Positions 1 through 64,000 of a stretch of DNA of 64,000 nt are shown here, piece after piece (the first letter of the stretch is position 1; each line of letters opens with the position of its first letter). The stretch spans positions 1-64,000 of the IMG/VR virus record IMGVR_UViG_3300044980_000048; one strand, written 5' to 3'. Origin of the DNA: a virus. The notes below the pieces were generated by a model. That model was not told the origin of the DNA. It made no database searches and saw nothing but the letters and a program-made list of their open reading frames with translations. The position numbers and the translations under genes are program-made.

Positions 1-148
1 GGAGCGGCCAGCAACAGCGGCTACCAAGGAGCGGCCAGCAACAGCGGCACTCGCGGAGCGGCCAGCAACAGCGGCACTCGCGGAGCGGCCAGCAACAGCG
101 GCGACTACGGAGCGGCCAGCAACAGCGGCTACCAAGGAGCGGCCAGCA
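1..148 (+). repeat. 27-bp tandem coding repeat
   Basis: Five 27-bp units start at 1, 28, 55, 82 and 109, and a sixth is cut short at about 148. The first 21 bases (GGAGCGGCCAGCAACAGCGGC) are identical in the five full units; only the last six bases vary. Near-perfect DNA identity suggests recent expansion or homogenisation. The array may be longer upstream of the window. Confidence 0.95.
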
Positions 149-363
149 CTTTTGGAAAACAAACTATTGCCGCCGTGTTTGGCGGAGATAGTAAAGCCAA
201 AGCCTCTCAGGGAAACTGGATCGTGCTTTGCTATCGCACGGAAATTGATGGAGGCTATGAAATAAAGCACGTAAAATCCGCGCAAGCAGGAATTACGGAA
301 GGAATAAAGGCTGATTCTTGGTATAAGCTTGATGCCTCTGGTAATTTTATGGAGGTTATATAA
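1..363 (+). CDS. Repeat protein with C-terminal DUF7666-like domain (5' end outside window)
   Basis: The frame is open from the first base. It encodes nonapeptide repeats of the form GAASNSGxx (variable ends YQ, TR, TR, DY, YQ), then a roughly 65-residue globular domain containing GNWIVLCYR, KHVKSA and ADSWYKLDASG. The domain resembles DUF7666, which in phages and bacteria often follows such GAAS repeats; this assignment is from memory of the family. The stop overlaps the next ATG by one base, suggesting coupled translation. The repeats probably form a regular solenoid or beta structure. Function is unknown, and the N terminus and true repeat number lie outside the window. Confidence 0.8.
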   Translation, partial: GAASNSGYQGAASNSGTRGAASNSGTRGAASNSGDYGAASNSGYQGAASTFGKQTIAAVFGGDSKAKASQGNWIVLCYRTEIDGGYEIKHVKSAQAGITEGIKADSWYKLDASGNFMEVI

Positions 364-716
364 TGACCCGTGAAATCTTTGTATTTGGATCAAACTTAAA
401 AGGAATGCATGGTGCTGGCTCTGCGCTTGAAGCCTTGACAAATCACGGCGCTATCCGTGGCAAGGGAGTTGGCCCGCAGGGGAATAGCTATGCAATCCCT
501 ACAAAGAATCACTTTCTAAATGTCCTCCCAATCGACACTATTAAAAATTACGTGGATAATTTTATCGAATACGCCAAAGACCACCCCGAAGATACTTTTA
601 ATATTGTGGCTATCGGATGTGGGCTTGCTGGCTATTTACCGGAAGACATAGCTCCATTGTTTCATAAAGCGCCAGAGAACTGTATTTTACCAATAGAATT
701 TCAGAACGCTAGATAA
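363..716 (+). CDS. A1S_2505-family phage non-structural protein
   Basis: This 117-residue protein starts FVFGSNLKGMHGAGSA and contains SYAIPTKN, a run of LP..I...V..F, and IGCGLAGY. These match my memory of the A1S_2505 family of small phage proteins. The glycine-rich FGSN and GCGLAGY segments look like a macro-domain-type nucleotide pocket, which is an inference. It overlaps the preceding stop by one base. Its role in phage growth is not established. Confidence 0.75.
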   Translation: MTREIFVFGSNLKGMHGAGSALEALTNHGAIRGKGVGPQGNSYAIPTKNHFLNVLPIDTIKNYVDNFIEYAKDHPEDTFNIVAIGCGLAGYLPEDIAPLFHKAPENCILPIEFQNAR

Positions 717-769
717 CGCGACAGGAATTTCTGAAGACGTGCCTATAACATTAACAGGGAGATAAAAAC

Positions 770-1012
770 ATGAAACGTTTCATTTTTACTTACACCGGAA
801 TGATATTCATTTTCACATGTATCTTTGCTGCCGGATACAATAAGGCAGATAATGACATTGATAATCATGCAATGGCGGGATTCATCAATGCGGCTCAGTC
901 AGTACAGCGTGAAAAGCATGCCGCAGCTCATGCGATCCATGCTAAGTGGCATCACGCGAAGCCCGCAAAGCATCAGGATATATTCACCATCGCCCTTAAG
1001 GAGCGTAACTAA
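770..1012 (+). CDS. Small membrane or secreted His-rich protein
   Basis: The 80-residue product has a hydrophobic N terminus (residues 3-22, FIFTYTGMIFIFTCIFAAGY) that could be a signal peptide or a single membrane anchor. The rest is rich in His, Ala and Lys. An AGGGAG ribosome site precedes the ATG. Its stop overlaps the next start (TAATG). I do not recognise the family. Confidence 0.6.
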   Translation: MKRFIFTYTGMIFIFTCIFAAGYNKADNDIDNHAMAGFINAAQSVQREKHAAAHAIHAKWHHAKPAKHQDIFTIALKERN

Positions 1013-1224
1013 TGCCAACCCCCTTGGAAAACGCCTTTGCTACGCTGGCACAGCAGCATAGAGAACTGACGCAGGGCGTAGGCTTGCAGGCAATGGAGAT
1101 CGCCCAAGCACCTGAAGTGTTCACGCCGCTTACGTTAGTCGTCAACAGGCATAAGCCGAACGCGAAACGGCAGCTTGCGAAAGCGCAGAAGCTAACCTTA
1201 AAACATTGGGGTGAAAATGGTTGA
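1012..1224 (+). CDS. Hypothetical small phage protein
   Basis: A 70-residue protein, basic at the C terminus (KPNAKRQLAKAQKLTLK). It is coupled to its neighbours by overlaps at both ends. No domain is recognised. Confidence 0.6.
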   Translation: MPTPLENAFATLAQQHRELTQGVGLQAMEIAQAPEVFTPLTLVVNRHKPNAKRQLAKAQKLTLKHWGENG

Positions 1225-1360
1225 TGATGGCAAAAAGGATAAAACCTCAGTCCTGACAAAAGAGGAAATGGACGAACGCCGCCAGCAATACTACGCTGAG
1301 AACGGCAAGCCTTATAATGCACCTATGGCGGTTTACGATAACATGCAGGGTAAGGAATAG
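1217..1360 (+). CDS. Hypothetical 47-residue protein
   Basis: The ATG lies 8 bp inside the previous gene, preceded by GGGGTGAAA. The highly charged product (KEEMDERRQQYYAEN) has no recognisable domain. The overlap and good ribosome site support it despite its size. Confidence 0.55.
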   Translation: MVDDGKKDKTSVLTKEEMDERRQQYYAENGKPYNAPMAVYDNMQGKE

Positions 1361-1362
1361 CC

Positions 1363-1536
1363 ATGAAGTGCGAGGCATGCAGGCAAGAGCGTGAATATTT
1401 CGTACCTGACGCGGCTTTAAACATCTGCATTCCGTGCGACTCAGCGGTAAAGCAGGAAAACTACGAGATGCGGCTAAAGTTATACAAGGATAGCCTAGAA
1501 AAACACGATTATAACGGAGAGAAAAATGCAGGCTGA
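1363..1536 (+). CDS. Small four-cysteine zinc-finger protein
   Basis: A 57-residue protein with C3-x2-C6 and C22-x2-C25, a probable treble-clef or ribbon zinc site, followed by a charged helix. The start is two bases after the previous stop, and the 3' end overlaps the next gene by 11 bp. Family and target are unknown. Confidence 0.55.
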   Translation: MKCEACRQEREYFVPDAALNICIPCDSAVKQENYEMRLKLYKDSLEKHDYNGEKNAG

Positions 1537-1717
1537 AATAATGGACTTGGTTAGCATACGGCGTGAGCGTGAACAGGCGATTGAGCAGCGCGTGATCGCA
1601 CACCGTGAAGAGAAATTCGTTAGTTTCGCCCGGAGAGCAGCAAAATGGAATTGGGGAATGATTATGTTGCTGGCGGCATGTGCGATGTTTTGGGGGATGA
1701 TCGTATGGGTACTCTAG
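1526..1717 (+). CDS. Small membrane protein, C-terminal anchor
   Basis: A 63-residue protein with a charged helical N terminus and one strong hydrophobic segment at residues 43-62 (WGMIMLLAACAMFWGMIVWV). This is a tail-anchored layout. A GGAGAG ribosome site precedes the ATG. Function is unknown. Confidence 0.6.
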   Translation: MQAEIMDLVSIRREREQAIEQRVIAHREEKFVSFARRAAKWNWGMIMLLAACAMFWGMIVWVL

Positions 1718-1875
1718 CCAGATGGGAAGATTCCCTGTGCAGTCTTTTGCAGGAGAAAGTCACGCACGAAAAATTGATGGATCGCGCAAGACAGATTCCG
1801 AGAGTACGGACTAATCCAGCTTCATACGCGCAAGGTGAATTGGATATGCCGATTACCGGCGAGTTTCACGATTAA
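1705..1875 (+). CDS. Hypothetical 56-residue protein
   Basis: I chose the ATG at 1705 because a GGGGG run lies 8 bases upstream; in-frame ATGs further upstream, inside the membrane protein gene, have no such site. The product (MGTLARWEDSLC...) is soluble and mixed-charge. No domain is recognised. Confidence 0.5.
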   Translation: MGTLARWEDSLCSLLQEKVTHEKLMDRARQIPRVRTNPASYAQGELDMPITGEFHD

Positions 1876-1896
1876 CGATGTTTGAGGCTGAGTGAC

Positions 1897-2295
1897 ATGG
1901 TAGCCATAAGTTTTAAGAAATGTTACGCGGAAAAAGTGGAGTCAGGAAAGAAACTGATGACGATCCGCAAAACTAAACGGGTGAAAGCTGGCGACAGGCT
2001 ACAGCTTTATACCGGGATGCGTACCAAGGGCTGCCGTAAATTGCGTGATGCCGTATGCGTTGCTGTGGATTCAGTTTCTATAACGCCTGATGGCCCTTTC
2101 TTCGGGCAACCGGGCTGGTGGCCGAAGGATAAGAACGTATTCGCAGAGCGTGACGGATTTCCAACTTATGTAGATATGTACGCCTTCTTTAAGCGCGAAT
2201 ATGGATATGAAGAACCGGATTATATTTTCAACGGCTACGCAATTATGTGGAGCGCAGTAACCGAACCTAAAGTACAGGTGACAACGAATGACTGA
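1897..2295 (+). CDS. ASCH/PUA-like domain protein, copy 1
   Basis: The 132-residue product reads VAISFKKCYAEKVESGKK at the N terminus, then MTIRKTKRVKAGDRLQLYTG and RKLRDAVCVAVDSV. This is the pattern of ASCH-type PUA folds, which bind RNA or modified nucleic acid. ATG 1897 was chosen over an upstream TTG because it aligns with the paralogue at 8592. Both copies share GPFFGQPGWWPKDKNVFAER. The gene overlaps the ERF gene start by 8 bp. Its specific ligand is unknown. Confidence 0.7.
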   Translation: MVAISFKKCYAEKVESGKKLMTIRKTKRVKAGDRLQLYTGMRTKGCRKLRDAVCVAVDSVSITPDGPFFGQPGWWPKDKNVFAERDGFPTYVDMYAFFKREYGYEEPDYIFNGYAIMWSAVTEPKVQVTTND

Positions 2296-3013
2296 GAACC
2301 TGCCAGCATTAACCGATCCTATTGCCAGCACTCTTGCGCTGATTGAGCGCATGGCCGTCAATAAGGACGTTGACGCCGATAAAATGGGCAAGCTGCTTGA
2401 CCTTCAGGTGAAGGTGATGGATCGGCAAGCTGAGATGGATTTCAATCAGGCTTTCGCCCGGTTAGTCCCGAAGTTGCCGCGCATCAAGAAAGATGGGTCA
2501 GTAGAATACAAGGGCAAAGAGGCTTTCAAATTCGCCACCTATGAGAACATAGACGAAATAATCCGCCCATTTTTGCTTGAGGAAGGCTTTAGCTTATCCT
2601 TCACAACGGAGCCATTAGCTAGCGGCGGCTTAATCGGACATGGCAAGCTGATGCACGTAGGGGGCCATAGCGTCAAGGCGAGTATGCCCGCGCCAGTGGA
2701 CACTAGCGGCGGCAAGAATGCTATACAGGGAATGGCGTCAACATTCTCATACCTTAAGCGCTACCTGACAATCATGTTGCTGAATCTGGTTTTTGAAGGC
2801 AGTGACGATGACGGCAATCGCGGCGGCATGGTATTTATTGACGACAAGAGCATTAAAACCATTGATGATCTGCTTGAAGAAACCAAGGCCGACAAAGCCC
2901 GCTTCCTGCAAATGATGGAAGTGGCCGAAGTAAGCAATATTCTCGCAAAAGATTACCCGATGGCAGTTAATGCCTTGATAGCTAAACGCAACAAAATAGG
3001 AGCAACAAAATGA
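2288..3013 (+). CDS. erf: ERF-family single-strand annealing protein
   Basis: A 241-residue protein with ERF-family features: FNQAFARLVPKLPRIKKDG (about 51-70), FATYENIDEIIRPFL, GMASTFSYLKRYL (about 145-160) and a C-terminal acidic segment. ERF proteins bind single-stranded DNA and anneal homologous strands during phage recombination. The gene is translationally coupled to a coiled-coil protein and followed by a YqaJ exonuclease, the usual Red-like pair. The length is normal for the family. Confidence 0.9.
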   Translation: MTENLPALTDPIASTLALIERMAVNKDVDADKMGKLLDLQVKVMDRQAEMDFNQAFARLVPKLPRIKKDGSVEYKGKEAFKFATYENIDEIIRPFLLEEGFSLSFTTEPLASGGLIGHGKLMHVGGHSVKASMPAPVDTSGGKNAIQGMASTFSYLKRYLTIMLLNLVFEGSDDDGNRGGMVFIDDKSIKTIDDLLEETKADKARFLQMMEVAEVSNILAKDYPMAVNALIAKRNKIGATK

Positions 3014-4128
3014 GCGAAAACGCACTTGCATTGATTGAGGGTAAAAACGCCGTTGAATATTTCAAGACTGGTGGACTCAATCCTATTATCGCCAAGATAC
3101 GGGAAGAGGCTATGGCCCGTGCAGTGGATATTTCCACCGATAAAGGCCGCAAGGATATTGCATCGCTGGCGCACAAGATAGCGAAGTCAAAGACCGCCAT
3201 TGATAAAATCGGCAAGGATTTAGGCGCTGATATGAAAGCGCAACTTAAGCTTATTGATGCAGAGCGTGGGCGTGCATGGGATGAGCTAGAGGCTTTGCAG
3301 AAGGAAGTTCGTCGCCCGCTGACTGAATGGGAAGAGAAAGACGAAATCCGCACTCAGAAGCATGAAGCCGATCTTGCCATGATAGACCAGCTTTCTGTGT
3401 TCGTGACGGAGCCTACTTACGCAGATGTACGGAAGCGTATGGACGCATTGCAAGCCTTTCCTGATAATCACGATTGGGAGGAATTCGCACAGCGGGCGCA
3501 GAATATCAAGGATAAGTCTTTTACTATCCTAAGAGACAAGCTTGCTTTCCTGAAGAAAGTGGAAGAGGAACAAGTTGAACTAGCGCGGCTCAGAGCGGAA
3601 GAACAAGCCCGCAAGCAAAAAGAGCATGAGGAACGTATAGCCGCCGAAGCCGCAGCGAAGGCGCAAGCCGAAGCAGAGGCTAAGGCGAAGAAAGCAGCAG
3701 ATGAGGAAGCCGCTCGCGTCAAGGCCGCAGTAGATAAAGCCGAGCAAGAGCGCCGTAATATTGAGTTAGAGAAACAGGCCGCAGAAGACCGGGCGCAAAA
3801 GGCTGAAAATGCTGCCAAGGAAGCTGCTAAGAAGGCGGAAGAGGCGCGCATAGCAGCGGAAGCCAAGGCAAAGCGTGATGCTGAAATCGCCGTTGAAAAC
3901 GAACGGAAACGCGCCGAAGAGGTAAAACGCCAAGAGGCCGAAGCCGCAGCGAAGCGTGAAGCTGATAAGGCTCATAAAGCTAAAATCAATAATGAAGCAA
4001 TGAGCGCCGTAATTCTTACCATGTCAGAAAAACATTCCGGCAATGAGACAGAGGCTAAGGCAATAGCTAAAGACATTATTACTGCCATAGCCAGCGGTAG
4101 CGTTCCTCACGTTAAAATCAGTTACTAA
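3010..4128 (+). CDS. Coiled-coil recombination-cassette protein
   Basis: A 372-residue protein. The N-terminal ~150 residues are a mixed helical domain (IAKIREEAMARAVDIS, HKIAKSKTAIDKIG). Residues ~185-320 are a long Ala/Glu/Lys/Arg coiled coil of TolA-like composition. The C terminus is a short globular piece. It overlaps erf (ATGA) and lies two bases before the exonuclease. Similar coiled-coil proteins sit between ERF and exonuclease genes in other phages, but their function is not defined; a scaffold for the recombinase is an inference. Confidence 0.7.
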   Translation: MSENALALIEGKNAVEYFKTGGLNPIIAKIREEAMARAVDISTDKGRKDIASLAHKIAKSKTAIDKIGKDLGADMKAQLKLIDAERGRAWDELEALQKEVRRPLTEWEEKDEIRTQKHEADLAMIDQLSVFVTEPTYADVRKRMDALQAFPDNHDWEEFAQRAQNIKDKSFTILRDKLAFLKKVEEEQVELARLRAEEQARKQKEHEERIAAEAAAKAQAEAEAKAKKAADEEAARVKAAVDKAEQERRNIELEKQAAEDRAQKAENAAKEAAKKAEEARIAAEAKAKRDAEIAVENERKRAEEVKRQEAEAAAKREADKAHKAKINNEAMSAVILTMSEKHSGNETEAKAIAKDIITAIASGSVPHVKISY

Positions 4129-4129
4129 T

Positions 4130-4858
4130 ATGAAAATATACGATTGTCAGCAAGGCGATCAACAGTGGACTGACTTAAGGTTATTCACACCTACCGCCAG
4201 CAATTTTCATAAAATTCTGACCCCGAAGAAATGGGAGTTCTCAGCATCGGCAAAACCGTATGCCTTCAGGCTTGTGGCCCAGAAGCTTCTCAATCGCACG
4301 CTTGAATCCCTTGAAGGTTTAGAGCATGTCGAGAGAGGCAAAATGGATGAACCCAAAGCACGGAAGGCTTACGAGTTCAAAAATGATGTTTTGACGAAAC
4401 AAGTGGGGTTTATAACCACGGATGACGGAAAGATAGGTTGTTCGCCGGATAGTCTTGTGGGAACCGTGGGATTGGCCGAAATAAAGTGCCCGGCACCTGA
4501 GATTATGGTTAAATACCATATGAACGGCGAAATCCTTGGTAATGACAGCGAGCCATATAGCAGCTTTGATGATGCCTATATCTGCCAAAAACAAGGACAG
4601 ATGCTCATAGCCGAACGCGAATGGAATGACTTGTATGCCTTCAGTTACGAATTCCCTGATTTACAGAAACGTTTTAACCGCAATGAGAAGTTCTTAAGCG
4701 CATTAGGAAAGGCACTCCGCGAGTTTAACGACATGAAGGATCACATGCTCTCCAAAATGGAAGCCTCTGGCTACTTCGCGGAGAAACGTGAATCAATTGG
4801 TATAGCCGAGGCGGCATATCAGGATAACCTTGAAGCAATGATTGGAGCAACGGCATGA
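4130..4858 (+). CDS. YqaJ-family (lambda-type) exonuclease
   Basis: A 242-residue protein with the PD-(D/E)XK arrangement of YqaJ/lambda exonuclease: GKMDEPKA (Glu74), GCSPDSLV (Asp107), AEIKCP (Glu117, Lys119) and QKQGQM (Gln156). These enzymes resect double-stranded DNA ends 5'-3' to give substrate for the annealing protein encoded two genes upstream. Length is typical. The stop overlaps the next ATG. Confidence 0.9.
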   Translation: MKIYDCQQGDQQWTDLRLFTPTASNFHKILTPKKWEFSASAKPYAFRLVAQKLLNRTLESLEGLEHVERGKMDEPKARKAYEFKNDVLTKQVGFITTDDGKIGCSPDSLVGTVGLAEIKCPAPEIMVKYHMNGEILGNDSEPYSSFDDAYICQKQGQMLIAEREWNDLYAFSYEFPDLQKRFNRNEKFLSALGKALREFNDMKDHMLSKMEASGYFAEKRESIGIAEAAYQDNLEAMIGATA

Positions 4859-5505
4859 CCGAAGGAAAAACTATCTATTGCATATTCGATACGGAAACCA
4901 CGGGCCTGATCGACCGCAAGAAGAAACTGGATGATCCATCACAGGCGCGTATCGTGCAACTCGCTGCCCTTTTGTGCGATGAACAAGGCAATGACCTTGA
5001 AGAATTAAACCTTATCGCAAAGCCTGATGGCTGGACGGTTCCTGAGTTTGTCGCCAGCATTCACGGTCTGACTACCGAGATATGCGAAGCCAAGGGTGTG
5101 CCGATGCCTGAGATTCTGGCGAAGTTTAACGCCATGAAAGCCAAATGCACTGACAGGGTTGCGTACAATATCTCGTTCGATAAGACGATGCTGATGCGCG
5201 AGGAACTTGCCTACGGCATAACGCATGACTCAGAGAATAAAACCTCTCTATGCGTCATGGAGATGGCAAAGCCTATTTGCAAGATGCCAGCAACGTCAAA
5301 AATGAAGGATTGGGATATAAACACCTTCAAGCCTCCGAAACTCAAGGAAGCATATAAATACTTCTTTGGCGAAGAGTTTGAACGCGCCCATGACGCCATG
5401 AACGATGTACGCGCCTGCAAGAAGATATTTTTCCATATCGGAGAAATGCAGGGATGGATTAAATCAAAGAAACCCGAACCGTTAGGAGAAGCCTCCAATG
5501 GATAA
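4855..5505 (+). CDS. DnaQ-like 3'-5' exonuclease (DEDDh)
   Basis: A 216-residue protein with ExoI motif FDTETTG (Asp12, Glu14), ExoII NISFD (Asp109) and ExoIII HDAMND (His179, Asp184), so all DEDDh metal ligands are present. The family includes the PolIII epsilon proofreading subunit. Here, without a phage polymerase in view, it may trim recombination ends or work with the host replisome. It overlaps both neighbours by a few bases in the recombination operon. Confidence 0.9.
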   Translation: MTEGKTIYCIFDTETTGLIDRKKKLDDPSQARIVQLAALLCDEQGNDLEELNLIAKPDGWTVPEFVASIHGLTTEICEAKGVPMPEILAKFNAMKAKCTDRVAYNISFDKTMLMREELAYGITHDSENKTSLCVMEMAKPICKMPATSKMKDWDINTFKPPKLKEAYKYFFGEEFERAHDAMNDVRACKKIFFHIGEMQGWIKSKKPEPLGEASNG

Positions 5506-5734
5506 ACGCCTAATTTCTTCAATCACTAAGAGCATTGAAAAGCTTGATAAGAAGATTTCTGCTAATGATGCTGAGAACTTCGATCTGAAAAACAAGCGCG
5601 AGAAATTTCAGGAGATGTTGGAAATGCTTTCTCCCGCTTCCGATCCCCTCCCGCAGGAGTCTGACATAGCTCCTGTAACCTTACCGGAGCCGTCTAATGA
5701 GGCGGTTCCGGCCTTTCTCAAGCACAAGGAATAA
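5498..5734 (+). CDS. Hypothetical helical protein
   Basis: A 78-residue protein with a charged coiled-coil N-terminal half (SIEKLDKKISANDAEN) and a Pro-rich acidic tail. It overlaps the exonuclease by 8 bp and is the last gene of the recombination run. No family is recognised. Confidence 0.55.
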   Translation: MDKRLISSITKSIEKLDKKISANDAENFDLKNKREKFQEMLEMLSPASDPLPQESDIAPVTLPEPSNEAVPAFLKHKE

Positions 5735-5740
5735 CCGCAA

Positions 5741-5806
5741 GGGTGCGCCGGTCATGGCTACGTGGTGTAGTCATGGCATAGTGAAAGACGGCGCACCCGA
5801 CTACAC
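5741..5806 (+). promoter_or_regulatory. Candidate pseudoknotted RNA element, copy A
   Basis: A perfect 10-bp stem, GGGTGCGCCG (5741-5750) with CGGCGCACCC (5789-5798), encloses GTGTAGTC (5765-5772), which is complementary to GACTACAC (5799-5806) immediately after the stem. The interleaved order is that of an H-type pseudoknot. The 3' flank (CACAAC-TAGCA-GTTCTGAA) is shared with the region before 12594. It lies in the leader of the 5836 gene and may be a riboswitch-like or small RNA element. The role is inferred; only the pairing is seen. Confidence 0.45.
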
Positions 5807-5835
5807 AACTAGCAGTTCTGAAACCAAGGAGATTT

Positions 5836-6174
5836 ATGAAAAAGCCAAAAAACAATAAACAGACTTTACCGCCGCTTATTGAATGGGCGGTTATCGTGCA
5901 GGTTAGCCCTAAATATTCTTATGGGTCAATCACAACTCATGCATTTCCGTTTCTTACTCATGCAGATGCCTTGGCAGCTTATCGGCTTTTGCAGGGATGC
6001 CTAGAAGAAACCGATAATCAAATGGGCGAGAAAAAGACCGTGGCTATTGGGATAGAACACGCAGCGGGAAGAACTTCGCTAAAGAAGCATGAGATTTTTA
6101 GCGTCAATCTTTCGGATCAGTATTTCAATATAGACCAGCTTAAAGCCCTTAAGAAGCGTAGCGCAACCAAGTAG
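5836..6174 (+). CDS. Hypothetical phage protein
   Basis: A 112-residue protein with a strong AAGGAG site 5 bases before the ATG. It has a basic N terminus, then an alpha/beta-looking body. No family is recognised. It begins a new transcription or translation segment after the structured leader. Confidence 0.6.
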   Translation: MKKPKNNKQTLPPLIEWAVIVQVSPKYSYGSITTHAFPFLTHADALAAYRLLQGCLEETDNQMGEKKTVAIGIEHAAGRTSLKKHEIFSVNLSDQYFNIDQLKALKKRSATK

Positions 6175-6189
6175 CTGTAGGGTCAGAAT

Positions 6190-6408
6190 ATGCCGAAACG
6201 ATTTAAAGTTTTTAGAAATATAGACATCCCACTTAAACATTCTAACTGGAATAAAAACTCTAGGATTGCCGTTCTCAGGAGAATGAAAAAAGGCGAGAGT
6301 GTATTTATTACTACGGTCGGCGGTTTATACGGAGAAGCGCGGGCCGAAGGTATAGAAATATGCTCTAGGAAAATTGGTAAGAAAATAATGGTATGGCGGT
6401 TAAATTAG
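6190..6408 (+). CDS. Hypothetical small basic protein
   Basis: A 72-residue basic protein (RIAVLRRMKKGES, then a Gly-rich GLYGEARAEG), compatible with a small nucleic-acid-binding fold. The evidence does not go beyond charge. It overlaps the next small gene by 16 bp. Confidence 0.55.
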   Translation: MPKRFKVFRNIDIPLKHSNWNKNSRIAVLRRMKKGESVFITTVGGLYGEARAEGIEICSRKIGKKIMVWRLN

Positions 6409-6560
6409 CTTCTTACAGGTGTAATAAGTGTTCACATAAATGGGAGTTGCCAGTGATTATGAAAGACGCAAGAGGAAAACTTTACAATCCGGCTGATTGT
6501 TGCCCGCAATGTGGAAACATCTATTTCACTTGGACGAACTTCAACGAAGCCGAGAATTGA
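6393..6560 (+). CDS. Small zinc-ribbon protein
   Basis: A 55-residue protein with YRCNKCSHKW near the N terminus and CCPQCG at residues 36-41, giving a CxxC/CxxC zinc ribbon. It starts inside the previous gene. Such ribbons occur in many tiny phage proteins that bind nucleic acid or host enzymes; the target is unknown. Confidence 0.6.
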   Translation: MAVKLASYRCNKCSHKWELPVIMKDARGKLYNPADCCPQCGNIYFTWTNFNEAEN

Positions 6561-6607
6561 GGAACAATCGACCACCATAGTCTTAACCCCTCACGGAGTA
6601 TAAGACC

Positions 6608-6742
6608 ATGCTAAGGATAACAACGATCATGATTTTACTTTGCACAAACGCCTACGCCGATGGAGATAACGGAGCGATTGCGGCAGCGCAGCAGGCAGCA
6701 TCGGCTATGCATGATGCGGTAGCGGGGGATGATGACGACTGA
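6608..6742 (+). CDS. Tiny secreted acidic peptide
   Basis: A 44-residue product with a clear signal peptide (MLRITTIMILLCTNAYA, cleavage likely after AYA) and a mature, Ala-rich, acidic peptide of about 27 residues ending GDDDD. It overlaps the next gene by 14 bp. Periplasmic export of so small a peptide from a phage early region is unusual. Confidence 0.5.
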   Translation: MLRITTIMILLCTNAYADGDNGAIAAAQQAASAMHDAVAGDDDD

Positions 6743-6869
6743 GGAAAAGATACTGGCATATCTAAAGGCTGATGCAAAGAAACGCGGAATGCCTAACAAG
6801 ATATTTCAGGTGGTTTGGGAACGGCAGGCTAGGGAGCTTGCCACCCTACTGGATAATGGTATGGTTTAA
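6729..6869 (+). CDS. Hypothetical 46-residue helical protein
   Basis: It starts in the last codons of the secreted peptide gene, after a GCGGGGG run. The product (EEKILAYLKADAKKRG) is charged and helical. There are two adjacent ATGs, either of which may be used. The family is unknown. Confidence 0.45.
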   Translation: MMTTEEKILAYLKADAKKRGMPNKIFQVVWERQARELATLLDNGMV

Positions 6870-6890
6870 CAATTAACGGTAGGGCAGACA

Positions 6891-7109
6891 ATGAAACTTT
6901 ACAGTGTAAGAATTCCAATCGCCGGGCATGCGCTAATTGATGTTCATGCCGAGAATGGGGAAGATGCAATTAAGAAGGCTTTTGCATCAGAAATCACCAA
7001 CGAGAATATCGAATCGTGGGACACTCTGAAGCAATTTACTAAAGGCAATGTTTGTTTCTGCCCGCAGCCTTGGCAGGCAGAGGCGACACTCGAAGATGAC
7101 GAAGATTAA
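6891..7109 (+). CDS. Hypothetical protein
   Basis: A 72-residue acidic protein beginning MKLYSVRIPIAGHALIDVHA, with an ENGEDAIKKAF helix. This resembles small beta-alpha-beta phage proteins of the KYxVxxPxxGxxxVxVxAxxxxEA type. An AGGGCAG site precedes the start. Function is unknown. Confidence 0.6.
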   Translation: MKLYSVRIPIAGHALIDVHAENGEDAIKKAFASEITNENIESWDTLKQFTKGNVCFCPQPWQAEATLEDDED

Positions 7110-7134
7110 CCAGCTAACACTTCAGGAGGGTAAA

Positions 7135-7209
7135 ATGGGACTGAGTATTTTGATAATGTGGAAGACGCTAGATTTCGTGTTCCGCAAAGATTTCCCCCGT
7201 CACCGCTAG
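7135..7209 (+). CDS. Possible 24-residue leader peptide
   Basis: A strong CAGGAGGG site sits 4-5 bases before ATG 7135, but the frame closes after 24 codons (MGLSILIMWK...FPRHR). The next gene starts 17 bases later. It may be a translated leader or a micro-membrane protein. The evidence is the ribosome site alone. Confidence 0.4.
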   Translation: MGLSILIMWKTLDFVFRKDFPRHR

Positions 7210-7226
7210 TAAATGTAGGGAAACCG

Positions 7227-7496
7227 ATGATCTGGAAAATGATGCATAAACTTTTTGGGTGGGAATATGTGCTCCTTGTTTTATGCGATGGGGATAGAGT
7301 CTTGCGTCGGGCTTATCAGCTTGGAGGTCACTGGTGGGCAAATCCGTACCTTTCAGAAACACGTACTATACTCAATGCCGATGGATCAACAACTGGCCAA
7401 TGCTACGTGAATTGTTGGATGCCAATCACTAAAATTATGCAGGAATATTTTAAACCCAACCAGCCGAGGGATTTGGGTAATGAAGATAACAATTGA
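7227..7496 (+). CDS. Hypothetical protein
   Basis: An 89-residue protein (MIWKMMHKLFGWEYVLLVL...). I chose ATG 7227 because AGGGAAA lies just upstream and the longer reading would run across the leader peptide. It contains DGDRVLRRAYQLGGHWWANPY. Its end overlaps the next gene by 17 bp. No family is recognised. Confidence 0.55.
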   Translation: MIWKMMHKLFGWEYVLLVLCDGDRVLRRAYQLGGHWWANPYLSETRTILNADGSTTGQCYVNCWMPITKIMQEYFKPNQPRDLGNEDNN

Positions 7497-7683
7497 AGGC
7501 CACGAAACCGAGGTAATAAACAAACTCGCTGATAAGATTGGTTGGATACTCAATGGAGCAGGAGATGATGAGCCGAATTTTTCCGTTAAATACAGCAACG
7601 GCTCAGTGCGTCCGAATGCTTACAATAAGGGACAGGCGTTAATTGTTGTAAAACATACAAAGGGTTCTGACCATGCAGATTAA
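7480..7683 (+). CDS. Hypothetical protein
   Basis: A 67-residue mixed alpha/beta protein (KITIEGHETEVINKLADKIG). It overlaps both neighbours by 10-17 bp, as is typical of this tightly packed run. No domain is recognised. Confidence 0.5.
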   Translation: MKITIEGHETEVINKLADKIGWILNGAGDDEPNFSVKYSNGSVRPNAYNKGQALIVVKHTKGSDHAD

Positions 7684-7885
7684 AGACTTTCTTCCTTGGA
7701 TAAGATTCCGCGAGGGCGGCGATATGCCCTACCCGGATTACTGGTTTATCCGCATTCCTCTTTTCGTAGGGCAAATAAATATCAAGCCCAAGCGTGGGAG
7801 GCTTTTCTCTGAGCGTAATGGCTATAGGCTTGGGTTCTGCTTTGCAGGTTTATATGTGTGTTGGAGGTACTGGTATCATGACTGA
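7673..7885 (+). CDS. Hypothetical small aromatic-rich protein
   Basis: A 70-residue basic, aromatic-rich protein with a moderately hydrophobic C terminus (GFCFAGLYVCWRYWYHD). It may associate with membranes. It overlaps adjacent genes on both sides. Confidence 0.5.
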   Translation: MQIKDFLPWIRFREGGDMPYPDYWFIRIPLFVGQINIKPKRGRLFSERNGYRLGFCFAGLYVCWRYWYHD

Positions 7886-8075
7886 GAGCAACGATTCGCT
7901 GAATGCGTTACCGCACGAAGAAAAATACCCCTTCCTTGGAGGTATCTACTTTCCCATTCTTCAGCAAGACGGCAGCCGCCAGATGATAAAAATCAGCAAC
8001 GGCGATCTGCCAAGCGATGTGCATTTCCTAGCCTACCTCCGCCAACACGATAGACAGATAGGGCCAAACTCATGA
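7878..8075 (+). CDS. Hypothetical protein
   Basis: A 65-residue protein. ATG 7878 is chosen because TTGGAGG lies upstream; longer readings in this frame run antiparallel to no known feature and lack a site. It ends with a 4-bp overlap into the next gene. Confidence 0.5.
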   Translation: MTESNDSLNALPHEEKYPFLGGIYFPILQQDGSRQMIKISNGDLPSDVHFLAYLRQHDRQIGPNS

Positions 8076-8605
8076 CGGACTCCAAAGATACATTGATTGA
8101 GAGCGTAGCTAAGATTATCTCCCCGCATAGCTGGAAAGAATTAGGTAAACATGAATGGCACGCGCCGACTATAGAAAACCACAAATGGGCAAAACAGAAG
8201 TCCATTCAAGATGCCAGAGAGATACTCGCTCTTGTCGCCACTAGTGAGATGCTTGGTGACAAAGAATTAAAACAGATCGAAACTCAAATCACTCATGAGC
8301 GCATGTGCATCAATGGCCGCTGGTGGATTCCTGTGGATGGTGAGATAGCAAACCCGAAGCGGGAAATCTGTCGGGTTACGGAGCGAGAAATATCGGAGGC
8401 TGTTTTGCGCGGTAACATCAAATATTGGGCTGATGCAAAAGCGCAAGACCATGCTTACCAAAAATGGAAGGCCGCGAATTTTGAAGGAAAGGAGCCGCAA
8501 ATATCTCAAGGCTCTTTGCCTGATTACATTACGCGAGAGGTTAATGTCGTTGTATTTAATCCAACAGAAATAGAAGTACAGGAGGGTGAAAATGGTGGCG
8601 TTTAA
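8072..8605 (+). CDS. Hypothetical protein
   Basis: A 177-residue protein starting MTDSKDTLIESVAKIISPHSW. The N-terminal half has a helical region (QDAREILALVATSE), and the middle contains CINGRWWIPVDGE. No domain is recognised. It is coupled to both neighbours, with the ASCH copy 2 start inside its last codons. Confidence 0.55.
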   Translation: MTDSKDTLIESVAKIISPHSWKELGKHEWHAPTIENHKWAKQKSIQDAREILALVATSEMLGDKELKQIETQITHERMCINGRWWIPVDGEIANPKREICRVTEREISEAVLRGNIKYWADAKAQDHAYQKWKAANFEGKEPQISQGSLPDYITREVNVVVFNPTEIEVQEGENGGV

Positions 8606-8978
8606 CTTTCAGAAGAAATTTGCCGATGCAGTCGAGAGTGGCGCGAAGCTACAGACCATACGCCAGAAACGCCGCTGCAAGGCTGGTGATGCAGTGCAAC
8701 TCTACACTTGCCAGCGAACGAAGAACAGCCGCAAGCTACGTGATGCGGTCTGCGTGGCCGTTGATTCTGTTACCCTCACAAAAGATGGGCCATTCTTCGG
8801 ACAGCCGGGGTGGTGGCCGAAAGACAAAAACGTATTTGCGGAGCGCGATGGTTTTAAGAGCTATCAGGAAATGTGGGATTGGTTCTTCGTCACCTATCAA
8901 AACGAGGAAATCTTTAACGGCTATGTTTATCTATTCAGCGCAAAGTCACCGGATTCTAAAGTTCAGGAGGGCAAGTGA
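8592..8978 (+). CDS. ASCH/PUA-like domain protein, copy 2
   Basis: A 128-residue paralogue of the 1897 gene: VAFNFQKKFADAVESGAKL, TIRQKRRCKAGDAVQLYT, RKLRDAVCVAVDSV and GQPGWWPKDKNVFAERDGF. The start is ATG 8592 after GGAGGG. Protein similarity is high, but DNA differs at many third positions, so the duplication is old or one copy came from another phage. The fold suggests RNA or modified-nucleotide recognition. Confidence 0.7.
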   Translation: MVAFNFQKKFADAVESGAKLQTIRQKRRCKAGDAVQLYTCQRTKNSRKLRDAVCVAVDSVTLTKDGPFFGQPGWWPKDKNVFAERDGFKSYQEMWDWFFVTYQNEEIFNGYVYLFSAKSPDSKVQEGK

Positions 8979-9217
8979 AGCGCATCCCGATAAAAGCAGC
9001 CAAAGCCATTGCCGAAGAGTATGGCTACGATCAGGTGATGATATATGCCCGCAAGGTCGGTGAGCCTCCTGCCGAGCATGGCGAACACATGACAACCTAT
9101 GGCGTCACGAAAGAGCATTGTAGTGCTATGGCGCGAATTGCCTCTTATCTGCAAAACAAGATCATGGGGTGGAACACAACTAGCTCAACCGTCGCGGTAA
9201 CGGAGAAGAAAGAATGA
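8975..9217 (+). CDS. Conserved phage protein of unknown function
   Basis: An 80-residue protein from a GTG start (KRIPIKAAKAIAEEYGYDQVM). GEHMTTYGVTKEHC and ARIASYLQNKIMGW follow a pattern I have seen in many phage early regions, but no function is known to me. GTG is supported by the GGAGG site and a 4-bp overlap with the previous gene. Confidence 0.65.
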   Translation: MKRIPIKAAKAIAEEYGYDQVMIYARKVGEPPAEHGEHMTTYGVTKEHCSAMARIASYLQNKIMGWNTTSSTVAVTEKKE

Positions 9218-9573
9218 TAGTTTGTATTTGCGGATCGCGTGGCTTTACTGACTATGAGCAAATATGTGCCGTCTTAGCTACCACGCATATCGACAAAGTA
9301 ATAAGCGGCGGCGCTCACGGTGCCGATAGCCTTGGAGAACGGTATGCAGAGGAACATGGTGCAGCATTAGAGATTATCAGGCCGCAGTGGAATAAGCATG
9401 GAAAAGCCGCAGGTATGATACGCAATCGGCAGATGGCGGATATGGCCGACCATGTCTTTGCCTTCTGGGATGGAAAAAGCCCCGGCACGAAGGGCATGAT
9501 TGATTACTGCAAAAGTAAGAACAGACCAATTGAAGTCCACCTGTACGAGTATTCGGATAACGAGAAGAAATGA
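9214..9573 (+). CDS. SLOG-family DUF2493 (YspA-like) protein
   Basis: A 119-residue protein with the DUF2493 pattern: ICGSRGFTDY, VISGGAHGADSLGERYA, PQWNKHGKAAGMIRNRQM and DHVFAFWDGKSPGTKGMIDY. SLOG Rossmann-like proteins bind nucleotides or nucleotide-derived ligands and occur in DNA uptake, signalling and defence systems. The exact role in phages is unknown. It is coupled to the methyltransferase that follows. Confidence 0.85.
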   Translation: MIVCICGSRGFTDYEQICAVLATTHIDKVISGGAHGADSLGERYAEEHGAALEIIRPQWNKHGKAAGMIRNRQMADMADHVFAFWDGKSPGTKGMIDYCKSKNRPIEVHLYEYSDNEKK

Positions 9574-10262
9574 GGGCTTTAGATTTATTCTGCGGCGCGG
9601 GTGGGGCAAGCATGGGGCTGCATCTAGCAGGGTTTGAAGTAGTTGGCGTGGATATTAAGCCTCAAAAGAATTACCCCTTTACATTTGTGCAAGCGGACGC
9701 GATGAAACTGCCACTTCGCTTGTCGGACTTCGATTATATCTGGGCTTCTCCACCATGTCAGGAATACAGTGTCACAAAGAAACTGAGGAAAGCCATTAGT
9801 AAGAACGAATATCCCGAAATGATAGAACCTGTACGCACCATGCTGAAAAGCAGTGGAAAACACTATACCATAGAGAACGTGCGCGGAGCGCCCTTGCATA
9901 ACGCTATAATGCTTTGCGGAACTATGTTCGGGCTGCGGGTACTGCGTCACCGCCTTTTCGAGAGCAGCTTTTTGGTGCTTGCGCCAGGCCATCCTCCACA
10001 TAGAGGCGGTACTAATTCCTCTAGGGGGTATTCCACGTATGCAAACGGGGCAAAATACATTTGTGTCGCTGGGCAGAACTATATCCGCACAGAAGGCGCA
10101 GCAGCTATGGGCATAGATTGGATGACAAACCGGAATGAATTAAGTGAGAGCATACCTCCAGCTTATTCTAAGTTTATCGCAGAAGCTTGTATTAATCAGC
10201 TAAAGCCTTCTTCAGATGCACCTCGTCATCCGAAATATGAGAATATATCTTTGCCAGCATAG
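9570..10262 (+). CDS. DNA cytosine-5 methyltransferase (short)
   Basis: A 230-residue protein with motif I DLFCGAGG (5-12), motif IV ASPPCQEYS with catalytic Cys63, motif VI ENV (102-104) and motif VIII RHRLFE (126-131). It probably methylates phage DNA against host restriction. At 230 residues it is shorter than typical C5 enzymes, with a small target-recognition region. The last 71 bp overlap the integrase gene on the other strand, so its C-terminal tail may be incidental. Confidence 0.88.
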   Translation: MRALDLFCGAGGASMGLHLAGFEVVGVDIKPQKNYPFTFVQADAMKLPLRLSDFDYIWASPPCQEYSVTKKLRKAISKNEYPEMIEPVRTMLKSSGKHYTIENVRGAPLHNAIMLCGTMFGLRVLRHRLFESSFLVLAPGHPPHRGGTNSSRGYSTYANGAKYICVAGQNYIRTEGAAAMGIDWMTNRNELSESIPPAYSKFIAEACINQLKPSSDAPRHPKYENISLPA

Positions 10263-11043
10263 AGCCGTCAGTATGGCCCATGATGGCGGCGACGGTGAGG
10301 TGGTCATGCCCCTGAATCAATTTGCGCGTCCCAAACCCATGACGGGCGGCATAGGCAAACATGCGCTTGCCAGTCTTGCGCGAGATACGGATAAAGCGAT
10401 TGCACACGCTGTATTTTGTCCAAGCATCGCCGCGCTTATTACGGAACAGTGCGCCTTCTGGGTTAGCAGCCAGCAGTCTCGTGATGATTTCGAGGGCTGC
10501 ACCTTGCAGGTAGATAATGCGCTTCTGTCTCTTGCCCTTGCTCTCTTCAGCAGGAAATACAATGCGCTCCCGTTCAAGCTCCACATGTCGCGGTTCGATG
10601 GCTCTCGCTTCCTGCGGGCGGCAACCGGATGTCCAGATGAACACCACGAAGTCGTGGAACGGATCGCTTTGTGGAACATGCGAAAGCACTTCCTGATAGT
10701 CCTCTGGCTTCATGTATATCTCGCGGCGCTTTGCTGGCGGTTTCTTCATGCGGGCAAGCGGGGTGCTTTCAATATGGCCCTGCTCAATGCCCCAATTCCA
10801 TACGCGCTGCACGGCTACGATAGCGCCTCGCGCATAGGTGCTGCCCCAAGTCGTTTTGCTATCAACCCACTCCGTAACGTGGAAAGGCTTGATAGCCGTA
10901 GCGTCCAAATCGGCAATGCCGGGGTGCTTGATGAAATCTTTGAGATAACCATTGTACCATTCGCACGAACGCGGCGCACGATGCTTCCCGCACCAAGCGG
11001 AGTATTTGGTAACGAGTGCGTTTACTGAAAGTGTGTTTTCCAT
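10192..11043 (-). CDS. int: Phage tyrosine integrase
   Basis: About 283 residues. The N-terminal SAM-like core-binding domain includes CEWYNGYLKDFIKHPG. The catalytic domain has TSGCRPQEARA (first Arg), a KGKRQKR beta-hairpin Lys, YAARHGFGTRKL (second Arg; the usual first His of the HxxR box is Tyr), MGHTDGSMLAKIYSH and the nucleophilic Tyr near the C terminus. ATG 11043 is used; a TTG at 11061 would add six residues. It is the only minus-strand gene in the left 14 kb, convergent with the methyltransferase and divergent from a small DNA-binding gene, as expected for a lysogeny switch. Confidence 0.9.
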   Translation of the reverse strand: MENTLSVNALVTKYSAWCGKHRAPRSCEWYNGYLKDFIKHPGIADLDATAIKPFHVTEWVDSKTTWGSTYARGAIVAVQRVWNWGIEQGHIESTPLARMKKPPAKRREIYMKPEDYQEVLSHVPQSDPFHDFVVFIWTSGCRPQEARAIEPRHVELERERIVFPAEESKGKRQKRIIYLQGAALEIITRLLAANPEGALFRNKRGDAWTKYSVCNRFIRISRKTGKRMFAYAARHGFGTRKLIQGHDHLTVAAIMGHTDGSMLAKIYSHISDDEVHLKKALAD

Positions 11044-11121
11044 GAAGTTTAGTGTAGACAAACCGGCAACGAAATGCTAGACCTGTGTCCTAGATAGGCA
11101 ACGTAATAATGACAAGTCATG
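11044..11121. promoter_or_regulatory. Divergent int / regulator control region with operator-like palindrome
   Basis: This 75-bp gap separates the divergent integrase and helix-turn-helix gene. ATGACAAGTCAT (11109-11120) is a palindrome with a 2-bp centre that overlaps the regulator's start codon. GGCAACGAAATG (11065-11076) and GGCAACGTAATAATG (11097-11111) form a direct repeat 32 bp apart. These could be repressor operators or integrase arm sites. No consensus promoter is obvious. Confidence 0.45.
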
Positions 11122-11331
11122 GATAAACGAACGAAAACTAAGATGCAAAATGCTCTGAAAAAGCAGATTAAGGCACATAGGAGCATGTCGAAGTGGGCAA
11201 AAAAGAATGGTTTTCACAAGTCGTACATATCGAGAGTGCTTAGAAACGAGCGTGAGATAGAAGAGAGATTATGGGAAGCGCTTGGATTTGAGCAGTTCTG
11301 GAGATGGAAACCGATAAAGCAACCGAAGTAA
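11119..11331 (+). CDS. Small basic DNA-binding protein (HTH-like)
   Basis: A 70-residue, very basic protein. MSKWAKKNGFHKSYISRVLRNE reads as a helix-turn-helix with recognition helix SYISRVL. Divergence from the integrase and an operator-like palindrome over its own start suggest an autoregulated Cro/excisionase-type switch protein. The role is inferred from context. Confidence 0.6.
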   Translation: MDKRTKTKMQNALKKQIKAHRSMSKWAKKNGFHKSYISRVLRNEREIEERLWEALGFEQFWRWKPIKQPK

Positions 11332-11335
11332 CTAT

Positions 11336-11566
11336 ATGGCTAACTGGCAGGCAATAGCGACGGCTCCGAAAGATGGCACTAGGATTAAGGCCAAGCGTGG
11401 CTATGTGCCGCCGCATAATCGCTCGAACGGGAAGATGCGCTATGAAACGCATATTACATGGTGGGGCAAGACTTCCCATGTTCCGATGTACGGCTGGTGC
11501 TACGGGCGCGATGTCGAAAATATCAATTTGTGGCAGCCTGAAAGCTGGCAACATTTAACCGAGTAA
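11336..11566 (+). CDS. DUF551-like phage protein
   Basis: A 76-residue protein starting MANWQAIATAPKDGTRIKA, with a Trp-rich C terminus (HITWWG, LWQPESWQ). The WxxIxxxPKDG start is characteristic of small DUF551-like phage proteins, whose function is unknown. It starts five bases after the regulator. Confidence 0.65.
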   Translation: MANWQAIATAPKDGTRIKAKRGYVPPHNRSNGKMRYETHITWWGKTSHVPMYGWCYGRDVENINLWQPESWQHLTE

Positions 11567-11576
11567 TGAGTGGTAT

Positions 11577-11747
11577 ATGACTAAAGGCCCGCTAAGAAAA
11601 ATAGTAAGAGTTGTCCATCACGCGGATAGTATTTACGGAAAGCAGCGTGTGGAGCTTGAGTGTGGGCATGAGGTTAGTGTTTCTAGTGGCGCGATCTATA
11701 AAGGAAGATGCCGCTGGTGCAAGAAAGAAACAGAACAAAAAGCGTAA
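11577..11747 (+). CDS. Small Cys/His protein
   Basis: A 56-residue basic protein with LECGHEV and GRCRWCKKE, a probable zinc site (C-x-H...CxxC) like short treble-clef proteins of phages. It is below common gene-caller size limits, but it sits in register between coupled genes. Confidence 0.5.
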   Translation: MTKGPLRKIVRVVHHADSIYGKQRVELECGHEVSVSSGAIYKGRCRWCKKETEQKA

Positions 11748-11770
11748 CCAATTACTTATAGGGTGAGAAT

Positions 11771-11950
11771 ATGGGGATGGATATAACACTACATTGCGCG
11801 ATGTGCGGAGCTACCCATGAATTTGATGTTCCTTGCGATGAGGGTGATCCGGGTAAGAAATTGCGCGATATTATTGAAGAACAGGGATGGTTTTGCCAGC
11901 TTAACTATCCGAACTTTGATATTTATTGCAGTAAGAAGTGTGCAGCTTAA
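11771..11950 (+). CDS. Small zinc-binding protein
   Basis: A 59-residue protein with CAMCGATHEF at the N terminus and YCSKKC near the C terminus, giving a two-half zinc site of CxxC and CxxxC type. A GGGTGAG site precedes the ATG. Function is unknown. Confidence 0.55.
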   Translation: MGMDITLHCAMCGATHEFDVPCDEGDPGKKLRDIIEEQGWFCQLNYPNFDIYCSKKCAA

Positions 11951-11979
11951 CAACAGAACGTTCACTTCTGAAAGGTCTT

Positions 11980-12198
11980 ATGAGCAAAAGCGGAAATTAT
12001 AATCTTGGGGAGATTGAGAAGCGCGATCATCTTATTCAAACGCTTGTCGAGGCTTGCGAAGCCGCTATTGAGCTTATTCAGGCTGATTACCCGGAACCAG
12101 ACCAAAGCAGCGGAGAGCTTATAGACAGAGGAAAGCCGCGCAAGGTCTTTAAAATGCTTTGCGATGCTGTTGGTGATGCACAATCGCCATTAGATTAA
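11980..12198 (+). CDS. Hypothetical helical protein
   Basis: A 72-residue acidic helical protein (KRDHLIQTLVEACEAAIELIQADYPE). ATG 11980 is chosen from the GAAAGGTCTT site upstream. The short leader (AACAGAACGTTCACTTCTGAAAGG) resembles other intergenic leaders in this region. Confidence 0.55.
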   Translation: MSKSGNYNLGEIEKRDHLIQTLVEACEAAIELIQADYPEPDQSSGELIDRGKPRKVFKMLCDAVGDAQSPLD

Positions 12199-12220
12199 CG
12201 AACTGTTCCTTGGGGTGTGT

Positions 12221-12430
12221 ATGAAGGCAAACTTAGAGTGGATAAATCGGGAATGGAATACATGGAAGCAAACTGGCCCCGGCAAAGCGCATACCCCTTA
12301 CCACGCTTATGATTTACAAACGGAGTTCGAGCATACAGCAAAACTATTCGCGGCTCATTGCATGGATGCTTTAATGAAACAGGCCGCACCTACCGTATGC
12401 CGCGATATAGACATTGACGACGGCGCTTAA
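12221..12430 (+). CDS. Hypothetical protein
   Basis: A 69-residue protein starting MKANLEWINREWNTWKQ; an alternative GTG lies two codons upstream. It is Trp- and His-containing, with a helix HTAKLFAAHCMDALM. No family is recognised. Confidence 0.5.
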   Translation: MKANLEWINREWNTWKQTGPGKAHTPYHAYDLQTEFEHTAKLFAAHCMDALMKQAAPTVCRDIDIDDGA

Positions 12431-12593
12431 CCAACAATCAAATCAGGGATCAGTCGCCTAAACGTACACTGGATGACTCGGGGGCCTAAGTATTCTAGAT
12501 TCTGCTTAGGAGTGATGACCGAAAACTAAAACTTGGGTGCGTGACAGGCGGGAGAGACCCCACAACGCTAGCAACTGTTCTGAAGGGTAATTT
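12431..12593 (+). promoter_or_regulatory. Structured intergenic leader, copy B
   Basis: This 163-bp gap has no credible gene. CCTAAG (12485-12490) pairs with CTTAGG (12505-12510). GGGT (12535-12538) pairs with ACCC (12557-12560), and CGCCT (12455-12459) could pair with AGGCG (12546-12550) in that loop, again an interleaved arrangement. From 12535 the order GGGTGCG, ACCC, CACAAC, TAGCA, GTTCTGAA matches the element at 5741. A cis-acting RNA or small RNA is likely but unproven. Confidence 0.4.
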
Positions 12594-12989
12594 ATGAGCC
12601 AAGTCCCATTCGCTACAAAGTCCGATGAAGATCATATCGTGTACCGGCTGCTTGATATGGGGTGGAGCATGAGTGAGATCAATGACGGCTTTGCACATCA
12701 GGCTAAGTCTAACGGCGATTTCACGGTCGATTCAGTCATTGCAGCCATGCGGGAATTGTCCAAAATTAAACACCAACCAAAGGAGAAGCCTATGCAGCCC
12801 CATCAAGAGCGAGTCGTTACCGAGAAAAAAGAACTGGACGAAAAAATCGACAAGCTATCGGTTTTTATCAAGGGGGATATTTACAAGGCTCTTCCGGGCG
12901 CAGAGCAGATGCGGCTCAATGTCCAACTTCAGGCAATGAATGGCTATTCCAATGTTCTTGGCGAACGCATTGCTGCGTTTCCCAAATAA
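12594..12989 (+). CDS. crAss001_48-related domain protein
   Basis: A 131-residue protein. The C-terminal half from residue ~65 (PHQERVVTEKKELDEKIDKL ... MNGYSNVLGERIAAF) matches the short helical domain called crAss001_48-related, widespread in phage early regions. The N-terminal half (YRLLDMGWSMSEINDGFAHQ) looks like a separate small helical DNA-binding-like piece. Function is unknown. Confidence 0.65.
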   Translation: MSQVPFATKSDEDHIVYRLLDMGWSMSEINDGFAHQAKSNGDFTVDSVIAAMRELSKIKHQPKEKPMQPHQERVVTEKKELDEKIDKLSVFIKGDIYKALPGAEQMRLNVQLQAMNGYSNVLGERIAAFPK

Positions 12990-13001
12990 CTGGTTCGGGA
13001 A

Positions 13002-13172
13002 ATGAGCATTGTACCTGTTTTTAAGCATAGAGGTTTTGAGGTTTACCTTAAAGATAAACTTACAGGAGAAGAGAAAATTGCATTAAGGGAATATCTTGAT
13101 TACCTACGCGATGGTGAGTGCAATCCTTGCGAAGAAAAGATTATCTCGATAGCCGATACAACCAACAACTGA
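13002..13172 (+). CDS. Hypothetical 56-residue protein
   Basis: An acidic/basic mixed small protein (EEKIALREYLDYLRDGECNPCEE) with a CNPC pair. It starts 12 bases after the previous stop, with TTCGGGAA upstream. No family is recognised. Confidence 0.45.
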   Translation: MSIVPVFKHRGFEVYLKDKLTGEEKIALREYLDYLRDGECNPCEEKIISIADTTNN

Positions 13173-13184
13173 GTTAGATAACAT

Positions 13185-13352
13185 ATGACAAAATACACTA
13201 TAGAACGCTATCGGAACGGTAAAAAACTTGGTGCTATGATCGTAGAAGCGGATACCGCCAAACAAGCGCTAGAAGAAAACAAAAAACATTTCCTTATCCA
13301 CGATGAGGAACACAAAGATGATATTTGGGAAATTCAAGAGGACTTTTGTTAA
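13185..13352 (+). CDS. Hypothetical 55-residue protein
   Basis: MTKYTIERYRNGKKLGAMIV, then a helix ADTAKQALEENKKH, suggest a small beta-beta-alpha fold. It sits just upstream of a structured intergenic region. No family is recognised. Confidence 0.45.
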   Translation: MTKYTIERYRNGKKLGAMIVEADTAKQALEENKKHFLIHDEEHKDDIWEIQEDFC

Positions 13353-13375
13353 CGCTACTATATGTACAGTTTTAT

Positions 13376-13475
13376 GTCTGTCTCTAGCTTAGTAGCTGCA
13401 TCTGGGCACATTAAATCGTGTAGCCGGGTGAGTCTGCCGAATAGAACGAATAAGGCAGGTCTAGGGACAGACGCC
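13376..13475 (+). ncRNA. Candidate multibranched RNA with encoded CCA end
   Basis: GTCTGTCTCTAG (13376-13387) pairs with CTAGGGACAGAC (13461-13472) as a 12-bp closing stem with one wobble pair, directly followed by GCCA. Inside are GGC-ACA (13405-13410) with TGT-A-GCC (13419-13425), and CTGCC (13434-13438) with GGCAG (13454-13458). The layout is cloverleaf-like with a tRNA-style 3' end, but no GTTCGA T-loop is present. It may be a small RNA, a tRNA-like structure or a decayed tRNA. Confidence 0.4.
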
Positions 13476-13500
13476 AACCATATCGGGTTTCAGGAGTAGT

Positions 13501-13704
13501 ATGGGAAAGATAAAACCGATACCCAAAAAACAACTCGAACAAGAGTTTCAGGAATGCGTAAAAGCAGCCTGCGTATCTCTTGCCGAGATTTGCTATCAGC
13601 GTGTGATGCGGAATCCAGAGGAAGGGATGCGTTATCTATCAGACTTGGCCCGTTCACTAGACTGTAAACTCACTGCGGATATGAAACTCGATAAACCAAG
13701 ATAA
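13501..13704 (+). CDS. Hypothetical protein
   Basis: A 67-residue helical protein (LEQEFQECVKAACVSLAEIC) with a CAGGAG site before the ATG. It is the first gene after the structured region. No family is recognised. Confidence 0.55.
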   Translation: MGKIKPIPKKQLEQEFQECVKAACVSLAEICYQRVMRNPEEGMRYLSDLARSLDCKLTADMKLDKPR

Positions 13705-13707
13705 TAT

Positions 13708-13938
13708 ATGGAAAACAGAATCAATAATACGGTGATCGCTCCTGCCGCCATGATCCACAAAAGCGGTTACGGCAACACTTGCAAATGCAGAGCGAAGCGG
13801 GCCTATAGCGAAGACTTTGATGCTTATTATTGCCCGAAGTGCAACTGGTGGCTTGAGCCTCAGTGTAAAGATGAAAAATGCCTTTTTTGTGCGGTACGGC
13901 CTAAAAGACCGCCAAGACTAAACCCAAAGGGAGTGTGA
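13708..13938 (+). CDS. Multi-cysteine zinc-binding protein
   Basis: A 76-residue protein with CKC, YYCPKC, CKDEKC and LFCAVRP, seven cysteines enough for two zinc sites, and a basic Pro-rich C terminus. Nucleic-acid or protein binding is plausible. No named family is recognised. Confidence 0.55.
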   Translation: MENRINNTVIAPAAMIHKSGYGNTCKCRAKRAYSEDFDAYYCPKCNWWLEPQCKDEKCLFCAVRPKRPPRLNPKGV

Positions 13939-13939
13939 T

Positions 13940-14278
13940 ATGCCAGAATCACCCAATAAGCTGTTGGGATGCCCTTTCTGTGGAGAAGGCAGAAGCCAAG
14001 TATCGCTATATCAGGATGATTACGATCTCTGGACGGTCGGATGCGGCGCTTGCGGGAGTCACAGCGGGAAGGGCAAGAATAAGACCGCTATCGTAAACCT
14101 GTGGAATCGCCGTCACGATCAACAGCACAAGCATTCTGATGCTGTCATGCCTCCACAGACAGAAGAGGCCCGTAATAATTTCGTGAATTTTGTTGGAGGA
14201 GGTTGCGGTATAACTACTAAGACTAGCGTTGTGAAAGAGGAAGAAGACAAGAACCCTACGCCTTGGATGGAAATATAA
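13940..14278 (+). CDS. Lar-family restriction alleviation protein
   Basis: A 112-residue protein. The N-terminal ~55 residues have the Lar pattern LLGCPFCGEG, WTVGCGACGSHSG and AIVNLWNRRH. Lar proteins relieve type I restriction in lambdoid phages, reportedly by stimulating modification by the host enzyme. The C-terminal 50 residues are low-complexity and unlike the family. The stop overlaps the next start by one base. Confidence 0.75.
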   Translation: MPESPNKLLGCPFCGEGRSQVSLYQDDYDLWTVGCGACGSHSGKGKNKTAIVNLWNRRHDQQHKHSDAVMPPQTEEARNNFVNFVGGGCGITTKTSVVKEEEDKNPTPWMEI

Positions 14279-14418
14279 TGTACGGATTTGTGGTTATGGC
14301 TTGGCTATTAACTCCTAATTATATAGCTCCATTCTCTTCTATGGAAATCTGCAATTCTGCTAAAATAGAATATGAAAAAATTACAATGAACAGTGCGATA
14401 TGTGTGAGGGCAAAATGA
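14278..14418 (+). CDS. Small possibly exported protein
   Basis: A 46-residue protein with a short hydrophobic N terminus (MYGFVVMAWLLTP) and two Cys. It begins on the A of the preceding TAA and overlaps the next start (ATGA). Coupling is the main support. Confidence 0.4.
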   Translation: MYGFVVMAWLLTPNYIAPFSSMEICNSAKIEYEKITMNSAICVRAK

Positions 14419-14570
14419 GTGCCTATGATACTATATTGCCGTGGAATGTATTTAGTGTAGATTATATAAAATCCTTCGTATGGAAAAGACAACAAACTCC
14501 CATGACGGCTATATGCCTTATTATAAAATGTGTTCCCGTTCCACCAGAGTTACCTTATCTTGGTGGATAA
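14415..14570 (+). CDS. Hypothetical 51-residue protein
   Basis: The last plus-strand gene before transcription converges with the late minus-strand operon. It contains a hydrophobic stretch TAICLIIKCVPVPPELP. It is supported only by ATGA coupling. Confidence 0.35.
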   Translation: MSAYDTILPWNVFSVDYIKSFVWKRQQTPMTAICLIIKCVPVPPELPYLGG

Positions 14571-14583
14571 CCCATCTGAGCGT

Positions 14584-14682
14584 TCAGTGAATCTTGCTGA
14601 GTAGGAACACAGTCAGTGAATAACCGAGCGTAGCGCCGATGCCCCAGAGAAACGCATCGAAAACCTTCATTATTAAGTCCAT
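14584..14682 (-). CDS. Tiny single-span membrane protein
   Basis: A 32-residue product with one hydrophobic span (LWGIGATLGYSLTVFLLS). Its ATG overlaps the stop of the upstream membrane protein. As the last gene of the lysis region it may be a small holin or antiholin; this is inferred from size and place. Confidence 0.45.
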   Translation of the reverse strand: MDLIMKVFDAFLWGIGATLGYSLTVFLLSKIH

Positions 14683-14879
14683 CACTTTGTCTCCTTTTTA
14701 TCTGGCGATACCAGATCGGTTATGTGAGCCGCAAGCCATGTGTTCACCACAAGGATGTATCCCTGCGTTTCGGCGTCAATCGTGATGCCGTAGTGACTCG
14801 CCACGGACATTGCCGCCTTGGAAAGTATCCCGGCAGCAGCACCGATCAGCAGGTTTTTATCGGGCAACAAGTTTGTCAT
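14682..14879 (-). CDS. Holin-like membrane protein
   Basis: 65 residues from ATG 14879, which has GAGG nine bases upstream; ATG 14888 would add three. It has two moderately hydrophobic stretches (LLIGAAAGILSKAAMSVAS and GYILVVNTWLAAHIT) and a charged C-terminal tail, like small class II holins. It lies in the lysis cassette and overlaps the lipase-like gene. No family is certain. Confidence 0.5.
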   Translation of the reverse strand: MTNLLPDKNLLIGAAAGILSKAAMSVASHYGITIDAETQGYILVVNTWLAAHITDLVSPDKKETK

Positions 14880-15519
14880 TTTCCGCATCCTCTAAAAGTT
14901 GGCATGAAACCATAACGGCTTGTATAGCATGAATATCCTTATCCGGCACAAGGTTTCCTGCGATAGGCTCTGAGCCTATCTGCATCAAAGCACGCGGATG
15001 CGAGGCCCATGAGGGTAATTCCAGAACTATGTCCGAGTCGCCTTCAGGATCGGTATTGCGCGTCAGGGTGAAATCCTTAATGGGTTCCAGCAGGTCTATA
15101 GTCTTCTGCGTACAGGAACGGGGAGGCTCAAATCCGGTAATGGCGAGCCTCCAGCCGGGGAATCCGTCATGTAAGAGCAATCCGGCCTGATAGATGCCCC
15201 TAGGGCATGAAAGGCTATGCAGTATGAAGCGTATTGGCTTTATCTGGGGAAGATATGGGTGCAGAGCGTTGTTGAAGTCATCAGCACCTAGGCTAAAGCC
15301 GTATGGAATGGTTCCAAGTACTGGATGCTCAATCGGCAGTAGGGATTCGGCATCACGCCACCAATCCTGTTTTGTGCGACTTCCCGGCATGACAACAAGA
15401 AATTCATCGGGAGTGTCTTTTAATAGACCGTCAACGCCGCTTATAGATAGTTTCTTATCGAATTTCTCAGGACGGTAATAGCAATCGTACTGCCATTCTG
15501 CGGCGCGGGTTAATTTCAT
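14857..15519 (-). CDS. Class-3-lipase-like alpha/beta hydrolase, nonstandard nucleophile site
   Basis: A 220-residue protein. EFLVVMPGSRTKQDWWRDAE (about 41-60) and GTIPYGFSLGADDF resemble the strand-oxyanion region of class 3 lipases (xxFRGTxxxxDWxxD ... HxGF). Where those have GHSLGGA, this has ILHSLSCPRG, keeping HSL but losing both glycines. The start is fixed by ATGA overlap with the tiny lipoprotein gene. It could attack host membrane or surface esters during lysis, or be inactive. Confidence 0.5.
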   Translation of the reverse strand: MKLTRAAEWQYDCYYRPEKFDKKLSISGVDGLLKDTPDEFLVVMPGSRTKQDWWRDAESLLPIEHPVLGTIPYGFSLGADDFNNALHPYLPQIKPIRFILHSLSCPRGIYQAGLLLHDGFPGWRLAITGFEPPRSCTQKTIDLLEPIKDFTLTRNTDPEGDSDIVLELPSWASHPRALMQIGSEPIAGNLVPDKDIHAIQAVMVSCQLLEDAENDKLVAR

Positions 15520-15623
15520 GTGGCCCACGTAAAGCTAAAAATGCACGGCTCTTTATCATCAAGGCACTCAATGCCGCTGCCAGAGCAACCCGACAGCAGC
15601 AATGATAGCAGAAGCCAGCGCAT
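15516..15623 (-). CDS. Tiny lipoprotein, outer-membrane spanin candidate
   Basis: A 35-residue product with a lipoprotein signal: MRWLLLSLLLSGC, lipobox LSGC with Cys13, then only 22 mature residues (SGSGIECLDDKEP...). This matches o-spanin size in phage lysis cassettes. It overlaps the hydrolase gene (ATGA) and the preceding gene (TAATG). No obvious inner-membrane spanin partner is adjacent. Confidence 0.6.
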   Translation of the reverse strand: MRWLLLSLLLSGCSGSGIECLDDKEPCIFSFTWAT

Positions 15624-15823
15624 TACGGAGCGGTGGTAGGCGCGGGCGTCGGCGCAGGGGTAGAAACGGGCGGTTCGTCCACCTGTCCCTGAATGTCGGT
15701 AATGCCAGCCTGAACAGCAGCGATTGCCGTAAGTACGGGGGTGAAGTCTACCACGGGAGCCGGAATAACCGGAGGTGTGGAAACGGCGGCAAGGATCGCG
15801 TCAACTTTCTGTTCGAGATTCAT
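15623..15823 (-). CDS. Pro/Ala-rich small protein
   Basis: 66 residues from ATG 15823, which has AAAGG six bases upstream. A short helix (LEQKVDAILAAV) is followed by Pro/Val-rich segments and a PAPTPAPTTAP tail. It may span the periplasm as an elongated linker. It is coupled to the lipoprotein by a one-base overlap. Confidence 0.5.
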   Translation of the reverse strand: MNLEQKVDAILAAVSTPPVIPAPVVDFTPVLTAIAAVQAGITDIQGQVDEPPVSTPAPTPAPTTAP

Positions 15824-15854
15824 AAGGAGCCTTTCTATTCGTCTGAGGTTCATA

Positions 15855-16130
15855 TTAAGCGGCGGGAGGGGTGATTGTCGGCAGATGCGCCACAAGCTTT
15901 GCCTTGAGGAATGATGCCACCAGATTGATGAAAACAGCCTGCGCAGGCGCATCAAGCGTGAGAACCTGAAGCTGCACGTTCTTCGCGGCCTGAAGCACCG
16001 TGAGGAAGTTCACGGAAGGCGATTCGAGCGTAGTGAGAAAATTCACCAGCGTAGGCCCGACAACGGCAAGTTCTGCGTCCGTGATCTGCTGGCCAAGGCT
16101 AGGCGTAGTGACGTTTGTTGCTGTACCCAT
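15855..16130 (-). CDS. Hypothetical protein of lysis region
   Basis: A 91-residue soluble helical protein (DAELAVVGPTLVNFLTTLES). ATG 16130 is supported by AGGAG upstream. No domain is recognised. Confidence 0.55.
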   Translation of the reverse strand: MGTATNVTTPSLGQQITDAELAVVGPTLVNFLTTLESPSVNFLTVLQAAKNVQLQVLTLDAPAQAVFINLVASFLKAKLVAHLPTITPPAA

Positions 16131-16146
16131 TGGTTTTACTCCTATG

Positions 16147-16344
16147 TTAAACTGTAATATCTTTGCTAATTTCCACACCGTCTGAATCCTCCATATCGTC
16201 CGTGAGTTTTACGGTTTCGTCGGGATTCCCCGGCTTGGCGGTAATTTTAACATTACCAACAGGCTCAAGCGGCTTCGGCTCTCCTGCCATATCGCTTGCA
16301 GTGGTATCCGGCGCGAGGGTGATAATTTTTACTGAGTCCGTCAT
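16147..16344 (-). CDS. Hypothetical acidic protein
   Basis: A 65-residue acidic, beta-prone protein (VKIITLAPDT, GNVKITAKPG). Its ATG overlaps the endolysin stop. No family is recognised. Confidence 0.5.
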   Translation of the reverse strand: MTDSVKIITLAPDTTASDMAGEPKPLEPVGNVKITAKPGNPDETVKLTDDMEDSDGVEISKDITV

Positions 16345-16793
16345 GTGGTAATTCCTCCTGCATCCTTATAAGCTGCTAGTAATGTAGCATATTTTTGTGT
16401 GGTCTGTCCATACTCCGATGAAGGGAAGCTTGCCCACCTGCTTGAACACTTTGCCACCGCAGTCTGTAAATCACCCGCCTTGATGTCTCCTATTGCATTA
16501 CATTCAAGTATCATCTGGATAGCGGTAGCATCCTGAGAATTATGGCCGAAATCAGGCAGACTAAGCTGAGTTTTATAAGCGTCATAATAACGCTCCAATA
16601 TCTGATAACGTCCTGCGGCTGTTGAATATAATCCGTTACCTAAATTAACAACTATGCGCGGGTGATCGGCATATCCATAGAAAGTAGTTCCGCCAACTAA
16701 AACATCATACCCATCGTCTTGTGTTTCAGGACAGGTTTTCGTCCCTTCTGATACCGCTATCATTGAGAGAAACGCCGATATATTCAATGTCAT
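16341..16793 (-). CDS. Endolysin, lambda R-type lytic transglycosylase (GH104-like)
   Basis: A 150-residue protein matching the lambda-type lysozyme layout: FLSMIAVSEGT with catalytic Glu16, DDGYDVLVGG, FYGYADHP, STAAGRYQI and DATAIQMI. These enzymes cleave peptidoglycan between MurNAc and GlcNAc, forming anhydro-MurNAc. There is no signal peptide, so a holin should release it. It overlaps both neighbours by 4 bp. Confidence 0.88.
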   Translation of the reverse strand: MTLNISAFLSMIAVSEGTKTCPETQDDGYDVLVGGTTFYGYADHPRIVVNLGNGLYSTAAGRYQILERYYDAYKTQLSLPDFGHNSQDATAIQMILECNAIGDIKAGDLQTAVAKCSSRWASFPSSEYGQTTQKYATLLAAYKDAGGITT

Positions 16794-17161
16794 TTATGAA
16801 ACCACCCTATCGCCGCCATGATGCAGCCGCCTATGAAAGTGCCAAATATGCCTGAAGCCGCGACCGCTCCTTTACCCTTGTTCTTCGTGTCGTAAAGGTC
16901 ATCAATCTTTGGCTCTGCATCTTTTTTCCATGTCATAAGTTCAAGCAAAGCCTGATGATGTAGGGTATCGTCCTTAATGTGCGCCTCCATGGATGCAGCA
17001 GCATCCTTGCTATCCTGCCTCATTTCCGCAAACACCTTGAGGAATTCAGCCCTGCTTGCGGCAGCAGATACATTCTGGTCATTTAATGTGCGCGTAAGGC
17101 CGTCCACCACTCCGATGAGCTTGCCAAGCGCAAGTGCAATAGATTCAGGTGCGTCAGTCAT
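16790..17161 (-). CDS. Membrane-anchored helical lysis-region protein
   Basis: 123 residues from ATG 17161 (GGGGTG upstream). There is a coiled helical body (LGKLIGVVDGLTRTLNDQN; DAAASMEAHIKDDTLHHQ) and a C-terminal membrane span (ASGIFGTFIGGCIMAAIGW). It resembles DUF1515-like phage proteins found beside endolysins. A holin or spanin-like role is possible. Confidence 0.55.
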   Translation of the reverse strand: MTDAPESIALALGKLIGVVDGLTRTLNDQNVSAAASRAEFLKVFAEMRQDSKDAAASMEAHIKDDTLHHQALLELMTWKKDAEPKIDDLYDTKNKGKGAVAASGIFGTFIGGCIMAAIGWFHK

Positions 17162-17231
17162 ATTATTGTTCACCCCTGCAACCTTCTTTCACATAAAACA
17201 TAAAAAGTCCGTTGTTAACCAGATTCGTTGT

Positions 17232-17678
17232 TCATTGTGTAAACATAGCGTAGCAGGTGAATGGAGTGGTGATCGTATTACCAATGGCAATTTGCAGAAT
17301 ATCACCCGGCCCCAGAAGTATAAAGGCATTTCCATTACTATCCGTAGGTAAGCCCACAAATGGCGGTACGGGACCGAAGCTTGCATTAAGCAAAACATTA
17401 GGAATAGGAACGCTGTTACCCCCTGCGCCCGATTCACCCTGAATACCGCAAGTAGATATATTATATGCTGTACCGTTTCTGAGTATCCATAAGGATGCCG
17501 CAACGGCAGTCACCTGACCTGCGTTGTTAAGAACGGTAACGCTATTCACCTTTGCGCCGGTAGGACCGACTACAAACGGCTGTCCATTTGGGCCTAGAAA
17601 GGACTGAGGAATACCAGTGAGAGCCTGACTCCCGATAATTACCAAGCCGACTTGTGCTGATAAACTGCTATCAAACAT
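17232..17678 (-). CDS. Virion-associated beta-rich protein
   Basis: 148 residues from ATG 17678 with AGGAGA upstream. It is Gly/Val/Asn-rich and beta-prone (SVTVLNNAGQVTAVAASLWI, FILLGPGDILQIAIGNT), like small fibre or decoration proteins. It follows the fibre genes. No family is recognised. Confidence 0.55.
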   Translation of the reverse strand: MFDSSLSAQVGLVIIGSQALTGIPQSFLGPNGQPFVVGPTGAKVNSVTVLNNAGQVTAVAASLWILRNGTAYNISTCGIQGESGAGGNSVPIPNVLLNASFGPVPPFVGLPTDSNGNAFILLGPGDILQIAIGNTITTPFTCYAMFTQ

Positions 17679-17688
17679 ATTTTTTCTC

Positions 17689-18909
17689 CTAATTCGTAAT
17701 GTTACCGGCAGTGGTGTTCTGCCAGACGTTAACGGTATAAACGCGTAATTCCTGTGAAGGTCCGGATGCAAAACCGGGATTGAGCAAAAGCTGAAAATGC
17801 CGGAAATCAGCAACCCCGTAAGTCCACGGAGTTGATGATGTTGGCGGTGGGGATTGGTTTTCATATTGCGTGTATGTGACGGGCAGTTGCGGCGCAGGAG
17901 CAGGCGTCACAAACGGATTGCCGACAATCGGTATATCGTCGAGATAAAACTGGAACGATCCAAGCGCTGAAACCGTCGCCATTACTGTAGTTGTATTATC
18001 GGGGGCTGTTGTGAAACTCAGGGTCCACGCCCCAGTGGTATAATTAATCGTACCGCTGATGCCTGTGCCGGAAAGAACGCCGGAACCGTTATCTGTCCAT
18101 GTCACAGGACTTCCGCTTATAATAGCGGTGCCCGCAAAGACGCCCGCTACAACTGCACGATTAATAGTCCCGCTGAAAGTTTCAGTGCTTCCATCGCCAA
18201 TTATTATTGCCTGTACGCAAGGCAACCATAGACATCCGTACCTATGTGGAAGCGTCCAATCCGTATAAGCCTTGCCATCAGTCCCCAAAGGACCGTTTGA
18301 CATGTTCTGGAAGAATCCAGTAGGAAGATCGTTTACACCAAAATTTCCATACCAATCGTGCAACGTCGAGGTATAGGTATTAAAAGCCGGTAGGTTTTCT
18401 TTTGGCAAATCCCACTCGAATATATCACATTCAACCCAGTGCCAGAAATTTGCAGGCTGTCCAATCCATTGCTGGTTAAGCGAGTTAAACTGACCATTAA
18501 GATTGCACATATGCTCAGTAGCGTTGAGCCACCAAGCAGGCCAACTTCCACCGCTTGCAGATTGCATGGCGGTTAATGGATTAAAGGATAAAGTAGCCTC
18601 GAAATACCCGCCGCCGCTGAAAGACGTGCCGACATAACCGGGCGATGTACTGAGTTGTCCCACAGAGCCAAATCCATTGGCTGTAGTCAGCGTCATGGAG
18701 CCGTCTGAATTAAATGTGATACCGTTATTCGATCCGGGGTTTCCGAAGAAATTAAACGCATACATCTTGAATCCGGATGCGTATGTTAAGTTGACATCAA
18801 CATTTGCCGCCGAGAAATTCCGGTTCATGGAGAAGGTATTAAGATCATATCCGGTAGCTTTTGCAGCAGCAGGCTGTACTGATCCTCCGAATCTTGGATT
18901 CCTGATCAT
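17689..18909 (-). CDS. GH16-like glycoside hydrolase, tail-associated
   Basis: A 406-residue protein. GGYFEATLSFNP, WPAWWLNA and VECDIFEWD (Glu160, Asp162, Glu165) reproduce the GH16 beta-sandwich with its ExDxxE catalytic motif. GH16 enzymes cleave beta-1,3/1,4 glucans and galactans. Residues ~236-313 are an extra beta module (VTWTDNGSGVLSGTG ... INYTTGAWTLSF) inserted before the last strands (FQFYLDDIPI). Position among tail-fibre genes suggests a virion depolymerase acting on host capsule. Confidence 0.78.
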   Translation of the reverse strand: MIRNPRFGGSVQPAAAKATGYDLNTFSMNRNFSAANVDVNLTYASGFKMYAFNFFGNPGSNNGITFNSDGSMTLTTANGFGSVGQLSTSPGYVGTSFSGGGYFEATLSFNPLTAMQSASGGSWPAWWLNATEHMCNLNGQFNSLNQQWIGQPANFWHWVECDIFEWDLPKENLPAFNTYTSTLHDWYGNFGVNDLPTGFFQNMSNGPLGTDGKAYTDWTLPHRYGCLWLPCVQAIIIGDGSTETFSGTINRAVVAGVFAGTAIISGSPVTWTDNGSGVLSGTGISGTINYTTGAWTLSFTTAPDNTTTVMATVSALGSFQFYLDDIPIVGNPFVTPAPAPQLPVTYTQYENQSPPPTSSTPWTYGVADFRHFQLLLNPGFASGPSQELRVYTVNVWQNTTAGNITN

Positions 18910-19685
18910 GCGCCGCTCACATAGAAATTACCGTTTCCATCAGTGACAACCATGGCTAAATCTGCACCTTGAGCCTTTGTAGTGCTTGATCCTGTCGTGC
19001 CGTTCTTGGTAATCTGATCCGGGCTGGTAAGGGCGATAGTCGCTATGCCATCTACGGAAAACACATAAATTCTTCCATTAGGAGAAAGCGTCGTGCTCAG
19101 AGGCAACGTGAGAGTTTCATTTCCAGAGATGAGACAGAAAGCATTTCCCGCAGTAAAGTCCTGTTGTGTCACCGCCGTTGCGCCAGTGACCAGAATCGTA
19201 TCGGAAACAGGCACCGAATAAATAAACTGCACGCCATCATAGTAAAGCCAAGCCGGGCCTTTTACGATCTCGCCGCCAACCAATGTCAGGATATTACCGT
19301 AGGCATCAATAACCTTGATGGGTTTTGCTGCCAACGCGCCGACGACATAATTAGCCGCGCCGGGGTTGGCTTGCGGAAAATCCACATAGAAAACCTGACC
19401 TGCGTGGAGTCCCGTGGGTAACGCCTGAATAGCGGCGGCGGCTGACGTAAAAACACCGGGGGAGCCTGCCGCAAAGGTAGTAACTCCGGTCGTATAAATG
19501 GGGCTGGTAACAACTTTTGCTATAAGTTTATTGATGACGCCTATGCTAGTGCCGCCACTAGTAGGAATGACGGTCTGGTAATCAGTACCACTTACTCCAC
19601 CATTTCTTATGGTTGGTATTTTATCAGTTGCAGAATTATAATTTCCACCATCAGGCAGAGTGCTCAATTTTTGTATATTTCCCAT
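18906..19685 (-). CDS. Tail fibre / appendage protein
   Basis: 259 residues from ATG 19685. It is Gly/Thr/Ala-rich and beta-structured, with a C-terminal repeat-like part (LTLPLSTTLSPNGRIYVFSV, QITKNGTTGSSTTKAQG) typical of fibre tips. The start region carries two direct copies of ATGTATGGGAA (about 19682-19700), so ATG 19700 is an alternative. It overlaps the GH16 gene by 4 bp. Confidence 0.6.
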   Translation of the reverse strand: MGNIQKLSTLPDGGNYNSATDKIPTIRNGGVSGTDYQTVIPTSGGTSIGVINKLIAKVVTSPIYTTGVTTFAAGSPGVFTSAAAAIQALPTGLHAGQVFYVDFPQANPGAANYVVGALAAKPIKVIDAYGNILTLVGGEIVKGPAWLYYDGVQFIYSVPVSDTILVTGATAVTQQDFTAGNAFCLISGNETLTLPLSTTLSPNGRIYVFSVDGIATIALTSPDQITKNGTTGSSTTKAQGADLAMVVTDGNGNFYVSGA

Positions 19686-19699
19686 ACATTTCCCATACA

Positions 19700-20392
19700 T
19701 TATATAAACGGATATGCCTGCACTGGCGGATTTGACTGAAGCTTTGTGCCGTTTATGGAAATGCCATAATGATTCGGTCCCCACTCAGGTTCACCCGCGC
19801 TATTACCAAGCAAAGGCAAATAGGCCACTATTGAGGCTGGTTCTATTTTTAAAGGAGATTGCCCTTTAACAAGAGAATTAATTTCATTGGTTGTTAGAAA
19901 CTTATTATTCCAGAAGGTAAATTGAGAAAGAATCCCGCTTAATCCACGGTCGCTTGCTGACCTATTACCAATATAAACATTAATTCCGGCGGTTCCCTGA
20001 ATAGTACCAACAGGAGGCGTCAGAGTTATTGTCGTTCCCTGAACTCCATCAATCCAAAAAGTCGGGACATTAGAAGTGCTAGATTGATCATATTCTACGA
20101 TAACAGTATGCCAAGAATTAGTCGAAGGAGCGGAATTGGCCGTAAATACTCCTGCTGTCGTAGAGAACGGCGCTTGAATCTCCATAAGACTTGTCGCAGA
20201 AATTTCCAATAAATTAGCATTTGCTGTCCCGCTCACTCCGCCACCATCAAAAATTCTAGGGGCAGTCCCGATTGCAAAATTATTACTCCAAAACCAACAG
20301 AAAAATGTATATTTTGTTGGCCATGGAAAACCATTTAATACCAAATCATCGCTGGTACTCACGCCATAGGTTGCACCAAATCCTCTCGCCAT
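19700..20392 (-). CDS. LamG/concanavalin-fold tail protein
   Basis: A 230-residue protein with the LamG signature: SWHTVIVEYDQS, PTFWIDGVQG, INVYIGNRSAS, GILSQFTFWN, FLTTNEINSLVKGQSP and IVAYLPLLG. Such domains bind glycans or decorate tail spikes. It sits in a run of fibre genes and shares a one-base overlap with the upstream gene. Confidence 0.75.
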   Translation of the reverse strand: MARGFGATYGVSTSDDLVLNGFPWPTKYTFFCWFWSNNFAIGTAPRIFDGGGVSGTANANLLEISATSLMEIQAPFSTTAGVFTANSAPSTNSWHTVIVEYDQSSTSNVPTFWIDGVQGTTITLTPPVGTIQGTAGINVYIGNRSASDRGLSGILSQFTFWNNKFLTTNEINSLVKGQSPLKIEPASIVAYLPLLGNSAGEPEWGPNHYGISINGTKLQSNPPVQAYPFI

Positions 20393-20931
20393 TACTCAAT
20401 CACCTCCATCCAGCGCGTCATGAGAATCTGCGCAAGAGTCCAGTTGGTGTGATTGAAGGTAACGGCGACGACAGAAACACCATCGGCGGTTGGAACGCCA
20501 GATAAGGTGGTTTTAGAAATAATATACTGATCGGCGGTCCAAGAATTAAGCGTAACCTGAGTATCGCCCGTAAGTGTCGCGGCGGATGGCGATGCCCCAC
20601 TGCCAACTACGGCATCCGATACGGTATATTGCGCTTCATTGGAGCCTGTATAATTGGCAAGAGCATAGCTGACCAACTTAAGTGTTCCTGCCGGTATATT
20701 GGGTGGAAGCTGGAAGCGCATCTGCAAAACAACATCGGCACCAAGAGAAGCAACAACTCCCCAACCAGCATCATAAGCGGAAGCATTGCCACCAGAGCCT
20801 GCGTAAACATAGGGGAAGAGATTACCAGAGGTATCGGTGGTATAAGTGCTGGCGGGGAGAGCTATCCATGTGCTTTTTCCTATGCTCGTTCCGCCACTAC
20901 CACTGTTGGATGTTGCCTTTAATACCGACAT
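20392..20931 (-). CDS. Virion structural protein, beta-sandwich-like
   Basis: 179 residues from ATG 20931 with AAGGAG upstream. It is beta-rich (VVLQMRFQLPPNIPAGTLKL, SKTTLSGVPTADGVSVVAV). It resembles short fibre or host-recognition domains. No family is recognised. Confidence 0.55.
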   Translation of the reverse strand: MSVLKATSNSGSGGTSIGKSTWIALPASTYTTDTSGNLFPYVYAGSGGNASAYDAGWGVVASLGADVVLQMRFQLPPNIPAGTLKLVSYALANYTGSNEAQYTVSDAVVGSGASPSAATLTGDTQVTLNSWTADQYIISKTTLSGVPTADGVSVVAVTFNHTNWTLAQILMTRWMEVIE

Positions 20932-20933
20932 GC

Positions 20934-21257
20934 TTAAACTCCTTGTCCGGCAGTGAAATAAAGTTGTGAGGTTCCAGTAGATGTAATAGCCGCACATGAG
21001 AAATTTGCCTGCCCTTTAGCAAGAATCATAATCGCACCGCTTAATACGGGTGTTGCTCCTAATGTTCCTGTCGTAGAGGGCACAACGGCTGTAGCTGTCG
21101 TAGTGGCGAATGCAACAAAGGCGGTGTTAGAGCCAGCATTAGAAATCATGACATCAGGGGCTTCGCCTGATTGTGGGAGATTAAAATTTACCGAAAGTGA
21201 TGATGTGCTTGAATTTAACGGAATAGTTTCAAGTGGATTAAAATTAGGGGTTGACAT
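20934..21257 (-). CDS. Small virion structural protein
   Basis: A 107-residue Ser/Thr/Ala-rich beta protein (SVNFNLPQSGEAPDVMISNA, GQANFSCAAITSTGTSQLYF). The pattern resembles a single jelly-roll or fibre-knob domain. It is in the fibre block. Confidence 0.55.
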   Translation of the reverse strand: MSTPNFNPLETIPLNSSTSSLSVNFNLPQSGEAPDVMISNAGSNTAFVAFATTTATAVVPSTTGTLGATPVLSGAIMILAKGQANFSCAAITSTGTSQLYFTAGQGV

Positions 21258-21266
21258 GGTATTTCC

Positions 21267-21374
21267 TCAAATAGTTATTAAAGGTAGCGATATGGTTTTT
21301 ACGACGGTCACAAGACGCATATTTCCGCTCGCATCCAGAACGGATTCGATAGACGTGACCTGAATATTGATCAT
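21267..21374 (-). CDS. 35-residue protein in fibre operon
   Basis: MINIQVTSIESVLDASGNMR followed by LVTVVKTISLPLITI is a short beta-hairpin-like protein. Its ATG overlaps the stop of the upstream gene (ATGA), and it fills an otherwise empty 110-bp gap. It is probably real but very small. Confidence 0.45.
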   Translation of the reverse strand: MINIQVTSIESVLDASGNMRLVTVVKTISLPLITI

Positions 21375-21724
21375 GCGGTTGGAACTTGCTGGACTGTGAG
21401 AGTTCCCTGAAGAAGATTCGTCACCAAACCAGTGCCGGAAGTCATTTGCAGGTTATAAAGTCCAATTCCCGGCGTGAGTGTGGCCGTGGTTCCTCCTGAT
21501 ACCGCTATAGCGATAGAACCTGTAGTGCCGCCAAGCGTTATCCCGCTTCCACTACTGATAGCAATGAAAGAACTTGTGTCCGTGAGATTATAGACTGCAT
21601 CAAGTGCAGCCGTGTATGCCGTCAAATCTATCGCGTTTCCGCTGGAATCAGTCCACGTAAAATTTTCAGTCCAGTCATAGCCTTGATAGATTATTGTATT
21701 ATAAGGAGCGGGAAGGGTAGTCAT
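21371..21724 (-). CDS. Baseplate/fibre-type beta protein
   Basis: A 117-residue protein. YQGYDWTENFTWTDSSGNAI, DLTAYTA and GLYNLQMTS give the pattern of short phage proteins related to BppU N-terminal domains. ATG 21724 overlaps the upstream stop (TGATG). Confidence 0.6.
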   Translation of the reverse strand: MTTLPAPYNTIIYQGYDWTENFTWTDSSGNAIDLTAYTAALDAVYNLTDTSSFIAISSGSGITLGGTTGSIAIAVSGGTTATLTPGIGLYNLQMTSGTGLVTNLLQGTLTVQQVPTA

Positions 21725-23373
21725 CAAAAATCACCTGAATAAATAAGCCCCTGAGAAGCCCCGCTGATATTAAATGTTGCAGTTGATGCCGATCCGGCCT
21801 GTTCAACCGCTTGAATGAAATTGAATCCCTTAACGGGAGAGAATGACTCTTCCACAACAAGCTGACTTATATTATCAGCCAGCGTTACTGTAGGAGATGA
21901 ATTAAGTGCAATAACATTAGGACTTCCGGAAGTAGCGTTAAGCAGCATTCCAATCTGCGCCCCCGCTCCGGCCACGCTCGCTGCCCCCGAACATCCATAA
22001 TGTCCTTTGAACGCGGTCTGCCCTAAACCATCTATCCATGATATACGATTTGATGCGCTATTATCGGCTTCACGCCAAACTGTAGTAGTGTACGTCCAGT
22101 TAGCCGTATTATCGCGCGACATAGACGATACGGGAACGCGATTATATGCATTCCACAGGCCCACAATATTATTGCCACCGCCGTTTGCGGCAGCAGTCTT
22201 GAATTGTACGGTGCATTGACCATTACCTGATGCGTACATAGTGCCAAGATAAGTCGCACTGGCGGTGGAAACCACTACCTGAGTCGTGGTGTTATCTATC
22301 TTCATGGATATTGTTGAGGTATTCGCTGCAATGCCCTGAAGGTAGCCCACAGGCGAATTTCTCGTTGTCGCGTTAAGCCAACCGGGGCCAGTACCAAGCG
22401 TGGGCGTCGTACCATTTATGAATGCAAACAAGTCGAATATATTTCCCGAAGTCTGTGATCCGGTATGCGTAAGGCTCGTACTGCTATCTAGGACAAGCGA
22501 TAATTGCGCCCCTATGCTATACGGAATCCACGAACTGCCGTTATAAATAGGGACATTGTTACCCTGATAATTTGCGTAATATATCGTCGTTCCACCGGAT
22601 ACGTCGGAATTCATCAGGGGAACGCCGCTAGTGAGCGTCAATCGTCCCTGCGGAATGGGAGGACTTGGAATGCTGCTTAAAGCGATTGTAGAGTTATAGA
22701 AAAGACATTTCCAGTTGCCCGATCCAAGGTCTTCCCAAATCGAAGTATCGCCCGGATTGGCTTGTATATTAGTCGCCGTAGGCAGAATAAGGCTTGTACT
22801 GTTATAGGTAAGAAGTGGCGATCCCGTAAAGCGCACATAGTAAATCGGCCTGTCAGGGCTGCCAAGCGAGCCAAAGGACGTGATAGTAGTGCTGCCCGCG
22901 ATTTTTACGACATTGCTGCCAACTGCGCCAAGATTTACTGTGGATGCCGTAGTAGTTGTCAGTTCGTTCTGCGATGGTTCCCACCTGCTAATCGTCGGGC
23001 CAGTCGAATCAATGACAATCGGCACGCGCTGATTCTGCGGAATTATTACGTTACCGCTGCCGCCTGTAACTTGCGCGGTAATCGTGAAATTTCCCGTTGT
23101 CAGGTTTTCCACTACCCAGAAACCGCCTTGTGCAGGCCAGATTAAATCAATGCTGCCGGTTAATGCTCCGCTGGCATCAACCATTATGTTTTCGGCTTGC
23201 ACGCCGGATAATGTGATATTGGAATTGCCTGCCGCATTTAGAGCAAGAGTGCCACCGAGATTATTATCAAGAATTGAGATAAGATTGGCGTTCTGATCAA
23301 TACCCCATGTATTGATATTGCTCCCCGTTTGCTGAAGCACTAGATTCTTGTTGGCTGTGAACGAATCCGCCAT
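21724..23373 (-). CDS. Large tail fibre protein
   Basis: A 549-residue protein. The N-terminal ~130 residues (TGSNINTWGIDQNANLISIL, IWPAQGGFWVVENLTTGNFT) match the attachment region of many phage tail fibres. The middle is beta-rich with Asn/Thr/Ser. It is the first and longest fibre gene of the run, downstream of the internal virion proteins. Confidence 0.75.
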   Translation of the reverse strand: MADSFTANKNLVLQQTGSNINTWGIDQNANLISILDNNLGGTLALNAAGNSNITLSGVQAENIMVDASGALTGSIDLIWPAQGGFWVVENLTTGNFTITAQVTGGSGNVIIPQNQRVPIVIDSTGPTISRWEPSQNELTTTTASTVNLGAVGSNVVKIAGSTTITSFGSLGSPDRPIYYVRFTGSPLLTYNSTSLILPTATNIQANPGDTSIWEDLGSGNWKCLFYNSTIALSSIPSPPIPQGRLTLTSGVPLMNSDVSGGTTIYYANYQGNNVPIYNGSSWIPYSIGAQLSLVLDSSTSLTHTGSQTSGNIFDLFAFINGTTPTLGTGPGWLNATTRNSPVGYLQGIAANTSTISMKIDNTTTQVVVSTASATYLGTMYASGNGQCTVQFKTAAANGGGNNIVGLWNAYNRVPVSSMSRDNTANWTYTTTVWREADNSASNRISWIDGLGQTAFKGHYGCSGAASVAGAGAQIGMLLNATSGSPNVIALNSSPTVTLADNISQLVVEESFSPVKGFNFIQAVEQAGSASTATFNISGASQGLIYSGDF

Positions 23374-25332
23374 CTATGCAACCCTTTTCATATCTTTATT
23401 CAGCCATTCTTTAAGTTGTTCAAGAGTACATTCGGTTATCGCGTGGATGCGTTTATCCGCTTTGCCATCAGAGAAAGCCTTGCGGTAGATAGCCAAGACT
23501 TGCGGCTTGCTCTTAAATCCAAGGAATGTCTTATGTTCATCGAAGCGTCCGGTGTCCGCGTCCTTCTGGTCTAGTATCCATACACGCTTGCTCTCAGGAT
23601 TAGGCCCGATATAGCAATCTACATGGTCGCCGTCAGCGCCTTCCGTTTTACGAAAGTAGCCATAAGCCGCTGGCATACGAACTTTCCATTCTTTGCCGTT
23701 TTTATCCTTACCGGAGCGGAACGAACCTTTGGGATTTTCGATAGTGATGCGCAGGCCATGTAGTTCAAGGTGTTCTTTCTTATAATTTCCAGCCTCTTTT
23801 TGGGCTTCAGAGGGAGCCGTGTTGACGGTGCCTCCCTTGGCGTAACCTGATTTCGTGGCTTGATTTGCTAAATCCACAAGCGGCGATTTTGAAGAACTAA
23901 ACATAGCCTTTACAGCCGTCATAGCCGCATTAAGAGGATGTCCAGTTGCTAACTGTCCTGCGGCATTAAACAGCGATGGGGCATTACGCCTTGCATTTAT
24001 AATTGCACTACGAAGGATTGGGGTTGCTTTGTCAGGCGACAAAATTTCAGAAAGAGCCGCAGCACGTCCACCTTTTGTGCTATTCAAATTATCAAGAAAA
24101 GTAGTTGCACGACTAATGGTGTCATTTGCAATCCCCGGATGCACCGGATCATTTATTTTGGCCTTATACGCAACGTAATCTTCGGGCTGCCATAGTGGCT
24201 TTACGGAATCTTCTTCGTACAATCCTAACCTAGCCGCTTGTTTATTGAATTTGTCTAAATGAGCGCCAAATTCAGGAGAAACTTCAGAAGCTTTATCTAA
24301 CCCATCATTGACAATAGTTTTTAGATCAAGTAACTGACCTTTTCCCGCAGTTAAAAATTTATTTGCATTCAGGCCGGAATTTATTGACTTTCTTATACTA
24401 ACTAAATCATTAGGACTAATACCAGTTGCTTCTGTCGGAGTAGAAACAACTCCAAGATTGCCGGGTTTAAATTCAGGAGGGGCCGCATACTTCTCTTGAA
24501 GATTATCTCTTATGTCCATTAATTGTCTTAAAGCCCCTTCCTCCTGACTGCCGGGGGCTACACGATTAGATAGCGTGTCAATGGTTTTATTCAATTTATC
24601 GTAAATTTCCGGCATCTGAAGCGTGAATTTTGAACCTTCGGTCTGCAAATCACTCGCTATGCTGCTCATGACCTGTTTATCGGCATCATATGCCGCGCTA
24701 ATTGCCTGATTGCCGCGTAATCCCTCCACTAGAGCGTTTGGTTTAGAAGCAAACGCTGTCCCTTTGTTGGCTTCCTTGAGTACATCGAGTTTATCTAAAC
24801 CTATCGGTGCATCTTCAGCGGTTGCCTTAGCCGCTGCATTAGCGGCACTTGCCGCCGCAAATGAATCTGCCGCTGGCTGTGTGGCGGATGTAATAGCTTT
24901 TCCTGCGCCCTTAACAGCAGTCAAATTGCCAGCAAGTTGCGCATTCTCGCCAAAAGCCGATAGGTCACGTTTCAAATCAGGATTATATGATTCTAAGTCT
25001 TCAATATTATCACCAAGGTCTGATATAGCCTCTTTTCCAGCCATCAATTTATCGCCTATCCACTTGCCAACACCAGTTGAATCAACGGCATCAGCTACGC
25101 CTTGCGCTGGTTTTGATGCGGCAGAAGCTACTGCTCCCATAACCGGCGAAACTACGCTGTTTACAGCGGTATTTATAGGCTTCGCTACGGTATCCATTAA
25201 GCCTTGATAGGCTGCTCTTGTTGGATCGGTCTGGTATTCTTCCTCTTTTGCAGCAGGAGGGGCTATCCAATCTCCGGGGTCTGCCGATTGTGAGGCAGGA
25301 GATACCCAATCGCCGGGGTCTTGATCTGTCAT
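23374..25332 (-). CDS. Virion protein with C-terminal polyvalent InPase-like domain
   Basis: A 652-residue protein. The N-terminal region repeats DPGDW(V/I)xP and is Ala/Lys helical to ~residue 480, with coiled segments. The C-terminal ~120 residues (YKKEHLELHGLRITIENPKG, GYFRKTEGADGDHVDCYIGP, DEHKTFLGF) match the inorganic-pyrophosphatase-like domain found at ends of phage polyvalent proteins that are delivered with DNA. It overlaps the 1282-residue internal protein by 4 bp. Ejection into the host is inferred. Confidence 0.7.
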   Translation of the reverse strand: MTDQDPGDWVSPASQSADPGDWIAPPAAKEEEYQTDPTRAAYQGLMDTVAKPINTAVNSVVSPVMGAVASAASKPAQGVADAVDSTGVGKWIGDKLMAGKEAISDLGDNIEDLESYNPDLKRDLSAFGENAQLAGNLTAVKGAGKAITSATQPAADSFAAASAANAAAKATAEDAPIGLDKLDVLKEANKGTAFASKPNALVEGLRGNQAISAAYDADKQVMSSIASDLQTEGSKFTLQMPEIYDKLNKTIDTLSNRVAPGSQEEGALRQLMDIRDNLQEKYAAPPEFKPGNLGVVSTPTEATGISPNDLVSIRKSINSGLNANKFLTAGKGQLLDLKTIVNDGLDKASEVSPEFGAHLDKFNKQAARLGLYEEDSVKPLWQPEDYVAYKAKINDPVHPGIANDTISRATTFLDNLNSTKGGRAAALSEILSPDKATPILRSAIINARRNAPSLFNAAGQLATGHPLNAAMTAVKAMFSSSKSPLVDLANQATKSGYAKGGTVNTAPSEAQKEAGNYKKEHLELHGLRITIENPKGSFRSGKDKNGKEWKVRMPAAYGYFRKTEGADGDHVDCYIGPNPESKRVWILDQKDADTGRFDEHKTFLGFKSKPQVLAIYRKAFSDGKADKRIHAITECTLEQLKEWLNKDMKRVA

Positions 25333-28300
25333 ATCGGTTTACCTCCGCTGTCGTAAAGCTTGCCGCCGCTATCCTTCCACATTTGTTTGCTTGGGCTGTA
25401 CATGGAGCCAGCAGGTACGCCTTTGGGAACCGAAGGGATACTAGGTGTAGCTTGTGAGTTTGTGCCTTGTGACTGCCCATCAGAAGGATAAAATTTATCA
25501 ATAAGTTTTCTTGCAGCAGGCGTCATGAATCTTTCACGGTAATTCGTCAGCCCGCTGCCCGCCGTATATCTCTGTTCAAGACCGTATGCTTGTCCCGCCA
25601 TGTATTTTCCTGCTTCCTGAAGCTGCCCCATTGCCTGTGCACGGCTGCTGCCATTATCCATATTCTGTGTAAAAGCCTGACGATCACTCACTGCCGAGTT
25701 AGCGCCTAAAATGGCTTTTGCCATTTCGTCATAAACAATAGTTTTTCCAAGATTGAAATTTGTAGGAACGGGACTTCCAGCCTGTCTTGCCACTTCCTGA
25801 GACAAGCGGTTAAATTGCCGTACATCACCATTATTAAGGGCATTAATAGCATCCTGTAATGTTCCGATATGTTCCATGGTAACATTTTGCGCCTGCACGG
25901 TACGGGCAGTTTGTGGCCCCTTGGTAAAATCTTGTATCGTAGAATATCTCTGTCCCGTCCATGTAGGATCAGCTATAGCCGCTGCCTGTTGTGCAGCCAA
26001 TAAGGTAGGTTTCGCAGCGAAACCAGTAGGGGGAGCGGCATCCCCCTTCATATAGAGTCTGGCTTGTGCAGCGATTGGAGCCGGAATTGTTTTAAGAAAT
26101 TCCTCTCCCCTCAGAGGATTTCCATCTTTGTCAGTGGGTGGATTATATATATTCGCCACGGACTGCTTTGTAGCATCGCCTCCGGGCCCACCGAGATTCA
26201 CAGGAGTAGGATTAGCTGGGTCTTTAGGATTGGGAATGATGAATCCTCCAAAACCATCGGGGATTGGCTTTTGATGTTCAAATGCCTGATTAGCCAATTC
26301 CCCTTGCTGATATTTGGCTTGATTTGCTATTTCCTGCGCACGTAAACCAAGTTGTCCTTGCTGGTATTGGCCAGTCTGCGCAATCTCTTTATTACGTGCC
26401 GCTAATTCACCCTGCTGATTCTGCGCTGTCGCCTGCTGCTGCGCTTCCTCGCGCATCATAGTACGGTTTTCGTCGTATGCCTTCAGTCCCTCAAGCCCAC
26501 CACGCCCGATATTTACTGCCGCAAACGGAGATGTTCCTGACATCATGCCAAGTCCAGCGGCGATGAGTGGTTCTGCGCTCCGAAACTGCTGATCCTTCTG
26601 TGATGGAATGCCAAGGTCTATGGATTCACCGTTTGAAGGATGTTTGACCACTACCGTATCACCCGAATGATCTACCTGCGTATCCGGGTCTTTCTGTGCT
26701 TCAATCTGTGCGGGCGTTATGCCGGTTGCAGGATTGGCACTATAATCACGCGCTTGATTATCCGGCCCACCGTCGAGCGCCGTCTGTGGGCTGCTTGCAA
26801 GGGTAGTAAGAAAATCCTGCGCATCGTTGCTGCCATCCGCAGGCTGCACAGGGCCATCAGTTGCGTATTTGCCAATGCCACCGCTTGCAAGTCCCATAGT
26901 CCCGGCAGTAGGCGCAGCAGGGGCCATAGGTGCTGTTGCGCCACCTAAGCCCTGCGCTGGGTTCATGCGCTTTGCCTGTAGTGCAGATTGCACTAATTTA
27001 CCCTGTGGCGTTGAAGGTGGTATCTGGATAGCAAGCTGCTGCAATTTCTCCTGCGGCATCAGGGAAAGTTGCTGGTAATAGTTTTGCAGGTTCGGATTAG
27101 CGCCCTGCAAGGCATTCGCGGTCGGATCGTTTGTAACGCCGCCATCGTCATAATGTCCTATCGCGCCGCCTTTCTTTGATACCGCCATGGGCGTGTAAGG
27201 CGTTCCATTGGCGTTCACCAACTGCGGATTACCGTTTAGTTGCCCATAGGAAGCACCGGGATATGCGGGAACAAAACCGGGTTTAGCAGCAGAGGGCGAA
27301 GTAGCAGCAGGTGCGGCTGTACCTGCCGCAGCGGGAATAGACGATAACGATGTACCGGCAACAGGTGCTATGGATGCGCCGGTTGTAGGCGATGGTGAAG
27401 GCGATGCTCCTGAAGATTGCTGCCCCATACTACCCATACCACCCATACCAAAGCCACCAAAACCCCTCCAACCGCCCATACCCTGATTATATCCCTGCGA
27501 TGTTGCAGGATTCGTTATAGATTGTGGCGTATAGGTAGGTTGCGAATTTGAAATCTGCGGCAGTGGATTTGAGAAATTCTGCGGTGTCGTATTCTGTCCG
27601 CTCAATGCCGATTGATTAATCTGCGGTATATTAGGCCCAGTAGGATTGAATGCGCTATAAGTCGAGCCGCCTTGATTGCCGCCAAGACCTAAGCCACTCA
27701 GTAATTGCAGAAGTGAACTGACATTAAACCCCGAACTACCGCCAAGTCCACCAGCGCCACTGAAGCCACCGTAATTCATTCCATAGCCACCTTGTGACAA
27801 ATAAGGCGAAGTAGCGCCACCTGCAACACGCTTAAGGGGAAAGGGCTCCATATCATCTTCGCCGGTTATATCTTTGGTCTTAATAGGCTTCTGTTTTGGG
27901 TATTGAAGATCGGGTGCATCCATATCCGGTTCGTCGTCAGTATTATCGGCAACTCCACCGTCCGCGAATCCGCTACCACCAAGACCTTTCATGCCGCCAA
28001 GTTCCTGCATGACATTCTGTGTGGAAAATGGATTATTCTGACTGATATTTGTCGGCTGCGGAGGACGCGGAATATTACCATGCGCTATCTGCGGCGTATT
28101 TCCCTGCGGAATGAACGACATTGACACGTTAGGAACACCGGGAAGCGGAACGTTGCCACCCATATCGCGGTGAATAGCACCGCCCTTAGCTGCTAAAGCA
28201 AGTTCAGACGAAGCAAAAGCATCATACCCACCATCTGCCGCTGCGCTATCTCCAAGCAGACTATCAAAAGCACCCGCGTTATAAAGCCCAAGGCCCGTAA

Positions 28301-29177
28301 GACCCAATCCTCCCACCTGACTCAGTGCGCTAGGTGAAGGTGAAGTAGTGCTGCTTGTGCCACCGGCCAAGCCGCCCGCAATCCCTGCTGCCTGTTCTAA
28401 AGCGGAGAGATTCTGATAAGGATACGCCTGCTGCTGTGCATATTGTTCATACGGCACGTTAAGCTGTTCCTGTGCGAGTTGCTGCCCAAGGCCACCAGAC
28501 TGTAACTGTGCGCTTGCTGCGGAAAGCGCATTATTCTGCGCCGTCGTGCCAAGGCCGTTTTCCTGCGCTGCTGCGCCCTGTTGCAACCAGTCATTTGCCG
28601 TAGTGCCGGAAAGTTGCAACTGTTGCTGATTATTGAGTTCTCCAAGCGCCTGTGAATAGCCCTGATTCTGCAATCCTGCAACGGTCTGGTTATTCGCTAA
28701 ATCCTGCTGATTCGCCAGAGTGGCTGCGGCAATACCTGCCCTATCTCCCCCAAACGGTGATGCGCCAGACTGGATAGCCTGTCCCAAAAGCTGTTGCTGT
28801 TGCTGTTCGTCATTCTGATTAAGTTGGGCCATCGTCGAGTTGACGACCTGCTGCGTATAAGGCGACTGATACTGCGAAACAGCATTAGGTGAGAATTGTT
28901 GGACACTGTTCATTACAGGTGCAGTGCCAGCCGCGATATACTGCGCTGCGGTATTCGTGTACGGAACGGATAGACCCTGCGTAGCATTTACCGTGTTCAT
29001 TGCCGCGTTCTGTGTCGGATTAAACCCGGCAACCAGTGGCCCCTGATACTGCTGTAATGGCTGTCCGGTTACATTCTGCGCAGTGCTGTAAAGACCCTGT
29101 AGATTATTCTGAAGCCATTGCGGTGCTTGGGAATTCTGGACTACAGTATTTGTGCCTCCGCTACTTCCCTTACCCAC
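25329..29177 (-). CDS. Giant Gly/Gln-rich internal virion (ejection) protein
   Basis: 1282 residues from a GTG with AAAGGAG eight bases upstream. The N terminus (APQWLQNNLQGLYSTAQNVT) and Gln/Asn/Ala-rich region are typical of internal head proteins of short-tailed phages. There are four lysine/glycine punctuation motifs (AAKGGAIHRDMGG, FADGGVADNT, SKKGGAIGHYDDGG, LASGGIGKYATDG). The central part is Gly/Ser/Pro low complexity and the C-terminal ~350 residues are helical. It probably forms part of the ejectosome. No enzymatic domain is seen. Confidence 0.75.
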   Translation of the reverse strand: MGKGSSGGTNTVVQNSQAPQWLQNNLQGLYSTAQNVTGQPLQQYQGPLVAGFNPTQNAAMNTVNATQGLSVPYTNTAAQYIAAGTAPVMNSVQQFSPNAVSQYQSPYTQQVVNSTMAQLNQNDEQQQQQLLGQAIQSGASPFGGDRAGIAAATLANQQDLANNQTVAGLQNQGYSQALGELNNQQQLQLSGTTANDWLQQGAAAQENGLGTTAQNNALSAASAQLQSGGLGQQLAQEQLNVPYEQYAQQQAYPYQNLSALEQAAGIAGGLAGGTSSTTSPSPSALSQVGGLGLTGLGLYNAGAFDSLLGDSAAADGGYDAFASSELALAAKGGAIHRDMGGNVPLPGVPNVSMSFIPQGNTPQIAHGNIPRPPQPTNISQNNPFSTQNVMQELGGMKGLGGSGFADGGVADNTDDEPDMDAPDLQYPKQKPIKTKDITGEDDMEPFPLKRVAGGATSPYLSQGGYGMNYGGFSGAGGLGGSSGFNVSSLLQLLSGLGLGGNQGGSTYSAFNPTGPNIPQINQSALSGQNTTPQNFSNPLPQISNSQPTYTPQSITNPATSQGYNQGMGGWRGFGGFGMGGMGSMGQQSSGASPSPSPTTGASIAPVAGTSLSSIPAAAGTAAPAATSPSAAKPGFVPAYPGASYGQLNGNPQLVNANGTPYTPMAVSKKGGAIGHYDDGGVTNDPTANALQGANPNLQNYYQQLSLMPQEKLQQLAIQIPPSTPQGKLVQSALQAKRMNPAQGLGGATAPMAPAAPTAGTMGLASGGIGKYATDGPVQPADGSNDAQDFLTTLASSPQTALDGGPDNQARDYSANPATGITPAQIEAQKDPDTQVDHSGDTVVVKHPSNGESIDLGIPSQKDQQFRSAEPLIAAGLGMMSGTSPFAAVNIGRGGLEGLKAYDENRTMMREEAQQQATAQNQQGELAARNKEIAQTGQYQQGQLGLRAQEIANQAKYQQGELANQAFEHQKPIPDGFGGFIIPNPKDPANPTPVNLGGPGGDATKQSVANIYNPPTDKDGNPLRGEEFLKTIPAPIAAQARLYMKGDAAPPTGFAAKPTLLAAQQAAAIADPTWTGQRYSTIQDFTKGPQTARTVQAQNVTMEHIGTLQDAINALNNGDVRQFNRLSQEVARQAGSPVPTNFNLGKTIVYDEMAKAILGANSAVSDRQAFTQNMDNGSSRAQAMGQLQEAGKYMAGQAYGLEQRYTAGSGLTNYRERFMTPAARKLIDKFYPSDGQSQGTNSQATPSIPSVPKGVPAGSMYSPSKQMWKDSGGKLYDSGGKPI

Positions 29178-29670
29178 CGTTTAATCTCCTTTGAGAGTAC
29201 ATATCTTCAAAGTCCTTTCCAAACACGAAGTAGGCTCCAATCTGTGAAAGCTGGCGCTGATAAAGGCGCATTTTGGGCTCAAGCCGTTTTTTTGTTACAA
29301 TTCCCATTACCAATGGAATACCAAGACGCATGGCGCTCCACTTGGCGAATTCAATCAGTTTCTTTGCATGATCAGAACGCCGGTAATCAGGATGAACAAA
29401 ATTCCATAGCTCATCCAAAAACCAATCATCGGTGTACCACATCTGCGAAGGACGCAGCCCTATACAACCCTCAATACGGCCATTTTTTTCAATAAGCCCT
29501 GTGACGCCGTATGCGCCTTGAATCATATTAAGACACGTCGCAATCGCCATTCTTGCCCGCTGCTCGCTTAAGGAGAATACGGAATTCTCATCATTAAGAT
29601 TAAGCAGAAAGTCATAAATACGATCCGCATCGTCCGCACAGCCCATACGGACACCTTTAAATTCGAGCAT
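29170..29670 (-). CDS. GNAT-family acetyltransferase
   Basis: A 166-residue protein with an IEGCIGLRPSQMWY strand, LWNFVHPDYRRSDHAKKLIE (acetyl-CoA loop, a variant of RGxGxG) and MRLGIPLVMGI. GNAT proteins of this type lie among neck genes in many short-tailed phages; the substrate is unknown and a virion role is possible. The gene overlaps the giant internal protein by 8 bp. Confidence 0.75.
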   Translation of the reverse strand: MLEFKGVRMGCADDADRIYDFLLNLNDENSVFSLSEQRARMAIATCLNMIQGAYGVTGLIEKNGRIEGCIGLRPSQMWYTDDWFLDELWNFVHPDYRRSDHAKKLIEFAKWSAMRLGIPLVMGIVTKKRLEPKMRLYQRQLSQIGAYFVFGKDFEDMYSQRRLNGG

Positions 29671-29679
29671 GTATTTCCT

Positions 29680-30378
29680 TCACTTTTTCGGGGCCGGAAG
29701 CGTCTTAATCTTCTTAGCCGTATGTACCCTTACGCGCCGCACCATTTCATCAAGCGTGCGATGCCCCTTACGGACATCACCCTGTCCTACTCTGGTGACA
29801 ACATCGGGAGGGACAATGAATTCACCACCAGCCACGATAACCGGCACATGCCCGGAACTACCACCTTTAGCCAGAGGCAGCGAAGGCCCACCATTGGCGT
29901 TAAAAGGCGCTGGCGGACGCGGAGCATCGCCACGCGATATATGAGGGCTCGCAGTAGTCCCATAAGGCCCCATACGCAGGGCTTCATTCAGGATACGCGC
30001 CCCTGACAAGCTATTTCCTTGCCCAAGCCCGCTAACAACATCTGCCGGGATTACATAGCTATCGGCAGCAACGGATTGCGGGATTCGGTCGGTTCGGCCA
30101 GCAATAGACGAATTAAGAAACCCCCCAGAATGGGGGTTAAGCATATTCGATTCTTCACGCCGTATAAACCAAGGGCTTTCTTCATTTGGCGACAGTCCGC
30201 CCAAGGCCAGATGTTCCAATGGCAGGTTTGGCACTCCCCCCTGACTTGCGTTCGGGTGTTTCCGAGCGTTGCTGAGTGATATTGCCACTGCTTGTTTTTG
30301 TGGATACTTCCCCGTGCTCATCAACTCGCTTATGTTTTTTGATTTCACTGAGTTCGAGCTTCCGTTTTGCAGCGGCAT
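29680..30378 (-). CDS. Virion-associated protein, overlapping gene
   Basis: A 232-residue protein. The N-terminal MPLQNGSSNSVKSKNISELM, then KQAVAISLSNARK, is typical of a phage family near portal/neck genes. The C terminus has VPVIVAGGEFIVPPDVVTRV and a basic tail. Its start, with AGGAGG about nine bases upstream, lies inside the 30182-30643 gene, giving a 197-bp overlap in a different frame. Confidence 0.65.
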   Translation of the reverse strand: MPLQNGSSNSVKSKNISELMSTGKYPQKQAVAISLSNARKHPNASQGGVPNLPLEHLALGGLSPNEESPWFIRREESNMLNPHSGGFLNSSIAGRTDRIPQSVAADSYVIPADVVSGLGQGNSLSGARILNEALRMGPYGTTASPHISRGDAPRPPAPFNANGGPSLPLAKGGSSGHVPVIVAGGEFIVPPDVVTRVGQGDVRKGHRTLDEMVRRVRVHTAKKIKTLPAPKK

Positions 30379-30643
30379 GTTCTTTTTCCTCCTGTTCGAT
30401 TTCCTGTAGCGTTCTTTCTCTGGTGGGCGCTACAACCCATTCTTCACCAAAAGGCGTGTATTCCCTTCGGCAGGCGATTATCTGCCCGAATTTGTACGGA
30501 TGGGATTTTGTCGCCATCGGCTCACTGCTGATTTCCACAATCACCGAGTCCTGTCCAATTACTTTCTGCACAAGTGACCGGAGTAATTCCCCCGGCAGCG
30601 AAACCGTAAGATAAGCACCGACTTTAGGCATAAACTTAGGCAT
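30182..30643 (-). CDS. Virion-associated protein with charged coil
   Basis: A 153-residue protein. The N-terminal ~75 residues are beta-rich (VGAYLTVSLPGELLRSLVQ, DSVIVEISSEP, FGEEWVVAPT), then a Glu/Lys coil and a Ser/Gly tail. GGAGG precedes the ATG. The last 65 codons overlap the next gene in another frame, so this C terminus is likely the less constrained one. Confidence 0.6.
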   Translation of the reverse strand: MPKFMPKVGAYLTVSLPGELLRSLVQKVIGQDSVIVEISSEPMATKSHPYKFGQIIACRREYTPFGEEWVVAPTRERTLQEIEQEEKEHAAAKRKLELSEIKKHKRVDEHGEVSTKTSSGNITQQRSETPERKSGGSAKPAIGTSGLGRTVAK

Positions 30644-30674
30644 ATTTCCTCCTGCGGAGCGCCCGCGTTGAGGG

Positions 30675-30908
30675 TTAAGACAAGACGTGAACTACGCTTG
30701 AAAAATCTTTATAAACTAATGCGTTCTGTGTGGTGCTGTAATAAATACTGTTAGTCGGTGCCGCTGCATCCGATTCACTGAAGGGCTGATAGGCCCCCGC
30801 TGGCAACACAGTATTAAGCGTTTTAATCAACTGCCCGATCTGCTGCGTAATATCCTGCACCGCATTAATCAGACCTGAGAAGTTCAATCCCGGCGTAACA
30901 GGGGGCAT
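30675..30908 (-). CDS. Small virion-associated protein
   Basis: A 77-residue protein. A helical start (LINAVQDITQQIGQLIKTLN) is followed by a beta end (SIYYSTTQNALVYKDFSSVV). Similar short proteins sit next to nozzle genes in related phages. Its ATG overlaps the upstream stop. Confidence 0.55.
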   Translation of the reverse strand: MPPVTPGLNFSGLINAVQDITQQIGQLIKTLNTVLPAGAYQPFSESDAAAPTNSIYYSTTQNALVYKDFSSVVHVLS

Positions 30909-33037
30909 TACACTCTCCCCGCAGGAGCAGAACGGATACGAAACGCCCCTATGCGCCAGAAGGTATCAATCGTGTCGCTTTCGATTTTAATCGCCATCTG
31001 CCTAGCCCTTGTCCTTATGGTTATGTACTGCGTTGTCGGTGTAATCGTATATGGCCCGAATGTTCCTATCTGCTGACTATTTATGTCACCGGGATAGTAA
31101 GCCGTATAGATAGTTATCGTCACTCTTGGCTGTGTCGTCGGCTGTATAGTTTTCCAGACAAAATCAGGAATCAGCCAATCAACAAACAGAAACATCAAGC
31201 CTTCGGATACATCGAAATATCCTGTCTGTGCCATAACGCCGGTCATAGGATATATACCGGCATCGTAACCTATTTCGTGCTGGAAAATCGGATTAGCAAC
31301 AGGATGTGCGTCTATAATAGAATCAAGTTCCTGTCCTGTCGCTATCGGATTTCCAAGCACGCTTTGATCAATCCATGCATAACGTACCAGATTTCCGTAA
31401 TCAAATTCTCCCTCAAGGACGTTATATTTCCAATAGGAATCAATTTCGCCCGGTGTGGGATTATCAGAGTCAGTTGAAGGGAAAAAACCAGCTACTTCGT
31501 TAAACAGTGAATTTGCTCCGACAAAAATCTTATCCAGATTATTATTGTCCAGCCTGTCAAATATCCAGTCCCAGATTGGGCACGGAATTGGCGTCATGCC
31601 AGCACCCGTACTAAACTGGAAGATATTTTTCTTAGACATCCAATAGACGGTGTTATTATAAAACGTCGAACCTTTTGGCGAAATAAGCCCGCAATTTTCT
31701 CCTACCGTGTTAAATCCATATACAAAGGGATAGCCTTGATAGACCACTTGCCACAAATCCAAGTCCGTCCATACATATATGAACAACGGCCCCGCCAAGC
31801 CCCCCACAATCATAGAACCGCGCGAAAGCCTGTAGCTACCCGCCTGATTGGTGGCAGAAGCCGTCCAATCCGTTATCACTCCTACATCGCACCAGCGAAT
31901 CAGCATAGGATCTTGCGTGCCGCCAGTTTCCGCCCCCAAGATCATCACCTGTTCCTGCGGAATGGCAACAAACATACCGTTACCATATAACGGCGCGTTA
32001 GATACCGCCTGTGCGACATTTCCCGGCGCAATAGGGGGAACCCACTGATAAAGCGTGCCGCCAGTCGGGAGCACAACAAGATTCTGGCCGAAATTATCCA
32101 GAAACCAGTTACGCAAAGGCGATATATAAGAACCGCCAGCGCCTTCTCCATAAGCGCCTACACCGTAAGCCCCTGTGCCATATCCGAGTGTTGTAATATC
32201 TGAGACGTTTCCGGTAGAAAGCAAGTATTGTATCTGCACTTGTCCACCATTTTCACTGGCGGTGGCACCCGAAGTGGCTGCTGAAGTTGCGGTAATAGTG
32301 AAGTCAGTATTGTCTATAGTTGTGGCAATTAAATATTGGCCGGAAAGCGTCAATCCACCTACCGTCGTCGGAGAGTAAATTGTATAGATGCTTCCTACGC
32401 TCCATCCAAATCCAACATATCCGCCAAGGGTGACTTTTACCGAATTGCTTGATAAAGTCGTCGTAAACAGGCTTGTAACGCCAATATCTGTATTATTGGC
32501 TCCGGAAAATGTGCCCGGAGAGATTGTGTAGTTATTAGCATCCGTGACGCCGTTTACTCGGTAGAAGCCTTGTAACAGAACAAAATTTCCGCCTCTCCCT
32601 ATATTAGCGTAAGTATAAAACGGAATGTAAATCCAGTCACCGACAACAGCGCCGTGGTTAATATCCGTGACCGTAAGATTGTCGGTAACGTCGTTGCTTG
32701 TAAAAGGCGTTGTAAGATTTGAAGTCTTACGAATAGGCGTAATGTCAGTGAGCGTGCCGGTGGAGGGCGTGTAAAGCTCAAGTCTCTGTTCGCTTCCCAG
32801 AGCCAAATAGGCTATGCTGCTTAAATCCTCAAAGGCATGCAAACCGCGTACAGTTCCTATGGTCTGAAGAACATTAGCACCTTCATTTTCACCGCCGATC
32901 CAATCCCAGCCGCCCAGTTTTTCAAGCAGACCTTCACGAAAGCGGACTAGATTGCTGGCGGATAGCCCTGAAGTATTGGCAGTTGGCGATAATTGGGTGT
33001 TAACTCCGGGCCGCAGAGACAATTTTTGTATGGCCAC
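30908..33037 (-). CDS. Neck/tail-nozzle-like virion protein
   Basis: 709 residues from a GTG with GAGGG upstream. The conserved frame SLRPGVNTQLSPTANTSGLS, NLVRFREGLLEKLGGW, LRNWFLDNFGQNLVV and YWMSKKNIFQFS matches large beta-propeller-like virion proteins of short-tailed phages, often called nozzle or stabilisation proteins. Residues ~106-270 carry two copies of a beta module also found in the 34153 gene. Assignment to the nozzle is by context. Confidence 0.7.
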   Translation of the reverse strand: MAIQKLSLRPGVNTQLSPTANTSGLSASNLVRFREGLLEKLGGWDWIGGENEGANVLQTIGTVRGLHAFEDLSSIAYLALGSEQRLELYTPSTGTLTDITPIRKTSNLTTPFTSNDVTDNLTVTDINHGAVVGDWIYIPFYTYANIGRGGNFVLLQGFYRVNGVTDANNYTISPGTFSGANNTDIGVTSLFTTTLSSNSVKVTLGGYVGFGWSVGSIYTIYSPTTVGGLTLSGQYLIATTIDNTDFTITATSAATSGATASENGGQVQIQYLLSTGNVSDITTLGYGTGAYGVGAYGEGAGGSYISPLRNWFLDNFGQNLVVLPTGGTLYQWVPPIAPGNVAQAVSNAPLYGNGMFVAIPQEQVMILGAETGGTQDPMLIRWCDVGVITDWTASATNQAGSYRLSRGSMIVGGLAGPLFIYVWTDLDLWQVVYQGYPFVYGFNTVGENCGLISPKGSTFYNNTVYWMSKKNIFQFSTGAGMTPIPCPIWDWIFDRLDNNNLDKIFVGANSLFNEVAGFFPSTDSDNPTPGEIDSYWKYNVLEGEFDYGNLVRYAWIDQSVLGNPIATGQELDSIIDAHPVANPIFQHEIGYDAGIYPMTGVMAQTGYFDVSEGLMFLFVDWLIPDFVWKTIQPTTQPRVTITIYTAYYPGDINSQQIGTFGPYTITPTTQYITIRTRARQMAIKIESDTIDTFWRIGAFRIRSAPAGRV

Positions 33038-33040
33038 ACG

Positions 33041-33763
33041 TTAAACCCTCTGTTGCTCAGTTTGCGGATAATATGTAAACGGCTCGTCGGACGCAGATTG
33101 TGCCTTTTTGCGCAGTTCTTCAACATTGGCTGAAGCAAATAACGTCTTGTATTGTGTTTCCCATGACTGCGCCAATTGAGGATCATCGGACTGCTGGCCA
33201 AAATCTCGCTGATAACCAGCGGCAAATACCATACTCGCAGCAAGGAATAAATCTGGCAAATACGTGGTAAGAAACGTCGTGGGATTCCCGGCTGATAAAG
33301 GTGTGGGCCGATATGTGCCAATCTGTTCAATCGCATATGTCGAATCCGGCGCGGGTGCAATCAGCATGGTGCCATTATTTCTTAGCGCATAATATTCCGC
33401 TATACTTGGCGTTAACCCTGAAGTAGTAGAACCAATACTCCATGTGTAATTTAGAAATTCCTCGCTCACCCTGCGCATTGGATTGCGTGTACCTGCATCA
33501 GGAAGTGTGTTCGCAGGAGTAATAAAATTGGCTGAATTAAGGACGATTACGCCAGTCTGCACTGCAACCGATCTCACGCCAGCAACCGTTGTGGAAGTCG
33601 TTGATGTGATCGTGGATATTAAATCAAGCTCGCGGTAGATTCGTTGCTCGGCATAGTCAATGATGTTGGGTAACATCTGATTTAACAATGCCTGACCATT
33701 AGGATCGCTGACTACCAGCAAGCTCTGAAGAGAACTTACATAGGTAGCGTAATTGTAAGACAT
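33041..33763 (-). CDS. Head-tail adaptor-like protein
   Basis: A 240-residue protein. NIIDYAEQRIYRELDLI (about 31-47), the central beta part and LPDLFLAASMVFAAGYQRDF match phage adaptor (gp7/tail tubular A-type) proteins that ring the portal exit. It lies between the neck genes. The length fits. Confidence 0.75.
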   Translation of the reverse strand: MSYNYATYVSSLQSLLVVSDPNGQALLNQMLPNIIDYAEQRIYRELDLISTITSTTSTTVAGVRSVAVQTGVIVLNSANFITPANTLPDAGTRNPMRRVSEEFLNYTWSIGSTTSGLTPSIAEYYALRNNGTMLIAPAPDSTYAIEQIGTYRPTPLSAGNPTTFLTTYLPDLFLAASMVFAAGYQRDFGQQSDDPQLAQSWETQYKTLFASANVEELRKKAQSASDEPFTYYPQTEQQRV

Positions 33764-34143
33764 TATTCACCTACATAAACAAAGAGCCCGTCTTCAGAAA
33801 CATAGTAAGATTGGCCGTCTTCTGTATAGTATGCATCATCAATTAATTGCGAGGGTGACGCTACAGAAGTTGTTCCTTCCTGCAACTGATACCAGCCGGG
33901 GCGCGGGTCTTGGATAGGTATGGGATCAGGCGGTAGTATTAGAGGACGGAGAAATTCGGCGGGAATGTCTAAATCTTCCTCTGGAACTAATAATCGTAGA
34001 TTGACAAGCTGATTCCCACACCATTGGTATTGCCAATGTAAATCTTTATGAAGATATTTAAAATTACTTCTATCCGAAATTCCCGGAGGTTCTGGGTTTT
34101 CAGGATCGGTAAAAGCTCTGCCTTGAAGGCCAGCAATGCTCAT
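33763..34143 (-). CDS. Small neck-region protein
   Basis: A 126-residue protein. ISDRSNFKYLHKDLHWQYQW, then PP-rich stretches, resembles a phage family where a Cys4 zinc knuckle normally occurs at this place (CDRSGFKxxxxxLxxxWxGxxVC). Here only one Cys is kept, so the metal site seems lost. The tail (YYTEDGQSYYVSEDGLFVYV) is acidic. Confidence 0.5.
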   Translation of the reverse strand: MSIAGLQGRAFTDPENPEPPGISDRSNFKYLHKDLHWQYQWCGNQLVNLRLLVPEEDLDIPAEFLRPLILPPDPIPIQDPRPGWYQLQEGTTSVASPSQLIDDAYYTEDGQSYYVSEDGLFVYVGE

Positions 34144-34152
34144 AAAACTCTC

Positions 34153-35349
34153 CTATTGAAAATATCCACCCAAGTCCGGCGTAACGTACATTGTAACCCT
34201 TTCCCGATCTTCCGCTGCTGCTTCTGCCCAAGCCGCCTGATAATCAGCCTTCAACTGTTCACTCAATGCGGGTGCCCATTTGCGCGACAGATGCCAAGAA
34301 AACTCTGCGCAGAACGCCTCAAGGAAGCGGTATGGAATATCAGGAGTCTGCCCCATTGTCGCATCAGCATCCTGCATCTGAGTGACGCTGTAATACTGCA
34401 CTTCATACGGCCCATTGCTGTCAGGAACCTGCCATAGTGTAAAATTCTGATTCAGCGTTCTATCGTACCAATACTGCGTAGGAAAACCCTGCTGCTGCTT
34501 ATTAGGCTGCGAGGCATAGTCAGTGCGCGAGAGAACGCCTAGAATGCGATCAATCAATTGCGCCCCTGTATTCTGCCCCGCAATCTGCAATTGACCGCTG
34601 TTTTCACTTACTGTTGCTCCTGTGCTTGCGGCATAGGAAGCGGTGAAGGTAAATGTGTTTGCAGTCGGCACTGTGACAATCGTGTAGCTGCCAAATAGCG
34701 TTATGCCCCCTATCGCGGTCGAAACCTGTACAACGAAAGTCTGGCCAGCAACAAAACCATGATTATTAAGCGTAACGGTTACTGTCGGGGAATTGGGAGT
34801 TGTGGTGAATGAAGGAACCGCACCGCCAGTGACGCCCGATGTAGCATTCGCGCCTGCGTTTATAGTGAAGTCGTTTACATCAGGAACGGAAACGACTTGG
34901 TAGAATCCATAAATTATTAAACCACCTACACTAACGTAGGTAACCATGTTAATCCAGTCGCCTACCGATAAGCCATGATTAGGATAGTTTATATTTACTG
35001 AAGAAGAATTAAGCGTAGTCGTAAGCGTAGGCGTAAGATTTACCGGACTATTCATACTATACTGCCGCACGTAGGCATCTAGCATCATCACGGTATTTTG
35101 AGGCACGCTATAGGTCGCAACGCCTTGCACTAACGGTACAGACTGAAGAACTACTTTCCAGAGATTAACGCCACGCGAAGTCCATGAGGATAGCACAAGA
35201 TTCATGCTCATGCGAGCCGAATACATATGCTCTGGCGTTAGAGAAGCACTGCGAATACCGCATCTTTCATAACATTCAATCAGAAGATCGGCGTTACTTG
35301 CAGCAAAATTATAGGTGCCACTACTGCCATTTTGGATAGTAGCGGCCAT
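34153..35349 (-). CDS. Neck/connector virion protein with inserted modules
   Basis: A 398-residue protein. The core (ADLLIECYERCGIRSASLTP, SARMSMNLVLSSWTSRGVNL, LDAYVRQY ... DRILGVLSRTDYASQPNKQQ ... FTLWQVPDSNGPYEVQYY) matches a neck protein of short-tailed phages. Two beta modules (residues ~107-178 and 179-256) are inserted; the same module occurs twice in the nozzle-like protein. Confidence 0.7.
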   Translation of the reverse strand: MAATIQNGSSGTYNFAASNADLLIECYERCGIRSASLTPEHMYSARMSMNLVLSSWTSRGVNLWKVVLQSVPLVQGVATYSVPQNTVMMLDAYVRQYSMNSPVNLTPTLTTTLNSSSVNINYPNHGLSVGDWINMVTYVSVGGLIIYGFYQVVSVPDVNDFTINAGANATSGVTGGAVPSFTTTPNSPTVTVTLNNHGFVAGQTFVVQVSTAIGGITLFGSYTIVTVPTANTFTFTASYAASTGATVSENSGQLQIAGQNTGAQLIDRILGVLSRTDYASQPNKQQQGFPTQYWYDRTLNQNFTLWQVPDSNGPYEVQYYSVTQMQDADATMGQTPDIPYRFLEAFCAEFSWHLSRKWAPALSEQLKADYQAAWAEAAAEDRERVTMYVTPDLGGYFQ

Positions 35350-35360
35350 GATATTTTACC

Positions 35361-35934
35361 TTAAGTATTTTGTTTTATTTCCGGGTATTTGCTGTGAACT
35401 TTAGCGCGCACTTTAGCTTTCAATTCCGGGCTTCCAAACTGGCTGATGCGGGCAAGTGCGTTCCTAGCGTGGCTTTTATCCTCAATTGGATATGACCTGT
35501 CAGGGCCAGCAAATTCTTCGCTAGGAAGTGCATTGCGAGTCTTAGCCGTTAGTTTTCCGCCTTCTTTGAAACCGCTGTCAGGGGCCTTCTCCGGCCTTCG
35601 GGTCTTGCGACTTCTTATCCATCTTCGTACCACCGACGCGATCATGGCCTTCGCCATCACCGGAGTTGGAATACGGCGTGCGATGGGCTGCGGCGGTAAA
35701 TGGCGAGCCGCCAGCGGCATGTTTGCCTATCTTGCCGCCACGCTTGGCCTTGTCAAGACGATGATGGGATTTCGCGCCATCGGCATGACCGCCCTTCTTC
35801 ATCTTGCCGCCCTTTTTGAAGCCAGCTTCTTCGTTCTTCGCTTCCTTTACTTCAGGCGAGCCAACAGCATTATACTCATTGACCTTTCCGCCCTTCGCCT
35901 TCTTGTGCATTTCAAGCTTGTGTTTTGCACTCAT
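35361..35934 (-). CDS. KGG-motif virion protein, probably joined by +1 frameshift to a DUF6582-like domain
   Basis: Frame 0 from ATG 35934 gives 118 residues rich in Lys/Gly (KKGGKMKKGG, KRGGKIGKHAAGG) and stops at UGA 35580-35578. The +1 frame continues from there for 72 codons: DSGFKEGGKLTAKTRNALPS, SYPIEDKSHARNALARISQF, a DUF6582-like domain. That frame has no ATG, GTG or TTG between the stop and the domain. The junction reads GGA GAA GGC CCC UGA C. Slippage of the proline tRNA on CCC would give a 190-residue fusion. A one-base error in the G4 run (35581-35584) is the alternative. Confidence 0.65.
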
Positions 35935-35958
35935 ATCAGTCTCTCCTTAAAAATGTTT

Positions 35959-36612
35959 CTAGCCACGGCCTGCAATAAACGCCTGTCGGAAATTGGCCGT
36001 GACTGAGCCAGTTCCGCTATTAACGGTGACTCGCGCCATCGTTATGGGTTGATTCGTAAAATCGTTATTATTCGTCGTGATCGCATCAAATCCGTTCATG
36101 GGATACCATGTCGGTGGATTGAGCGTGATATTCCACTGCGGCGAATAGTCATTGTAGGAATTTTCAATCGTGTAGGTCACAGGCAATGAGCCAACCGTCG
36201 TTCCCACCCCTATGCTTGCCGGGTTCACCCACTGATCAACCACCCACGGCGGCGATGAGCCTACGCCAGTCGTTCCGGCCTGTACGGTGCTAGACGTTGT
36301 AGAACTAGGGGTAATAGCCGTGACAGTGGAAAAATCCCGCACTGTCTGCGCAACAGAAGTACCAGCACCAGTAAGCGTCTCGGTCTGAGGATTACCCCAA
36401 TAATCCGTTCCCGCTATCTTAAACGTAATAGCAGAATCATTGCCAGCAGAAGTAACTCCAACACGGCGAGGAACGTCAAATACGGCAATTCCACCTGATA
36501 CAAGTCCGCCATTTAATGTCAGTGCTGTATTAGGTGTTCCGTTCTGTGCCTGTGCTATTCCCGAAGTGCTTGATGCGACCAGTACAAGGGATATTTGTTT
36601 TGTGAAGGCCAT
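35959..36612 (-). CDS. Virion surface/decoration-type protein, paralogue 1
   Basis: A 217-residue Thr/Ser/Gly-rich beta protein. The segment DYWGNPQTETLTGAGTS, VRDFSTVTAITPSSTT and STVQAGTTGVGSSPPWVV parallels the 36626 gene (YGYPQTESLAGTATSTG, FKFVTSITPTGG, STSVSAGTQD). It lies just downstream of the capsid gene. Decoration or head-fibre function is inferred. Confidence 0.6.
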   Translation of the reverse strand: MAFTKQISLVLVASSTSGIAQAQNGTPNTALTLNGGLVSGGIAVFDVPRRVGVTSAGNDSAITFKIAGTDYWGNPQTETLTGAGTSVAQTVRDFSTVTAITPSSTTSSTVQAGTTGVGSSPPWVVDQWVNPASIGVGTTVGSLPVTYTIENSYNDYSPQWNITLNPPTWYPMNGFDAITTNNNDFTNQPITMARVTVNSGTGSVTANFRQAFIAGRG

Positions 36613-36625
36613 TCATATCCCTACA

Positions 36626-37561
36626 TTATGCCGGTGGCACTCCGAAAAGGCCCGTTGAAGAAGTCAGGTTAACAGGGCGAGGCGTCTGAAAAACCTGCAA
36701 GACGTTTGAGTAATTGGATGCGGTCTGCAATGCATAAGTGCCGCGAATGTCGCCAGTAGACGACGTTGCAGTAATCGTGCTCGATGCAGTGAACCCCGTG
36801 CTCGAAGTAATAAGGGCGATATAAGAGATAAGCACATCGCCAAAACTCTGCGCCTGTAGGGGGAAGCCGAATGTATCCTGCGTACCAGCCGATACAGAAG
36901 TAGAATTGATACCGCCAGTAGGAGTGATGGACGTGACGAACTTAAACGCTTTCTTGCCAAGCAGGATAGAACCAGTGGACGTAGCAGTACCCGCAAGGCT
37001 CTCCGTCTGAGGATAGCCGTAAAGGTCATAACCACTTACTAAATACGATCCTGTGCTATCCGCACCGTTCGTCTGAATACGCACCGCACGGGCAAGTGCC
37101 TTGGTAGGATCGTAAAATGCCACAGCGCCAGTAGTAGACGTGCTAAACTGAGTATTCTGATAAGTCTGTATACCCGGAACGCCGTCAAGCGCAATGGACT
37201 TTGCAGGCACAATATTAAGCGACGGATAGACGGTAAGCGCCGTCGATAGCACTGTCATACCCGTGGAGCTTTGCGTAGCAAGCGTAAGAGCCGTTCCCGA
37301 AGCCGGAGCCTGTGCAGCAGCTATGATGCTCGTTGATGCCGTTGAAGGTGTTGCATTGATCGTCGGAATAGATGTGTTGCTCTGGAAGCCCAATATTTCC
37401 GGCGAATTGCTAGGACGGTATCCCCACCGCATGTCAACCATTCCAGCGCCACCGTAGAAGATGCTCGGATTTGGCGTGGAATTATAATCGGGAACATAGT
37501 TATTAATCGGCGGATTCTGCCCGTAAGCTATAATTGGGCCGGGAGTTGCATTTGCGGTCAT
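36626..37561 (-). CDS. Virion surface/decoration-type protein, paralogue 2
   Basis: A 311-residue protein. The C-terminal ~200 residues are homologous to the next gene, while the N terminus (PIIAYGQNPPINNYVPDYNS, MVDMRWGYRPSNSPEILGF) is unique and may anchor it to the capsid. It follows the major capsid gene. No named family is recognised. Confidence 0.6.
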   Translation of the reverse strand: MTANATPGPIIAYGQNPPINNYVPDYNSTPNPSIFYGGAGMVDMRWGYRPSNSPEILGFQSNTSIPTINATPSTASTSIIAAAQAPASGTALTLATQSSTGMTVLSTALTVYPSLNIVPAKSIALDGVPGIQTYQNTQFSTSTTGAVAFYDPTKALARAVRIQTNGADSTGSYLVSGYDLYGYPQTESLAGTATSTGSILLGKKAFKFVTSITPTGGINSTSVSAGTQDTFGFPLQAQSFGDVLISYIALITSSTGFTASSTITATSSTGDIRGTYALQTASNYSNVLQVFQTPRPVNLTSSTGLFGVPPA

Positions 37562-37576
37562 TTTGTGGCTCCAAAA

Positions 37577-38485
37577 TTAACTTGAAGGGGTTGAGCCGAA
37601 GAGCGACTTGCTATCATTGTAGCCCCCGCTGTAGCGTTCATAACCAATGACTAACAGGTTTCCCGTAATCGGATCAACCTGCATATCAGTCTCGTAAGGA
37701 ATACGCTGCATGTAATTGAGCCCTTCCTTATCGGTACGGATGAACCAAATGTAACTGGACGTAAGGAAGTCCATCACCTGATAGCCTTCAGGCAGAAGAC
37801 CCATGGACGGAATAACGCCGATGTCGTTGTTATTAGTGCCGGGGCGCAGTTCGGTCTTGCAAAGACGCTCTGCAATGTAGCGAAGCTGGATAGGAACCAC
37901 GAGTTTGCGCGCGCGGGCGAAGATTTTGGTATTCGCCTGATCGACAAACTGACGGATGATGGTGCAGCCGGATTCGATTGAGGATTCGTTTAAGTCCAAC
38001 TGCGTAGAGAACGTATTGGCAAACGTGCCGCCGTCAACCGGATGCAAAGCACTCAGAAGCGGAACACCGTCACCTACAATGGCTGAATTATACGTGGTGG
38101 CGGTATTGAGGACGTTCGCCATGATGATTTCCTTGGTCTGGCGGAACGAACGTGCCAAGCCGAGGTTCATCGGATTGAACTTCTCTTTATACAGGTTATC
38201 GTCAATGGCTTTGCGGGTAATCGCGTAGCCAAGGCCGATTTCCAGATGCGACTGGTTATAAAGGAAGCGCTGACCGGCTGCGTTATCGAACTTTGTGGGG
38301 CCACCTTCATTTTTGATTGCGGCCAGACCGAGATAACGCATTTCCTCCGAACGCTCAAGAGCCATCTTGGATACGCCCATATCGAAAACATGGGTGTACT
38401 GCGTCGGGATTTCATCGTATTGTCCCGTGATAGCGAAGAGGCCGGGGAAGAGTAACTGTTGGATTGCTGAGATTGCTATAGCCAT
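37577..38485 (-). CDS. Major capsid protein
   Basis: A 302-residue protein with HK97-fold-like order: an N-terminal helix, ERSEEMRYLGLAAIKNEGGP (E-loop region), IGLGYAITRKAIDDNLY, ADxxHPVDGGTFANTF-like (SALHPVDGGTFANTF), ARKLVVPIQLRYIAERLCKT and C-terminal DFLTSSYIWFIRTDKEGLNY. This is the capsid pattern of the gpT-like / Bcep22-like group. Placement after scaffold and a second head protein supports it. Confidence 0.82.
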   Translation of the reverse strand: MAIAISAIQQLLFPGLFAITGQYDEIPTQYTHVFDMGVSKMALERSEEMRYLGLAAIKNEGGPTKFDNAAGQRFLYNQSHLEIGLGYAITRKAIDDNLYKEKFNPMNLGLARSFRQTKEIIMANVLNTATTYNSAIVGDGVPLLSALHPVDGGTFANTFSTQLDLNESSIESGCTIIRQFVDQANTKIFARARKLVVPIQLRYIAERLCKTELRPGTNNNDIGVIPSMGLLPEGYQVMDFLTSSYIWFIRTDKEGLNYMQRIPYETDMQVDPITGNLLVIGYERYSGGYNDSKSLFGSTPSS

Positions 38486-38489
38486 GTGA

Positions 38490-39098
38490 TTACACTCCCG
38501 TCAGTGAATTAATGTCAGCGGAGTTTAGAATCACGTTGACGATTGGGTTTGCCGATGTCGGGTCATTCGCAGCGCCGTTGAAGTAGCCCTGACTGAATGC
38601 CTGAATGCGGAATGGGAGTGTGTTCGTGGTCTGGATAGTAGCGCCGTCGATATAGGCCGTACTGATGCCTGAAGTCGTGGTTGGCGTCCCTGCCCCACCG
38701 AATGCCGCATTAAGACCGATTGAGGTCTGCGTAATGGCGGTTGTTAGGTTGCCAATCTGCACTTCAAACTGCGCATCCCGATCACCGATGAACTTTCCCT
38801 GACAGGTATTGATAAGCGCGGTAGTGGGCGCATTCCAATACTTGTTTTCGACATACCCAAGGTTGCTATCCGTGTAATAGCACCCGATGAAAATCCCAAG
38901 AACCTGAGTGTTCGTGGTGCCTAGGGTCATATAACCCTGATTAGCGCCCGTTGCTGAAACCGTCTTTACCGGATCACCAAAGGCAATCTTGTTGCTGTCG
39001 GTGTAGTAAATCTGCTTGTAAGAGATTGCGTAATTAGGCTGTGCGCCATCGTCGCGGCCTATATAACGGAAGCCAAACGGCGCAAGAGTATTGCTCAT
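38490..39098 (-). CDS. Head-associated structural protein
   Basis: A 202-residue protein (NTLAPFGFRYIGRDDGAQPN ... GDPVKTVSATGANQG, KFIGDRDAQFEVQIG). This matches small proteins that precede the capsid gene in short-tailed phages and may decorate or stabilise the shell. An AGAGGAATTTT site precedes the ATG. Confidence 0.65.
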   Translation of the reverse strand: MSNTLAPFGFRYIGRDDGAQPNYAISYKQIYYTDSNKIAFGDPVKTVSATGANQGYMTLGTTNTQVLGIFIGCYYTDSNLGYVENKYWNAPTTALINTCQGKFIGDRDAQFEVQIGNLTTAITQTSIGLNAAFGGAGTPTTTSGISTAYIDGATIQTTNTLPFRIQAFSQGYFNGAANDPTSANPIVNVILNSADINSLTGV

Positions 39099-39176
39099 GG
39101 CAAAATTCCTCTGCTGAGAAACTTTTTACCAGAGCGCCCGGTAATACATTTCGGGGGTTAAACCTTTGTGGCCTTC

Positions 39177-39199
39177 AAGAATCTGAGCGCCAGACTCTT
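39177..39199 (-). terminator. Hairpin between scaffold-region and capsid-region genes
   Basis: AAGAATCTG (39177-39185) and CAGACTCTT (39191-39199) form a 9-bp stem with one G-U pair and a 5-base loop. It lies in the 108-bp gap before the head-protein gene. There is no U-run, so it may be an mRNA processing or stability element rather than a true terminator. Confidence 0.35.
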
Positions 39200-39206
39200 G
39201 TAAACT

Positions 39207-39752
39207 TTAGGCAGGAATAATGGACGGGTCTGCGGGGCCGTATTCCTGCGTTATCTTGGCGATCTTGTCCAGCTTGCCGCCTTTGCGCGGGAACAACGTA
39301 TCGCCTTCTTCCTGTATCTTTTCCAACTGTGCGCCGATTAAGGCGGCGTTGGCTCTTTCTTCTCTTTTACGTGTCTGCTGTCCATAATACACGTGTCTTT
39401 CCATTAATGCAAGCCCATTAATGAGAATGATCTTATCTGCCGGATCGTCGGTGGCGCATTCAGGATGCCTGTCACGCGGTACGAATGTCCATCCGAGGCG
39501 TTTCATATCGGCCTGATGTTTGCGCGCTTCAAGGCCAACATAGGTCATGAGTTTTCCGTGATATTCAAATTCGGGCGGACGCAGGGCTTCGTCATAACCG
39601 AAGTAGTCAGTCACCTGTCCTACCTCGTTGATAGCGTCCACCACTCGCGGATCAGGACGGAATTCAGCGCGTAAATCAGGGCGCGGCGCTTCCTCACGTA
39701 TAGCGGGACGCTCACCACTTAAGCCAAGTTTAGTTTTCTGTGTGTTTTCCAT
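39207..39752 (-). CDS. Conserved head-region protein
   Basis: A 181-residue protein. PDPRVVDAINEVGQVTDYF, FEYHGKLMTYVGLEARKHQ, DKIILINGLALMERHVYYGQ and a C-terminal Lys-rich end. It sits directly after the scaffold gene. It is a recognisable companion of scaffold/capsid genes, but no function is known to me. Confidence 0.55.
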   Translation of the reverse strand: MENTQKTKLGLSGERPAIREEAPRPDLRAEFRPDPRVVDAINEVGQVTDYFGYDEALRPPEFEYHGKLMTYVGLEARKHQADMKRLGWTFVPRDRHPECATDDPADKIILINGLALMERHVYYGQQTRKREERANAALIGAQLEKIQEEGDTLFPRKGGKLDKIAKITQEYGPADPSIIPA

Positions 39753-39757
39753 TGGGA

Positions 39758-40711
39758 TTATCCTTCATACACGGGTTTGCCAGCGGCTTTCGCTGCGAGT
39801 TTGCCTTCATAGTATTTCTTCTGGGCTTCGGCTGCTGTGAGTTTCGGGAACATGGCAACGGCATGTTCCGCCTCAATTGCGGACAAGCGATTATCGCTCT
39901 GAGTGCGTGTGCTAGACATGGTGTTATTTCCTCTGGATGGCGGGGCAGCTACCCGGCTGGATGATACTTTCGTAGGCTGCGGTTCAATGTCAATGTGCTT
40001 GCCGTTCGTCTCTTGTGTATCTCTAGCGGGCGGCGGTTTATCATCAATATTTTCGTTGATGTAATTGAAATATTCATCGCTCTCTTCCGTGATGCCTTCT
40101 GCCACAGCCAACTGGTGAAGATAGTTAGCTTTCGCCTGAAACTTGTTATCCGTCAGGTACTGCGGGTGATGGCGAATCCATTCGCGCACACGGGGTTTGA
40201 AACGTTCAAGCGATGCCTCAAGTGGATCGGCTGTTGCAGTGGGCTTTGGCTTCGCGGCTTCAGTGGCTTTGAACTGCTCAAATTGCTGCTTGCGGCCTTC
40301 CCATGCGTCAATCTTGGTCTGGGCCGAGGCAAGCTGGCGGGCAATCCGTGCGGCATCAGCGAATTTGCCACCTTCCTGCGCAGCGATATATTCCTTTTCC
40401 AAGGATTCTGCCTGCGAGGTAGCCGCCGCTATAGCGTTAGTTATGGCAGTTTCTTCAGCGGCAAAGCGGTTGCTGGTTTCCGTCTGCACCTGCCGGTTAG
40501 CCTCATTGCGCTGTGTTTCGGCGGAATTGGCGCGAATCAGGGCTTCTGCCTTTTCCTTCTTTGTTTTTTCAAGTTCTTTGCGAAGATTCTCAAGTTCCGA
40601 GTCATTTACGGAAGGCTCGTCTTCTTTCGGTTTATCCACGGCACGCACACCTTTGAATACTACGTCATCATCGTCTTTGTCATCTTTCTGAGCGCCAGAA
40701 GATTCAGCCAT
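39758..40711 (-). CDS. Scaffolding-like coiled-coil protein
   Basis: A 317-residue acidic protein. Residues ~38-150 are coiled coil (ELENLRKELEKTKKEKAEAL), then a conserved helical piece (RFKPRVREWIRHHPQYLTDN, NYLHQLAVAEGITEESDEYF) and a basic C-terminal helix (AAEAQKKYYEGKLAAKAAGK). Acidic coil plus a basic capsid-binding tail just upstream of the capsid gene is the scaffold layout. Confidence 0.7.
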   Translation of the reverse strand: MAESSGAQKDDKDDDDVVFKGVRAVDKPKEDEPSVNDSELENLRKELEKTKKEKAEALIRANSAETQRNEANRQVQTETSNRFAAEETAITNAIAAATSQAESLEKEYIAAQEGGKFADAARIARQLASAQTKIDAWEGRKQQFEQFKATEAAKPKPTATADPLEASLERFKPRVREWIRHHPQYLTDNKFQAKANYLHQLAVAEGITEESDEYFNYINENIDDKPPPARDTQETNGKHIDIEPQPTKVSSSRVAAPPSRGNNTMSSTRTQSDNRLSAIEAEHAVAMFPKLTAAEAQKKYYEGKLAAKAAGKPVYEG

Positions 40712-40715
40712 AAAA

Positions 40716-40949
40716 TCACCTATTGTTAAGGATTGAAGAAAGATACTTGTAGTGCCTGCTGCTGATAAAACACCGATTAGGGTCTTTTACCGGCTCAAGT
40801 TCGAGTAGTCGTTTCTGGGCGTCACGCTTCAATTGAGTTCCTTCAGCGCATTTGCCCTTGAATATCTGCATCACAATAGAGTGCGAACCCTGTCCAAGCA
40901 CATCTGATGCGTAGCAGCGACCGAGATAATAATTAAGCAGATCGGACAT
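40716..40949 (-). CDS. Hypothetical protein
   Basis: A 77-residue basic helical protein (CAEGTQLKRDAQKRLLELEP) in the head operon between GroES-like and scaffold genes. No family is recognised. Confidence 0.55.
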   Translation of the reverse strand: MSDLLNYYLGRCYASDVLGQGSHSIVMQIFKGKCAEGTQLKRDAQKRLLELEPVKDPNRCFISSRHYKYLSSILNNR

Positions 40950-40950
40950 T

Positions 40951-41382
40951 TTACCAAAGCTGATCGGGACTTTTCACACGCCCGTCGATATGCCGCCTAT
41001 CATGCAGCAACCGGCATTCCCACTGGTTTTTTCCGCCAACAGGTTTCGTGGTAACGAGCGCAACATGATCGCCGTTTGTCAGGCGAATCTTCACCCAATC
41101 GCCTACCTTCGGGATATTATCCTTGCCTCCAAAATAAGCGTAATCTTCTTCATCAAAAGGAATCGGCCCCATGCGGACGACAAGCCATGCCTTGCCCTGA
41201 ATGCCCTCTTCATCGCGTATCTGATCCGGCAGAAGGATACCACCCTTGGTTTTTTCGGGTCTTGCATAAGAGGCAAGCAATACTTTGCTGCCAAAGATTT
41301 CAAAATCCTCTACCGATTTCTTGATATGCTGAAAAACATAGTCAGCCGGTAGAATATCGTGGTGCATCTGCATCAGAGCCAT
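40951..41382 (-). CDS. GroES-like co-chaperonin
   Basis: A 143-residue protein with the Cpn10 pattern: GSKVLLASYARPEKTKGGIL (mobile-loop region), LPDQIRDEEGIQGKAWLVVR, VGDWVKIRLTNGDHVAL. Cpn10 proteins cap GroEL. Phage versions such as T4 gp31 help fold capsid proteins with host GroEL, and the gene sits two genes upstream of the scaffold. ATG 41382 follows AAGGAG; longer starts overlap the upstream gene. Confidence 0.78.
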   Translation of the reverse strand: MALMQMHHDILPADYVFQHIKKSVEDFEIFGSKVLLASYARPEKTKGGILLPDQIRDEEGIQGKAWLVVRMGPIPFDEEDYAYFGGKDNIPKVGDWVKIRLTNGDHVALVTTKPVGGKNQWECRLLHDRRHIDGRVKSPDQLW

Positions 41383-41383
41383 G

Positions 41384-41515
41384 TTATTCAGACTCCTTGG
41401 CAGTTTTACGTGTATTTTCTGTGGATTCAATCAAGGATTTTAACGGATAATCCTTGTATTTTTCCTGATCGATATAAGCCTTCTGCCATTTCGTATCAGT
41501 AAAATTAACAGCCAT
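41384..41515 (-). CDS. Hypothetical 43-residue protein
   Basis: MAVNFTDTKWQKAYIDQEKY... is a small charged protein filling the gap between two head-operon genes. The ATG lies 2 bp after the upstream stop. Support is its fit in the operon. Confidence 0.5.
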   Translation of the reverse strand: MAVNFTDTKWQKAYIDQEKYKDYPLKSLIESTENTRKTAKESE

Positions 41516-41516
41516 A

Positions 41517-41732
41517 TTAATCCTCTTCTGTTTCAGGTTTATAATTACGTTGCGATCTCTTTCGTGCTTCGGCTATACGTTCCTCAAAGAACTTGAGTCC
41601 CTTCAGAAAACCAACTCTTTCGCCATACATATGCGGCTCAAAACAAGAGCCACCCTCAAGCATGTCCCGTTCTGCTTTGCGGCGTTCTTCTACCTCTTCA
41701 AAGACCGATTCCCACGCTTCCTTGGTAAGCAT
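41517..41732 (-). CDS. Hypothetical helical protein
   Basis: A 71-residue, strongly charged helical protein (SVFEEVEERRKAERDMLEGG, GLKFFEERIAEARKRSQR). It is coupled to the upstream KGG protein through TAATG. No family is recognised. Confidence 0.55.
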   Translation of the reverse strand: MLTKEAWESVFEEVEERRKAERDMLEGGSCFEPHMYGERVGFLKGLKFFEERIAEARKRSQRNYKPETEED

Positions 41733-42307
41733 TACTTTTTCTTAGCCGCACTTTTACCGTATTCATCTATCTTTTCGAGTCTTCCCTCGCCGGATAACGA
41801 ACCCGCATCCATATGAGGTACACCGCCTTTGGCGCATTTATCAACCGCACCGCCTTTCTTCATGCCCGGAGGACGCATCGGCATACCACCCGGAGCGCCA
41901 CCCATAGGCGGTGCGCCACCGGCCATAGGAGGCATCGGAGGGCGAGGCGGCGGCATTGACGGAGCCATAGCGGGAGGCATAGAAGGCGGAATCATGGGTT
42001 TATTGCCACCCTGCGGAACAACTACATTTACATGCACATGAGAGCCTTTTGTCTTGCCGCCACGCGCATGCTTATCAAGACGTTCATGGCTTTTCTCACC
42101 ATGAGCCGCACCGCCATCCTTCAATTTAAGCTGAGTGATTTTCTTACCGGGATGATCGTGCTTTTCATGTTGATGCACGCCCTCTTCAACGGCTTTCTTA
42201 ATGGCGCTCTTGACACCCTTATTCTGCTTGCCGGTGGAATATTCGCCTGATTTCATCACATGCCGAACCTTGGCCAGATGATCGCTATTGTGTACGCTGT
42301 GAAGCAT
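41732..42307 (-). CDS. KGG-motif virion-associated protein
   Basis: 191 residues from ATG 42307 with GGAG upstream. The N-terminal half is Lys/His helical (KSAIKKAVEEGVHQHEKHDH) with KSHERLDKHARGGK, the middle is Pro/Met-rich (PPSMPPAMAPSMPPPRPP), and the C terminus has MKKGGAVDKCAKGGVPHMDA and SGEGRLEKIDEYG. The same motifs recur in other virion proteins here. It overlaps the portal 3' end by 23 bp. Confidence 0.6.
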   Translation of the reverse strand: MLHSVHNSDHLAKVRHVMKSGEYSTGKQNKGVKSAIKKAVEEGVHQHEKHDHPGKKITQLKLKDGGAAHGEKSHERLDKHARGGKTKGSHVHVNVVVPQGGNKPMIPPSMPPAMAPSMPPPRPPMPPMAGGAPPMGGAPGGMPMRPPGMKKGGAVDKCAKGGVPHMDAGSLSGEGRLEKIDEYGKSAAKKK

Positions 42308-44513
42308 CGGAATCTCCAAAATTAGGTGGGTTGAAATGTTGAATCAAGTCACTCGCTCTGTCATGCGCTGCATTGCGAGATTCGGCATCAAGTTTTATGC
42401 GTGCAGTTTCTTCTTTCATCTGCGCGATGCGCTCACGAGACTGCATTTCCGCCGCATCGGCCTGCGTCTGTACTGCAAGTTTTTTCTGTTCAGTTTGCGC
42501 CTGCACTACCCTGTCAGCGGCTTCGCGCTGCTGCTGCTGTGAATCCTGCTGCAACTCAGCCTGCTTAATCTGCATATTCTGCTGCAATTCCTGCTGCTTT
42601 AATTGCGCCTGCATCTGTGCTGCAATAACGGCAGGATCGGGGGGTGCCTGCTGTGGCGGCGGCTGGTGGATTATCTCTTCAGGATTACTGATGCCGATAG
42701 TCTTAAGCGCGTGCTCATGTACCTTGAACTGGTCATAAAGCATCGGTGCCTGCTGCGCCAAGGTAATCAACGCCGTTGCCTGCATGATGCGGTGCATCTG
42801 TGCGGGTACGTTTGGATCGCTATTGGGTACGATATTCAGGTTTGTCAATTCAGCAGCCTGCCATTGCCGCGCTTTTGGATTGCTGCGGTAAAGCGGCTCC
42901 GGGTCTTGCATGAATAGCTTTTTCAGTTTCATCAACTCGCGCTTTTGCGACTGATGCAGGCGCTTATGCACAGCAGCCATGGTCTTTGTCTGCTGCTCTA
43001 TCATGGCCAGCATAGTGCCAACCGGCACGTTCTGCCTGCCTTCGCCTATCTCAAGATTAACCGCGCCGCCTATCTTTTCCGCCCCTTGCGCTATAATTTC
43101 CGCAAGCTGGATAAATACAGCGCTTGGCTCCTTATACGGCATCGGCATAAATGCCTTGCGTATATCATCCATCGGGCCGGTATCGACTTCAGGCCATTCG
43201 CCGGGGCCGGGATTAATCTCGTTTGTGCTTTGCCGCGTTCCCTTAACCCGCATGCCACCGGGGAAGTTATTAAACATCCCGGCATCCACCAGAATGCGCC
43301 AGATGGCCGTAAGCGCCATGGTCTGATTGCCAAGCAGGTGTAGATACCCAAGGCCAAGATAACCCATACCCGGTACTAGCATGTAATCGACAAACGGGAG
43401 GTCTTTCTTGTATTCCTTATCGTTCTCATCCCAATTGCGGCGTACATCAAGGATTATCTGTGAATCCTTGTCTATCGTAACGCGGTATGGCAGCGGCAGG
43501 TCTTCAGGAGCGCCTTTTTCATCGAATCCATAGTCTTCTGGTACAATCTCGCAGCAGCATTCGTAAACCGTATGCGGTATATCGCGTGGGCGCGGGCCAG
43601 TCGAATTGAGTCCCTGAGTCTGCTTTTCCTTCTGTTTTGTCGGATCGGCAGGTAACGAAGGGGTTGAAAGCTTTACATCCCGCCAGACTTTAGCCAACTG
43701 CATGCGGCGCACCTGAGACTGAGACATCTCAATCTTGTGCGTGACGCGCAATGCATTATCAAGGTCGGTGGCGCTTTCAGAAACAATCAAATCCGTAAGG
43801 TAGACGCATTCAATTACAGGACGTTTACGGAGCGGGCACTTATAGATTTTCTTAAACAACGTGCCACCATAACCAAGATAAAATGCACCCCTGTCCGTAT
43901 CCGGATAATATTCCGTCGCCGTTGTAGTCAGGTAATGATTGAAATCCTCTTCAAGCTGCTGCGCAAGTTCATCATCCTGTCCTGAAGGACTGCCGCCCTC
44001 AACGACGCCCTTGCAAGGCCCGCTGGCAGGTAACATCTCTCCGACAAAGGAAGACTGAAAATCCACGACAGCAGCCAGTAATACCGGATGCCGTACCGTG
44101 GAAACATTCTTTCTCTGCCTGCGCCCGGAGCGATCCTCCATCTTCAGACCAAGCAGATCAATGCCCTTGTTGTACATCGCAACCATGGCGCTACGGCTGC
44201 GAATATCGGTTTCTATGCCGTCCAGCAAATCAGCGGAAAGTGCGCTTAATTGCTGCGGTGGGATAGCCTTTATAGCAAGGTTATCGTCAAAGCTTGACGG
44301 TTCGTTGTCGTCATTTGCAGCACCAAGGCCCGTGCCGCCTTGGCCGATAATAACATCGCCATTATCAAGCGTCGTAACCGTAGTGCCGTCTTCAGTCTGC
44401 ACTACATTAGGTTTTGAATAATCCTCTGGCGCACCCAAGTCTATAGGCTCAACAGAAACCTGCGGCGCATCCTGAAAAACAGGCGCACCTTTCCAGTCGC
44501 GGGCGATTGGCAT
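42285..44513 (-). CDS. Portal protein
   Basis: A 742-residue protein matching the long portal proteins of Bcep22-like short-tailed phages: RSAMVAMYNKGIDLLGLKME, VRHPVLLAAVVDFQSSFVGE, DRGAFYLGYGGTLFKKIY, LPFVDYMLVPGMGYLGLGYL, FNNFPGGMRVKG and MLAMIEQQTKTMAAVHKRLH. The C-terminal ~120 residues are a Gln-rich coiled coil, the expected barrel extension. It follows terminase by one small gene. Confidence 0.88.
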   Translation of the reverse strand: MPIARDWKGAPVFQDAPQVSVEPIDLGAPEDYSKPNVVQTEDGTTVTTLDNGDVIIGQGGTGLGAANDDNEPSSFDDNLAIKAIPPQQLSALSADLLDGIETDIRSRSAMVAMYNKGIDLLGLKMEDRSGRRQRKNVSTVRHPVLLAAVVDFQSSFVGEMLPASGPCKGVVEGGSPSGQDDELAQQLEEDFNHYLTTTATEYYPDTDRGAFYLGYGGTLFKKIYKCPLRKRPVIECVYLTDLIVSESATDLDNALRVTHKIEMSQSQVRRMQLAKVWRDVKLSTPSLPADPTKQKEKQTQGLNSTGPRPRDIPHTVYECCCEIVPEDYGFDEKGAPEDLPLPYRVTIDKDSQIILDVRRNWDENDKEYKKDLPFVDYMLVPGMGYLGLGYLHLLGNQTMALTAIWRILVDAGMFNNFPGGMRVKGTRQSTNEINPGPGEWPEVDTGPMDDIRKAFMPMPYKEPSAVFIQLAEIIAQGAEKIGGAVNLEIGEGRQNVPVGTMLAMIEQQTKTMAAVHKRLHQSQKRELMKLKKLFMQDPEPLYRSNPKARQWQAAELTNLNIVPNSDPNVPAQMHRIMQATALITLAQQAPMLYDQFKVHEHALKTIGISNPEEIIHQPPPQQAPPDPAVIAAQMQAQLKQQELQQNMQIKQAELQQDSQQQQREAADRVVQAQTEQKKLAVQTQADAAEMQSRERIAQMKEETARIKLDAESRNAAHDRASDLIQHFNPPNFGDSDASQRTQ

Positions 44514-44589
44514 TTATGATGATTCTAATATAGTGTGGGGAGGCGCATGAGCGCAGAAAGGACGAATTTATATTACGTTAGCATTAAAT

Positions 44590-44607
44590 CCGCTTTTTAT
44601 CAAGCGG
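44590..44607 (-). terminator. Hairpin at 3' end of the 44600 gene
   Basis: CCGCTT (44590-44595) pairs with AAGCGG (44602-44607) around a 6-base loop, overlapping the stop codon of the minus-strand gene. The bases that follow in the transcript (ATTTAAT) are a weak U-tract. It may attenuate transcription between terminase and portal. Confidence 0.4.
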
Positions 44608-45094
44608 GTAATTTTACATTCCATCCCGCAATTAAGCACCATTCAAGTAAACCCACTCGCAAAAGTCCAATGATATTGTTATACCGTTCGCTTCGTTCTC
44701 CATGCTCTATGGCAAGCTCTGCAAAAGTCTTATCGTTGTCACATATAGCCTTACAAACTGAAAATGCTACAGTATGATCTTTAGCCATTAATTCTTGCCA
44801 TACCCTGAATCTTTTTAGAACATCCAACACAAAATCATTGTATTCGCTTGCGCTGATTCCGGGCAATTCCCCATACTTAAATTGACGATAATTAACCAAA
44901 CCGCCATATGACACGCGAATCCCTATAGCTATTTGAATCATTGCATCAATTTCCTGATCGGTAAGCCTCTCCATAAGCCTGTGGACTGACTTGCGCATGA
45001 AGAACGCACGATATGTCCGTGCCTGAGAAAGTTTCCGTAAGGCAGGGACTACACTATCAACGGGTGAAAACTTCTTTTTGGGGAGTTTTTTCAT
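44600..45094 (-). CDS. Hypothetical protein downstream of terminase
   Basis: A 164-residue helical protein (TDQEIDAMIQIAIGIRVSYG, DNDKTFAELAIEHGERSERY). The TFAELA...SERYNNIIGLLRVG segment could be a helix-turn-helix. It overlaps the terminase stop. A small terminase subunit is possible, but no motif proves it. Confidence 0.55.
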   Translation of the reverse strand: MKKLPKKKFSPVDSVVPALRKLSQARTYRAFFMRKSVHRLMERLTDQEIDAMIQIAIGIRVSYGGLVNYRQFKYGELPGISASEYNDFVLDVLKRFRVWQELMAKDHTVAFSVCKAICDNDKTFAELAIEHGERSERYNNIIGLLRVGLLEWCLIAGWNVKLPA

Positions 45095-46719
45095 ACGGGA
45101 TAAAGCGGGTCGGGATCGTTTCCGGTGAATATTGAAGATTCCATTTCGGCACGTTGCGTTTCTTCCGGCATAAGCGCAAGACCGAGTTTGCGGAGATACC
45201 CAAGGCCCATGGTAAGGGCGTCTACCATATCATCGTGTTTTGCCTTGGGAAAGCTACTGCATTGGTTAATGCATGCATCTACCCAACTCCTGTCAGGAGC
45301 ATAGACGCAATTCGCTGAGAATAGTGGAACAACGGCATGAGCGCGCGCCGTCTTGCTGGTATCGGCGGGATAGGGGAAAATCTGAAATTCCTGTGGACTG
45401 CAAATGCGTTGCATCTCCTGCAATATACTCTGCCCGCTGGCCTTATCTTCAATGATTGCAACATCCACTTTCCTTCTGCGACAAGTGGCAATCGTTTTTT
45501 CCAGCAGGTCATTAAAAGCAAGACGCTCATTCCATACTTCCACTAGCATGATTTTGCTTAATCCCTGCCTGTTTTTGAATACACCAAGCACTACGCAAGC
45601 GGATGGATCGTTTTCTTCTTTCTCCTTAAAAGCGGTATCGAACGAAGCCACTACATATTCAAAATCAGGGTAACTCGGCTGCATGGCAACTTTCATCGTG
45701 CCATCCTTGCCGCGCCATTTTACCTGTTTCATCCATATTTCCTCTTCACCTTCAGGGGGCCATAACTGCCACCATTCACGCTTGATGATGCCGCCCCCGC
45801 GCGGTGCTGGAATTTGCTGATATTGGCCAGCATACGCATATGGCCCTTTGATTTTCTGAAGGCCCTTAACAACATCGTAAGAAAATCTTTCTTCCCACGC
45901 CAACTCGCCCTCTTCAGTGCGCGGGTCTTCCCATCCGATGTCTGTAGAGCATTTACGCATCGAATCAAATTCCATCGGAACCATGACATGAACATATCCC
46001 GTGCCATATTCCAAAAGTGTGTTCGTCGCGTCATCTTCGCTGGTGCGCTGCTGAATATTCACTATTACGCCCGTCTGCATATTATTAAGACGATCAGGCA
46101 TCGTTTCGCGTAACCATGTATTTGTTGTCAACATCACGGCTTCTGATTCTGAATCATCCGTTGAATTTGCATCGTCTATCAATATACGGTCTGCACGCTC
46201 GCCAGTACCCATGCCGCCTATAGAACTGGCTATTTTCCATCCCGTCTTATCGTTTGAAACCTTGATAACGCTTTCCTGTTCCACCTGAAATACATCTCCC
46301 CACTTTGCCTGATAATCGTCATGAAGGATTATTTTAAGAAAACGTCCGTTATCACGTACTGTGAGGCGTTGCGAGTAGGAAAAATTTAAATAACGCAGAT
46401 GCGGCATCTTTTGCGGCCCCCATTCCCACGCGGGCCAAAAGACGCATACACAAAGGCTTTTCATAAATCCGGGGGGCACATTAAAAATCACTTTCCTGAT
46501 AATACCGAACGTAATCGCTTCAAGGTGCAAGCATATCGCATCCAATGGCCATCCCCACACTAAAGGCGTTTCAGGTTCAACGATATGCCAATGTTTCTTG
46601 ATAAATTCCGCTAATGATTCCTCACATGCCTCTTTTTCACGAACAATCTCCAACCTTTCCTTCAGGGATTGAAGAAGCGCATTATCAGGAAGCGGTTGTA
46701 GAATCTGTTGCTTTGCCAT
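45091..46719 (-). CDS. terL: Terminase large subunit
   Basis: A 542-residue packaging motor with a Walker A variant VPPGFMKSL (81-89), Walker B ILIDD (179-183), a TWLRETMPDRLN coupling region, and a C-terminal RNase H-like nuclease with ASFDTAF, VAIIEDKASG and KHDDMVDAL. It pumps DNA into the prohead through the portal and cuts concatemers. The gene begins inside the last codons of a glycosyltransferase gene, so the carbohydrate and packaging genes form one transcript. Confidence 0.93.
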   Translation of the reverse strand: MAKQQILQPLPDNALLQSLKERLEIVREKEACEESLAEFIKKHWHIVEPETPLVWGWPLDAICLHLEAITFGIIRKVIFNVPPGFMKSLCVCVFWPAWEWGPQKMPHLRYLNFSYSQRLTVRDNGRFLKIILHDDYQAKWGDVFQVEQESVIKVSNDKTGWKIASSIGGMGTGERADRILIDDANSTDDSESEAVMLTTNTWLRETMPDRLNNMQTGVIVNIQQRTSEDDATNTLLEYGTGYVHVMVPMEFDSMRKCSTDIGWEDPRTEEGELAWEERFSYDVVKGLQKIKGPYAYAGQYQQIPAPRGGGIIKREWWQLWPPEGEEEIWMKQVKWRGKDGTMKVAMQPSYPDFEYVVASFDTAFKEKEENDPSACVVLGVFKNRQGLSKIMLVEVWNERLAFNDLLEKTIATCRRRKVDVAIIEDKASGQSILQEMQRICSPQEFQIFPYPADTSKTARAHAVVPLFSANCVYAPDRSWVDACINQCSSFPKAKHDDMVDALTMGLGYLRKLGLALMPEETQRAEMESSIFTGNDPDPLYPV

Positions 46720-47677
46720 CTTCTTTAATCGTATTCGGCTTTATGTAGAATGTCTTTTCGCCCACATGGCCTAGCTGCGTAGACATATCAAAATCCATCC
46801 ATATCTTGAAGCCGGATTTGCGTACAAGCTTACAGAAGGTAATATCCTCTCCAAACGCATCACCATCTGCGTAGTTAGGGGGCTCATAGAAAGCTGGCAT
46901 ACCAATTGTCTGAAATACAGTAAGCTTGATAAGCTGGCAGCAGGAGCCGATTAAAGCCATTTCCACTAATCCTTGGCCTGCGCTTATTATCTTATGTGTT
47001 CCCGTTGAATCAGGAGGCGCAACGGCAACACCTATGGGAGTGCCGGTTTCATCGCCGCGTTTGCAGGCCGTTGCTGAGATTATATCAAGATTGTAGGAAA
47101 GAAACCTGTGCAGCAGAAACGAGGGAAACACCATATCGTTATCGAGGAAAAGTATGTGTGTAGCGCCATTCTTCATGGCGTCCTGCACCAAGCGATTACG
47201 GTTACTCGTAATGCGACTGCCCATACAATCGCGGATAATAAACTGGATATTATCTTGCTGTTTTATCGTCAGAAGCATGGCAATAAGGCTTTGCATGAAT
47301 TCCGCCTTCATGGAACCGTAATGTGGCAATCCGATATAAACTACGCGCTTGGGCGGCCTTACATCCGGTATCTGCGCATCGGGTATAATTTCCTTGACGC
47401 GGGCAAACATCTTCTCAGCTTCATCGTATTGCCCGGTAATACGGTAAATGTTACCCCAATTATACATCGCTCTGTCATGGCGCGGGTCTAGCTCTATCGC
47501 TTTCTTAAAGCACATACCCGCATAGTCCTGATCGCCCTTGGCCATCTTGAGACAGCCCATATAATGCCAACCGTTAGCAAGTTCTGGATTTTCCTCAAGT
47601 ATAGAAGCCAGAAGCGAAAAAGCTTCATCGGATTTATTCTCGCGCAGGAGGGATTCTATGAAGGAGAAATCGGTCAC
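46685..47677 (-). CDS. TPR - glycosyltransferase (GT-A) fusion
   Basis: 330 residues from a GTG. Residues ~1-95 are TPR repeats (NGWHYMGCLKMAKGDQDYAG, MYNWGNIYRITGQYDEAEKM). From ~108 a GT-A-like domain follows (VVYIGLPHYGSMKAEFMQSL, THILFLDNDMVFP with a DxD-like acidic site, SATACKRGD, DFDMSTQLGHVG). Such TPR-GT2 fusions occur in bacterial surface glycan clusters. It overlaps the next GT gene and terL. Confidence 0.72.
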   Translation of the reverse strand: MTDFSFIESLLRENKSDEAFSLLASILEENPELANGWHYMGCLKMAKGDQDYAGMCFKKAIELDPRHDRAMYNWGNIYRITGQYDEAEKMFARVKEIIPDAQIPDVRPPKRVVYIGLPHYGSMKAEFMQSLIAMLLTIKQQDNIQFIIRDCMGSRITSNRNRLVQDAMKNGATHILFLDNDMVFPSFLLHRFLSYNLDIISATACKRGDETGTPIGVAVAPPDSTGTHKIISAGQGLVEMALIGSCCQLIKLTVFQTIGMPAFYEPPNYADGDAFGEDITFCKLVRKSGFKIWMDFDMSTQLGHVGEKTFYIKPNTIKEDGKATDSTTAS

Positions 47678-48336
47678 AGTTTTAACCTCTCTCTAACACG
47701 TTTCAAATCTTCTTGGTACTTCGGCCCGTTGATATATGCCTTATATGCCGCACCGTCATCCGTATGCGAAGGCTGCGTTGCGTAGGTAGTATCAAATTCG
47801 GCTTTCCCTACCTGCCAGTGGCGATGCTCAAGCAATACGTCGCTGCAATATCGTGCCAAACCTAATTCAAGAGCGAATGTGCGCCATATCAAGTCAGCGC
47901 TGCCCCGTTTTATGTATGGCGGGCATAGCCATCCCCATGCGCGTACCAGATCGCCGCCAATAAAGGGATGCGTTGCAGCAAACCTGTCCTGATGAATTCC
48001 ATCATCGCCCCATGCCACGCAATAGGGAATACAGGCGTCACGCAACCGAACATCCCATTTTTCCGTCATAGGAGCTACATCATCGGCAATCAGCGCATAC
48101 CACGGCTCATTTGGGTTTTCTTCAACCACGCCATTCATTGCCGCCGCTAAATCACGGCATTTTTTATTAATCTTAAAATTCCAAGTAGCAGGAAAATTCC
48201 TTATGATTCTTTCGTAAACAACAAAATTATCCTCGTCGATCACTACGGTAACGGGCAGAGTTGCAGCAGTGACTTCATACGCCTTAATAAAGCGATTCAG
48301 GCTATCAGGACGGCCACGGGTAGGAAGGATAATCAC
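47674..48336 (-). CDS. Glycosyltransferase family 2-like protein
   Basis: 220 residues from a GTG. MIILPTRGRPDSLNRFIKAY and VTVVIDEDNF are the first strands of a GT-A fold. WYALIADDVAPMTEKWD has the acidic metal site, and the C terminus has LLEHRHWQVGKAEFDTTY. The donor sugar is unknown. It is coupled to neighbours by 4-bp overlaps. Confidence 0.7.
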   Translation of the reverse strand: MIILPTRGRPDSLNRFIKAYEVTAATLPVTVVIDEDNFVVYERIIRNFPATWNFKINKKCRDLAAAMNGVVEENPNEPWYALIADDVAPMTEKWDVRLRDACIPYCVAWGDDGIHQDRFAATHPFIGGDLVRAWGWLCPPYIKRGSADLIWRTFALELGLARYCSDVLLEHRHWQVGKAEFDTTYATQPSHTDDGAAYKAYINGPKYQEDLKRVRERLKL

Positions 48337-49160
48337 AACAGCCCTCTTTCCTGTAAAATATGCTTCTGCGTCACTTTGGAGAATATCTCAAAACCTGCTT
48401 CTGCAACATTCTGTACACCATCCTGCAACTTCAAGACAGTGTGGCAGGTTTCAACAATATTATCATAATTGCAAAACAGCGCTGCGTTATAGTAAGGCTT
48501 CTCAAGTTCCTTGTCTGCACCATACTCGGAAACCACGCATACCTTATTCGCAAACAGGTGGGAGCAGCGGATAATCTCAAAAATAGCAGCCTGATAGTAG
48601 TGAAGGTTTAGCACCAATTTGCTCTGCGCAATATACTTATCCCGTTCTGCGCCGTACTTTCCAAATAGCGTAAAAATATTAAGTCCGGTTTTCTTCAGGT
48701 CATTGAGGATTCTTTCACGGCGAATATTGAGCGACCCATAGAAAAGAACGTCTATTTTCTTTTCCTGATCTAACTCTATATTGCCCATGGACGGACAATA
48801 TCCAATCGGCACGTACTTGGCCTCAATGCCAAATCCTTTGAGTCTTTGCACGTTTAAATGCGAGTAATCCCATACTTCATGCTCGCGGAGCATCTGAAGG
48901 TAATGATTCGTCATCCAAGCGTTGCCGGTGAGCGTATCAATTTGCTCGGTCTGATAGATAACGGCATCGGCAGGTAGTTTTATAATCTCTCCATCAGTCA
49001 AATGTGCGCCGAAGACAAGCGGCGCACTGTAATGTGTCTTCGGATCAATCGCCATGGGAACGTTAAGTGCGTAATAAAAACCTGTAGCAACTTCCCTGAA
49101 AGCCTCGCTATGGATATATCCTTCAGGCTTAACAAGCCATACAGATTTCACCGTGCTCAT
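48333..49160 (-). CDS. GT-B-like glycosyltransferase
   Basis: A 275-residue protein. PIGYCPSMG, KKIDVLFYGSLNIRRERILN, NIFTLFGKYGAERDKYIAQS, KLVLNLHYYQAAIFEIIRCS and NKVCVVSEYG match the donor-binding half of GT-B enzymes. The FEIIR Glu and surrounding residues are the usual nucleotide-sugar site. It lies in the glycan operon. Confidence 0.7.
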   Translation of the reverse strand: MSTVKSVWLVKPEGYIHSEAFREVATGFYYALNVPMAIDPKTHYSAPLVFGAHLTDGEIIKLPADAVIYQTEQIDTLTGNAWMTNHYLQMLREHEVWDYSHLNVQRLKGFGIEAKYVPIGYCPSMGNIELDQEKKIDVLFYGSLNIRRERILNDLKKTGLNIFTLFGKYGAERDKYIAQSKLVLNLHYYQAAIFEIIRCSHLFANKVCVVSEYGADKELEKPYYNAALFCNYDNIVETCHTVLKLQDGVQNVAEAGFEIFSKVTQKHILQERGLL

Positions 49161-50140
49161 TGATACGCCTCATCATTGAAGGCGATATACCTATTCTTCG
49201 CGGCATCACGGTTAGCGCCATACCAAGCAATCGTGTCGCGTATGCCGTCTTCAAGGCCCACCCGCGCATGAAATCCATAGCCCGCAGCCTTGGTCATATC
49301 CATCACGCGCTGATTATCGCCTCCCGGCATCGTCTGATCCCATACTATCTCACGCGGCCCACCGGGAGCATGTTTGGCTACAAGCTCTGCTACATCGGCA
49401 ATCGTCACGGGATTGCCGCTGCCTAAGTTTATAGGTTCATGAATACCTTTCTCAACGGCAAGCATCGTCCCCGCTGCAACGTCTTCTGCATGGATGAAAT
49501 CACGGTATGCCGCACCGCTTCCCCAGACCGTCAAAGGCCCATCGTTCTCCACTACGCGGGCAATTAGAGAGGGCAATACCATAGCCGTTTCCGAGTCAAA
49601 GTTATCCCATGGCCCATACACATTGGCTGGCCTCACAATAGATGTCCTGAAGCCAAACTCTTCTGCATAGGCAGCCGCCTGCAATTCTCCCATCCGCTTC
49701 GCCCATCCCGCATACCAGTCATTAGGCGACGGAAAGCCATCCCACATATCGCCCTCATGAAAGACTTCCGCAGGCGGATAGACCCCTACGGTGCTGGTAT
49801 AAAGATAATGCTTCACCTTGGCGCGTCTGGCCGCCTCCATCATGTTGATGGAAGTCTGTAATATCGGAGTGAAAAACCTCGCCGGATATTTCTTTGTGGC
49901 AGAAGGCGAACCCTTAACGCCTACAAGGTTAAATACAATATCCTTGCCTTGGCATGCGCTCTCGCAATTCGAGAATTCCCTTAAGTCGCACCTGTGGTTG
50001 CCATCCATGGAGGCATTGTAAACAATAGCATCACGCCTGCGCAGCATTTCTACCAGCGGACGGCCTATAAGGCCGGTGCCGCCTGCTACCAATACTTTCT
50101 TGCCCTCATAGAAGTTTTTCACGCGAAATTTTCCCGTCAT
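49157..50140 (-). CDS. NAD-dependent sugar epimerase/dehydratase (extended SDR)
   Basis: A 327-residue protein. VLVAGGTGLIG (NAD-binding GxxGxxG), LYTSTVGVYPPAE (catalytic Ser/Thr), WYAGWAKRMGE (YxxxK), VRPANVYGPWDNF and YRDFIHAEDVA give a complete extended SDR. It most resembles GDP-fucose-synthase or GDP-sugar epimerase/reductases. Clustering with a GDP-mannose dehydratase supports a GDP-sugar substrate. Confidence 0.8.
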   Translation of the reverse strand: MTGKFRVKNFYEGKKVLVAGGTGLIGRPLVEMLRRRDAIVYNASMDGNHRCDLREFSNCESACQGKDIVFNLVGVKGSPSATKKYPARFFTPILQTSINMMEAARRAKVKHYLYTSTVGVYPPAEVFHEGDMWDGFPSPNDWYAGWAKRMGELQAAAYAEEFGFRTSIVRPANVYGPWDNFDSETAMVLPSLIARVVENDGPLTVWGSGAAYRDFIHAEDVAAGTMLAVEKGIHEPINLGSGNPVTIADVAELVAKHAPGGPREIVWDQTMPGGDNQRVMDMTKAAGYGFHARVGLEDGIRDTIAWYGANRDAAKNRYIAFNDEAYQ

Positions 50141-51066
50141 TTATTTTCCTGAAACCACTTCCACGTTTTATGGATGCCCTGTTCCAGCATCGTTATCGGA
50201 TGCCAGCCAATCTGTTCCTGCGCATAGGAACAGTCCAGCGACACACTCATGTCAATCGTTGGCTTACTTGTATCGTAGGTTATATTGATTTTCTTTCCCG
50301 ATGCCTCAATTATCTTGGCCACAAGTTCATTGATCGGCGTTGCCGTTCCACTGCCGCAGTTGAATAATTCATAGGAATTTTTCTGCCGTTCTATGGCGCA
50401 CTGGACGAATGAAACCAAGTCGTCAATGTAAAGTAAATCCCGCGCCTCGGTGCCGTTGCCCCATACAATAATATCCTTATCGGCCTGCGCAACCTTCGTC
50501 ATCGTAGCGCCAAACACATGCGTGCGCTCAAGATCAAATTTATCGTAAGGCCCGTAAAAGTTACTTCCGCGTATCACGGTAAACTTTGTTTCGCCAAGGC
50601 CAGCGTAAAAGGCGCACATTTTTTCATTGTACAGCTTGGTATTCACCATCCCAAAATAGCGCGGATGCGGGAAGACTTCCGCCATCTCGTTTACATGGCC
50701 ACCGCTGTACATCGTCGAGCAACTGAAATAAACGACCTGCTTAACCTTATGCTCGAATGCCGAACGGAATATATAGGCATTCATCACCGCGTTATCCGTC
50801 ACGTGAATCCAAGGCTTGCCAAACGTGTCCTGACAGCCCGACGTTACCGCCGCAGCCTGAATGACAATATCCTTGTCCTGCATAACGGCATCGACATTCT
50901 CAGGATCGCACAAATCCGCATGCAACCATTTTACGTTAATATGCCTCCATGGAAGCTTTTCATGAACCACACACGTAACATCATAGCCGGGATGTTCAGC
51001 GAGTCGCTTTGCAATATTGCGTCCAAGGAAACCCGTTGCGCCTAATACCAAAACCTTCTGTTTCAT
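50137..51066 (-). CDS. Second SDR sugar epimerase, atypical active site
   Basis: 309 residues from ATG 51066. VLVLGATGFLGRNI and VIRGSNFYGPYDKFDLERTH are clear SDR features, and DLLYIDDLVSFV matches GDP-L-fucose synthase. SCSTMYSGG carries the Ser. Around the expected YxxxK the sequence is RYFGMVNTKLYNEK, where Tyr and Lys are not at the standard spacing. Activity needs caution. It is likely paired with the other SDR. Confidence 0.75.
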   Translation of the reverse strand: MKQKVLVLGATGFLGRNIAKRLAEHPGYDVTCVVHEKLPWRHINVKWLHADLCDPENVDAVMQDKDIVIQAAAVTSGCQDTFGKPWIHVTDNAVMNAYIFRSAFEHKVKQVVYFSCSTMYSGGHVNEMAEVFPHPRYFGMVNTKLYNEKMCAFYAGLGETKFTVIRGSNFYGPYDKFDLERTHVFGATMTKVAQADKDIIVWGNGTEARDLLYIDDLVSFVQCAIERQKNSYELFNCGSGTATPINELVAKIIEASGKKINITYDTSKPTIDMSVSLDCSYAQEQIGWHPITMLEQGIHKTWKWFQENK

Positions 51067-51890
51067 AGCCAACCTATTTCCTTTGCTGCATCCTGAAAAT
51101 AACCGGGAAAGAATTTCTTTGGGTCAATGCGCTCTGTGACGGTGCCGCGATTAAATAGATCAGCGCCGGTCTTCAGGCATTCAGCGATGTGATCGGGAGA
51201 TTTGAATTCATCGCTGTTTAACTCCTGATGCGAAAAATTCTCCACCTTGTTCCTGATTGCCTTCTCGCCGCCCATATAACTAAGATGCCAGCCGCCATCC
51301 GGCACAAAACCGCACATATTACGCCTATTACGCATCTCCTGCGCCCCTGTCAGCAAGGCCATCCGCACGGTAGTCAGTATCGTTCCGTGCCAATGCTCAT
51401 GCCGCAGGTTCGTCAAGTCGTAATAGAAAAACGCCTGCCTGCATGCCACGATAGCATCCGCCGTAATCCATTCCGTTGCCCACTCTATCGCCTTGCGCGA
51501 AGGGAATTCGTCCACATCCCCCATCATGAACGTATCTTCCTGCTTGATGCCAAGTTCCAATATATCCTTGCGCGGTGCAGTCAGAATATCGGTAAGGGAA
51601 TTGCGTTGAGTCTTCTCCACGTGCCACCAGACGGAATTAGGATCAAACTGCTTGGGCTTCTCGGAAAAGTCCAGATGCGATACATCTATCCGGACTGGAT
51701 GATGGATAATCTTATGCTTCCACGGCGCAAAGCGTTCGCGGTTGTCCCAATAATGAAACGGCTTATCCTTGCCGCTAAAAGTCTTATCAGCTTCGCAAAT
51801 GATAAACTTATCGACATAGGGGGAAAGAAGACGAAGACGAAACTCTAGTATGTCCAATTCCGAGTCAAACAACACCGCATCCAAAAGCAT
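51063..51890 (-). CDS. Glycosyltransferase family 17-like
   Basis: A 275-residue protein. DAVLFDSELDILEFRLRLLS, YVDKFIICEADKTFSGKDKP, TFMMGDVDEFPSRKAIEWA (DxDE) and GWHLSYMGG are hallmark GT17 segments (beta-1,4-N-acetylglucosaminyltransferase family, common in viruses and bacteria). The acceptor is unknown. Coupled by 4-bp overlap. Confidence 0.82.
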   Translation of the reverse strand: MLLDAVLFDSELDILEFRLRLLSPYVDKFIICEADKTFSGKDKPFHYWDNRERFAPWKHKIIHHPVRIDVSHLDFSEKPKQFDPNSVWWHVEKTQRNSLTDILTAPRKDILELGIKQEDTFMMGDVDEFPSRKAIEWATEWITADAIVACRQAFFYYDLTNLRHEHWHGTILTTVRMALLTGAQEMRNRRNMCGFVPDGGWHLSYMGGEKAIRNKVENFSHQELNSDEFKSPDHIAECLKTGADLFNRGTVTERIDPKKFFPGYFQDAAKEIGWL

Positions 51891-52135
51891 TACAACGTCC
51901 TTACGATAAGATAGTTTTGATAACTAAGAGGCCAGACACGATATTGGCTATCCACCATCGTCGGGACTCCATGGCAATTCTTCAACAAATCATCCGCCAG
52001 CAGCTTATCAATTATAAAATCATCAACATGCGTCAGCGGATGCGCGGTGCAATTCGGGCCAATTGCATATACTCGCGGAAATAAAAACGCGGGGGAAAAA
52101 TCTTTTACTTTAGGGGGATTTTCTTCTGAAGACAT
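51890..52135 (-). CDS. Hypothetical protein in glycan operon
   Basis: An 81-residue protein with PRVYAIGPNCTAHPLTHVDD and LLADDLLKNC. Its stop shares one base with the GT17 start. No family is recognised. Confidence 0.5.
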   Translation of the reverse strand: MSSEENPPKVKDFSPAFLFPRVYAIGPNCTAHPLTHVDDFIIDKLLADDLLKNCHGVPTMVDSQYRVWPLSYQNYLIVRTL

Positions 52136-52170
52136 CGGAGCGCCCGGTGTTTGAGTTGCAGTATATTAAT

Positions 52171-53382
52171 CTAAGTCGTCTGAAATTTCAACATGAATTC
52201 ATCAAAGCAGTCTCCGACATACTCACAATCATCGCGCGACACGCCCTGATGACAGCCTATGGCAAAGCCTCTGTCCATGATCGTGTTGCTGTTTTCGAGG
52301 CTGCCTGAAACGCGATGCTCATACATTTTCATGGCCGGTTGCCGCGCCATATTACCCGCGATGATAGGCCGCGTCTCTATGCCTTTCGCGTTCAGGAACC
52401 TTACAATCTCTGCCCGCGTGAACGGCGTATCCTTAAGTATGATCCCGAATCCAAACCAACTGCTTAATCCAAAGATTTGCTGTTGCTGCAATATAAAATA
52501 ATCCGAATACCTCTCAAGGCGGTTTCTATAGGCATGCGTCACATTACATCTATCCTGTACAAAGCCATACAGCTTCGGTAACTGTACCATGCCCATTGCG
52601 GCCTGTATCTCGGTTGGCCGCAGGTTATAGCCGATATTCACAAACAGGAAGCGCGGATCGATGTTCGGATACAAGTCTGCATATTTCTGGCTATTATCCG
52701 CCTCGCGTGACCAGCCGTGCGCCCTGAGTATCCGCATCAAATCGGCAAACTCTGCGTTATCCGTCAGGCACAGACCCCCTTCAAACGTGGTAATGTGATG
52801 CGAGTAGTACAGGCTCATGGTGCCGACAATACCAAAACTGCCGGTATATTTATTATCTATGCCCGCACCCATAGACTCGCAGGAATCCTCAATAACATAT
52901 AAGCCATGCTTCCCGGCCACCTGCATTATACCGTCATGGAAACTACCATTCATGTGGCACGGATTGCCGTACACATGCACCAGCATGATAGCCTTGGTTT
53001 TATCGGTGATCGCCGCTTCAATCGCCTGCGGCGTGACGTTGAATGTGTTTATATCGCAGTCCACAAACACCGGCACAAGGCCGTGCTGTATCAGCGGCCA
53101 TACGCTCGTTGCCCATGACAGCGCGGGCACAATCACTTCATCTCCGGGTTTCAGCCTGTCATTCCACGCGGGATTACTGAGCGCGGCAACCGCAAGCAGG
53201 TTAGCCGACGATCCGGAGTTACACATCACGCAATGCCTGACGCCGAAATACTCTGCGCACATTTGCTCGAACCTGCGCACCTGCCTGCCCATGGTGACAT
53301 CGCCGGTACGCATCTGCGCTACCATGGCGGAGATTTCCTCTTCGCCAAAGGTGGGAGCGTGAAGTTTTACACTGCGTTCCAT
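52171..53382 (-). CDS. DegT/DnrJ-fold enzyme with His for the PLP lysine (ColD/RfbH-like)
   Basis: 403 residues from ATG 53382 (GGAGAG upstream). SGSSANLLAVAAL, VIVPALSWATSVWPL, YVIEDSCESMGA (PLP-binding Asp166) and SHHITTFEGG, where His195 sits at the usual Schiff-base lysine. This substitution marks sugar 3-dehydratases such as ColD (GDP-4-keto-6-deoxymannose 3-dehydratase) and RfbH. With GDP-mannose 4,6-dehydratase next door, formation of GDP-4-keto-3,6-dideoxymannose is a strong inference. Confidence 0.85.
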   Translation of the reverse strand: MERSVKLHAPTFGEEEISAMVAQMRTGDVTMGRQVRRFEQMCAEYFGVRHCVMCNSGSSANLLAVAALSNPAWNDRLKPGDEVIVPALSWATSVWPLIQHGLVPVFVDCDINTFNVTPQAIEAAITDKTKAIMLVHVYGNPCHMNGSFHDGIMQVAGKHGLYVIEDSCESMGAGIDNKYTGSFGIVGTMSLYYSHHITTFEGGLCLTDNAEFADLMRILRAHGWSREADNSQKYADLYPNIDPRFLFVNIGYNLRPTEIQAAMGMVQLPKLYGFVQDRCNVTHAYRNRLERYSDYFILQQQQIFGLSSWFGFGIILKDTPFTRAEIVRFLNAKGIETRPIIAGNMARQPAMKMYEHRVSGSLENSNTIMDRGFAIGCHQGVSRDDCEYVGDCFDEFMLKFQTT

Positions 53383-53543
53383 TGTCTCTCCAATTGTTCC
53401 AATCGTCTCTGCATCGGCGCTATCCCCAGAATCTCCCGCGCCTGAATATCGCTGCAAGGCGCATATCCTTCTATCTTCACGATGCCCGGATGAACGCGGG
53501 TTACGATATATCCGTTCACGGTATGTTTTACCTCGTCAGGCAT
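53367..53543 (-). CDS. Hypothetical 58-residue protein
   Basis: MPDEVKHTVNGYIVTRVHPG... then a helix (MQRRLEQLERQW). It starts inside the GMD 3' end and overlaps the ColD-like start, bridging the two genes. No family is recognised, but the coupling supports expression. Confidence 0.5.
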   Translation of the reverse strand: MPDEVKHTVNGYIVTRVHPGIVKIEGYAPCSDIQAREILGIAPMQRRLEQLERQWNAV

Positions 53544-54571
53544 GGCGTCCTCTTCACCTTATCGCGCCAGTATTGTAATAAATCCTGCATGGTAGTCTCA
53601 AAGGGTATCTCTGGTTTCCAGCCGCTATGATTACGAAACTTACTGGTATCGAATTTTTGCAAGTCCGCATCAATAGGCCGCAAGCGTTCCGGGTCTATCT
53701 CAACATATATCTCGCTACCATCTCCGGGCCCCTGAAATTTATTGCGGGTTTTGCGCTCTGAAAGCGACAATAAATAACCAAGCATATGCCCGACGCTGCG
53801 ATATTCATCGCCTGCAATATTGTAATATTCCCCGGCAACAGGATTGATTGTTACCAGCATATGATATGCCCGTACCGCATCCCGTACATCGGCATAGGTG
53901 CGCAGAGAATCTACATTACCAACTTTCACCACTGAAGGTATCTGACCCGCTTCAATCATCGCTATCTGCTTGGCAAACGATGACTCCGCGAATACATCGC
54001 CGCGCCTTGGGCCGGTATGAGTTCCCATCCGCGTCACCATCACGCACATGCTGTAAGCTTCCGCGTAGTGCCGCGCAATCAATTCCGTTCCCACCTTTGA
54101 AATCGCATACGGGCTGGATGGGTGAAAACTACACTCTTCGTCAATCGGCAGCTTCTCTTCAGGCACTCGGCCAAACACTTCCGACGACCCGCATACATGA
54201 ATCACGGCGCTACATGCATCCGCCTTGCACGCCTCAAGCACCCTGTGCGTGCCTTGTACGTTCGTCTCGTAGGTATCAAGCGCCGCCGTGAACGATGTTT
54301 TCGGATACGACTGCGCCGCCAGATGAAACACGTAATCGGGAGCCGCTTCACGCACTGCCGCGTTTATCGAATCGGAATCCCGCAAGTCGCCGTACAGCAG
54401 CTTCACCCTCCCGCCTTTATTTACTTCCGGCAGAAGATGTGCTATGTTATCCAGAGGCGAACGCCATCTGATTAATCCGTAAATATCCCAATCGGTGTGC
54501 CCAAGCAGGTAATCCGCAAGATGCGACCCCACCATTCCCGATATGCCCGTAATGAAGCAGCGCGCTTTCAT
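53528..54571 (-). CDS. gmd: GDP-mannose 4,6-dehydratase-like SDR
   Basis: A 347-residue protein. CFITGISGMVGSHLADYLL (NAD site), YGLIRWRSPLDNIAHLLPE, KLLYGDLRDSDSINAAVREA, DYVFHLAAQSYPKTSF, GSSEVFG and SPYAISK (YxxxK), VGNVDSLRTYADVRD. These match GMD-family enzymes that make GDP-4-keto-6-deoxymannose. It is the first gene of the leftward carbohydrate operon and supplies the ColD-like enzyme's substrate. Confidence 0.85.
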   Translation of the reverse strand: MKARCFITGISGMVGSHLADYLLGHTDWDIYGLIRWRSPLDNIAHLLPEVNKGGRVKLLYGDLRDSDSINAAVREAAPDYVFHLAAQSYPKTSFTAALDTYETNVQGTHRVLEACKADACSAVIHVCGSSEVFGRVPEEKLPIDEECSFHPSSPYAISKVGTELIARHYAEAYSMCVMVTRMGTHTGPRRGDVFAESSFAKQIAMIEAGQIPSVVKVGNVDSLRTYADVRDAVRAYHMLVTINPVAGEYYNIAGDEYRSVGHMLGYLLSLSERKTRNKFQGPGDGSEIYVEIDPERLRPIDADLQKFDTSKFRNHSGWKPEIPFETTMQDLLQYWRDKVKRTPCLTR

Positions 54572-54585
54572 TCTCAACTAATAAC

Positions 54586-55560
54586 ATGATACTCTCCAAG
54601 ACGCCATACCGTATTTCCTTCTTCGGCGGCGGCTCGGACTTCCGCGAGTTCTATGAACAACACGGCGGCAAGGTGCTATCGGCCACGATCAACCACTACT
54701 GCCGCATCATGGTGCGCAGGCTACCCCCGTTCTTTACCGAGAAGTCCCGCGTCATCTGGTCGCAGATAGAAAACGTATCCGACATCTGCTACATCACCCA
54801 CCCTGCGGCACGGGCCATCCTTTATCACATGGCCGAAGACCGTATCGAAATCATCCACTCAGGCGACCTGCCAGCCCGTTCAGGACTAGGCTCAAGCTCG
54901 GCCTTCACGGTGGGGCTACTCAATGCCATGCATGCACTCAGGATGCCCCACTATGCCTTGCCCGACCTTAACGGACTGTCACTTGCTCCCAAGCATCTCG
55001 CCACCGAAGCAATCTGCATCGAACGCGACATCCTGCGCGAAAACGTAGGCATCCAAGACCAGATTGCCTGCACATACGGGGGCTTCAACAAGACCACCAT
55101 CCATACGGACGGGGCATTTACGCTTGACCCCCTGAAGCCCGACAAGGCGCTGCAAGACCACCTGCTGCTGTTCTTCACCGGCATCACGCGCAACTCTTCC
55201 GATATTGCCGCCCAGCAGATAAAGGAAATCCACACCAAGACCGCCGACCTGAAGCATCTCATGTCGCTTGTCGATACCGCACTCGCCTCTCCCCTTGAAG
55301 ACTTCGGCAGACTCCTGCATGAAAGCTGGCTCATCAAGCGCAAACTGTCGCCGTCAATCACTACGGATTTTATCGACGGCATATACACGAAGGCTCTCAA
55401 TGCCGGTGCAGAGGGAGGTAAGCTGCTCGGTGCCGGTGGGGGTGGGTTCATGCTGTTCTTCGCCAAGCCTGAGTATCATAAACATATCATAAAATCGTTA
55501 GGACTGCTGCACGTCCCGTTTCAATTCGAGAGCAAGGGTTCACACATATGTCACGCATAG
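54586..55560 (+). CDS. GHMP sugar kinase (heptose/fucose kinase-like)
   Basis: A 324-residue protein. KTPYRISFFGGGSDFREFY, LPARSGLGSSSAFTVG (GHMP motif 2) and GGKLLGAGGGGFMLFF (motif 3) match HddA-type D-glycero-D-manno-heptose-7-P kinases and related sugar kinases. The gene is divergent from gmd with 14 bp between start codons and no Shine-Dalgarno. It begins a GC-richer four-gene run. Confidence 0.85.
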   Translation: MILSKTPYRISFFGGGSDFREFYEQHGGKVLSATINHYCRIMVRRLPPFFTEKSRVIWSQIENVSDICYITHPAARAILYHMAEDRIEIIHSGDLPARSGLGSSSAFTVGLLNAMHALRMPHYALPDLNGLSLAPKHLATEAICIERDILRENVGIQDQIACTYGGFNKTTIHTDGAFTLDPLKPDKALQDHLLLFFTGITRNSSDIAAQQIKEIHTKTADLKHLMSLVDTALASPLEDFGRLLHESWLIKRKLSPSITTDFIDGIYTKALNAGAEGGKLLGAGGGGFMLFFAKPEYHKHIIKSLGLLHVPFQFESKGSHICHA

Positions 55561-55964
55561 TATGCTGTAGCGGTGGGTTCGATCCGCTCACTTCAGGCCA
55601 CATAGACTACATCGAAGACGCCGCCAACTACGGCAGGGTTATCGTCATTCTTAATTCAGATGAGTGGCTCATACGAAAGAAGGGCTACCTGTTCATGCCT
55701 TGGCCGCAGCGGGCAAAGATACTATGCGCCCTTCGCGCAGTATATGGGGTAATCTCGGTAGATGACTCAGACGGCTCTGTATCTTCCGCGCTACGCCACA
55801 GCGGCGCGTCATACTTCGCCAACGGCGGCGACCGCACGGCAGATAATACGTTAGAGTTAGACGTATGCCGCGAACTTGGCATTACACCGTTGTTTAACAT
55901 CGGCGGGGGAAAAACGGCCTCAAGCAGCGAACTGGTGAGGGCGGCATGCAGGCAGATGAACTGA
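55548..55964 (+). CDS. Nucleotidylyltransferase (cytidylyltransferase-fold)
   Basis: A 138-residue protein. CCSGGFDPLTSGHIDYIEDA (TxGH variant of HxGH), VIVILNSDEWLIRKKGYLFM, PWPQRAKILCALRAVYGV and SSSELVR near the end. Such proteins activate sugar phosphates (RfaE C-domain, TagD). It overlaps the kinase by 13 bp, suggesting kinase then nucleotidyl transfer on one sugar. Confidence 0.8.
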   Translation: MSRIVCCSGGFDPLTSGHIDYIEDAANYGRVIVILNSDEWLIRKKGYLFMPWPQRAKILCALRAVYGVISVDDSDGSVSSALRHSGASYFANGGDRTADNTLELDVCRELGITPLFNIGGGKTASSSELVRAACRQMN

Positions 55965-56539
55965 TAGCTTTCGAGCGTGACATAGCCAGCCTGTACAACG
56001 CGGGTGCCATACGCGCCCCCATCCACCTGTCGTCCGGTAATGAGCAGCAGTTGATTGAAGCGTTCAAAGGCTTCAAACAAAACGACTGGTGCTACTGTAC
56101 ATGGCGTTCCCATCTGCATGCCCTGCTGGCCGGTGTACCCGCAGCCAAGGTCAAGGCCGCTATCATGGCAGGCAGGTCTATGACGCTCTGCTTTCCGGAG
56201 CATCGGTTCTTTTCATCAGCCATCGTCGCCGGGTGTTGCCCTATCGCGGTGGGTACGGCATGGCAGATCAGGCAGCGGGGCGGGAAAGAGCGCGTGTTTT
56301 GCTTCCTTGGCGACATGGCTGCATTGACAGGACTTGCCTTTGAATGCGGCAACTATGCCAAGTGGCATGACCTGCCGATAACATGGGTAGTGGAAGACAA
56401 CGGCATGAGTGTATGTACCGATACGCTTGACGCATGGGGCTGCAAAGAACCACGGCAACAGACGCAGGCCATCGCTACAGGATACAACTACGTTTTGGGC
56501 TATCCTCACTCAGGCGCGGGCAGGCGCGTGAATTTTTGA
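55946..56539 (+). CDS. Thiamine-diphosphate E1 alpha-like protein
   Basis: A 197-residue protein. IHLSSGNEQQLIEAFKG, HLHALLAGVP, ERVFCFLGDMAALTGLAFEC and PITWVVEDNGMSV match the PP-binding domain of E1 alpha subunits of 2-oxo acid dehydrogenases, with the GD-x(~27)-N cofactor motif. It is shorter than standard E1 alpha (~330). It must pair with the following gene, which carries the Pyr domain. No lipoyl E2 partner is present, so acyl transfer to a sugar is more likely than dehydrogenase work. Confidence 0.72.
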   Translation: MQADELIAFERDIASLYNAGAIRAPIHLSSGNEQQLIEAFKGFKQNDWCYCTWRSHLHALLAGVPAAKVKAAIMAGRSMTLCFPEHRFFSSAIVAGCCPIAVGTAWQIRQRGGKERVFCFLGDMAALTGLAFECGNYAKWHDLPITWVVEDNGMSVCTDTLDAWGCKEPRQQTQAIATGYNYVLGYPHSGAGRRVNF

Positions 56540-57063
56540 CAGGAAACTCCGCATATTCTGACAACCTCTGCAAGGCTATGGCTTTATTCGCCTCACAGCC
56601 TAACGCCGTAGTGGTGGGGCAGGCCGTGGCATGTCCGGGTACTGCTATGTTCAACACGCTCCGTGACGTTCCCATGTCGCAGCGCCTTGAGTTTCCGGTC
56701 GCGGAAATCTTCCAGCTTGGCTTCTGCACCGGCATCGCATTGTCTGGTGGACTGCCGTTGTGCATCTTCCCCCGTATCAACTTCATGCTTGAGGCCATCA
56801 GCCAGCTTGTGCAGCATCTGGACAAGATACCGCTATTCAGCGACTACCGGCCTAAAGTGCTGATTCGCACCGCCATCGCAACCCCGATACCGCTAGACGC
56901 AGGCCCGCAGCATCTTGGCGATTACACGGATGCGGTGAAGGCGATGCTGTCAACAGTGCGGGTTGTGAGACTAACAACAGCGGAAAGCGTGCTTCCGGCC
57001 TATCAGGAAGCCATAAACTGTGCTGATTCTGTGATTCTGGTTGAGGACATGGGTTTATATTGA
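56536..57063 (+). CDS. Thiamine-diphosphate E1 beta-like (Pyr domain) protein
   Basis: 175 residues from a TTG at 56536 that overlaps the alpha stop (TTGA). SAYSDNLCKAMALFASQPNA, EFPVAEIFQLGFCTGIALSG (with the cofactor-activating Glu), LCIFPRINFMLEAISQLVQH and PLDAGPQHLGDYTDAVKAML match transketolase pyrimidine-binding domains. The C-terminal transketolase domain of a full E1 beta is missing. ATG 56578 would cut into the first conserved helix, so TTG is preferred. Confidence 0.7.
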   Translation: MTGNSAYSDNLCKAMALFASQPNAVVVGQAVACPGTAMFNTLRDVPMSQRLEFPVAEIFQLGFCTGIALSGGLPLCIFPRINFMLEAISQLVQHLDKIPLFSDYRPKVLIRTAIATPIPLDAGPQHLGDYTDAVKAMLSTVRVVRLTTAESVLPAYQEAINCADSVILVEDMGLY

Positions 57064-57262
57064 ACGTGCATTCAGTTTATCTATTAGTTGATTTATCATG
57101 TGCATGAGAAATAAATACCAATATATTACAAACACTTAAATATCGTGTAATATTTATTATGTAATAGGATACTTTATATACTATGTATAAAAAACATTTG
57201 TTTCCTATTTCCAATATAAATCATTTTCTAGCTATGGTTTGAGATTTCCGCTACCACCCTAC
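57064..57262. other. AT-rich convergent intergenic region
   Basis: 199 bp separate the plus-strand sugar genes from the minus-strand 57263 gene. It is much more AT-rich than the genes on its left. TCATG-TG-CATGA (57096-57107) is a palindrome, and ATTACA (57125-57130) pairs with TGTAAT (57146-57151). It may terminate transcription from both sides, but no classical GC stem plus U-run is present. No gene is seen. Confidence 0.4.
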
Positions 57263-57721
57263 CTAACCACCGCTCTCAACAAACCCTATAAGAGCCTCTA
57301 GCTCCCTGCTGCCCATTTTCTCAATCCCCTTTTGCAGCATTGAGCGCTTATCGTTTATCTCGGCCATTATCGCCTGACGCTGAATGCTCTTCCCCTGCTT
57401 TCTATCCAACCACTCCCGTATGGCGTTTAAAACGGCCTTATCGTCATCGCTGGTAAGCGCCATGATAGCCAGAGCGTCTAGCATAGCCTGAGCCTGTTCT
57501 TCCTCGCTCATGGCAAGCACACGCAGTTTATCCGGGTTTATGCGCTCAAGTAACGTTCTGAGTTCTGCACGTGGCATTTCTTCGAGGCGAGATAGAAGGG
57601 AAGCGTCGATGGACGCGGGGTTGGTTGCGCTTTGTGCCGTAGCTTGGCTATTAGAGCCAGTTTCACGCTTGTTTGTCTTAGGCAGCGGATCGCCGGTCAA
57701 TGGGTCAAATTCATCGCTCAT
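57263..57721 (-). CDS. Unidentified helical protein
   Basis: A 152-residue protein. A disordered N terminus (DPLTGDPLPKTNKRETGSNS) is followed by helices (LSRLEEMPRAELRTLLERIN, DDKAVLNAIREWLDRKQGKS, KMGSRELEALIGFVES). It is isolated, next to the iteron region. A small terminase subunit or replication accessory protein are possibilities; nothing decides. Confidence 0.6.
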   Translation of the reverse strand: MSDEFDPLTGDPLPKTNKRETGSNSQATAQSATNPASIDASLLSRLEEMPRAELRTLLERINPDKLRVLAMSEEEQAQAMLDALAIMALTSDDDKAVLNAIREWLDRKQGKSIQRQAIMAEINDKRSMLQKGIEKMGSRELEALIGFVESGG

Positions 57722-58136
57722 AAGCGGGATTATAGCATAATAATGCCATTTATCAATGAGGTAACGGAAATATGGCGTTGTTACCTCTTTGTTACCTATT
57801 TGTTACCTAACTATATATATATATTACAATAACATATTAATAATAATCATAAAGGTAACATAGGTAACAATTATCATATACACACGCGCACACGCGCACA
57901 CGTATACCTTTTGGGATTTCTGTTACCTCTTAAACACTAGGCTCACAGCCACTTCCAAGGTAACAATGGCTCAAAACCTCACTTTTGTCATAATCATCAT
58001 TGATATGTAATGATAAAATAGGTAACAGGTTTTATTTTCACGTACCATGTACGATTTATCTTGTGTTATTCCTATATCCGTATATTGTACGTCACATAAG
58101 CAATTAAGCTTATGAATAACAACTAGGAGAGTTTTT
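57722..58136 (+). other. Candidate replication origin: AGGTAAC iterons, AT tract, Z-prone tract
   Basis: This is the largest non-coding stretch (415 bp). AGGTAAC occurs at 57759, 57853, 57862, 57958 and 58020, and its complement GTTACCT at 57780, 57791, 57802 and 57922. The 57780/57791/57802 copies are spaced exactly 11 bp, one helical turn. Between them are CTATATATATATATT (57811-57825), an easily melted run, and an alternating purine-pyrimidine tract of CACACGCG units (57877-57907). CATAAGC (58095-58101) and GCTTATG (58108-58114) flank the DUF932 promoter. Origin or master regulator site is inferred. Confidence 0.55.
58061..58088 (+). promoter_or_regulatory. Possible promoter of the DUF932-like gene
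   Basis: TTGTGT (58061-58066) and TATTGT (58083-58088) lie 16 bp apart, 49 bp before the start codon, and roughly fit sigma-70 boxes. The inverted repeat CATAAGC/GCTTATG (58095-58114) directly downstream could be an operator. This is a weak match only. Confidence 0.3.
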
Positions 58137-59381
58137 ATGTCAGTCGTTTCCAATTTAATCACCGATGCTTCTTTCACCGTCATCAATGGCGCTGCCGATG
58201 CGCTGCCGGTAATCGGTGCAACGTATCGCACTGCCGCAACATCCAAGGGCCAGATGGACGGACGTTTATCGCGCCAGTGGTCATCGCGCCCGGACGATCA
58301 GCGCTTCACGTCTTTGCAGGACTTGCGCGATTTTGTCGCCCATCGTACTGAATTATCGCGTGCGAGCGTGATTGATACAGCAGGTATCCGCGTGCTGCCG
58401 GATGCTGAGACGAACAACATCACGCTTGACCTTGGCAACGGCGAGCGGCCCATGGAAATGTCGCACTGGTCTTTCGGGCAGATTTGCCAGTTGACGGGCA
58501 TTCCTGCAGAGTATCTTCGGAAACTGCCTGCCAAGCTTGCTGCGATTAATCTTCAGCATGGCACTATGGCTTATGCGGGCAATCAGTTGCAGGCTTACAC
58601 CTACCACAACGGCTCTGATACGGTTCGTTCGTTCAACGGTGCTGGTTATGGCCGTCTGTTTGACCTGCAATTCATTGACCAGTTGCTTGTACTCTCGCAG
58701 CAGTATGGCCTTAAGACTCCGGGGCAACTTGATTGGGCTTCACAGTCAGGCGGGACTGTTGCCTATAACCCCTACGTCGATACCACGAAAGACAATACCA
58801 CGCTGTTTGCTTCCGACAGGGATTTCTTTGTTTTCCTTTGCGACGATACTCGCCCGATTGAGATTGGCAAGCTGGCGGACGGTTCTCCTGATCTGGTGTT
58901 CAAGGGCATCATGGCGTGGAATTCCGAAGTAGGTGCGGCAACGGGCGGTTACGATACCTTCCTGCTGCGCGGTGTGTGCTGCAATCGCAATCTCTGGGGT
59001 TGCGAGCAGTTGACCAAGTTCAAGCTTCGCCATACCAAGAATGCGCCCGTGCGTTTCGATCAGGAAGCCCAGCCGATGCTCAATCAGTTCGTCAACGGCT
59101 CTTCGCTGGGGATTATCTCCAAGGTGCGTGTTGCCAAGGAAACGATTGTGGCCAGCAATGACGACGAACGGAAGGATTTCCTGCGTGATAAGGCGAACGT
59201 CACGGCGAGCATAGCGGATCGTGCCTTGAAGGCTGTATTGCAGGAGGAAGGGCACCCGGCAGCATCCGTATGGGATATGGTGCAAGGCTTGACCGCAACG
59301 GCGCGTAAAATGCAGCATCAGGATGCGAGGGTTGACCTTGAAGAGAAGGCAGGCAAGCTCATGAGCAAGCTTTCCGCTTAG
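58137..59381 (+). CDS. DUF932-like phage/plasmid protein
   Basis: A 414-residue protein. FTSLQDLRDFVAHRTELSRA, HWSFGQICQLTGIPAEYLRK, AYAGNQLQAYTYHNGSDTVR, NGAGYGRLFDLQFIDQLLVL, LFASDRDFFVFLCDDTRPIE and LRGVCCNRNLWGCEQLTKFK match the DUF932 family of phage and plasmid proteins, often near replication or anti-defence genes; its biochemistry is unsettled. AGGAGAG precedes the ATG. It lies right after the iteron region and before a strong hairpin, so it is likely one transcription unit. Confidence 0.8.
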   Translation: MSVVSNLITDASFTVINGAADALPVIGATYRTAATSKGQMDGRLSRQWSSRPDDQRFTSLQDLRDFVAHRTELSRASVIDTAGIRVLPDAETNNITLDLGNGERPMEMSHWSFGQICQLTGIPAEYLRKLPAKLAAINLQHGTMAYAGNQLQAYTYHNGSDTVRSFNGAGYGRLFDLQFIDQLLVLSQQYGLKTPGQLDWASQSGGTVAYNPYVDTTKDNTTLFASDRDFFVFLCDDTRPIEIGKLADGSPDLVFKGIMAWNSEVGAATGGYDTFLLRGVCCNRNLWGCEQLTKFKLRHTKNAPVRFDQEAQPMLNQFVNGSSLGIISKVRVAKETIVASNDDERKDFLRDKANVTASIADRALKAVLQEEGHPAASVWDMVQGLTATARKMQHQDARVDLEEKAGKLMSKLSA

Positions 59382-59384
59382 TTA

Positions 59385-59428
59385 CCAGCACAGAGGGGCA
59401 AGGCTTAGGCTTTGCCCCTCGATGCTGG
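59385..59428 (+). terminator. Strong hairpin after DUF932-like gene
   Basis: CCAGCA (59385-59390) with TGCTGG (59423-59428), and GAGGGGCAA (59393-59401) with TTGCCCCTC (59412-59420), stack into a long stem with a 10-base loop, starting 3 bp after the stop codon. No U-run follows. It is probably a terminator or 3'-end stabiliser. Confidence 0.65.
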
Positions 59429-59460
59429 CAATCAAGCACAGCGATTTTACAGGGGTTTTT

Positions 59461-59889
59461 ATGTACGAAGTACGCTCATATCTGACAACGGAAACATGCG
59501 AGGGTTATTTCGATATGACTGAATGCCAAACGAAAAAGGATGCAATCGGACGCGCTAAACAAGCTCTTACGGAGGCTTATCAGATTGCCAATGAAGTGCC
59601 GGTTAAGTTGGTAACAATCGTCAAAGCCGGAACTGACGATGTAATTGAAGAGTTTCACTATGAAGATGCAGCGCAGCATTTTGAATACCCTCCGAAGACA
59701 AAACAAAACGCAATCGACGCCTATATAGAAAAAACCGCCTATGCGAATGAATTGGTACAAATACTAAAAGACCGCATTGGGGATCACATGGGAACCGACC
59801 CGGACGATATTACATGGGCGCATGTCGGTACGCTTAACAAGGTGATTGCCGACACGAAAGAGATTCTTAAATTCATAAACGCAATATAA
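59461..59889 (+). CDS. Hypothetical protein
   Basis: 142 residues from ATG 59461 (CAGGGG upstream): MYEVRSYLTTETCEGYFDMT, RAKQALTEAYQIANEVPVKL, then a helical C terminus (YIEKTAYANELVQILKDRIG, LNKVIADTKEILKFI). No family is recognised. Confidence 0.6.
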   Translation: MYEVRSYLTTETCEGYFDMTECQTKKDAIGRAKQALTEAYQIANEVPVKLVTIVKAGTDDVIEEFHYEDAAQHFEYPPKTKQNAIDAYIEKTAYANELVQILKDRIGDHMGTDPDDITWAHVGTLNKVIADTKEILKFINAI

Positions 59890-59900
59890 TTAGCATCGCG

Positions 59901-59926
59901 TAAGCCACTCTTGACGGGGTGGCTTA
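59901..59926 (+). terminator. Hairpin before XRE regulator
   Basis: TAAGCCAC (59901-59908) and GTGGCTTA (59919-59926) form a perfect 8-bp stem with a 10-base loop, 12 bp after the previous stop. It may be a terminator, or an operator for the regulator that follows. Confidence 0.5.
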
Positions 59927-59961
59927 TCGCTGGTAGTTATCGTACAAACTACGGGGTATAT

Positions 59962-60135
59962 ATGACCAAGGAAGAACTAATCGAGTTACGCAAAAAACTG
60001 CATATGACGCAAGAAGAGTTCGCCCCATTGCTAGGCGTCAAGATGGATGCTCTATCGGCATGGGAGCGCGGTAAAACCCCAATAAGTCGCCCCTCTGAAA
60101 TGCTGGCGTTGCAACTTAAAGAAGCTGCGGTGTAA
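59962..60135 (+). CDS. Small XRE-type helix-turn-helix regulator
   Basis: 57 residues from ATG 59962 with CGGGG upstream. ELRKKLHMTQEEFAPLLGVK, then LSAWERGKTPISRP, is a textbook XRE/Cro helix-turn-helix occupying nearly the whole protein. It overlaps the helicase gene end on the opposite strand by 20 bp. It may control this replication/early region. Confidence 0.8.
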   Translation: MTKEELIELRKKLHMTQEEFAPLLGVKMDALSAWERGKTPISRPSEMLALQLKEAAV

Positions 60136-61864
60136 CTTCTTCATCTTCAAATATTACCTCGCCTATAGGCAATAAAATCGCACGGACTTTACACCCATGC
60201 GCGAAGTGCTCATTGCTCTTGCTAGGAATGGCAAACGTCAAGCGTTTAAGCGTTTGTTGCCAGTTATGAGGCCAGCGCGAATTTTTAAGAATTTCGGCAA
60301 GATGATTATTGGCATTTGCAATATAAATAAAATTATCTTTCACCTTGATGCCAGTGTTACCTAGAATTGTTCTGCATTCCGCAATATTAGACCGTCCCTT
60401 GTGAACACAATAGCACATTTCTGCAATGCTTAATTCTTCAAAGCCTCGCTCTTTCGGAACGCGCATTACATGCTGCATAATTTTATCTAAAAGCGAGTGC
60501 TGATCATTTGTCCCGTTCGCGTTTTCTTTCTCGGTGCTGAAAGTCAGATCGTCAATAATCCATTGCGCATCTTCTGGGGTGTATTCTTTGATTTCATAAA
60601 AGCTTTTATGTCCGGCAAGCAATGCGCCATACTGATCGCCTAATCGCCTGTCACCTGTCTTTGCCTCAATCGCATGTGCAAAGGTTTTTGCGTTCGCCAC
60701 TATCAAGGGAACGGCGGAAAATATACGCTGGTAAAGCGCCTGGACATATTCATCTGTAAGCAGGGTATCCATTTGCAAGGTCCATGCCTTATAGACATCA
60801 CCTGCAAGTTTATTGCTTGATAGTTCAATATTAGTAAAGCGCGTGCGATCCGCTGTCTGTACAAGAGCAGAATTGATACTGCTTAAACAAAAGGGCGAGC
60901 GTATTTGAAAATTGAGCGCGTTTCCTGTCGGCGTACCTTTTACAATGCGGCTGTCATCGTCACTGCTTGCCTGCCTTGCGAGTGTAAGAATTGATTGCAC
61001 GCGGCTATGACTGGTAGCGTCTTCGCGCTCCGCTTCATCCATCACCACGGCAAGGCAATCAGCTTTAAGCGTTTGCCTTATACCTGCCTCTGTGCTTACG
61101 GATTTAATATAAAGGCAATTGTTAAGAAGTATTCGCTTGATGATGCCGCTCAATGTGGTCTTACCGCTTTGCGCTGCCCCTGTAAGCCAGATATGAGGCC
61201 GCCAAGGGAGGGCACCGCCTATCAAGGCGCACACAAGCCAGCCTGAAAGCCAGATCGCTTGCTCCGGTACTTCCCAATTTAATTGCTTTATGAGATCGGG
61301 AAATATCGCGCCTTGAACATCGCCAAGCGGATCGCATGTATCAAAACCTAACGCCTCGGCAAGTTCATAGACATGCTTCCCCGGTGTCAGGAATGGCTTA
61401 TACTCAATGCCTGCGATTGAAACCTTATCCCCGTAATGGATAACAAGCCCTTCTTTGTTAAGCCAAACGCCACGACCTCGGACGCGGTTTATATTGAAAA
61501 TCCCTGCTTTCTGGCAAGATGCCATAAGCGAAGATGCAGCGGCGTTTTCGTCAAAGTCACCTTGCTTTGTCGTCGGGAAGTTACCAGCCCAATAGGTATT
61601 AGGCGCAAGGCGGTATAGGTTCTTTTTGCCATGCGATCCCGCGCCAAGCGCAACAACTGCTTGCTCCCCGCGTGAATAGTAGTAATAGATGCCTACGCCT
61701 CCTGCTGAATAACCTAAACACCTATAAGGGGGCGGCTCTACTGCTGCCCGTTGTTCCGGTGTTTCAGCAGGCGTGTCTTTTTCTTCAGCGGGAGCGGATT
61801 TTGTCGCCTTAGCTTTTCGCGGTTTCTTAGGCTTCTCTTCTTTGATTTCTAGGACTTCGGCCAC
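60116..61864 (-). CDS. DUF927-type replicative helicase
   Basis: 582 residues from a GTG. The N-terminal ~45 residues are Lys/Glu/Ala-rich, then a DUF927 core: IWLTGAAQSGKTTL (Walker A, 229-236), CLAVVMDEAE (Walker B, 270-279), STEAGIRQTLKAD, QIRSPFCLSSINSAL and DRTRFTNIEL (arginine finger region). DUF927 proteins are helicases usually paired with primase domains in phages and mobile elements. A CHC2 zinc finger gene lies 0.3 kb upstream. There is no TOPRIM domain in this protein. Confidence 0.82.
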   Translation of the reverse strand: MAEVLEIKEEKPKKPRKAKATKSAPAEEKDTPAETPEQRAAVEPPPYRCLGYSAGGVGIYYYYSRGEQAVVALGAGSHGKKNLYRLAPNTYWAGNFPTTKQGDFDENAAASSLMASCQKAGIFNINRVRGRGVWLNKEGLVIHYGDKVSIAGIEYKPFLTPGKHVYELAEALGFDTCDPLGDVQGAIFPDLIKQLNWEVPEQAIWLSGWLVCALIGGALPWRPHIWLTGAAQSGKTTLSGIIKRILLNNCLYIKSVSTEAGIRQTLKADCLAVVMDEAEREDATSHSRVQSILTLARQASSDDDSRIVKGTPTGNALNFQIRSPFCLSSINSALVQTADRTRFTNIELSSNKLAGDVYKAWTLQMDTLLTDEYVQALYQRIFSAVPLIVANAKTFAHAIEAKTGDRRLGDQYGALLAGHKSFYEIKEYTPEDAQWIIDDLTFSTEKENANGTNDQHSLLDKIMQHVMRVPKERGFEELSIAEMCYCVHKGRSNIAECRTILGNTGIKVKDNFIYIANANNHLAEILKNSRWPHNWQQTLKRLTFAIPSKSNEHFAHGCKVRAILLPIGEVIFEDEEVTPQLL

Positions 61865-61865
61865 A

Positions 61866-62192
61866 TTATGCGCCTTTTGATAAAGACGCCATCATATAAG
61901 GCTTGAATAATCGGATCATCTCTTGGCAAAATGTTCGGACTTTCGTAAGCTTTTCCAATGAGACATATTCAGGAGTAGGGAAGCAATCCAAAGCAAAGAG
62001 GATGCCTAATAGCATTCCATAAACTGCATCTTTGTTCCCAAGTAAAAAATCGGCATCCTTATATTTCGGAATTGCATCCATGATAATCGTTTTAAGATCA
62101 CCAAGGCTATGCTCAATATCCCTGATATGATAAAACTCTTCGCTTGCTGAAACGAAACTGATCCAGAAAGTCTTAAATTCGTCAAAATCCAT
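61866..62192 (-). CDS. Hypothetical protein in replication operon
   Basis: A 108-residue helical protein (FDEFKTFWISFVSASEEFYH, LLGILFALDCFPTPEYVSLE). It lies between the zinc-finger and helicase genes and is probably a replication accessory protein. No family is recognised. The leader TATGAAATTGGGG...ATTATGGA is nearly repeated 290 bp upstream. Confidence 0.55.
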   Translation of the reverse strand: MDFDEFKTFWISFVSASEEFYHIRDIEHSLGDLKTIIMDAIPKYKDADFLLGNKDAVYGMLLGILFALDCFPTPEYVSLEKLTKVRTFCQEMIRLFKPYMMASLSKGA

Positions 62193-62207
62193 AATACTAC
62201 CCCAATT

Positions 62208-62381
62208 TCATACTGATTTTGCGATAGCGCCATCAATGCCGCAACCAAAGCAATGATAATGTTCTAAGCTTTTATCAACTGTGAAAGAGGGAGTTTTCTC
62301 AGAATGGAAAGGACATAAGCCGATATATTCTTTGCCGTGTTTGGTGATTTCTACTTTTTTACCTTGAATTGTAATTTTCAT
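62208..62381 (-). CDS. Stand-alone CHC2-type primase zinc finger
   Basis: 57 residues from ATG 62381: GKEYIGLCPFHSEKTPSFTV, then YHCFGCGIDGAI, the CHC2 zinc site (C-P-F-H...C-x2-C) of DnaG primases. DnaG continues into a TOPRIM catalytic core, but here only the finger is present. It may load host DnaG or guide the DUF927 helicase at the origin. Longer readings start in a different gene's leader and lack support. Confidence 0.8.
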   Translation of the reverse strand: MKITIQGKKVEITKHGKEYIGLCPFHSEKTPSFTVDKSLEHYHCFGCGIDGAIAKSV

Positions 62382-62598
62382 TTGAATGATCCCTTTTGGT
62401 GGGATGCCACAGGCAGCGCGATTGGGGCCGCGACTAACTATCCTGCGACACCCCATAAAGATTAAGCTGAGTGAGATTTTCCATAATGCCCCAATTTCAT
62501 TACAGCAAAAACGCTACGCTTGATTTAAGTCAAATGCAAGGTACAAATGATACCGCACCGCAGCAAAGTGCAGTTGCGATCAACGATTCAGATAATGG
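62382..62598 (-). other. Leader region with duplicated initiation sequence
   Basis: 217 bp upstream of the zinc-finger gene. On the minus strand ATGAAATTGGGG-C-ATTATGGA (about 62484-62503) repeats the start region of the 62192 gene (TATGAAATTGGGG-TAGT-ATTATGGA). It opens a 16-codon frame (62484-62434, MENLTQLNLYGVSQDS) that then stops. This looks like the remains of a duplicated gene start or a leader peptide. Confidence 0.4.
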
Positions 62599-62841
62599 TT
62601 ATGAATCTTGGAAAGGTATCTCAGAAAGCTTATGAGCCGTGACAGCCGCAACTAATGCTTTGCCGTATTCATGCGTTTCATGATAGCCGCAATCGCATCG
62701 CACGCTAATTTTCCCGTTCCATTGGTCATCACTTAATCCAGCGCATTGCTTGCATGATGGACATTCAAAAAGAAACTTTCGCGTCTTACCGTCCATAATG
62801 GTGCGGAAACGGCAAAGCGCTGATGGTATAAACTGGCTCAT
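62599..62841 (-). CDS. Zinc-ribbon protein
   Basis: An 80-residue protein with FECPSCKQC and VRCDCGYHETHE, a CxxC/CxC zinc ribbon, then a helix (GKALVAAVTAHKLSEI). It overlaps the upstream gene by 4 bp in the minus-strand early run. No named family is recognised. Confidence 0.6.
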   Translation of the reverse strand: MSQFIPSALCRFRTIMDGKTRKFLFECPSCKQCAGLSDDQWNGKISVRCDCGYHETHEYGKALVAAVTAHKLSEIPFQDS

Positions 62842-63215
62842 GCTGCTGCCCTATGAATAATCACAACGTGCTTATACAATGGCTTCTTGCGAGCGAATAC
62901 AAGCTGATTCTTGCTTTCTGCCAGTATGCGGTCAACAGTCATTGAAACGATGTTGTAGCCCATACGCCTGAGTCTTTCCTGCTCATTTGCTGAGAACCAC
63001 TTATTTATTTCTGGCAGTGTTCTTACTGCCGATCCGTAATGCTCGCCGGGAAAACCTAGGCGTTCCACTAAATCATGGCCAAATTCTTCTATCCATGTTG
63101 GCATCGCCTCAACGCCGGGGACAAAGAATTCATCACTCCATATAGCAGAAAATCCCGGTTTGAATTGCCCGCGCCCTTCATGATCTTGAATACGATATAC
63201 GCTTATGTTTCCCAT
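62838..63215 (-). CDS. Hypothetical phage protein
   Basis: A 125-residue protein. GNISVYRIQDHEGRGQFKPG, FGHDLVERLGFPGEHYGSAV, LPEINKWFSANEQERLRRMG, DRILAESKNQLVFARKKPL. The pattern recalls a family of small phage proteins of unknown function. Coupled by ATGA to the zinc-ribbon gene. Confidence 0.6.
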   Translation of the reverse strand: MGNISVYRIQDHEGRGQFKPGFSAIWSDEFFVPGVEAMPTWIEEFGHDLVERLGFPGEHYGSAVRTLPEINKWFSANEQERLRRMGYNIVSMTVDRILAESKNQLVFARKKPLYKHVVIIHRAAA

Positions 63216-63239
63216 ATAGGTATTTCTGTTTGTATTCTA

Positions 63240-63431
63240 TTACTCATCATCCTGCTTCACATGCCCGCGTAACCGGCGTATCTCGGCAAGCGCCAGTCCT
63301 AGACCTTCCACAAGCGTCAAGATGTTTTTTTCCAGCGTATCTAATCGCTCACAGATATTTGTAATATCCTGATAAGCGTTAGACACCGTATATTCAGGCG
63401 GTGCGGCGGAAAGACTAAGCGGGATTTTCAT
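63240..63431 (-). CDS. Hypothetical helical protein
   Basis: 63 residues from ATG 63431: a helix DITNICERLDTLEKNILTLV followed by LALAEIRRLRGHVKQDDE. It is coupled to the Rmf-like gene (ATGA). Function is unknown. Confidence 0.55.
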   Translation of the reverse strand: MKIPLSLSAAPPEYTVSNAYQDITNICERLDTLEKNILTLVEGLGLALAEIRRLRGHVKQDDE

Positions 63432-63565
63432 AGTATCTGCACCCCGCGCTCTTGGGCTGCCATGTAGCCTTGTAGATACCATTGGCGATCATGCCAGTCA
63501 GGAAATGGGCATTTGCATGCACGTTTCATCATGTAATCGGTTTCGCCATGTCTATATGCTTTCAT
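63428..63565 (-). CDS. Rmf/CrpP-like small protein
   Basis: A 45-residue protein: MKAYRHGETDYMM, CPFPDWHDRQWYLQGYMAAQ. The spacing G...A...CPF...(R)xxW..G(W/Y)..A resembles ribosome modulation factor and the related CrpP fold, which occur in phages. Ribosome hibernation or modulation of the host is possible. The match is by pattern only. Confidence 0.5.
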   Translation of the reverse strand: MKAYRHGETDYMMKRACKCPFPDWHDRQWYLQGYMAAQERGVQIL

Positions 63566-63783
63566 AACTTCTCCGATGAAATAGTACAGTTGTGCGACTG
63601 CGCCTCGCGGAATATGGCATCCTCTAAGAGTTTGCGGGCCAGAGCCGCCATAGTCATATTGTGTTTAGCCGCGCAAGTCTTCAAAGCGCGATTACTGGAT
63701 TGTTTTATCCATACTATACGCTTTACCTCGGCGGGAATGAATTTCTCTTCCCCTGAGCGGCCTATTGCGAGCGGTGGGATCAT
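63562..63783 (-). CDS. Small ribbon-helix-helix-like protein
   Basis: A 73-residue protein. RIVWIKQSSNRALKTCAAKH, then NMTMAALARKLLEDAI, looks like a beta-strand then two helices, as in CopG/Arc DNA-binding proteins. It may regulate this early operon. Its ends are coupled to neighbours by 4-bp overlaps. Confidence 0.5.
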   Translation of the reverse strand: MIPPLAIGRSGEEKFIPAEVKRIVWIKQSSNRALKTCAAKHNMTMAALARKLLEDAIFREAQSHNCTISSEKL

Positions 63784-63905
63784 GAGAACCTGCCTCCCTT
63801 GCGCTTCTGCTGGCGTTTACGGACATGAAGGGGATTAGAGCGACCTCCCTCCCACATGCCCGCGAAGAACACCAACAGGCAGAAGCATATCCACGGGAAA
63901 AGCAT
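63780..63905 (-). CDS. Tiny membrane protein
   Basis: A 41-residue protein: MLFPWICFCLLVFFAGMW span then a very basic tail (RKRQQKRKGGRFS). GGAGGG precedes the ATG. Overlaps at both ends support it. Confidence 0.5.
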   Translation of the reverse strand: MLFPWICFCLLVFFAGMWEGGRSNPLHVRKRQQKRKGGRFS

Positions 63906-64000
63906 TATCCCTCCGCCATATCAGACGCACTTGAAGCATACCGCAGCGGCGAATTATAAGCCCGGTGATACGTGCCTTTTTCGTCGTTCGTTTCCGCGTC
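63905..64000 (-). CDS. C-terminal end of a gene running in from the right edge
   Basis: The minus-strand frame is open from 64000 and codes for 31 residues (GTYHRAYNSPLRYASSASDM...) to a TAA at 63907-63905 that overlaps the next ATG (TAATG). Nothing can be said of the protein. Confidence 0.6.
   Translation of the reverse strand, partial: DAETNDEKGTYHRAYNSPLRYASSASDMAEG

Follow-up and report, generated by a model that had tools for sequence, protein, structure and literature searches.

A phage gene module with a minimal thiamine-diphosphate E1 pair and a candidate pathway to a C4-branched nucleotide-activated heptose

Introduction

In Campylobacter jejuni, the enzymes of the GDP-3,6-dideoxy-heptose pathway (HS:5/HS:11) that match steps proposed here have been characterised (PMC10440746, PMC10680097). 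Split PDH-E1-like pairs that add a two-carbon branch to ketosugars are exemplified by AviB1/AviB2 and Pau11/Pau12 (PMC4425429), and EvdU5/EvdS3 has been proposed as a further split branching pair (PMC10338323). KbDH-alpha/beta and the aldgamycin alphaKADH2 are also split sugar-branching enzymes (PMC12247030), and pyruvate has been demonstrated as the donor for the KbDH and aldgamycin enzymes. Among viruses, LPS gene clusters are carried by the cyanophages S-SM2, P-TIM68 and P-SSM2 (PMC3037559).

Here we describe a sugar gene module in a window of 64,000 nucleotides from the IMG/VR virus record IMGVR_UViG_3300044980_000048. An earlier note, made from the sequence, had read this module as a pathway for a GDP-deoxysugar, possibly branched by a thiamine-diphosphate (ThDP) enzyme pair.

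Results

Layout of the module

Annotation of the module ORFs with Pfam and NCBIfam shows that the sugar genes of the window are contiguous and form one module (Table 1). Four to eight of the cassette genes co-occur in independent phages at 53–71% identity, and given this recurrence the conservation of the module is not due to chance. Half of the module is codirectional with the gene for the terminase large subunit (TerL) and overlaps it, which favours late expression; lysogeny of the virus is nevertheless possible, as its record contains an integrase match. A promoter scan around the divergent start returned fewer sites than in shuffled sequences. The TerL protein is at best 41% identical to that of the nearest isolate.

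Among the four glycosyltransferases claimed previously, the GT17 member and the protein matching phrog_14945 are clear, whereas the TPR protein has a sub-threshold Anp1 match and the 275-aa protein could be placed in no family. Both SDR epimerase/reductases of the same claim are present, but each lacks the catalytic Tyr, which makes simple reduction uncertain.

Table 1. Genes of the sugar module and the adjoining terminase gene, in window coordinates
Feature	Position	Strand	Evidence and remarks
Terminase large subunit (TerL)	45091..46719	-	phrog_38 1.6e-82; context, downstream of and overlapping the sugar genes, same strand
TPR protein, second half possibly GT-A-like	46685..47677	-	TPR_1 2.7e-11; Anp1 below cut-off
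Glycosyltransferase	47674..48336	-	phrog_14945 8.3e-31
275-aa protein, possible glycosyltransferase	48333..49160	-	no Pfam, NCBIfam or PHROG match
SDR1, GDP-fucose-synthase-like	49157..50140	-	catalytic Tyr replaced by Ala
SDR2, GDP-fucose-synthase-like	50137..51072	-	catalytic Tyr replaced by Met
Glycosyltransferase family 17 (GT17)	51063..51890	-	Glyco_transf_17 1.5e-29
81-aa ORF, function not known	51890..52135	-	inside gene run; no Pfam match
ColD/RfbH-like DegT C3-dehydratase	52171..53382	-	ORF extends to 53457; His195 in place of PLP lysine
GDP-heptose-type 4,6-dehydratase, GMD family	53528..54571 (or 54577)	-	7us5 1.9e-96; YAISK motif intact (YxxxK)
HddA-like GHMP kinase (D-glycero-D-manno-heptose-7-phosphate kinase type)	54586..55560	+	NCBIfam HddA 3.8e-35
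HldE-C-like nucleotidylyltransferase, family NT30	55548..55964	+	CTP_transf_like and rfaE_dom_II matches; T/HxGH motif
Minimal E1-alpha, 197 aa	55946..56539	+	Pfam E1_dh 7e-15; residues H27, GDM D123, N152, H188
Minimal E1-beta, ~175 aa	56536..57063	+	catalytic Glu and His; without Transketolase_C domain

Enzymes that define the sugar

The 4,6-dehydratase had been taken for a GMD that makes GDP-4-keto-6-deoxymannose. We rejected this assignment because the PDB ranking favours a GDP-heptose dehydratase, 7us5, with 159 of 329 residues identical (48%, 326 bits), whereas the best true GMD reaches 138 bits and no better than 3.3e-39. Against the GMD model TIGR01472 the protein scores 165.8 bits, the cut-off being 415. 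The GHMP kinase reported earlier is confirmed, and its best match is D-glycero-D-manno-heptose kinase; HddA is the top NCBIfam model, scoring below the curated (equivalog) cut-off, and the best PDB chains (3k85, 4usm and 4n3o) are heptose/sugar kinases. In two sister phages (L006 and L014), GmhA and HddC adjoin the dehydratase, C3-dehydratase, HddA, E1 pair and SDRs; their dehydratases are 68–69% identical to that of the window, and the C3-dehydratase of L006 is 63% identical. The dehydratase, the kinase and these sister-phage genes together point to GDP-heptose, instead of GDP-4-keto-6-deoxymannose, as the substrate. The window module contains no GmhA, GmhB or HddC, its ORFs include no RmlC-like epimerase, and Pfam/NCBIfam annotation of them revealed no phosphomannomutase or GDP-mannose pyrophosphorylase.

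The nucleotidylyltransferase is present as reported and belongs to a CTP_transf-like family, NT30, which accompanies HddA in all six non-redundant loci and HddC in none of the six; HddC accompanies HddA in 12 of 13 loci. Strict exclusivity of NT30 and HddC is only suggestive (Fisher p = 0.057). We propose from this pattern that NT30 takes the place of the HddC guanylyltransferase and, as NT30 is not HddC, the nucleotide on the sugar may be GDP or another NDP.

The ColD-like DegT enzyme with His195, a numbering that assumes a translation start at ATG 53382, stands as described in the earlier note. Its best PDB match is ColD (2gms, 1.4e-85), with SHHITTFEGG/SHHIATMEGG in the alignment. The proposed 3-deoxygenation is strengthened by residue counts: 3-dehydratases near E1 pairs show 54 His to 6 Lys (60 scorable neighbours), and those of the same genomes that lie away from E1 show 1 His to 25 Lys (p about 6e-15; p about 4e-6 in the bacterial non-redundant set).

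The E1 alpha/beta pair

Residues H27, D123, N152 and H188 of E1-alpha are invariant or nearly so in 109–110 homologues, and the homologue census of E1-beta found both Glu + His and Arg + Phe in 98 of 98 proteins. The probable E1-beta start, deduced from homologues with an ATGA overlap and from the window sequence, is TTG 56536; this start codon and the stop codon of alpha overlap in the letters TTGA. The E1-beta family profile matches PDH E1-beta (best 1.6e-15). E1-alpha has a predicted fold with pLDDT 93 and PDH E1-alpha as the best PDB match (TM up to 0.84 of the query), and a natural alpha-beta fusion is predicted to fold as one unit (pTM 0.92). Another apparent E1 fusion, from locus L092, was discarded, as its ORF was over-extended upstream and contains E1-alpha only.

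Compared with PDH E1, the pair lacks the C-terminal third of E1-alpha and the C-terminal, E2-docking domain of E1-beta, which ends after the pyrimidine-binding domain; the family median lengths are 209 aa for alpha and 180 aa for beta. A search for a 2-oxoacid-dehydrogenase E2 (PF00198) found none in the virus record itself or in three records of related viruses, nor was an E2 gene seen next to the pair in the bacterial genomes that were searched. Loss of the docking domain and the lack of an adjacent E2 fit a carboligase, not a component of a complex. The earlier note had named loss of catalytic residues and a lipoyl E2 partner beforehand as grounds against its reading; neither was seen in the sets just given, and gene content and neighbourhood bear out its view of a thiamine pair without E2/E3 tied to a ketosugar pathway.

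Distribution of the pair

Relatives of the pair are encoded on at least 335 IMG/VR contigs, and its gene neighbourhood is strongly conserved in viruses and bacteria. Across 109 non-redundant loci the pair accompanies 4-keto-heptose-forming enzymes and His-type 3-dehydratases, and an RmlC-like epimerase is found nearby in 56 of them. Other loci have a Cj1427-type C4-dehydrogenase as their 4-keto maker (best PDB match 6vo6, 1.2e-108); among the 75 loci flanked by 7 kb or more on each side, 61 contain one or both 4-keto makers. A recognised 4-keto maker is missing from the other 14, including a fused-E1 group that has HldE, HldD and Zn-ADH and may have a different function. Split-transketolase genes (clusters 47 and 53) adjoin the pair as separate genes in several bacterial loci, and many loci combine the pair with keto-sugar enzymes and have no heptose-phosphate genes. 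The same gene set is carried by SAR11, SAR116, Verrucomicrobia and Chloroflexi. Members of the phage family currently bear the annotation 'transketolase central region' or are listed as unknown (phrog_34187), and the open-access papers searched yielded no prior description of phage GDP-heptose or branched heptose biosynthesis.

Comparison with known systems

The window shares with the C. jejuni pathway an HddA-type kinase, a GDP-heptose 4,6-dehydratase (48% identity), GDP-fucose-synthase-like SDRs and a His-type C3-dehydratase, for which ColD served as the reference in our comparison. C. jejuni-type GmhA and HddC, absent from the window, are found in the sister phages. The window differs from that pathway by lacking an RmlC-like C5 epimerase, by having an HldE-C-like enzyme for HddC and by the added E1 pair. 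The missing Tyr of the window SDRs has a parallel in C. jejuni MlghC, which has Phe there.

In architecture and context the pair resembles the alphaKADH2 pairs, being a split PDH-E1-like ThDP pair beside 4-keto-deoxysugar enzymes with no E2/E3. The alphaKADH2 pairs belong to antibiotic pathways and act on hexoses or a pentose, whereas the window pair has a GDP-heptose context in phages and marine bacteria; its subunits, 197 and 175 aa, compare with 325 and 345 aa for full-length Pau11 and Pau12 (PMC4425429). In aldgamycin and kibdelomycin the branch sits on C3, a point against a C4 acceptor. With PDH E1 alpha/beta the window pair has the fold and catalytic residues in common, but it lacks an E2 and the docking domain and its alpha subunit is truncated. 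A logic shared with yersiniose A may be proposed, in which a 3,6-dideoxy-4-keto NDP-sugar and pyruvate give a two-carbon branch at C4. YerE is a single-chain acetolactate-synthase-type flavoprotein with a CDP-hexose as substrate; the virus record has no match to its TPP_enzyme C domain (PF02775), and the window has a split pair.

The cyanophage clusters resemble the window in placing heptose-like genes on a phage. In S-SM2 and P-TIM68, E1 alpha and beta are fused, whereas the window pair is split; the fused protein, annotated 'transketolase central region', is accompanied by HldD/PfkB and Zn-ADH, and no role for it is proposed in PMC3037559.

Discussion

Judging from homology and gene context, we consider it reasonably probable that the module builds an NDP(GDP)-activated C4-branched nine-carbon sugar, with the pair moving acetyl from pyruvate to C4 of GDP-3,6-dideoxy-4-keto-heptose. 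From the gene content, homology classes, conserved catalytic residues and conserved gene association established directly here, we infer the nucleotide, donor, acceptor, step order, SDR roles and final target as follows. The HddA-like kinase would phosphorylate host heptose-7-phosphate at C1, a host phosphatase would act next, and NT30, replacing HddC, would then add the nucleotide. The 4,6-dehydratase would give GDP-6-deoxy-4-keto-heptose and the ColD-like enzyme GDP-3,6-dideoxy-4-keto-heptose. The E1 pair would decarboxylate pyruvate on ThDP and direct the acetyl carbanion to the C4 ketone, producing a tertiary alcohol with an acetyl group at C4. Reduction or some other completion of the branch or the ring may fall to the two Tyr-less SDRs, and the phage glycosyltransferases would pass the nine-carbon sugar to the host surface or the virion.

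Membership of the dehydratase in the GMD superfamily, the GDP-hexose substrate of ColD and the GDP-fucose-synthase-like character of both SDRs would also agree with a pair that branches a GDP-hexose (GDP-4-keto-3,6-dideoxymannose from GMD and ColD) into a GDP analogue of yersiniose. This appears improbable, since the dehydratase scores far higher against the GDP-heptose enzyme than against the best GMD, the HddA-like kinase and the sister-phage GmhA and HddC would be idle in a GDP-mannose route, and Pfam/NCBIfam annotation of the module ORFs revealed neither a phosphomannomutase nor a GDP-mannose pyrophosphorylase. Heptose genes recur around the pair, also in the fused group, where they are HldE, HldD and Zn-ADH, and the fused model matches DXS and transketolase folds; the pair could thus be a small split transketolase/DXS-like enzyme that forms or extends a ketose phosphate for heptose synthesis without branching. 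We regard this as unlikely, because PDH E1 alpha and beta are closest in sequence and fold, several bacterial loci have separate split-transketolase genes beside the pair, and many loci with the pair and keto-sugar enzymes lack heptose-phosphate genes.

A different branched sugar would result if the pair acted at C3 or with a longer ketoacid, and the known alphaKADH2 enzymes do branch C3 or C4 (PMC12247030). These variants seem distinctly unlikely: the co-occurring 3-dehydratases strip the C3 oxygen and leave C4 as the obvious ketone, and alphaKADH2 enzymes appear limited to C2 donors (PMC12247030). A last reading, very improbable, takes the pair for a pyruvate decarboxylase, either decaying or accessory, that provides acetyl or redox groups and lies in the cluster incidentally; both subunits do lack C-terminal parts relative to PDH E1, but the catalytic residues are invariant in about 100 homologues and the neighbourhood is strongly conserved in viruses and bacteria.

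The earlier note had presented a split alpha/beta branching enzyme as a new route. AviB1/B2, Pau11/12, KbDH and aldgamycin alphaKADH2 are precedents from antibiotic pathways, and by analogy with them two-carbon branching by a split E1 pair is not new in kind. New are the minimal E1 architecture, the presumed heptose substrate and the wide viral distribution, and the use of two-carbon branching on heptose by phages appears new. We see an even balance for the broader proposal that a minimal E1 alpha/beta family in hundreds of phages and marine bacteria makes C4-branched GDP-heptoses, with the Tyr-less SDR pair as dedicated partners, and that phages use them to remodel the host surface or the virion.

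If the branched-heptose pathway is correct, it would unite the Campylobacter heptose toolkit with antibiotic-type two-carbon branching in a sugar type of which we found no report, and would assign a function to the phage protein family on the IMG/VR contigs counted above. The pair would be the smallest PDH-E1-fold carboligase in this analysis, without E2 docking, and of use for making chiral tertiary alcohols. Since this set also occurs in SAR11, SAR116, Verrucomicrobia and Chloroflexi, many ocean bacteria may bear branched heptoses on their surface, where these sugars may serve as a target or a disguise in phage-host contests.

The thiamine-dependent pair

The alpha (197 aa) and beta (about 175 aa) proteins of the sugar-gene module align to the E1 alpha and beta subunits of pyruvate dehydrogenase (PDH) but lack the C-terminal third of the former and the full C-terminal domain of the latter. 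In PDH and BCKDH, the E1 beta C-terminal domain docks E2. The most probable start of the beta gene is a TTG codon (56536) that overlaps the alpha stop codon as TTGA; its homologues begin with ATGA overlaps. Alpha residues H27, D123, N152 and H188, equivalent to Mg/ThDP-ligand or catalytic positions, are invariant or nearly so across homologues, and a census of beta homologues found Glu, His, and Arg plus Phe in 98 of 98 sequences each. Thus, the loss of catalytic residues, set beforehand as a test of the earlier note, was not seen. The pair without an E2 partner described there was likewise supported: a search for E2 genes in this virus record, in three related ones and next to the pair in the bacterial genomes covered found none. 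In structure comparison, the predicted fold of the window alpha (pLDDT 93) matches PDH E1 alpha, with a TM of up to 0.84 relative to its own length. One naturally fused alpha-beta protein, from a Prochlorococcus genome, is predicted to form one compact unit (pTM 0.92), for which the best matches are transketolase and DXS.

What the analysis shows is gene content, homology, residues and association, whereas the donor, acceptor carbon, order of steps, nucleotide and target are inferred. In the most economical reading, the pair would transfer an acetyl carbanion from pyruvate to the C4 ketone of a ketosugar. The same logic holds for the split alphaKADH2 pairs that branch antibiotic ketosugars: AviB1/B2 and Pau11/12 (PMC4425429), KbDH, which uses pyruvate and ketones in vitro, and the aldgamycin pair, for which there is knock-out and feeding evidence (PMC12247030). 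A transketolase role for the pair is less likely, because its sequence and fold are PDH-E1-like and separate split transketolase genes adjoin it in several bacterial loci.

Genomic context of the pair

Of the loci, 75 extend at least 7 kb to each side of the pair, and in 61 of these a GMD-like dehydratase, a Cj1427-type C4-dehydrogenase or both are nearby. The best PDB match of the latter is 6vo6 (1.2e-108), a generically named entry that we take to be Cj1427. In C. jejuni, each of these two enzyme types makes GDP-4-keto-heptose (PMC10680097). DegT-family neighbours of the pair have His rather than Lys at the PLP-lysine position in 54 versus 6 cases, whereas DegT proteins away from the pair in the same genomes show 1 versus 25 (Fisher p about 6e-15; about 4e-6 for non-redundant bacterial cases). 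The pair therefore goes together with 4-keto formation and, in many cases, with 3-deoxygenation, in line with the role that the earlier note gave to the His-type ColD-like enzyme. A similar 4-keto, 3-deoxy context is known for YerE, which acts on CDP-3,6-dideoxy-4-keto-glucose (PMC12247030).

In phage locus L005, dehydratase, C3-dehydratase, NT30 nucleotidyltransferase, alpha, beta, SDR2, HddA, SDR1, glycosyltransferase and terminase genes follow one another in this order, for the most part overlapping and on a single strand. In L088-L097, L016, L019 and L034, a B12-binding radical-SAM protein (cluster 11) is found alongside HddA, the pair and the C3-dehydratase, a sign that the sugar may be further C-methylated or rearranged.

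The reductase-like partners are unusual. SDR1 (49157-50140, minus strand) and SDR2 (50137-51072, minus strand) carry Ala and Met in place of the catalytic Tyr136 of E. coli Fcl and retain Lys140. Across loci, 98 of 114 such SDRs lack this Tyr, and they usually come in pairs (43 of 48 loci with two or more). Such GDP-fucose-synthase-like proteins with Lys are conserved with the pair in about 60 loci (cluster 0). Tyr is kept by dehydratases (47/48) and C4-dehydrogenases (54/54) of the same loci. Since C. jejuni MlghC has Phe at this position, Tyr loss is compatible with activity.

Evidence for a heptose substrate

Sequence comparisons point to a heptose as the sugar of the module. All genes named in the earlier note are present; some identities needed correcting, among them that of the dehydratase, which had been called a GMD making GDP-4-keto-6-deoxymannose. 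It scores 166 bits against the NCBI gmd model (cut-off 415), and its best true GMD match in the PDB ranking reaches only 3.3e-39. The top matches of the GHMP kinase are heptose kinases. Sister phages L006 and L014, with dehydratases 68–69% identical to that of the window (and, in L006, a C3-dehydratase 63% identical), also encode GmhA and HddC. The same set of enzymes operates in C. jejuni, where a GDP-heptose 4,6-dehydratase and a PLP-dependent C3-dehydratase yield GDP-3,6-dideoxy-4-keto-heptose (PMC10440746) and the C4-reductases are GDP-fucose-synthase relatives (PMC7949155). The isolated Synechococcus phage Bellamy (L159) encodes a dehydratase (8001-9014) that shares 48% identity with that of the window, annotated just as a nucleotide-sugar epimerase and adjoining kinase and nucleotidyl transferase genes; this phage likely has a GDP-heptose pathway with no E1 pair nearby.

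The window nucleotidyltransferase is HldE-C-like and not HddC. Members of this family, NT30, occur in the window and in L005, L015, L016, L019 and L034. Among 109 non-redundant loci, NT30 is found with HddA in 6/6 cases and with HddC in 0/6, and HddC accompanies HddA in 12/13, which suggests, at small numbers (p = 0.057), that NT30 displaces HddC in viral GDP-heptose-type cassettes.

Distribution and variant architectures

Relatives of alpha are encoded in at least 335 IMG/VR stretches in one viral scan, 80 of which were retrieved, and a genome scan gave at least 40 loci from Verrucomicrobia, SAR11, SAR116, Chloroflexi, archaea, CPR and Prochlorococcus bins. Viral and bacterial rows are intermixed in the tree (13 label changes), hence repeated exchange. 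The window belongs to a clade (SH-aLRT support 97) with L004, L005, L006 and L014, each of them a phage whose cassette has a dehydratase, a His-type C3-dehydratase or both.

Fused alpha-beta proteins of about 400 aa (L008, L009, L115-L120, L125) occur in cyanophages S-SM2 and P-TIM68, Prochlorococcus and CPR bins. Their genes adjoin a Zn-alcohol dehydrogenase and variously HldD, PfkB or HldE-C, and this group possibly makes a different product. The fused E1 cluster of L115, titled a Bifidobacterium breve MAG, shares about 71% identity with the Prochlorococcus protein, and its species label or binning is doubtful. In marine T4-like contigs L041-L085, alpha and beta lie several genes apart, and alpha is usually followed by a conserved 449-aa protein (cluster 8) that belongs to no known family. 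In a Pacearchaeota bin, one protein joins E1-beta to a SPASM radical-SAM domain (L122:10606-12246), and radical-SAM proteins of the same cluster adjoin the pair in related loci (L010, L116, L121, L124, L126).

Module layout and implications

Features of the window (positions 1-64000 of the 66,708-base virus record)
Feature	Position	Strand	Remark
Phage_integrase match	10228-10707	-	6.5e-16; antisense to 270-aa plus-strand ORF
Terminase large subunit	45091-46719	-	phrog_38
Minus-strand sugar-gene run	54571 down to 46685	-	end overlaps terminase large subunit
Divergent dehydratase/HddA start codons	54571-54586		
Plus-strand sugar-gene run	54586-57063	+	
NT30 nucleotidyltransferase	55548-55964	+	

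The 14 bases between the divergent dehydratase and HddA-like kinase starts cannot accommodate ordinary promoters. Lysogeny is possible given the integrase-family match. The minus-strand sugar genes of the window immediately precede the terminase and portal genes and run in the same direction, as does the entire cassette in L004 and L005. On this arrangement, late expression with decoration of the virion or host during assembly is no less likely than conversion.

Both split E1 branching enzymes and the heptose toolkit have separate precedents, so a split alpha/beta branching enzyme, which the earlier note proposed as part of a new route, is not novel in itself. Cyanophage LPS clusters were noted in 2010, with the fused E1 protein given no function (PMC3037559). 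The open-access literature searched yielded no description of heptose combined with E1 branching, of the minimal architecture or of the viral spread.
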